Shown one piece after another: positions 1 through 23,000 of a stretch of 23,000 bases of DNA. Every line of letters begins with the position of its first letter. Position 1 is the stretch's first letter. The DNA comes from Pseudomonadota bacterium. Lineage in GTDB: Bacteria; Pseudomonadota; Gammaproteobacteria; Xanthomonadales; Xanthomonadaceae. The notes under the pieces were generated by a model. That model ran no database searches, had not been told where the DNA came from, and saw nothing but the letters and a program-made list of their open reading frames with translations. Position numbers and translations under genes: made by a program. The stretch spans positions 1-23,000 of the forward strand of contig JAEWAG010000019.1 of assembly GCA_023391775.1 (NCBI GenBank), given 5' to 3'.

Positions 1-1
1 C

Positions 2-1066
2 TTCGTGGACCACGCCGTCCGCAATTTCTACTCGGTGTCCATCTCCGGCTACCACATCGCCGAAGCCGGGGCGAACCCGATCAGCCAGCTGGCCTTCACC
101 CTGTCCAACGGCTTCACCATCGTGGAGTACTACCTGGCGCGCGGGATGAAGATCGACGACTTCGCGCCCAACCTGAGCTTCTTCTTCAGCAACGGCATGG
201 ACCCGGAGTACACCGTCATCGGCCGCGTGGCCCGCCGCATCTGGGCCCGCGCCATGCGCGAGCGCTACGGCGCCAGCCCGCGCAGCCAGATGATGAAGTA
301 CCACATCCAGACCAGCGGCCGCAGCCTGCACGCGCAGGAGATCCAGTTCAACGACATCCGCACCACGCTGCAGGCGCTGTACGCGCTGTTCGACAACTGC
401 AACAGCCTGCACACCAACGCCTACGACGAAGCCATCACCACGCCCACGGAAGAGTCCGTGCGCCGCGCCGTGGCCATCCAGATGATCATCAACAAGGAGC
501 TGGGGCTGAACTTCTGCGAGAACCCCTGGCAGGGCAGCTTCATCGTCGACCAGCTCACCGACCTGGTGGAGGAGGCCGTCTACAAGGAGTTCGAGGCCAT
601 CAGCGAGCGCGGCGGCGTGCTGGGCGCCATGGACACCATGTACCAGCGCGGCAAGATCCAGGAAGAGAGCCTGTACTACGAGCACAAGAAGCACGACGGC
701 TGCCTGCCCCAGGTGGGCGTGAACACCTTCCTGCCCAAGGAACACGCGGGCGAGGTGGCCACCGAGATCGAGCTGATCCGGTCGACGGAAGAGGAGAAGG
801 GTCAGCAGATCACCAACGTCCGCGGCTGGCAGGCCAACCGCAACCGCCTGGCGCCGGAAAGCGAGACCTCCCACGCCCACGTGGTTGAGGATGAAACTGT
901 AGCCGCCGAGGTGCACGACGGGCACGGCCTGGCGTATCTTCAGGACACGGCGCGGCGACGGGGGAACGTGTTCGCGGCGCTGGTGGAAGCGGTGAAGACC
1001 CACTCATTGGGGCAGATCAGTCATGCCTTGTATGAGGTGGGGGGGGAGTATCGGAGGAATATGTAG
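2..1066 (+). CDS. icmF: Fused isobutyryl-CoA mutase, C-terminal part (5' end outside window)
   Basis: Adenosylcobalamin-dependent acyl-CoA mutase; the IcmF family interconverts isobutyryl-CoA and n-butyryl-CoA in the cytoplasm. Only the C-terminal 354 codons are present, and the frame is open to the window edge. The visible part is the substrate-binding barrel of the methylmalonyl-CoA mutase superfamily: [20 protein letters not shown] near the start, then [39 protein letters not shown] and [10 protein letters not shown]. The C-terminal pieces [22 protein letters not shown] and YRRNM are typical of IcmF rather than of the two-subunit methylmalonyl-CoA mutase. The B12-binding and G-protein domains expected upstream cannot be seen. 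The last ~20 codons use AT-richer codons than the rest, just before the AT-rich island. A plain methylmalonyl-CoA mutase is the alternative. Confidence 0.88.
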
Positions 1067-1105
1067 TTCCTGGCTACTAAAAAAGTCGGATTATCGGAGC
1101 TTGTG

Positions 1106-1510
1106 ATGATTGGTTGCGGAGTGTCCATTTCAAGTAACGAAGCGGTTTTCGTGTGGATGGACTTGACTTCTGGAGTGCTTCTGCAACAGGCGAAAGCGAA
1201 GGTCGCGTTGAATGATTCCTACGCGCAGAGCGACGTCATTCAAACTTTCGACCTGATTCGGCAGCTCATTGCCGAACGAAAAACAGGACTAGTAGCGGTA
1301 AGGAAGTCATCTACTTCGGGAAAATTCCCAGCATCGCATGTCGCATTTAGGCTGGAGACTTTAATTGCGCTCGCTTCTCCAGTCGAAGTCCGGTTCATCT
1401 CGCCGCAGGCAATCGCCGCCTTCGTTAAAAAGGCTGAGCCAGTGGTGCCGGATGTCGTGCTGAAGTATCAAACGGATGCTTATCTGGCGCTTGTTGCTGC
1501 AGCGGGGTGA
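1106..1510 (+). CDS. DUF3010-like protein coupled to a protein kinase gene
   Basis: A 134-residue protein. The pattern GCGVSISSNEAVF near the N-terminus, RKSSTSGKFPASHVAFRLET in the middle and VEVRFISPQAIAAFVKK near the C-terminus resembles what I remember of DUF3010 proteins, which are thought to have an RNase H-like fold; I could not search to confirm. Function is unknown. ATG 1106 is preferred because CGGAG lies six bases upstream; GTG 1103 is in frame and equally possible. The stop TGA overlaps the GTG start of the next gene (GTGA, 1507-1510), so the two genes are probably translationally coupled. Base composition is clearly AT-richer than icmF, suggesting acquisition by transfer. No signal peptide or membrane segment is visible. 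Confidence 0.7.
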   Translation: MIGCGVSISSNEAVFVWMDLTSGVLLQQAKAKVALNDSYAQSDVIQTFDLIRQLIAERKTGLVAVRKSSTSGKFPASHVAFRLETLIALASPVEVRFISPQAIAAFVKKAEPVVPDVVLKYQTDAYLALVAAAG

Positions 1511-2583
1511 CAATGCTTACGCAAGCAGTTCGAGATGCCATGCATCGGCTTTCGGAATCATATGAATTCTCTGGTTCGGAAACTAAGGGAGCGAACGGCT
1601 ATGTTTTCTTCGGTACCAATCGAGTTACCGGTGTCCAGGTAGCCATTAAGTTCTATTATTGGGGAGATCAGCCGCAGCTTCATGCGGAGCCTCGCATTCT
1701 TGCGCAGTGCAGCTCTGAAAACGTTGTTCCAATCCAAGTGGCTGAGTTGGTGGGAGATGGTTGGGCAATGTTCGTAACGCCTAGGCTAATAGGAGACTTA
1801 GAAGAAGCGATAAATCGAGAGAGATTTTCTCTGCATCGTGCTCTTGACGCGGCGCGAGATATTTATGGTGGGCTTTGCTCTCTGCATGGACACGGCATTG
1901 TTCATCGTGACCTCAAGCCTGCGAACATACTCATCTCCAATCAGGGAAGGGCGGTTATCGGAGACTTTGGATCGGTTGCGACACTTTCTCCAGAGTCATT
2001 AGATGCGGTTGCATCCAGTCACTCGATTCTGTATCGGCCGCCGGAATCCTTTGAAGCGAATCGATACACGAAACTTGGTGATCTCTACCAAGTTGGTGTG
2101 CTGGTACACGAAATGCTTGGCGGCCCTCTTCCGATTCTACCTGGGGACTGGGTCCAACCTAAGAACCTGCGTGAATACCATGCTCTCGCCACTGAGTTCG
2201 AGCAGAGCCAGTACGTTGATCTTGAAATTTCAACAAAGATCCGCGCAGGTAAGTTGTTGCGCTCCCTGCCATTGCCGTTCTGCGTCCCGAATCGAGTTCG
2301 TTTGTTCATTAAGAAGCAGGTAAGCATAGATCCGGGTGCTCGTGCGAGATCGGCCGCTGACGCAATGTCAACGTTACTCTCGCTTCGTCGTGCTTCGTTG
2401 GATTGGTACATGGAAGGAATGGAAGCGATTGGCTGTGGTAACGGCGTGGTAGTCCGCGTCGAGCCAGTGGGTCAAAACGTCGAGGTTCATGTCGACCGAG
2501 GTAAAGGTCTACGCAGGGATCGATCTCTTGAAGGTTCGTCGCCGGGTGACAGTTGCGAGCTAGCGAACGCTCGTTTCGCTTGA
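1507..2583 (+). CDS. Serine/threonine protein kinase, stand-alone
   Basis: A Hanks-type protein kinase of 358 residues counted from GTG 1507; an in-frame ATG at 1513 is the alternative start. The domain spans about residues 18-295. There is a glycine loop near KGANGYVFFG, the lysine in VAIKFYYW (K48), the catalytic loop HGIVHRDLKPANILI (D135, N140), a DFG segment (GDFGS, D153), YRPPE in the activation/P+1 region and GDLYQVGVLVHEML as helix F. The key catalytic residues are present, so it should be active. Residues about 300-358 form a short C-terminal extension with beta-like alternation and no recognised domain. No transmembrane segment is seen, so it is probably cytosolic, unlike PknB-type sensors. 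It overlaps the DUF3010-like gene and shares its low GC. Substrate unknown; partnership with the upstream protein is inferred from coupling. Confidence 0.85.
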   Translation: MTMLTQAVRDAMHRLSESYEFSGSETKGANGYVFFGTNRVTGVQVAIKFYYWGDQPQLHAEPRILAQCSSENVVPIQVAELVGDGWAMFVTPRLIGDLEEAINRERFSLHRALDAARDIYGGLCSLHGHGIVHRDLKPANILISNQGRAVIGDFGSVATLSPESLDAVASSHSILYRPPESFEANRYTKLGDLYQVGVLVHEMLGGPLPILPGDWVQPKNLREYHALATEFEQSQYVDLEISTKIRAGKLLRSLPLPFCVPNRVRLFIKKQVSIDPGARARSAADAMSTLLSLRRASLDWYMEGMEAIGCGNGVVVRVEPVGQNVEVHVDRGKGLRRDRSLEGSSPGDSCELANARFA

Positions 2584-2633
2584 GATTCGGACTGCGCGAT
2601 TGAGGATACGCGGCACGAGTCCCTGGGCTTGTG

Positions 2634-3956
2634 TCAGAAGCCGTCACCGATCTCATTGTCGGCGGGATTCCACGCTGTCTTCGCGATTCCAGTGCATTCC
2701 GCTACGAGAAGATCGAGTACAGCCTCAATCTTGTGGAAGTCATATGTGCCATTTCGCACATTTTCCGTAGTCTGCTTTAGAAATTCTTTGATATATGATT
2801 CCTTGTATTGCAGCGATCCATGGTAGGAGCTGAGACTACTTTTGTAGTTGGTCCAAAGCACCTGTGCTGGTGGTCGGCCACTCCCATCGAGATCGAGATA
2901 GCATTCGATTGCTGCTGCGCGTCTGTTAATGTCTGAATTGTGGGTTCCTTGCGGGCCGTGAGCTGGAAAGGAGCGAAAATCATCCATCTCGGGCAGCATG
3001 ATTCCCCGCATATTAGTGGGCAATGTGAGCGATGAAAGGCGCTGGTGAGCGTCAAGTCCTTCGGCGTCGTTATCGAACACAAAGATGACTTGGTTCTGCA
3101 CATCAATCTTTGCGAGACCCTCGGCAAACTTCACAAGATTGCCAGTGCCGGAGAAAGGATGACTTTCACTTACATCGATAAATTGAAAGAAGTCTGCAAT
3201 TTCCGGGCGTAGCAGTGCTATCGCGTGCTTAAGGATATGAACGTCAGAGCTACCTTCAGTCGCGATCAAGAACCTCTCTCTTCGCCTGGCGTTGGGCACG
3301 AATTCCCTTTCCTCTGCCCATCCTGCGTTCACCAGTGGCCCGTACTGCCAGACGACAGGTGCATCATGATTTATCTCAACCTCTGCCAGGAGCCGCATCA
3401 CTGAGTAAGGGTGAAGAATGTCTATCAATGCTCCAAAATGACTTCGCTCCGAGTATGCATGGATGTCATAAGGACGGTGATTGGGTATTCTCTCATATTG
3501 CACGTCTTTGAAGCGATCTTTTATCTTGGCTCTGCCTGCATCGTCAGAGTATGAGATATAAGTGCTATCAAGACTTTCGATGGGGTGTGCGGTGGCGAAT
3601 GCAAGGAACTCCTTAAAGTTCATCAGATCAGGAACTGACTGACTATCGTCGTCCTGCAATGACAACATTTCCTCACGCCAACTCCGTGCGACGGATTCGT
3701 ATTCTCGCTGCACGCGATCTAGGTCGAAACCTAGCAGCTCAAGGCGGGGGGTGACATCTTTAAGCGATCTTGCAAATGCCATCTCGGAGGATGTCGGGTC
3801 TGCGCCCTCCTGCTGGTACCACTCATAGTCAAGTTGGTCACTCTTGACCGCTTGGCGATCTATTTCCTGAAAAATTGGTCCATGATCTATACCCCGATGA
3901 TTCTTGCTGTAGGTGATAGTCATGCCGCCCACTTCGAGTGTAATTTCAGTGCCCAC
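2634..3956 (-). CDS. TOPRIM-domain protein of the HEPN/Toprim-associated type
   Basis: A 440-residue protein read leftward and convergent with the kinase gene (50-base spacer). The N-terminal region, starting GTEITLEVGGMTITYSKNHR, matches my memory of the N-terminal domain found with HEPN and TOPRIM proteins. The C-terminal half has the TOPRIM signatures: FLIATEGSSD (E234 of the EG motif) and VIFVFDNDAEG (D295 and D297 of the DxD motif), followed by AAAIECYLD (E351), a further acidic position seen in OLD/Toprim nucleases. This supports a metal-dependent nuclease or nicking activity; a role in phage defence is inferred from family context. The start is GTG at 3956, preceded by AAGGGGGC. Composition is AT-rich like its neighbours. 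Confidence 0.72.
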   Translation of the reverse strand: MGTEITLEVGGMTITYSKNHRGIDHGPIFQEIDRQAVKSDQLDYEWYQQEGADPTSSEMAFARSLKDVTPRLELLGFDLDRVQREYESVARSWREEMLSLQDDDSQSVPDLMNFKEFLAFATAHPIESLDSTYISYSDDAGRAKIKDRFKDVQYERIPNHRPYDIHAYSERSHFGALIDILHPYSVMRLLAEVEINHDAPVVWQYGPLVNAGWAEEREFVPNARRRERFLIATEGSSDVHILKHAIALLRPEIADFFQFIDVSESHPFSGTGNLVKFAEGLAKIDVQNQVIFVFDNDAEGLDAHQRLSSLTLPTNMRGIMLPEMDDFRSFPAHGPQGTHNSDINRRAAAIECYLDLDGSGRPPAQVLWTNYKSSLSSYHGSLQYKESYIKEFLKQTTENVRNGTYDFHKIEAVLDLLVAECTGIAKTAWNPADNEIGDGF

Positions 3957-4022
3957 CTTGCCCCCTTACGTCAGTCTTAAGATCTAGACGGACCAGAATA
4001 CGCGCCAAAGCGACCCGCGTAA

Positions 4023-4040
4023 GGCGGGCTTGAGCCCGCC
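4023..4040. repeat. REP-like hairpin 1
   Basis: Perfect palindrome GGCGGGCT-TG-AGCCCGCC, with flanks CGTAA on the left and CTACG on the right. It resembles the short GC-rich palindromes that REP-associated transposases act on. It lies in the 220-base spacer between the TOPRIM gene and the transposase remnants. Confidence 0.7.
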
Positions 4041-4089
4041 CTACGCCCACCACATCTACCGCGTCCGTCATGCCGCTTTGCTTTCGTAG

Positions 4090-4107
4090 GGTGGGCCTTG
4101 GCCCACC
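4090..4107. repeat. REP-like hairpin 2
   Basis: Perfect palindrome GGTGGGCC-TT-GGCCCACC preceded by CGTAG. Fifty bases from REP-like hairpin 1, with similar design and flanks, so the two probably form one bipartite REP unit. Confidence 0.7.
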
Positions 4108-4143
4108 ATCGTTGCGGATCAGAGCGAAGGGGACGGAGGTAAT

Positions 4144-4208
4144 TAATCCCTTGCTCGGAATATAGGGACCACAGAGAAAAGGGGTCAGGTTCATTTTCCA
4201 AGGGATTA
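4144..4208. repeat. 10-bp perfect inverted repeat around a transposase-end copy
   Basis: TAATCCCTTG (4144-4153) is exactly complementary in reverse to CAAGGGATTA (4199-4208). Between them lies one copy of the GGGGTCAGGTTCATTTTCCA end sequence (4181-4200), overlapping the right arm by two bases. It could be a hairpin of the ancestral element or a chance product of its decay. Confidence 0.5.
4181..4200 (+). repeat. Outermost left copy of the transposase-element end
   Basis: GGGGTCAGGTTCATTTTCCA. One of three left-side copies of the element end; see the element at 4320-5123. This copy is followed by AGGGATTA instead of the AGC of the other two. Confidence 0.7.
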
Positions 4209-4219
4209 CGCGGAGAATA

Positions 4220-4318
4220 GGGGTCAGGCTCATTTTCCAAGCTCTGCCGACTTCGGTCGCTCGCGTAACGTGACTTCCATGCTTCTTCCGACGAGTGTCT
4301 CACGCCGCTGTTGAAAAA
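4220..4318 (-). pseudogene. Remnant of a second transposase 3' end with its terminal repeat
   Basis: Read leftward, bases 4233-4318 encode a fragment ending in ETLVGRSMEVTLRERPKSAE-LGK and a stop. This closely parallels the C-terminus of the adjacent transposase (EALVGRSMEVRSRGRPRAAQ-LGK and a stop). The stop is immediately followed by another copy of the end sequence, GGGGTCAGGCTCATTTTCC (4220-4238). So a diverged second copy lost everything but its last ~28 codons and end. Differences are spread along the fragment, suggesting two related elements rather than a recent tandem duplication. Confidence 0.75.
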
Positions 4319-4319
4319 G

Positions 4320-5123
4320 GGGGTCAGGTTCATTTTCCAAGCTGTGCCGCCCTCGGCCGCCCGCGTGACCTGACCTCCATACTCCGTCCGACCAGTGCCT
4401 CGATCTGTTGTCGGAAGCGGTCGTTCCCGAACGCCTTGTTCTGGCGGGTGTGGGCGCGTAGGGCATCCTGGGTCTCTGCATTGAGCGCCTCCTGGAACAT
4501 GGCCTGGTAGGCACGCAGCCGGGTAGTGGTGTCCTGGCCGAGCGCCAGGTACTGCGGATGCGGGGTGATGCGCCGGTCGTGTATCCCCAAGGCGTTGTGC
4601 CGGTAGCTGGACCAAGGGTAGTCGCCAGGCTGCTGCACCATGCGCGCACGCACGGGGTTGAGTTCGATGTAGCGATAACAGGTCAGCAGGTAGGTGTCGC
4701 TGTCGACGAGCGCCGACTTGAACCGCCCCTCCCACAGAGTGCCCGTGCGGCCGTATCGCGCATTGAATGCACCCACGTAACGGCGACCGATGGCCTGCAT
4801 CATGCGCGAGGCGCCGCCGGTGGCCTCCGGCGTCACCAGCAGGTGCACATGGTTGGTCATCAGAGGCGTGCAGGGCGCACCCGTGCTTGTGCGCTGCCTC
4901 ATAGAGCTCCTGTCGGTAGTTTTGGTAGTCGGCAAGGCCAGCGAAGCAAGGCTGCCGATCGTTGCCGCGCTGTACGATGTGCTGCGGCACGTTCGGCAGG
5001 TCAAGTCTGGGCAGGCGGGCCATCTCGCTTCCATGCGATGGGTTGAGCACAGGGTGGCGCGGGCGGCGTGCAAAGCGGGATCGGACAAGGCCCTGGTGCG
5101 GCGTCAGAAATGAACCTGACCCC
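4320..5123 (-). mobile_element. REP-associated tyrosine transposase element with inverted ends
   Basis: An 804-bp unit. GGGGTCAGGTTCATTT at 4320-4335 is repeated in reverse complement as AAATGAACCTGACCCC at 5108-5123, a perfect 16-bp inverted pair enclosing one transposase reading frame. The left end overlaps the transposase stop codon. The frame is broken, so the element looks immobile unless a related transposase acts in trans. The exact outer limits are inferred from the repeats. Confidence 0.65.
4330..5023 (-). pseudogene. REP-associated tyrosine transposase (Y1_Tnp family), frameshifted
   Basis: The N-terminal half begins MARLPRLDLPNVPQHIVQRG at 5023 and reads to AAHKHGCALHA. The C-terminal half, in another frame, continues with MTNHVHLLVTPEA (the HUH motif HVH), YVGAFNARYGRTGTLWEGRF, YRYIELNPVRA and GDYPWSSYRHNALG, ending at 4330. 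The break lies near 4865-4875. The family normally reads ALHA-YVLMTNHVHLL, but here the bases go from GCCT straight to CTGATGACC, consistent with loss of about five bases. These enzymes are single-strand transposases linked to REP palindromes, and two REP-like hairpins lie nearby. All catalytic segments are still readable, so the inactivation looks recent. A sequencing error is less likely but possible. Confidence 0.85.
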
Positions 5124-5289
5124 ATTTCGCGTTTGTGGATATTCAGCCGGCTCTGAGGCGTGCCTTTCGCCTTCATCTCATTGTGGTAAAGCGCTGCCGG
5201 CGACGCACTCCACTCCCGTGCCATGAAAGCGAGCACGGACCCGCGCGAGCCGGATATCCTGTGGGCTCAGTCGAGAGGGGAGCTCGCCA

Positions 5290-6405
5290 GTGAGTCGTAA
5301 TGACGTCGCAAGCTGTATCTATCTGGTTGGGCCGGATGGCCAATCCGTCATCGAACTGGCGGCCTCGCGGTACGAGCGTGAGGACGATTTCCAGGCGATT
5401 CTCGCCAACCACCCTGCGCTTATCGACGGGCGGCAGGTCGATCCGGACAGTCCCCGGCGCTGGTTGCTGATCTGCCGGGAGGCGGTCGTTCCGGATGCGG
5501 AGGGCAGCCGCTGGTCGCTCGACCATCTGTTTGTCGATCAGGATGGCGTGGCGACGCTGGTTGAGGTCAAGCGCAAGTCCGATACGCGGCTGCGCCGCGA
5601 GGTGGTAGCCCAGATGTTGGACTATGCCGCTAATGGCAGCCTGCGATGGACGGCAACCTTCTTGCAAAGTGCATTCGAGCAGACGTGTATGGCCTCCGGC
5701 ATTGAGGCAGATGCCCGGCTGGTGGACTTCCTGGAGGACGCCGAGCGTGCGGAGAGCTTCTGGGAGACGGTAGAGTCGAACTTGCGTGCAGGGCGTATGC
5801 GCCTGCTCTTTGTTGCGGACGAGATACCTGCGGAGTTGCTGCGCATCGTTGAGTTTCTGAATGAGCGTATGTCTCCAACGGAGGTGCTGGCTCTGGAACT
5901 GCGCCACTTCTCTGGAGGCGGCTTCAGCACTCACATTCCCAGAGTGCTCGGGCGGACGGTAGCCGCGGTTATGCAAAAGGAGAGTAGCGGTCACCGCACC
6001 GGAGGACGTCGCGTGTGGGACCGGGACACTTTCGTAGCTGACGCTCAGGCGAGGCTCGATGCCAGCGACTCGCAGGCACTGCTGGAGTTTCTGCGGGCGT
6101 GCGAGGCGCGATTCAGTATCGCGTGGGGTTCGGGGATGCAGACCGGATCTTTCACGCCGCGGCAGCCTGATGTGTCCGCGCGCGGGCCGATATCGGTGTT
6201 CTCCGACGGCCGCCTCGAGATCAAGCCTACTTGGATGAGAGATACAGCGGAGGCACTGGCGTGGAGGGATGTCGTAGTCGAACGGCTCGCGAAACTGGGC
6301 TGGCAGCAGCCATCGAAGGAAGGCAAGGCTCTGGTGCTTCGGGTGCCATTGAATGAGTGGCTGCCGAAGGCGCGGGAACTGCTGGCTGCAATCCTGCCCG
6401 AATAA
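5290..6405 (+). CDS. PD-(D/E)XK nuclease-fold protein, function unknown
   Basis: A 371-residue soluble protein. Residues 74-94, containing SLDHLFVDQDG and then TLVEVKRK, give the D78...E92-x-K94 arrangement of the PD-(D/E)XK nuclease fold, followed by VVAQMLDYAANG, a helix with a conserved-type glutamine. This resembles the NucS/DUF91-like branch, but I do not recognise a named family. Residues 120-230 form a mixed region with FVADEIPAELLRIVEFLNER, and the C-terminal ~120 residues carry no motif I know. The start is GTG 5290 with GAGAGGGGAG upstream. GC content is moderate, intermediate between the AT-rich island and the core genes. It lies just beyond the transposase element, so a defence or DNA-processing role is possible but unproven. 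Confidence 0.75.
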   Translation: MSRNDVASCIYLVGPDGQSVIELAASRYEREDDFQAILANHPALIDGRQVDPDSPRRWLLICREAVVPDAEGSRWSLDHLFVDQDGVATLVEVKRKSDTRLRREVVAQMLDYAANGSLRWTATFLQSAFEQTCMASGIEADARLVDFLEDAERAESFWETVESNLRAGRMRLLFVADEIPAELLRIVEFLNERMSPTEVLALELRHFSGGGFSTHIPRVLGRTVAAVMQKESSGHRTGGRRVWDRDTFVADAQARLDASDSQALLEFLRACEARFSIAWGSGMQTGSFTPRQPDVSARGPISVFSDGRLEIKPTWMRDTAEALAWRDVVVERLAKLGWQQPSKEGKALVLRVPLNEWLPKARELLAAILPE

Positions 6406-6474
6406 CCGGGCCGCTGGGGTCGCGGGTCACATGCGGAGCGTCGTCGGCAGGAGCCGGCCGGGCAAGTGCCAGGA

Positions 6475-6668
6475 AACGACCCCAGCACCATCGACCACAC
6501 CGACCAGGCGGTCATGAACTTCATGCGTGTCCTGTCGGCCAACCGGACCTGAAGTGGCCGCTGAGAAGCTCCCGGCTTATGACGAAGGCCATTCAGCGGA
6601 CGCGCGCCCGGCTTGGGAGGCGGCGGAGTTCTCTGACAAGCCAGTGCAGGGGTGCTGGCGGAGATTGC
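6475..6668 (+). pseudogene. Decayed fragment related to the Sel1/TPR-like gene at 12033
   Basis: Starting at 6475 the bases read NDPSTIDHTDQAVMNFMRVL and then stop (TGA at 6550). This parallels DDPGTIDRDDQAVMASRAFL of the gene at 12033. The nucleotide match continues past the stop in another frame: CCGGACCTGAAGT, TATGACGAAGGCC, GACAAGCC and GTGCTGGCGGAGAT each have an equivalent, in the same order, in 12165-12294. The fragment covers roughly the first third of the mature protein, lacks the signal peptide and rest, and has a stop and frameshifts. Orientation matches the intact copy 5.6 kb away, so it is a decayed paralogue or duplication remnant. Confidence 0.8.
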
Positions 6669-7041
6669 GGGATCCGTTTGGCGGGCGACGGCACCGACCT
6701 CACCGTGCCGGGCGCGAGGTTTTGCTCCATCCGCAACGCGTCAACCTCCCGTTCTCCTGGCCACTGCGGGCCACGGCACCGCTTTGGTGGTGCTTCGCCG
6801 GCCAAGCGTGCGTGCGAGCAGTCTATTGGCACTTTGAGCCGGCACGCAGCGCCGCGGTGCCTCCCCGTCATGCCCTTATTGGCATGTTTCCGCGCGTTAT
6901 TCGCATTGCTGTGGCCCGGTCAGCGGCCGCATTGCCGTGGCTATCCTATGCCGGCGCGGGGCGGTGCCCTGGCAGCGACGCGGCGTCAGCATGACGCCGC
7001 GCGCGCAGCAATCCGGACAGACCATGGGGAGGTGGGGACTG
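6669..7041. other. Intergenic region upstream of the arabinofuranosidase gene
   Basis: About 370 bases with no gene I can support. GC-rich reading frames cross it but have no start signals or recognisable protein. It probably carries the promoter of the arabinofuranosidase gene; I could not pick a convincing -35/-10 pair. A strong ribosome site, GGAGGTGGGG, lies at its right end (7028-7037). Confidence 0.5.
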
Positions 7042-9129
7042 ATGGAGCATCAACACAAGGTGGACCTGATGCGGCGCAACCTGCTGCTGGGTTCGGCGGC
7101 ACTGGGTGTGGCGGCGTGCATTCCGCCGGTTTTCGCGGCCTCCGGCGGCATCACCGCCACCATCAATCCCGCCGCAACGCGTCCGCCGATTTCGCCGATG
7201 ATCTACGGCGGTTTCATCGAGCACATCGGCAACCTGATCAACCACAGCCTGTGGAGCGAGGTGCTCGACGACCGCAAGTTCTATTACGGCGTCCTGGCCG
7301 AGCGCGACAGGAAGCCGGACGATCGCCGCGGCGCGATGGGCTTCATGGAGAAGTGGGTGGCCATCGGGCCGGTCTCCGCGATCGCGCTGGATACCGAACG
7401 TGCCTGGGTGGGCGAGCACAGCCCGGTCGTCACCGTCGACGGTTCGCAGGAGCGGGGGATGGTGCAGCACGGCCTGGCCCTGAAATCCGGTACGCCTTAC
7501 GACGGCCGCATCGTCCTGTGGGCCGACCCGGGGGTGACGGTCACCGTCAGGCTGGTCCGTGGAGATGGCGGCAAGACGGTTTCCACCCGGGTGCGCGCGT
7601 CGTCGCAATGGCAGACGCAACGCTTCCGTTTCGAACCTGGCATGGACACCACCGACGCGCGGCTGGAGATCGTTGGCCAGGGCCGTGGCCGCTTCGGCGT
7701 TGGGGCGGTGTCGCTGATGCCGGCGGACAACGTGCGCGGGTTCCGCGCCGACACCGTGGCGCTGATGAAGCAGATGAACTGCCACATCCTGCGGATGCCG
7801 GGCGGCAACTTCATCTCCGCGCACGATTGGGAAGACAGCATCGGCGACCCCGACAAGCGCCCGCCCATCATGGACCCGGTGTGGAACGCGGTGCAGCCCA
7901 ACGACGTGGGCGTGGACGAGCTGCTGCAGCTGTGCGAGCTGATCGAATGCGAGCCGTTCTGGTGCGTGAACACCGGCTTCGGCGACCCGCGCTCCGGCGC
8001 CCAGCTGCTCGAGTACGTCAACGGCGGCGCCGAAACCGAGTGGGGCGCCAAGCGGGCGGCCAATGGCCGCAGCAAGCCCTACGGGGTCAAGTACTGGGCG
8101 GTGGGCAACGAGATGTACGGCCACTGGCAGTACGGGCACATGGCCCGTGACCAGTACACGGTCAAGCACAACATGTTCGTGGACGCCATGCGCAAGGTGG
8201 ACCCGGACATCTACATCGTGGCTCCCGGCGGTTTCGTCGACGAGATGACTACCGGCCAGGGCATCTTCATCGAAGGCCAGCCGCAGGTGCATGTGGGCTC
8301 GGATCGCGACTGGGCCTACGGCATGCTCAAGGACAGCTGGGGCAGGTTCGATGCGCTGGGCACCCATGCATATCCGCCGGCGGGCAAGCGCTTCGACCTG
8401 GCCACCGGCAAGCTGGTGGATGTCAACCAGACGCTCAACGAGTGGGTGCACCAGATGCCCGATCGCATCCGCACCATGGTCGACGCCTGGGAGCAGTACA
8501 AGAAGCACTTCCCGGAACTGGAGAAGGGCAGCGTCAAGGTGTTCTTCGACGAATGGGCCTTCCATTTCGAGGACGACCTCAAGGGCGCCCTGGCAATCGC
8601 CGCCGCGTTCCACGAGTTCTTCCGCCATACCGACTTCATCGCGATGGCCGGTTTCACCATGGCCACCGGCTGGTTGAACTTCGACCGCACGCGCTCGCAG
8701 ATCAGCATCAAGGGCCGGATGTTCCAGTTCTACCAGGAGCGCTTCGGCACCGTGCCGGTATTGGTCAACGGCAACTCGCCCACGCCCGCGCCGAAGTACC
8801 CGGTCGGCGGTGACCAGCCCAGCGTCAACACCGGTGGCGACACGTATCCGCTGGACGTGTCCGCGGCGCTGACCGCCGATGGCAGGACCCTGGCCGTGGC
8901 CGTGGTCAACGGCACCGAAGCGCCGCACAGCTTCTCGCTCGCGCTGCAGGGCTTCAGGCCCAAGGCGGCGGGGCGCTGCTGGAAGTTCACCGGCCCCGGC
9001 CCGGACGCGAAGAACCCGCTCGGGGAGCCGGAGCGCGTCGGTGCCAGGGAGTCGACGTTCGACGCCTCGGCCGGGTCCCTGACCATCGCCCCGGCAAGCG
9101 TGGAGATCTACCACTTCGAGCGGGCCTGA
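7042..9129 (+). CDS. Alpha-L-arabinofuranosidase, GH51 type, exported
   Basis: A 695-residue glycoside hydrolase expected to remove arabinose side chains from arabinoxylan or arabinan. The start ATG 7042 follows GGAGGTGGGG at good spacing. The N-terminus has a twin-arginine motif (MRRNLLLGSAALGVAACIPP, R11-R12) and a hydrophobic stretch, so Tat export is likely; the cysteine at 26 could make it a lipoprotein, or cleavage may follow VFAA. Catalytic segments fit GH51: acid/base in KYWAVGNEMYGHW (E357) and nucleophile in VKVFFDEWAFHFE (E504). ISPMIYGGFIEHIGN near residue 50 and RMPGGNF near 250 are also typical. The C-terminal part is beta-rich, as in the family's C-terminal domain. The gene stands alone; the GH11 xylanase 4 kb downstream suggests a shared arabinoxylan theme. 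Confidence 0.9.
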   Translation: MEHQHKVDLMRRNLLLGSAALGVAACIPPVFAASGGITATINPAATRPPISPMIYGGFIEHIGNLINHSLWSEVLDDRKFYYGVLAERDRKPDDRRGAMGFMEKWVAIGPVSAIALDTERAWVGEHSPVVTVDGSQERGMVQHGLALKSGTPYDGRIVLWADPGVTVTVRLVRGDGGKTVSTRVRASSQWQTQRFRFEPGMDTTDARLEIVGQGRGRFGVGAVSLMPADNVRGFRADTVALMKQMNCHILRMPGGNFISAHDWEDSIGDPDKRPPIMDPVWNAVQPNDVGVDELLQLCELIECEPFWCVNTGFGDPRSGAQLLEYVNGGAETEWGAKRAANGRSKPYGVKYWAVGNEMYGHWQYGHMARDQYTVKHNMFVDAMRKVDPDIYIVAPGGFVDEMTTGQGIFIEGQPQVHVGSDRDWAYGMLKDSWGRFDALGTHAYPPAGKRFDLATGKLVDVNQTLNEWVHQMPDRIRTMVDAWEQYKKHFPELEKGSVKVFFDEWAFHFEDDLKGALAIAAAFHEFFRHTDFIAMAGFTMATGWLNFDRTRSQISIKGRMFQFYQERFGTVPVLVNGNSPTPAPKYPVGGDQPSVNTGGDTYPLDVSAALTADGRTLAVAVVNGTEAPHSFSLALQGFRPKAAGRCWKFTGPGPDAKNPLGEPERVGARESTFDASAGSLTIAPASVEIYHFERA

Positions 9130-9141
9130 CCGCGGCCGGTC

Positions 9142-9165
9142 GTGCCCGGCTGCCTGGCCGGGCAC
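9142..9165. terminator. Hairpin after the arabinofuranosidase gene
   Basis: Perfect 9-bp stem GTGCCCGGC/GCCGGGCAC with a 6-base loop, 12 bases after the stop codon. No T-tract follows, so it is either a weak terminator or an mRNA-stabilising hairpin. Confidence 0.55.
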
Positions 9166-9191
9166 GTGCCGTGCGAGGAAATCCCATGCAC

Positions 9192-9217
9192 GCCCGGCAT
9201 GGCATGCCGCGCCGGGC
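9192..9217. terminator. Second hairpin in the convergent spacer
   Basis: GCCCGGC (9192-9198) pairs with GCCGGGC (9211-9217) across a 12-base loop that itself contains GGCATGCC. It sits between two converging genes and could act on both; no T-tract on either strand. Confidence 0.45.
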
Positions 9218-9244
9218 ATCCGGGTGCTCAAAGGCGCGAAGGGA

Positions 9245-9913
9245 TCAGGTGTGGAAGCCCTGCGCCTCCGGATCCTCGTGCAGGCGCGGCATCTTCATCC
9301 AGTGCCAGTAGCTGGTTTCGACCTTCTTCTTCTTTCCCGCGCTTTCCAGGTCCGTGCCCGAATACTGGATGTGGATCGCCAGGACCAGTTCGTCGTCCGC
9401 GGTGCGGGCGATGTAGTCGGTCTGGAGGATGGACCTCGGTACTTCCGGGTCCAGCCCCAGCACACGCGCGGCAGCGGAGTTGGACGAGTGGTCGTGGGTG
9501 GCGACCTGGCGCCAGCCGTGTCCGACGCACGGGGTCTGTACCTCGGCCAATGCCGTATAGGCGCTGCCCGAGCGGCCGCCGGGGCCGGGAATCTGGTTGG
9601 CCAGGTAGTACACCGTCTCCAGCGCCCGCGGCTCGATCGCGATGTACGAACGCGGGGCCACCGCCAGGTTGAACAGGAACGGCCCGGCCCAGCGGAAGTG
9701 CGGGAGCAGCTGGCCATCCTCCACCACGGAGCCGGCCGACGGTTCGCCCAGGTGCCAGACGCCAACGATCTCCGGGCAACCGCCCGTCAGCGGGGTGTCC
9801 ACCGCGCCGTAGCGGTCCCCATAGGCCGTGGCGACCTCGGGCACCGGGCCGCTGCTGCACCCGGCAAGCCCGATAACGGCGGTCAACAGCAAACCCGGAA
9901 GCAACCTGCGCAT
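9245..9913 (-). CDS. Lipoprotein of unknown function
   Basis: A 222-residue protein starting MRRLLPGLLLTAVIGLAGCS, a lipoprotein signal with lipobox LAGC (C19). The residue after the cysteine is serine, which by the E. coli rule favours the outer membrane. The mature part holds PEIVGVWHLGE, FLFNLAVAPRSYIAIEPRAL, a glycine-rich NQIPGPGGRSGSAY and SYWHWMKMPRL. I do not recognise a family. Start 9913 is chosen because the signal peptide begins there; the frame is open further upstream but that part is Arg/Pro-rich and unlikely to be coding. Read leftward, convergent with the arabinofuranosidase. Confidence 0.8.
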   Translation of the reverse strand: MRRLLPGLLLTAVIGLAGCSSGPVPEVATAYGDRYGAVDTPLTGGCPEIVGVWHLGEPSAGSVVEDGQLLPHFRWAGPFLFNLAVAPRSYIAIEPRALETVYYLANQIPGPGGRSGSAYTALAEVQTPCVGHGWRQVATHDHSSNSAAARVLGLDPEVPRSILQTDYIARTADDELVLAIHIQYSGTDLESAGKKKKVETSYWHWMKMPRLHEDPEAQGFHT

Positions 9914-10129
9914 ACGACGGCCCCTGTGCGATGGATGGAGCGCGCATCTTATGGGGTGGCGGGCGCCCGTGCGGAGCCCGCCCGGGCAGTGCGCAGAGGT
10001 GCCGCAGGCCGCCTGCTCAACCCTCCAGCGGAGGCGGGCAGGGCGCCGGCCGTTGCCCTTATGGGTCCGGTCTTGCACGACGTCATCCACCACGGCCGGG
10101 CAGGCCCTCCGCGGCGTGAGCGTGCCCGC

Positions 10130-10804
10130 TCAGCGGGAATGGGACGCGTCGGCGCCGAGCTGGTTGATCGCGTCGTTCTCCACCACGCGGGGCGGGGTGG
10201 GCATGCGGGCCAGCGCCAGCATGGCCCGGCCCACATGCGCGGTGCTGGTGACCAGGCCGGGCGCCAGGCGTATCCCCAGGCCCATGGCGGGCGTGGCCAG
10301 CGCATAGAACGGCCGCATCCAGGCATGGGGGCTGCGCTGCCCGTGCGCGGGCTGGATGCCGCCGGGCCGCAGCATCACCGTGGTGATCGGCAGCGCCGCC
10401 AGTGCGGCCTCGGTCCGGCCCTTGATCCGCAGCGGCATGATGCGGCTGGTGGGGTCGGCGTGGGCGCCGGAGATGTAGAGCAGGCGGCCGCCCGGGTTGC
10501 GCTGCGCATAGGCATGGGCCACGTACAGGGTCAGATCATGGGTGACGTGGTGGTAGCGCGCTTCCGGCGTGCCCAGCGGCGGGGCGCCCGCACAGTAGAA
10601 GCAGGCATCGAACGGAGCGAGGCGGTCCAGCACGCCGGCCAGATCGTCGAACCGGTCCACCACCAGCTCCTGCACGCGCGGATCGGAATGGCCAAGCGCG
10701 CGGCGCCCGAGCACGGCCACCCGGGTGACCTCCGGGTCGGCCAGGGCCTCGGCCAGCACGCCCTGGCCGACCAGTCCGGTGGCGCCTGTCATCAGGATGC
10801 GCAT
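10130..10804 (-). CDS. NAD(P)-binding Rossmann-fold protein (SDR/NAD-epimerase-like)
   Basis: A 224-residue cytosolic protein with the nucleotide-binding motif MRILMTGATGLVGQGVL at its N-terminus (TGATGLVG) and CFYCAG after the fourth strand. VTHDLTLYVAHAY and LLYISGAHAD correspond to the later strands of the extended or atypical SDR fold. No clear YxxxK catalytic pair is visible, as in NmrA/NAD(P)H-binding 10 type proteins, so a redox or sensing role is equally possible. Start 10804 is preferred over the in-frame ATG at 10825 because GGCGGAG lies at the right distance. Divergent from the cytochrome b561 gene. Confidence 0.82.
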   Translation of the reverse strand: MRILMTGATGLVGQGVLAEALADPEVTRVAVLGRRALGHSDPRVQELVVDRFDDLAGVLDRLAPFDACFYCAGAPPLGTPEARYHHVTHDLTLYVAHAYAQRNPGGRLLYISGAHADPTSRIMPLRIKGRTEAALAALPITTVMLRPGGIQPAHGQRSPHAWMRPFYALATPAMGLGIRLAPGLVTSTAHVGRAMLALARMPTPPRVVENDAINQLGADASHSR

Positions 10805-11159
10805 GCGAGTCTCCGCCAGAGCCATGGGCGCCCGAGTCTAGCGCCCGGCGTGTAGGCCGGCATGTTCACCGCCGCTGGCGCGTGCCTGCCGGAGCCGCGT
10901 CGGTTGCCAGTACATCCGGCGCGATCCATGCGACCTTGCTGCGGCCGCAGCACAGGGGGCCGCGGAGGGATGTGCGCCTGCAACGGGGAAGCCCGTGCGG
11001 GTCATGCACTTCATTGCACCTTGCGTGGGTCGCCGCCCAAGACACCGCGGGTGTCCCATGAGGGGCTCCCATGCCCGCCACGCCCGTGACCCGGCAGGGA
11101 TCCGGATTGGGTATCGTTGGCCTCCACCGAAGGCACCGCCGCACCCACCGGAGCGCCCC
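10805..11159. other. Divergent promoter region, no gene
   Basis: 355 GC-rich bases between the leftward SDR gene and the rightward cytochrome b561 gene. It must hold both promoters, but I could not identify convincing promoter boxes, an operator or an RNA element. Confidence 0.45.
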
Positions 11160-11690
11160 ATGAAACCCGATACCCGGCAACGCTATGGAACCCTCTCCCG
11201 CCTGCTGCACTGGGGCATGGCGGTACTGGTGGTGTGGCAGGCGCTGAAGCTGGCGGACCGCATCGACGACGGCCAGCACTGGATCGGCCAGGTGCTGGTG
11301 CCCTGGCATGTATCCATCGGCACGCTGGTCGGCGTGCTGATCGTGGTGCGCATCGCCTGGGCACTGCGCAACCGCCAGCGCCGTCCGCCGGCGCCGATGC
11401 CGCCACTGTTGGGCATGCTGGCCCGCGCCGGACACATCGCCCTGTATCTGGCCCTGCTGCTGATGCCGTTGAGCGGCATCGCCATCCTGGTCGGCAATGG
11501 CTATGGCCTGGAGGCGTTCGGCCTGCAGCTGGTGGCACCTGGCACGGAAATCCCGTGGCTGGCTGCGTTCGGCAAGGTGGTCCACTCGCCGCTGGCTTGG
11601 CTGCTGGTGCTGCTGGTCATCGGCCATGTGGCCGCAGCCCTGTGGCATGGGCTGGTACGCAAGGATGGCGTGCTGCGCCGGATGCTGTAG
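11160..11690 (+). CDS. Cytochrome b561, CybB type
   Basis: A 176-residue inner-membrane di-heme protein that transfers electrons within the membrane, probably from quinol. Four hydrophobic helices are visible: around residues 14-30, 48-67, 88-111 and 143-163. Histidines at 17 (LLHWGM), 50 (PWHVSIG), 142 (VVHSPLAW) and 156 (IGHVAAALWH) sit at the helix positions and spacing expected of the heme ligands in the CybB family. PLSGIAILVGNG is a typical loop segment. Start ATG 11160 follows CCGGAGCG at seven bases. Alone in its transcription unit. The electron acceptor cannot be deduced. Confidence 0.92.
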   Translation: MKPDTRQRYGTLSRLLHWGMAVLVVWQALKLADRIDDGQHWIGQVLVPWHVSIGTLVGVLIVVRIAWALRNRQRRPPAPMPPLLGMLARAGHIALYLALLLMPLSGIAILVGNGYGLEAFGLQLVAPGTEIPWLAAFGKVVHSPLAWLLVLLVIGHVAAALWHGLVRKDGVLRRML

Positions 11691-12032
11691 CGATCCGCGC
11701 GCCACGGGCCAACGGACGTGCGCGACGGAAGCGAGCGCATGCGGCATGGCAGGGCGGGCGGGGGCACACGGCCTGGAGGATCCTGTCGCGGTAACAGCCG
11801 CCGGATTGCAGGAGGGCACGCGAAGTGGCCGGCAGGAGGCTGGCCGGTTGGTTGGTTCTCAAGCGCGCGAAAGGGCGTTTCACCGTGAGCCCGACCCCTG
11901 CCAGTCGGGTCTCCCGCGACCCTTGAGCCCGGTCCGCCGTACCTTGGGTGATATGCGTCGCCTACCGGGCTTCGAAGGCTCCCCGCCAAGGCGTTGCGCA
12001 GTCCATCCGAACGGATTCGAGGAGACACGCCC
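11691..12032. other. Intergenic region, no gene
   Basis: 342 GC-rich bases between cytochrome b561 and the Sel1/TPR-like gene. A possible weak hairpin CCCGAC (11890-11895) with GTCGGG (11904-11909) is the only structure noted. GAGGAGA at 12019-12025 is the ribosome site of the next gene. Confidence 0.45.
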
Positions 12033-12743
12033 ATGCAGGCTTTCGCCCTTCTTCTAACGCTGTCGGTTTCGCTCGCCGCCCCGCTGGCAGTGGCCAAGGA
12101 CGACCCAGGCACCATCGATCGCGATGACCAGGCGGTCATGGCGTCCAGGGCCTTCCTCTTCGGCCATCCGGACCTGAAGTACCGGACCGAGGGCTTCCTG
12201 GCCTACGACGAAGGCCGCTTCGACGAGGCGCGCACGAACTTCCTCAAGGCCGCTGAGTTTGCCGACAAGCCGGCGCAGGCGGTGCTGGCGGAGATGGCCT
12301 GGAAGGGAGTGGGGCAGCCGGCTGACCGGGCGATGGGATATGTCTGGGCGGACCTGGCGGCCGAGCGCGGCTATCGCCAGTTCGTGGTCCAGCGGGAGCG
12401 GTACTGGTCGCAGCTGGACGCAGCCGAGCGTGAGCGGGCGCTCGAGGAGGGCGCTGCGATCATGGAGCAGTACGGCGACGCCGCAGCCAAACCCCGGCTC
12501 GTCAAGCAGATGCGGCTGGCGCAGCAGGGCATGATGAAGTCAGTGCGTCGCTACCAGGCCGACGTCTATGTGGTGGGCCAGAACGGCGTGCTCAGCCAGA
12601 TCCGCGGACATGACTTCTACGCGCCCAAGTTCTGGCGGCCGGAGCAGTACTTCGAGTGGGTGGACGCGGTCTGGAAGGACCCGCCGGCCGAGAACGTCGA
12701 TGTGGGGCCGGTGGAGGAGGTCGAGCCCGGCCTGGATCGCTAG
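12033..12743 (+). CDS. Secreted Sel1/TPR-like repeat protein
   Basis: A 236-residue protein with an N-terminal signal peptide (MQAFALLLTLSVSLAAPLAV then AKDD), so it is probably periplasmic. The mature part contains GFLAYDEGRFDEARTNFLKA followed by AEFADKPAQAVLAEMAWKG, two helix-hairpin units of the TPR/Sel1 kind (A-positions with G-rich turns). YVWADLAAERGYRQF is a further Sel1-like unit. The C-terminal ~60 residues, rich in W, Y and P, are not repeat-like. Such repeats mediate protein contacts; the partner is unknown. ATG 12033 follows GAGGAGA. A decayed relative lies at 6475-6668. Confidence 0.82.
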   Translation: MQAFALLLTLSVSLAAPLAVAKDDPGTIDRDDQAVMASRAFLFGHPDLKYRTEGFLAYDEGRFDEARTNFLKAAEFADKPAQAVLAEMAWKGVGQPADRAMGYVWADLAAERGYRQFVVQRERYWSQLDAAERERALEEGAAIMEQYGDAAAKPRLVKQMRLAQQGMMKSVRRYQADVYVVGQNGVLSQIRGHDFYAPKFWRPEQYFEWVDAVWKDPPAENVDVGPVEEVEPGLDR

Positions 12744-13079
12744 CCTGTGAGGTTGCGCCTTCGACGGGACACGGGCACGTCGTTACGGGTGGTTGGCCCG
12801 GCTGTTGCCCCGGGGATGGGTGCGTCAGGTGCGCGGTTCGGGGAGCCGTCCCCCGGTGCGAACTGCAGAGTCAGGGTTGGACCGCCGGTGCCGGGGCGTC
12901 CTCTGCGGCGAGTCCGCCCCTCCCGGGGGGCGGTTTCGGTGCCGGCGCCGGCGTCTGGGCCTGGCGCCGGCGTCAACAGCATTCAAAGGGATGCGCCCCA
13001 CACGGCCGGGGCCCGCCTGCTTGGCTAAACGGCTCAGGCAGGCCATGCTGCAGGCTCGTCCCATGTCTACCGGTATCTC
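12744..13079. other. Intergenic region with GC-rich direct repeat
   Basis: 336 bases without a supported gene. GGCGCCGGCGTC occurs twice within 12940-12975 and is partly self-complementary. A six-codon reading frame (MSTGIS, 13063-13083) ends by overlapping the xylanase ATG as ATGA, but it is too short to call a gene. Confidence 0.4.
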
Positions 13080-13922
13080 ATGACCTGTCGCCTCACCCAA
13101 GCCTTCCTGACTTCCGCACTGATCCTGGGCCTTGCCGGCTGTGACCGCGCTCCTGCGCCCGAAGCCGCCGCCGATGCCGCGCCGCCGCAGGCCGCGGAGC
13201 CGGCCGCCGCACAGGCCAAGCCGCCGATCAGCAAGTTCAAGGCCTACACCCAGCGCTTCGAGGGCGAGACCCTGCTCACCCAGAGCCATGCCACCGGCCA
13301 CGTGGGCGACTGGTTCTTCACCCACTGGAAGGATGGCGGCGAGGCCTCGTTCAAGCTGGATCCGCAGGGCAACTTCAAGATCGACTGGGTCGACGGCAAC
13401 TACAACTACGTCGGCGGCCCGGGCTGGGAGCGCGGCGACCGCAACCGCGTCATCGGCTACCACCTCAACGAGGATTCCGGCGCCAGCTACGTGACCCTGT
13501 ACGGCTGGGGCTACAACAAGGACATGGACCCGACCGACCCGGCGCACCTGGTCGAGTACTACGTGGTCCAGCGCGGTGTGCGCACCGGCGGCCAGGGTGG
13601 CGAGCAGGGCGTGAGCTTCACCAGCAACGGCGTGGAATACACCACCTACCGCACCGTGCGCACGCAGAAGCCGTCGATCAACAACACCGCCACCTTCTAC
13701 CAGTACTGGAGCCGCCCCAAGGAGCAGCTGCCGCTGGGCCAGGACCACAAGATCATCTTTGCCGACCACGTCGCGGCCTGGGAGCAGAACGGCTGGAAGC
13801 TGCCGGACATGGACAACTTCGACGCCAGCGACGACCCGACCTACCAGGTCTTCGCGGTGGAGGTGTTCCTGATCGAGAACGGCGGCACCGTCTCCGGGCG
13901 GGTGTGGGACGCGGCGGAGTAA
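13080..13922 (+). CDS. Endo-1,4-beta-xylanase, GH11, with lipoprotein signal
   Basis: A 280-residue xylan hydrolase. The N-terminus MTCRLTQAFLTSALILGLAG-C is a lipoprotein signal (lipobox LAGC, C21), followed by an Ala/Pro/Glu-rich linker to about residue 48. The catalytic domain follows the GH11 beta-jelly-roll order: VTLYGWGYN, LVEYYVVQRG (nucleophile E159), YTTYRTVRTQKPSINNTATF then YQYWS (the family hallmark), FADHVAAWEQNGW and YQVFAVEVFLIENGG (acid/base E261). Both catalytic glutamates are present. Most GH11 enzymes are freely secreted, so anchoring is unusual. Residue 22 is aspartate, which in E. coli retains lipoproteins in the inner membrane; whether that rule holds here is unknown. 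No clear ribosome site is seen. Confidence 0.9.
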   Translation: MTCRLTQAFLTSALILGLAGCDRAPAPEAAADAAPPQAAEPAAAQAKPPISKFKAYTQRFEGETLLTQSHATGHVGDWFFTHWKDGGEASFKLDPQGNFKIDWVDGNYNYVGGPGWERGDRNRVIGYHLNEDSGASYVTLYGWGYNKDMDPTDPAHLVEYYVVQRGVRTGGQGGEQGVSFTSNGVEYTTYRTVRTQKPSINNTATFYQYWSRPKEQLPLGQDHKIIFADHVAAWEQNGWKLPDMDNFDASDDPTYQVFAVEVFLIENGGTVSGRVWDAAE

Positions 13923-13986
13923 CCCGCGATCCGGTGACCATGAGGTCGCTGCCGGCCTGCGTGGCTGGCAGAACACTTCAGGTCCG

Positions 13987-14017
13987 CTGCACTCCGCTTC
14001 TTTGCGGCGGAGTGCAG
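13987..14017. terminator. Strong hairpin after the xylanase gene
   Basis: Perfect 11-bp stem CTGCACTCCGC/GCGGAGTGCAG with a 9-base loop, 65 bases after the xylanase stop. No T-tract. It may end or protect the xylanase mRNA; it could also be a regulatory stem in the leader of the next gene. Confidence 0.6.
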
Positions 14018-14111
14018 CGCCTCCCTCAACGTGGGCGCTGCGGTATATCTTCGGCGAGGCACGGCCCGCCTGGTGCGGTGCCCGGGAAGAACGCGAGCCC
14101 AAGGGGGAGCG

Positions 14112-14549
14112 ATGAATCACGGCAGCACGCTGGCAGGACTGCTGATGGTTGCAGTCTCACTGGTCGCAACCAGCGCCCAGGCGCAGACCATTCGTGCGCA
14201 CCAGCCCCGCGCCCAGCACAAGCCGCCGCCACAGGCACCGCGGCAGCCTTACAACTCCATGGCCCGCGACACGACGCCGTTCAACTGCGAGCAGTACCGC
14301 GCCCATCCGCATCCGGGCATGGTCGGCTTCTGCGAGGGAGTGGAGCACTCGGTGCTGAAGGCAGAGGCCCAGCGCCAGGGACGTCCCGGGGCATCGGCCA
14401 GCGTCATCGCCCTGCCGGCGATGGGCAGCGCAGAAGCACGCGAGCTGGGATATGCCTGCATTGGTGGCCAGGCCATGCGCCGGCTGGCCAACGGCTGGGA
14501 ACAGGTCATGGCCCGTGAGGGCGGCTGGCAGCGTTGCCGTGGCGGCTGA
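14112..14549 (+). CDS. Small secreted protein with four cysteines
   Basis: A 145-residue protein with signal peptide MNHGSTLAGLLMVAVSLVAT and likely cleavage after SAQA, so it is probably periplasmic or secreted. After a basic Pro/Gln-rich stretch (residues 28-46) come cysteines at 59 (FNCEQYRAHPHPGM), 74 (GFCEGVEHSVL), 116 (YACIGGQAM) and 142 (QRCRGG), suitable for two disulfides. The family is not recognised. ATG 14112 follows AAGGGGGAG. Its stop is 98 bases before the pseudouridine synthase start. Confidence 0.78.
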   Translation: MNHGSTLAGLLMVAVSLVATSAQAQTIRAHQPRAQHKPPPQAPRQPYNSMARDTTPFNCEQYRAHPHPGMVGFCEGVEHSVLKAEAQRQGRPGASASVIALPAMGSAEARELGYACIGGQAMRRLANGWEQVMAREGGWQRCRGG

Positions 14550-14647
14550 TCGGGCAAGCCGGCCAGCATTGGTGTGTGTCCTCGGCCCCCCGCAGGCACG
14601 GGACGCGCCCACTTCCGCGAACGCGTAGCGGTAAGCAGACACCCACC

Positions 14648-15547
14648 ATGTCGACTCCGCCCAGCCGCCTGCAACTGCCACCCGGCCCGTGGCGCACCGT
14701 GCTCGAGGCCCTGGTCGCGCACTTCCCGCGGATCCCCGAATCGCAGTGGCGCGAGCGCTTCGTGCAGGGGCGCGTGCTGGACCAGCACGGCAAGCCGTTG
14801 CCACTGGATGCACCGTATCAAGTCGGCGCGCTGGTGCAGTACTTCCGCGAAGTCGCGGATGAGACACCGCTGCCGGGCGGCGAATACGTGGTCCACCACG
14901 ACGACCACCTGCTGGTGGCGTTCAAACCGCACTTCCTGCCCGTGGCCCCGACCGGCGCCTGGGTGCGGGAAACCCTGCTGACCCGGATGGTCGCCCTGAC
15001 CGGCAACACCGACCTGGTGCCCCTGCACCGGCTGGACCGCGACACCGCCGGGCTGGTGATGTTCTCAACGCAGCGCGCTACCCGTGGCGCCTACCAGGCC
15101 CTGTTCCGCGAACGCCGCATCCGCAAGTTCTACCGCGCCGTGGCCGCGGCCTTGCCGGGGCTGAGCTTTCCCCGCGTCCATCGCAGCCGCCTGGAAGCAG
15201 GCGAGCCCTTCTTCCGCATGCGCGAGGTCGAGGGAGAACCCAACAGCGAGACCGTGATCGACGTGCTGGCGCGCGACGGTCCCTTCTGGACCTACCGCCT
15301 GGAGCCGGTCACCGGCCGCAAGCACCAGCTGCGCGTGCACATGGCCGCCCTGGGCGCGCCGATCCTGCATGACCGGTACTACCCGGAGCTGCAGCCGCAA
15401 GGGCCGGATGACCTGGAGCGGCCGCTGCAGCTGATGGCGTGTGGGTTGACTTTCGATGATCCCCTCAATTGCGTGGCATGCAGGTTCTGCATTGAGGAGG
15501 GGAAGGGATCAGCCCCTTGGGCAGGGGGCTTGGGGGGGGCGGACTGA
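14648..15547 (+). CDS. RluA-family RNA pseudouridine synthase
   Basis: A 299-residue enzyme converting uridine to pseudouridine in RNA. It has the catalytic segment PLHRLDRDTAGLVMFS (D130) and the family segments LLVAFKPHFLPVAPTG, RIRKFYRAV and GRKHQLRVHMAALGAPILHD. The N-terminal ~60 residues correspond to an S4-like or RluA-type leader. The exact target RNA cannot be told. The C-terminus is odd: after LQLMACGLTFDDPL, where family members usually continue with a short GEPRRF-like tail, this protein reads NCVACRFCIEEGKG then a Gly-rich end. The break coincides with the start of the second accessory island, so the native tail may have been replaced by an insertion. ATG 14648 begins the conserved part; the upstream open frame is not protein-like. 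Confidence 0.88.
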   Translation: MSTPPSRLQLPPGPWRTVLEALVAHFPRIPESQWRERFVQGRVLDQHGKPLPLDAPYQVGALVQYFREVADETPLPGGEYVVHHDDHLLVAFKPHFLPVAPTGAWVRETLLTRMVALTGNTDLVPLHRLDRDTAGLVMFSTQRATRGAYQALFRERRIRKFYRAVAAALPGLSFPRVHRSRLEAGEPFFRMREVEGEPNSETVIDVLARDGPFWTYRLEPVTGRKHQLRVHMAALGAPILHDRYYPELQPQGPDDLERPLQLMACGLTFDDPLNCVACRFCIEEGKGSAPWAGGLGGAD

Positions 15548-15733
15548 TCGTCCTATCTGAGGAGTGGTTGGCAGCGCTGCCACCTTGGCACATCATTTGG
15601 AAGCGTGCCTTCGATCGTTGGCTTTAGCACTCATGTAAAGCGTTGCGCTACGCCATCCGATGGCTGTGAATTCAGCAGCTCAGACGGCGCCACAATTGTT
15701 ACTTCGAAAGCTTCAGAATTACGGGGATCTTTA

Positions 15734-16615
15734 ATGCAGTGTTTGCACCCTCATTGCCCTTTGGGTAATGGCTTGTCGTCTTGGGCTGATGTTCTGGACC
15801 GTACTGAACTTAGGGTTCGCGCTGGGGACCGGCCGTCCTTTCTCGCAGCATTGGGTGCTTGCGGAGCCTTGAGTGGCGCCGTGCATGTTCCGCCTGAAAT
15901 TTTATCGACGGCTGGATTCAAGAGAATTCTTCGCGCCTGCCCCTGTCTTTATGCGCAAGTTTCGGTAAAGACCACAGCGCGAGCGGTAGTTCATCTTTGC
16001 GAAGTTACGCTTGGGGCGCCGATTGATTCCTCAAACGTCTTTGACGCCTTTAAGATTCAGCATCCAAATTCAGCGCGGAGCTTTCTCCACCCTCCCATAA
16101 TCCCTGGCGCTAACGGCGGTGAAATAATGGAGGCTCTGTGTTCGGAAGTATTGACGAATCACGGAGTTCCACACATGGCTGAGGACGCTGATGGGTGGCC
16201 GGATTGGGGTGCATGCTGTCACGTGTCACTTAATACCGGAAAGCTACGACAGCTAAAGCTTTACGGGGACATACTGATACCTTGTGCGCCTCACAATATT
16301 CTAATTTCTGTTAAGTCGGAAAAGGCGCGCGAGCGCTTTGTTGTTTCCGGAAATCGATTGGAATCGGTGGGTTTCGGATTCTTTGATGAGCCGGATGAGT
16401 TCTGGACGACGACCAGGATGAATATGTACAAGAGGTGGGGCTTTTCCGCTATATATATGCCCGAAATTACGCTATCCGCGATCAAGTCTCACCTTGCCGG
16501 GCTAGGCACATCCGGTCATGCAATCAATATCAATGGGACGGAGCTCTTTCGTCCACTTGAAGATTTCGGGCGCGACATTGCCAGGATAGCGGGAAAGGTG
16601 TCCTTGGCAATATGA
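15734..16615 (+). CDS. Unassigned nuclease-like protein facing the R-M operon
   Basis: A 293-residue protein from ATG 15734 (GGGGA seven bases upstream). A GTG at 15605 in the same frame would add 43 residues of low-quality sequence. The central part reads GGEIMEALCSEVLTNHGVPH, then KLYGDILIPCAPHNILISVK, which fits the D-x(n)-(S/E)-x-K core of PD-(D/E)XK restriction enzymes with serine in place of the middle acidic residue. It continues ERFVVSGNRLESVGFGFFDE and MYKRWGFSAIYMP. I do not recognise a named family. The DNA is strikingly AT-rich against both sides. It ends 19 bases from the end of the EcoRII-like gene, converging on it. A second restriction or accessory nuclease role is inferred. 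Confidence 0.7.
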   Translation: MQCLHPHCPLGNGLSSWADVLDRTELRVRAGDRPSFLAALGACGALSGAVHVPPEILSTAGFKRILRACPCLYAQVSVKTTARAVVHLCEVTLGAPIDSSNVFDAFKIQHPNSARSFLHPPIIPGANGGEIMEALCSEVLTNHGVPHMAEDADGWPDWGACCHVSLNTGKLRQLKLYGDILIPCAPHNILISVKSEKARERFVVSGNRLESVGFGFFDEPDEFWTTTRMNMYKRWGFSAIYMPEITLSAIKSHLAGLGTSGHAININGTELFRPLEDFGRDIARIAGKVSLAI

Positions 16616-16634
16616 TTTTGCTTCCTATAATAAA

Positions 16635-18005
16635 TCAAAAAATGAGGGTAGGGCGACGAGTTCGAATCTCCTGGTCAAAGAACCTGCGGAGTGAGATTAC
16701 GTTATCGCTGTCCCTGTAACAGGTTTCAATGCTGTTTTTAAGCGACTCGGGGACAACGAGTCTGATGTTATCCATTTCCATCTCGGCAATGGATGTGGCC
16801 GCAACGCGATCGTCTACGGTAGCAAGGAAGACTTCGCAGTTGAGTCGCTCGCTCGATACCTGCTTCCACCTTTCCCTTAGGGTGGTCTTCGCCGCGAGCA
16901 CCAGAGCCTCTGCTGGTGCTCGCGTTCCGTTATGCAAATGGGCGAGATCGGGCATAATGAAATCAGGTCTGCGTCCACCCGTAATTGCTTGCTCCACAAA
17001 CCGAACGCGTCCTGCTGAAAGCGCTGCTGAGATGTGATGTTCGAAAGACCGGCCGGCGCGTGTCTTCCGTTGCTGGCTCGCGCTCAGGAACACCGCATCG
17101 ATCTGCGGATAATTGCGGAGGACGGCTGCTGCGATGTCGTCGGTGCCGCATAGAATCGACAGCAGTTCACTCGCCCGCCGCCGCAGCTCGTGACGGCGGT
17201 AAAGCCGGTACTCAAGCTCGCGGCTGATCTCCATGATCGCGTCGCCGGGAGCTTCGATCTCCCAAGGGTCGAATTTTGCAAGCCCCTTGGATTCCAGCCA
17301 CTGCCGCCGTGCCTCTTCCGCAATGCTGGCCGGGTCCGGAATGGTCGCGTACTCCCGTACGAGGTCGCCAAGCGTGCCGTTCCTGATGGCGAAGCGGAAC
17401 CGGTCAATCAGCTCCTCCAGCTCGTCCTGGGCAGTCTGGGCGGTCTGAGCGAGGCTTGAGGGCGGAAACAGCTGATGATGGAAGTCGACTGAAAGGTCAA
17501 GCACGGTTTCCAGCAGTTCGGCTTCGTCCCCGGCCGAGTCCAGAGTGACTATCCACCACCCGCACCCGGCAACCGGACTGCTGAAGCGACCGGCGAGCAG
17601 TAGAGAAGCGGGGGTGAGGTCCTTGAACAGCGTCCTGGGAAGACGCGTAAAGTGGGTCTCGGAGCCTTTGTTGCTGTAGTGGCGCATGCTCGAAAGGGTC
17701 GTCTCCCCCGTCTGCGGCCACAGCACGGCTACCTCGGCCGTGAAGATATGCGGCTTTTCCGGGTTCTCCGAGCGGAGTTCCGGAAAAAAAGCTGCCTCAC
17801 GGATGGGGCGCGGAATGTAGAACCCCGCCTGGTGTTTTCCCGAGTCCGAGGCCCATGACGTGTCATTGCGCGACAGCTTCTTTACCAGCAGCAGCTCACT
17901 CTGCTGCGCCAGCGCCTGGATCTTCCACCATAGCGGGGAGCCGTCCGCAGACTCCTCTTCGACGCGCGGTGCTTCAGTCAGGTAGAGCTCCTGCCGCTCG
18001 GACAT
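16635..18005 (-). CDS. Type II restriction endonuclease, EcoRII type
   Basis: A 456-residue endonuclease. The N-terminal effector DNA-binding domain shows LLLVKKLSRNDTSW then GKHQAGFYIPRPI, matching EcoRII as I remember it (KRLSANDTG, GGHQVGLYIP). The C-terminal catalytic domain shows RKTRAGRSFEHHISAAL, VRFVEQAITGGRRPDFIMP (D348), LVLAAKTTLRERWKQV (K373) and IRLVVPESLKNS. D348 and K373 are 25 residues apart, the spacing I recall for D299/K324 of EcoRII. The next basic residue, K328 in EcoRII, appears to be arginine (R377). The enzyme is predicted to cut CCWGG and to need two sites (type IIE). Start 18005 is chosen because GGGGAAAGG precedes it; its first 28 bases overlap the end of vsr. Last gene of the operon. 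Confidence 0.9.
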   Translation of the reverse strand: MSERQELYLTEAPRVEEESADGSPLWWKIQALAQQSELLLVKKLSRNDTSWASDSGKHQAGFYIPRPIREAAFFPELRSENPEKPHIFTAEVAVLWPQTGETTLSSMRHYSNKGSETHFTRLPRTLFKDLTPASLLLAGRFSSPVAGCGWWIVTLDSAGDEAELLETVLDLSVDFHHQLFPPSSLAQTAQTAQDELEELIDRFRFAIRNGTLGDLVREYATIPDPASIAEEARRQWLESKGLAKFDPWEIEAPGDAIMEISRELEYRLYRRHELRRRASELLSILCGTDDIAAAVLRNYPQIDAVFLSASQQRKTRAGRSFEHHISAALSAGRVRFVEQAITGGRRPDFIMPDLAHLHNGTRAPAEALVLAAKTTLRERWKQVSSERLNCEVFLATVDDRVAATSIAEMEMDNIRLVVPESLKNSIETCYRDSDNVISLRRFFDQEIRTRRPTLIF

Positions 18006-18436
18006 GCCTTTCCCCTGGTTTCGATGCGCTTTGCCAGCGCCATGATGATTTCCGCCCTGTGTGCAGGCGTATGCCCCCTGAGCGAGCATTCCCATACAGT
18101 CTCGACATGCCATCCGATGGCTGCCAGTCTCCCTGCGGTCTGGAGGTCCCGGGCGCGATTCGCATCCACCTTAGCTTTCCAGAACTCAGGACGCGTCTTG
18201 GGCAGACGGAACAGGTGGCAGTCATGCTGGTGCCAGAAGCAGCCGTGGACGAAGACAACCGTCCGGTACTTCGGCAGAACAATGTCGGGCCGGCCGGGCA
18301 GCCCCGCGCCCCCCAGCCGGTAGCGGAACCCGAGAGCATGGAGGCCCTTCCGGATCTCCAGCTCGATCTTTGTGTCCTTCCCCCGGATCCGCGACATCAG
18401 CGCGGAACGGCGCTCCGGGCTGATGATGTCCGCCAT
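17978..18436 (-). CDS. vsr: Very short patch repair endonuclease
   Basis: A 152-residue strand-specific mismatch endonuclease. It nicks next to T:G mismatches that arise when 5-methylcytosine made by the neighbouring methyltransferase is deaminated. Residues match E. coli Vsr by position: RGKDTKIE near the start, GRPDIVLP with D51, HGCFWHQHDC with C66, H69, H71 and C73, and WECSLRG with C117, giving the catalytic and zinc residues. The start ATG overlaps the methyltransferase stop by one base (TGATG), so translation is coupled. The last ~14 residues extend past the conserved fold and overlap the endonuclease start. Confidence 0.96.
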   Translation of the reverse strand: MADIISPERRSALMSRIRGKDTKIELEIRKGLHALGFRYRLGGAGLPGRPDIVLPKYRTVVFVHGCFWHQHDCHLFRLPKTRPEFWKAKVDANRARDLQTAGRLAAIGWHVETVWECSLRGHTPAHRAEIIMALAKRIETRGKACPSGRSST

Positions 18437-19677
18437 CAGGCGCTCTTGCGGGACCGCTTGGCCGGTGCCGCTTTCGCCGCCACCAGGTGCGGCACCATGA
18501 TCCGGGCGACCTCCGCGATCACGGGTACCACTACAGAATTGCCGAACTGCTTGTATGCCCGTGTATCGGACACCGGAATGCGGAAATCGTCATCGAACCC
18601 CATCAGCCGGGCGCACTCGCGCGGCGTCAGACGACGGGGATTCCTGTCGCGGCCGCGGTGGATGAGGATCTCGGACCCGTCCTTGTAATAGCGCGCGGAG
18701 AGGGTGCGGGCGGTGTCCCCGGGAGTCACCAGGCCGAAGCCGAAGCCGTTGCCTTTCTCGCGGTGCTTGGCGGCGTAGTTCTGCAGATAGTCCCAGAGCT
18801 TGTCGGACAGGATGTACTTGTCCAGCACCTTGCCCTTGGGGCCGCCGATGGATGGCCAGTCGGCCGGCTCGCTTCCATCCTCGCGATGCAGGATGCTGCC
18901 GATCTTGGGCGCGTCCTCGAAGGGTGGCAGCTGGAGTTCATCCCAGCTGAAATCCGCTGGTTCCCGGAAGCCCACGATGATGATGCGTTCGCGGTGCTGG
19001 GGAACAAAATGCTTGCCGTTGATGACCTTGTGGAAGACCTGGTAGCCCAGTTCGTTCTGCAGGACATCGATGATGGTCGAGAATGTGCGGCCCTTGTCGT
19101 GGCTGCCAAGGTTCTTGACGTTCTCCAGCAGGAAGGCTCTGGGCCTTTTCGCGGCGATGATGCGGGCGACGTCGAAGAACAGCGTTCCCTGCGTTACGTC
19201 GGCAAAGCCATGGGGACGACCGAGGGCATTTTTCTTGGAAACACCAGCGATCGAGAACGGCTGGCACGGGAATCCCGCCAGCAGCACGTCATGGTCCGGC
19301 ACATCTTCTTCGTGGACCTGTGTGATGTCGGTTGCGAAGATGTGGTCCGGGCCATCATGGAAGTTGGCGGTATAGGTCTTCCTGGCATAGGTGTCCCACT
19401 CGCTGGTGAACACGCAGCGGCCACCCTGCTGCTCGAACGCAGTACGGATGCCCCCGATGCCGGCGAAAAGATCGATGAAGGTGAATCTGGCCGGCTCCTT
19501 CGACGGCTCGCCGAGCGGCAGCAGCCGCTGCCGGATCGCATCGGCGATGTAGGGCTTCGGCTCTGTCTCCCGGGCTTCCCAGCGACGCACGGTCTTCGGG
19601 TCGACTCCCAGCGCCAGGCCAACTTCCTTGTGGCTGAACAGCTTCAGGACTCGGTCGAGCAACTCGTAGGCTTCCAT
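18436..19677 (-). CDS. DNA (cytosine-5) methyltransferase, Dcm/M.EcoRII type
   Basis: A 413-residue enzyme that methylates the C5 of cytosine, very probably in CCWGG. It has an N-terminal helix-turn-helix (VGLALGVDPKTVRRWEA, residues 19-35) and motif I FIDLFAGIGGIRTAF. Motif IV is VLLAGFPCQPFSIAG (C138), followed by VSKKNALGRPHGF, motif VI ENVKNL and motif VIII QHRERIIIVGF. RRLTPRECARLMGF and QFGNSVVVPV close the fold. The target-recognition region (DKYILSDKLWDYLQNYAAKH, then KGNGFGFGL) closely resembles E. coli Dcm. Start ATG 19677 has GGAG seven bases upstream; ATG 19704 lies inside a palindrome and has no ribosome site. First gene of the leftward M-vsr-R operon. In this family the N-terminal domain can act as a transcription regulator. 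Confidence 0.94.
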   Translation of the reverse strand: MEAYELLDRVLKLFSHKEVGLALGVDPKTVRRWEARETEPKPYIADAIRQRLLPLGEPSKEPARFTFIDLFAGIGGIRTAFEQQGGRCVFTSEWDTYARKTYTANFHDGPDHIFATDITQVHEEDVPDHDVLLAGFPCQPFSIAGVSKKNALGRPHGFADVTQGTLFFDVARIIAAKRPRAFLLENVKNLGSHDKGRTFSTIIDVLQNELGYQVFHKVINGKHFVPQHRERIIIVGFREPADFSWDELQLPPFEDAPKIGSILHREDGSEPADWPSIGGPKGKVLDKYILSDKLWDYLQNYAAKHREKGNGFGFGLVTPGDTARTLSARYYKDGSEILIHRGRDRNPRRLTPRECARLMGFDDDFRIPVSDTRAYKQFGNSVVVPVIAEVARIMVPHLVAAKAAPAKRSRKSA

Positions 19678-19697
19678 CTCTGACTCCGGGAAAGATC

Positions 19698-19722
19698 GGG
19701 ACATTCTGTCCGAATGTGTCCC
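19698..19722. promoter_or_regulatory. Candidate autoregulatory operator of the methyltransferase gene
   Basis: GGACATTCTGTCC at 19699-19711 is a palindrome with half-sites GGACA/TGTCC, and a further TGTCCC half-site follows at 19717-19722. It lies 22-45 bases upstream of the ATG at 19677. From memory, regulators of the SsoII/Ecl18kI methyltransferase group bind GGACA-N3-TGTCC in front of their own genes. The match is suggestive, not proof. Confidence 0.55.
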
Positions 19723-19735
19723 GTGGGGGAAGGGG

Positions 19736-19763
19736 AAAAAAAAGAGGGCGCTGGGAAGCGCCC
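19736..19763 (-). terminator. Rho-independent terminator of the 68-residue protein gene
   Basis: Read leftward, the stem GGGCGCT/AGCGCCC (19746-19763) with a 4-base loop is followed by CTC and a run of eight T. It closes the small gene upstream and separates it from the methyltransferase operon. Confidence 0.85.
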
Positions 19764-19790
19764 GAAACGAGGAGCTGGAATTTCTGTCGT

Positions 19791-19997
19791 CTAGCCGGTG
19801 TGGCAAGACGGTGCGCATGTGGCGCAGCCGTTGGCCGTGGGGTAGATCGTCCTTGCCAGGGTGACGCCCCCCCAGCAGGAACTGTGCAGACCGAGGTCCT
19901 TCGTGCTGTCCGCACGCGAGAGCCAGTAACAGCCCTCCTTGTGGACCTCATGGTCGCCATTGCTTTGCTGCCTGTTGTTCACGTGGTACCTGTCCAT
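19791..19997 (-). CDS. Small cysteine-rich protein, conserved type, unknown function
   Basis: A 68-residue protein, MDRYHVNNRQQSNGDHEVHK then EGCYWLSRAD. Cysteines are at 23, 41, 58, 61 and 65, and the end NGCATCAPSCHTG has a CxxCxxxCH arrangement suggestive of metal binding. I recall similar small proteins with NGDHEVH and ANGC..C...CH patterns annotated as hypothetical. ATG 19997 follows GGAGAAG; the TTG two codons upstream is less likely. It has its own terminator (19736-19763). No signal peptide. A role with the R-M operon is only positional. Confidence 0.78.
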   Translation of the reverse strand: MDRYHVNNRQQSNGDHEVHKEGCYWLSRADSTKDLGLHSSCWGGVTLARTIYPTANGCATCAPSCHTG

Positions 19998-20049
19998 CGT
20001 CAACTTCTCCGGTCAGCGCGGGTGCGCAGCCGGATAGTGGCGGCGTCCC

Positions 20050-20066
20050 GTCTCACTGCGTGAGAC
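20050..20066. promoter_or_regulatory. Palindrome in the divergent intergenic region
   Basis: GTCTCAC-TGC-GTGAGAC, a perfect 7-bp inverted repeat 53 bases upstream of the small Cys-rich protein gene and 154 bases upstream of the gene at 20220. Could be an operator for one or both; no regulator is identified. Confidence 0.45.
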
Positions 20067-20219
20067 CGGTCACACTCCGCCTCGGGTGGGAAAGCTCCTA
20101 CGGAAATTTCCCAAAGTTCCGACAGGACAACGGCCGGTATGCCGGCTGTGCCAGAGATCCCGCCTGTGCAAGCTCCTCCAGCCGGCTATCCCGGCCGGTA
20201 ACCACTGGAAGGAGATCCC

Positions 20220-20705
20220 ATGAGCTCGCAGAACAGGATTTCACTGCAGTTGAGCGAGGCACAGCTGGCGGCGGCCCGGGAGGCCATCGGCTCGCTGGAG
20301 CAGGCGCTGGCGTCTCTGGTGTCGCTGTCTCCGCCCGAGCGGCGGAGGCTGATCAAGATGGGCCCCAAGTCCGAGAGCTTCTGCCGCCAGGCGCTGCGGG
20401 TGATGGAGCAGAACCCGCACATCGTCCCGGACAGCGTGGACGTGGCCTCGGCCCGGGAGGACCTGGTGGCACTGGATGCGCTGCGTCCGTTGCTGGACCG
20501 GGTGCGGCGGCTGGCGGAACGCGGCAACGATACGGAGATGGCGCTGGGCAGCGACGTCATGGACGTCTCGCTCAAGGGCTACCAGCTGCTGCGCGTGGCC
20601 GGCAAGCAGCAGGGCCTGGACGGGTTCGCCAAGGAGCTGGGCCTGCGCTGGGCCAAGAGCCGTCGCAAACAGGAAGAAGCCGAGCCGGCCGAAGACCCGG
20701 CCTGA
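20220..20705 (+). CDS. Conserved hypothetical protein, helical
   Basis: A 161-residue, largely alpha-helical soluble protein: SLQLSEAQLAAAREAIGSLE then QALASLVSLSPPERRRLIKM, GPKSESFCRQALRVMEQNPH, LDALRPLLDRVRRLAERGND and DVMDVSLKGYQLLRVAGKQQ. It ends in a basic then acidic tail. No enzymatic motif, signal peptide or membrane segment. The family is not recognised. ATG 20220 follows AAGGAGAT at ideal spacing, and a strong terminator follows at 20771, so it is very likely a real single-gene unit. Confidence 0.82.
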   Translation: MSSQNRISLQLSEAQLAAAREAIGSLEQALASLVSLSPPERRRLIKMGPKSESFCRQALRVMEQNPHIVPDSVDVASAREDLVALDALRPLLDRVRRLAERGNDTEMALGSDVMDVSLKGYQLLRVAGKQQGLDGFAKELGLRWAKSRRKQEEAEPAEDPA

Positions 20706-20732
20706 GTGCCCGCGCCGACACACAGCCCTGTG

Positions 20733-20755
20733 CCGACCGGCATACCGCCGGTCGG
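20733..20755. repeat. Perfect 9-bp hairpin after the gene at 20220
   Basis: CCGACCGGC/GCCGGTCGG with loop ATACC, 28 bases past the stop and just before the T-tract terminator. Probably an accessory stem of the 3' UTR. Confidence 0.65.
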
Positions 20756-20770
20756 GCTGCATCCCTTTTC

Positions 20771-20794
20771 AGCCGCCTCCGGGCGGCTCTTTTT
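20771..20794 (+). terminator. Rho-independent terminator
   Basis: Stem AGCCGCC/GGCGGCT with loop TCCG followed by CTTTTT. A classical intrinsic terminator for the gene at 20220. Confidence 0.9.
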
Positions 20795-21024
20795 CGTCTG
20801 GCCATTGCCTGTACGCGGGGTAGCGTGGCCCCGGCCTTTGCGCCCCTGAGCGGGTGCGGACGCCAGCCGGACGTATCGCCGGGAGGGCATGGGCAGGGTT
20901 GAAGCGCGGCCAGCTCCATCCCACGTGCGCGAGGGGTGTGGAGAAGGCTGGGATCGGGTCCAGGACGCAGGGCCGCTTGCTGGCAGGGATGTTTCAGCCG
21001 TTACGGTCTATCGGGCAGCCGGTC
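20795..21024. other. Intergenic region before the tandem array
   Basis: About 230 GC-rich bases with no supported gene or promoter. Several frames are open through it but lack ribosome sites and recognisable protein. Confidence 0.45.
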
Positions 21025-21253
21025 CGGAGAGTCCCGGAACTCTTCCGTTGGACAAAATTTCATCAACGGAGAGCCTCTGATTCATTCCGTTGGACAAATT
21101 TTCATCAACGGAGAGTCTCCGATTTATTCCGTTGGACAAATTTTCGTCAACGGAGAGTCCCGGATACTCATCGATGGACAAAATTTCATCATCGTTGAGT
21201 GTCTGATTCATTCCGTTGGACAAATTCTGTCCAACGATGAGGCTCGGATATTC
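21025..21253. repeat. Tandem array of 42-bp palindromic units
   Basis: Five full units begin at 21044, 21086, 21128, 21170 and 21212, exactly 42 bases apart; a partial unit (CGGAGAGTCCCGGAACTC) precedes them. Each unit starts with TCCGTTGGACAAA, has an AAATTT-type centre and carries CAACGGA at positions 21-27, giving a 7-bp stem around a 13-base centre; the 15-base tail (GAG, TCTC, GATT, AT) varies more. In unit 4 the stem CGTTG/CAACG changes to CGATG/CATCG, keeping the pairing. In unit 5 the palindrome extends to CGTTGGACA/TGTCCAACG with a 5-base centre. The array is much more AT-rich than its surroundings. Confidence 0.9.
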
Positions 21254-21569
21254 AACGGAAAGCATCAGAGGCTCAACCTGGCGGCGCGGGTCCTCGACCC
21301 TTGCGAGCCAGTTCTCTCGCGGTAAGAATTCCCCGACCCGGAGAGTTGGATTCTTCTGATGCCTTCGATGCCGCGCAGCGTTCGGACACAGCCCGGAGGC
21401 TGAAGCCAGAAGGGGCAGGCACAGACCAGGCCGGGCACGCAGCCAGCGACCGGCACGCCGGGGTTGCCGCGCAACAGGGCCGATCCTGATGTACCCGCAA
21501 CAACAGCATGAAAGCCGGTGCGAGGTCGCTGGCGACCTCGCGGGCATGTCCGGAAGGCGGCGGCGCTGC
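21254..21569. other. Intergenic region after the tandem array
   Basis: About 316 GC-rich bases between the array and the stop of the VOC protein gene. No gene or terminator that I can support; frames through it are Arg/Pro/Ala-rich and lack start signals. Confidence 0.45.
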
Positions 21570-22016
21570 TCAGCCCTTGCCCGGCTGCCATCCTTCGGGC
21601 GGGACGGTGTTGATCATCCACGGCACGCCGAACCTGTCGATGCAGCCGCCGAAGCCGGGCGACCAGAAGGTCCCGGCGAAGGGCATGGTCTGCCTGCCGC
21701 CCTCGGACAGCTGCTCGAACCAGCGGCGGGCCTGGTCGACGTCACCGGTGTGCAGGGTCACGTCGAAGCCGTTCTTCGGTTTGTCGACATTGGGCGCCCA
21801 CTGCACGTCCATGTCCGCGCCCATCAGCGATTGGTCGCCGACTTCCAGCCAGGCGTGCATCAGCCAGTCCTTGTATTGCTCGTCCACGGGCATCTCGTCG
21901 CCGGGGGCGGCCGAGTAGGGCACGGCGGCGGTGATCCTGCCGCCCAGCACCCGGGCGTAGAACTCGAAGGCCTCGCGGCACTGGCCGCGGAAGCTGAGGC
22001 TGGTCACGATCTTCAT
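21570..22016 (-). CDS. VOC-superfamily protein, PhnB/glyoxalase-like
   Basis: A 148-residue protein with the paired beta-alpha-beta-beta-beta modules of the vicinal oxygen chelate fold. The first begins MKIVTSLSFRGQCREAFEFY then ARVLGGRIT, and the second contains NGFDVTLHTGDVDQARRWFE. The end FGGCIDRFGVPWMIN is typical of the PhnB-like branch. These proteins are often annotated as 3-demethylubiquinone methyltransferase-like, but this one has no methyltransferase motif. The metal ligands of true glyoxalases are not evident, so substrate and activity are unknown. ATG 22016 follows AAGGAGGAGA, a very strong ribosome site. Confidence 0.88.
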   Translation of the reverse strand: MKIVTSLSFRGQCREAFEFYARVLGGRITAAVPYSAAPGDEMPVDEQYKDWLMHAWLEVGDQSLMGADMDVQWAPNVDKPKNGFDVTLHTGDVDQARRWFEQLSEGGRQTMPFAGTFWSPGFGGCIDRFGVPWMINTVPPEGWQPGKG

Positions 22017-22247
22017 AACGTCTCCTCCTTGGTGGTGGCCGCCCGGGCCAGCCGGGCGGGTGATCGACTCACGGACTTGCGACGGGTGGGGAGGGGGATC
22101 GACAAGATTTGGCGGCGTCGTCGCCAGCTCTTTCGGAGCCGCCCACCTGGCTGGACGCCGTCGGCGCGGGTGGCGTGGACCGATAGCCTCAGGGTGCAAG
22201 AGGACGATGGCTTAGCATCGCACCATCCCACCGGGAGGTGAGCGGCC
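22017..22247. other. Divergent promoter region
   Basis: 231 bases between the leftward VOC gene and the rightward Imm11-like gene. GGGAGGTGAG at 22233-22242 is the ribosome site of the latter. No clear operator or promoter boxes were found. Confidence 0.45.
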
Positions 22248-22751
22248 ATGTCCCGCTATTACGAACTGTCCGAAGACTACCTCCACGATTACGGCATCAC
22301 CCGCGGGCCGAAGCTGCCGGACCGGAGTGTCATGGCCGGCGAGGCCGTCGACGGTAGCCTGTTGCCGGAGCTGCGGTTCGAGATCAACGTGCCGGACGGG
22401 GAATCGTGCCCGCACTACATGACCGGCGGGACGGTGATCGCCAGCGACAGGCTGGTGGCAGTCCTGCGCGGCGCGGGGGTAGACAACTTCCAGTGCTTCC
22501 CGGCACGCCTGGTCAATCCGGACACGGGCATGGAGCGGAGCGGGTACCAGCTGTTCAACGTGCTGGGGGTTGGCAGCGTTACGGCTGCGGGAGCAGCCAT
22601 GGTCGATGCGGCGACCCGCCGGAGTCGGCTGCATATGTTCCGTCTGGCCGGCAACCTGGCGACCCTGGTGGTGGACGAGGTGGTGCGTGATGCGCTGGTC
22701 GCCCATCGGCCGGCCGGGGGATGGGGGATCCTGCTTGAGGAGCTGGGATGA
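22248..22751 (+). CDS. Imm11-like (DUF1629) protein
   Basis: A 167-residue protein whose pattern resembles the Imm11/DUF1629 immunity family. Segments are YYELSEDYLHDYGITRGPKL, VMAGEAVDG, PHYMTGGTVIASDRLVAVLR, VDNFQCFPARLVNPDTG and GYQLFNVLGVGS, followed by a second module with VVDEVVRDAL. Proteins of this family are proposed to neutralise polymorphic toxins delivered between bacteria. No toxin gene is visible next to it, but the downstream side is cut by the window edge. ATG 22248 follows GGGAGGTGAG. It is cytosolic, with no signal peptide. The family call is from memory. Confidence 0.68.
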   Translation: MSRYYELSEDYLHDYGITRGPKLPDRSVMAGEAVDGSLLPELRFEINVPDGESCPHYMTGGTVIASDRLVAVLRGAGVDNFQCFPARLVNPDTGMERSGYQLFNVLGVGSVTAAGAAMVDAATRRSRLHMFRLAGNLATLVVDEVVRDALVAHRPAGGWGILLEELG

Positions 22752-22861
22752 GGTCCGTCGGGAGCCTTGGCGGTCCGGGCGGTGCCCGGCTTCCGCCACC
22801 TGGCGTCAACGGGCGGGCGGGTTAGTCTCGGCGCATCCATCTGATGGGCAGGTACACATAC

Positions 22862-23000
22862 ATGCAGCGATCTCCCGGACGTCTTCCGCTCGTATTCCCG
22901 CTGGGCCTGGCCCTGCTGGCGGTGGCCTGCGCGGCACCGCGCGACAGGGCCGGGTCTGCAGGGCAGAACGTGGCCATCTCCGGCACCGGGGCGAGCATCG
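22862..23000 (+). CDS. Lipoprotein, N-terminal part (3' end outside window)
   Basis: The frame opens MQRSPGRLPLVFPLGLALLA then VACAAPRD, a signal sequence with a probable lipidation cysteine at 23 (context AVAC, a slightly atypical lipobox). It continues AGSAGQNVAISGTGASI to the window end. Only 46 codons are visible, so the family cannot be told. No strong ribosome site is present upstream. Confidence 0.6.
   Translation, partial: MQRSPGRLPLVFPLGLALLAVACAAPRDRAGSAGQNVAISGTGASI

Follow-up and report, generated by a model that had tools for sequence, protein, structure and literature searches.

The window, by which we mean the whole stretch of 23,000 nucleotides analysed here, opens with the C-terminal part of an IcmF protein on the forward strand (positions 5..1066; NF045497, E 1.1e-182), and a variable block follows the 3' end of this gene. 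Two forward-strand genes lie at the start of the block. The first (1106..1510) encodes a DUF3010 protein of 134 amino acids, and the second (1513..2583) a Hanks-type Ser/Thr kinase of 356 amino acids. They are followed by a convergent gene on the reverse strand, which encodes a HEPN/Toprim protein of 440 amino acids (2634..3956; PF18871, E 1.1e-71). Abi-like architectures in which the N-terminal domain of such proteins is joined to HEPN, TOPRIM and Mrr domains have been described (PMC3710099). The gene was not counted in the pair: a role as third partner was considered and found unsupported, as the ORFs read beside other pairs look different.

For the first gene, ATG 1106 was favoured as the start, with a GTG present at 1103 as well. 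The methionine matching ATG 1106 is the start in 8/9 other aligned DUF3010 proteins, and one further protein (P0008) is listed with a longer N-terminus. The junction between the two genes (1500..1515, forward strand) holds the stop codon of the first (TGA, 1508-1510) and two possible starts of the second, GTG 1507 and ATG 1513. A four-base GTGA overlap, as given in the preliminary description, is formed if GTG 1507 is used, but with ATG 1513 the kinase gene begins 2 nt past the stop codon. We favour ATG 1513, since three of the five closest homologues among the matches listed (P0014, P0016 and P0018) have the equivalent start, the other two starting further in, and since the motif GGGGTGA, which includes the stop codon, lies 5' of it as a possible ribosome-binding site. 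The overlap is thus conditional, while the genes are closely coupled whichever kinase start is used.

The GC content of the two genes (0.519 and 0.517) is low compared with that of icmF (0.644), as described earlier, and positions 6831-23000 have a value of 0.657. The low-GC block is nevertheless not made of the two genes only: with 0.498 for the HEPN/Toprim gene, it comprises three. Promoter and terminator patterns searched for in 900-4200 showed no excess over shuffled sequences. A second low-GC patch (about 0.51-0.53) was observed at 15605-16615, where a 336-aa ORF had no Pfam or NCBIfam match at E 1.

To place the block in context, the 3' side of icmF was compared among relatives. An icmF match at 1e-120 was present in 135/200 genomes of the order, and in 8/12 relatives the alignment ended no more than a few bases from the stop codon of icmF. 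No blastn match at 1e-10 to window positions 1067-4316 was found on the icmF 3' sides of 13 close relatives, while later parts of the window do match relatives, for example 6831-9171 at 94% in L123. Defence-type cargo was seen within about 6 kb of the icmF end in at least 6 of the 13 relatives (L122-L134; the scan covered seven): a DNA methylase, a GmrSD/NsnA-type protein and a HEPN protein in L123, a methylase in L124, GmrSD/NsnA-type and AAA proteins in L125, PDC-M33A in L126, a GmrSD/NsnA-type protein in L130 and a type II nuclease hit in L132. L126 and L132 perhaps reflect one event, as both carry an ORF with identical length and start. The icmF 3' side of L127 gave no PADLOC hit. Judged by these alignments, the stretch after the icmF 3' end (window position 1066) looks like an insertion hotspot with differing cargo, and the pair and the HEPN/Toprim gene fill the same slot as the cargo of the relatives.

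Two other observations concern the same stretch. In the genome with the L124 locus (G409, C1:229930-232489), part of icmF (residues 112-353, 88% identity) is present a second time ~0.8 kb downstream of the full gene and brackets a small insert, as would be expected if elements insert at the gene end; in the window, a search for another copy of the 3' end of icmF found none. At window positions 4180-4345, repeated copies of a GGGTCAGGTTCATTTTCCAAG-like sequence adjoin an ORF (4330-5088) that we take, from its motif, to encode a REP-associated transposase.

The assignment of the first protein to DUF3010 was borne out by PF11215, with 71.9 bits against a gathering threshold of 25 and residues 1-128 aligned to profile positions 1-133 of 137. 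The RNase H fold that had been proposed for it was also found: by fold comparison, the predicted structure has an RNase H fold, specifically that of RuvC. The relationship appeared only in the fold comparison, and no match was obtained when solved structures were searched with a profile built from the DUF3010 alignment. In its available part, a 2014 survey likewise assigns DUF3010 to a RuvC/Tex-related RNase H fold and describes conserved, exonuclease-like active-site residues (PMC3985635). The protein shares 14% identity with the RuvC Holliday junction resolvase, and no PADLOC model matched it. The RuvC-like (YqgF) domains of Tex and Spt6 sit inside large transcription factors, unlike the DUF3010 protein.

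To examine the active site, residues were placed in register with those that we take to be the catalytic D7 and E66 of RuvC. The register was obtained from the fold alignment together with a local HH alignment to E. coli RuvC, the latter not significant alone (probability 0.7%) and used only for this placement. The window protein has S7 at the D7 position and R66 at the E66 position, and accordingly lacks the conserved Asp on strand 1 and Glu on strand 4 of the RuvC type. At these positions, 18 DUF3010 proteins paired with a kinase were compared with 33 stand-alone members of the same Pfam family. At position 7 (strand 1), 33/33 stand-alone proteins have E or D, but only 7/18 paired ones have an acid; in the remaining 11 it is S, T, N, Q, K or M, and in the clade of the window S or A. 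Position 67 is acidic in 14/33 stand-alone and 0/18 paired proteins, and position 66 in none of either group. The usual two-metal site would therefore be hard to build in the paired proteins.

Other positions do carry acids in the paired proteins. E84 is kept in all 18 paired and all 33 stand-alone proteins, and position 124 in the last helix carries an acid in 13/18 paired proteins (D124 in the window) vs 0/33 stand-alone ones. Position 124 may correspond to the last acids of RuvC, which likewise belong to the C-terminal helix. In these alignments the acid appears as a trait of the paired branch that a dead RuvC site would not explain. Together with the invariant E84, and set against the loss of position 7, it suggests that the RuvC-like site has been altered rather than plainly erased. 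Some different or residual nuclease activity is therefore conceivable, the more so as position 66 is non-acidic in stand-alone proteins too and 7/18 paired proteins keep the first acid. The pI values of the 18 paired proteins range from 5.1 to 9.4; being weakly basic, they lend DNA binding weak support. A conserved phosphorylation site in the DUF3010 partner was also considered and dropped, because the S/T-rich loop of the window clade (residues 68-71) is not S/T-rich in distant pairs.

The second gene encodes an intact kinase, as had been claimed. PF00069 matched with 100.9 bits against a cut-off of 31.7 (E 1e-28), the best 50 matches in the fold comparison were all protein kinases, and K46, E59, H131-R132-D133, K135, N138 and D151-F152-G153 are kept in the window and in 18/18 pairs compared. 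The structure model (pLDDT 92.5) is confident to the C-terminus and gives the extension noted earlier a shape, a small beta/alpha domain with a small beta-sheet and a helix from about residue 296. The best PADLOC model by E-value was MAD6 (1.9e-35 over the kinase domain), but the kinase reached 74.4 of the 460 bits set for MAD6 of the MADS system in NCBIfam (NF047741) and 33.6 of the 990 bits set for PglW of BREX/Pgl (NF033442). The best PD-T4-6 model, which has no curated cut-off, aligned to the kinase domain with 85.3 bits over profile positions 7-211 of 292 only.

To learn whether the two genes belong together, both proteins were used as queries. The DUF3010 protein retrieved 10 proteins including itself, and the kinase 853 at E 1e-20 (120 listed). 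Among the matches listed, contigs sized 296504, 2221, 3327 and 3502 occur in both sets besides the contig of the window, which suggests that they carry the pair. A genome scan with the kinase N-lobe returned nine loci, and a DUF3010-like gene lay directly upstream in 9/9 (window-clade profile, E 5e-13 to 3.2e-37). When plasmids were searched by tblastn with the Pseudomonas kinase, four records were obtained, two each from Rhizobium and Cupriavidus. The pair was present in both records that were opened, whose replicons measure 0.45 and 1.95 Mb; matches H5 and H7, of the same genera and identity as H4 and H6, lie outside the two read.

Scans for PF11215 approached the question from the other side. 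In the phylum of the Stenotrophomonas locus, 40/398 genomes had a match. Three of these genomes (G001, G042 and G226) carry the pair, while 30 loci had no kinase within up to 1.5 kb, and G311 and G287 none in 18 kb stretches; this division covers the 40 genomes except G132 (the genome of L092; E 3.6e-4, under the cut-off), G131, G343, G345 and G238. The genus sample of Pseudomonas sp. DTU12.3 had DUF3010 in 206/298 genomes, with one paired and 29 unpaired among 30 loci read. In the class of the Motiliproteus locus it was found in 6/274 genomes, one paired and five unpaired. As unpaired G008 belongs to both the first and the third set, this makes 63 distinct short-flank loci without a kinase. 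In the phylum of the Anoxynatronum locus, 2/199 genomes had DUF3010, at three places, all paired; one Anoxynatronum genome contained two different DUF3010-kinase pairs on separate contigs (L083 and L085/L087). The pair thus extends from Pseudomonadota to a genome of what we take to be the Clostridia. In the loci read, the kinase always occurs with DUF3010, whereas DUF3010 mostly occurs without the kinase, which indicates two branches of the family. One of them, with 206/298 matching Pseudomonas-genus genomes and 29/30 read loci lacking the kinase, is an ordinary chromosomal branch. On a Roseobacter plasmid (L002, 4956-5423), a DUF3010 gene resembling the kinase-linked type had no kinase match in 10.4 kb, and it may be an orphan or have a different partner.

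The two proteins also diverge in step. For the 18 pairs, which consist of the window, the four inferred from contigs common to both protein lists and 13 read from loci, the p-distance matrices correlated with r 0.877; the value was 0.664 for 15 pairs and 0.576 for the 12 most distant, and 0/2000 permutations reached each r. With our choice of start codons, the junctions of the 13 other pairs measured -8 to +4 nt; L010 could also start further upstream. The adjacency on which the earlier proposal depended is therefore found in other genomes, and the two genes almost certainly form a conserved unit. Viruses and E. coli gave no examples. The kinase N-lobe alignment had no match when viruses were scanned with it, and the DUF3010 alignment of the window clade found no relative in either genomes or viruses. 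Among phage records, nothing matched the DUF3010 protein at E 0.01 or the kinase from Pseudomonas at E 1e-15. Distant relatives may be missed by these scans because of their short patterns or thresholds. In 5,426 E. coli genomes there was no match to the DNA of the Pseudomonas pair.

The surroundings of the pair were compared with those of stand-alone DUF3010 genes. Every ORF of 150 aa or more lying no further than 8 kb from one of 14 pair loci was collected (113 ORFs, some surely not genes; L005 and L087 come from one genome), and 113 ORFs around 10 stand-alone loci in other genomes, obtained by leaving out 39 of 152 proteins, served as control. At E 1e-20, PADLOC gave 133 families (25 listed) near the pairs vs 8 near the stand-alone genes, the latter including RtcR-, mad3-, DpdF- and PsyrT-type families; these figures are to be read as a contrast and not as a count of systems, because several families may match one protein and the controls were not taxon-matched. 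When 20 neighbouring ORFs picked by eye were scanned singly at 1e-15, hits were obtained in 6/14 pair loci: PDC-M33A and a type II nuclease hit in L106, type I restriction and PD-Lambda-4_A in L005, PDC-S25 in L107, IetA and IetS in L045, PDC-S46 in L088, and a type I nuclease in L108, where Pfam also recognized McrBC. Among the other eight loci, a YhcG-type nuclease in L009 was the one defence neighbour identified; L006 and L087 are short contigs, and the surroundings of L008, L010, L012 and L044 read as housekeeping. In L107, a possible defence island (9969-14513) follows the Pseudomonas pair, with DUF3800, NADAR and PRTase-CE as well as a PDC-S25 protein that matches ThsA more weakly. With conserved adjacency, defence genes at about half of the loci and a variable stretch after icmF, the view of the pair as a two-component unit in an accessory setting with defence genes is supported.

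A role of the pair in defence or conflict is therefore probable. Against it, the pair is rare (at least 1/398 genomes in the order of Stenotrophomonas, with five candidates scored per genome), and some copies are broken: the DUF3010 copy of Cupriavidus necator pHG1 is interrupted and in two pieces, the L006 kinase is interrupted with its second piece in L077, and the L011 kinase is shortened to 288 aa. No description of a DUF3010-kinase pair was found in titles and the opening parts of abstracts, a search that did not extend to supplements and closed journals, which agrees with the preliminary description of a pairing not seen before. The pair looks like an undescribed two-part variant of kinase-based defence. 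PD-T4-6 is a single-gene defence built on a Hanks kinase. Stk2 is another (PMC11341870, available part), and neither has a RuvC-like partner. The KKP module is likewise a phage defence based on Ser/Thr kinases, whose activity can stop lytic phage and can be triggered by a replication protein of the phage (PMC11341870). It consists, however, of two kinases and a phosphatase, where the window pair has one kinase and a RuvC-fold partner; the genes adjacent to the pair, icmF and HEPN/Toprim, add no second kinase or phosphatase.

Accordingly, we hypothesize that the pair is a mobile two-component defence module with a RuvC-fold regulator or sensor and a kinase effector, a mechanism to which, taken as a whole, we give slightly less than an even chance. 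The upstream protein would probably be a non-cutting subunit, and the downstream kinase, made in step with it through translational coupling, would be the effector. In an uninfected cell, the RuvC-like protein may bind and restrain the kinase or hold it on nucleic acid. A ligand from a phage or another invader, for which branched DNA and a phage protein of recombination or replication are the most likely candidates, would then free the kinase to phosphorylate host or phage proteins, so that growth stops before phage is made. Control is more likely to run from the RuvC-like protein to the kinase, as two RuvC catalytic positions are unconserved in the former and the active site is conserved in the latter. 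A sensor or inhibitor is what would be expected where a nucleic-acid-binding fold lets its strand-1 catalytic position drift while the partnership is kept, the kinase being the sole clearly intact enzyme. We infer not only the defence function but also the physical interaction, the direction of control, the ligand and the kinase targets.

Among the alternatives, the strongest is that the pair is a toxin-antitoxin module kept for its own stability, with the kinase as toxin, the RuvC-fold protein as antitoxin, and phage defence secondary or absent. Type II modules have a small gene first, coupled to a larger one, and the same order and close coupling to a larger enzyme gene are seen here. Plasmid copies of the pair exist, and kinase toxins with a small partner are known from HipBST, as far as the available part of that literature goes. 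The first protein, with its 134 residues, nevertheless has no separate DNA-binding antitoxin domain, the plasmid copies opened are on replicons of 0.45 and 1.95 Mb, and the contrast in defence neighbourhoods between pairs and stand-alone DUF3010 genes is a further point against it. We consider this explanation rather unlikely.

It is more doubtful that the DUF3010 protein cuts nucleic acid with an altered site and that phosphorylation by the kinase switches cutting on, in line with the preliminary description, where the kinase was proposed to modify or control its partner. The predicted RuvC fold, the invariant E84, the acid at position 124 confined to paired proteins and the active-site residues reported in the 2014 survey (PMC3985635) are consistent with such a nuclease, but the frequent loss of the acid at position 7 and its complete absence at 66 and 67 in the pairs argue against it. 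Least probable is that the pair serves in signalling, controls a mobile element or DNA repair instead of defending the cell, and resides in islands by chance, a reading that the four loci with housekeeping surroundings and the common, mostly kinase-free DUF3010 of the Pseudomonas genus sample would suit, but not the rare and patchy spread of the pair across phyla or its contrast with stand-alone neighbours.

A regulator or sensor with a RuvC fold that governs a kinase effector thus remains our preferred reading. In its most specific form, which is speculative and which we think improbable, a catalytically silent Holliday-junction-resolvase fold would sense branched or recombining phage DNA and directly switch the Hanks kinase, with phosphorylation as the killing step. 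If true, this would be a bacterial protein kinase switched by nucleic-acid structure, as the eukaryotic PKR is by double-stranded RNA. To our knowledge, the kinase-based phage defences described so far are few, and their way of sensing infection is largely unsettled; a conserved unit that joins a nucleic-acid-type fold to an intact kinase makes this question directly testable. In relatives, further defence genes could be sought in the stretch that follows icmF, and a confirmed role for the pair would give a function to one branch of DUF3010, a family of unknown function.
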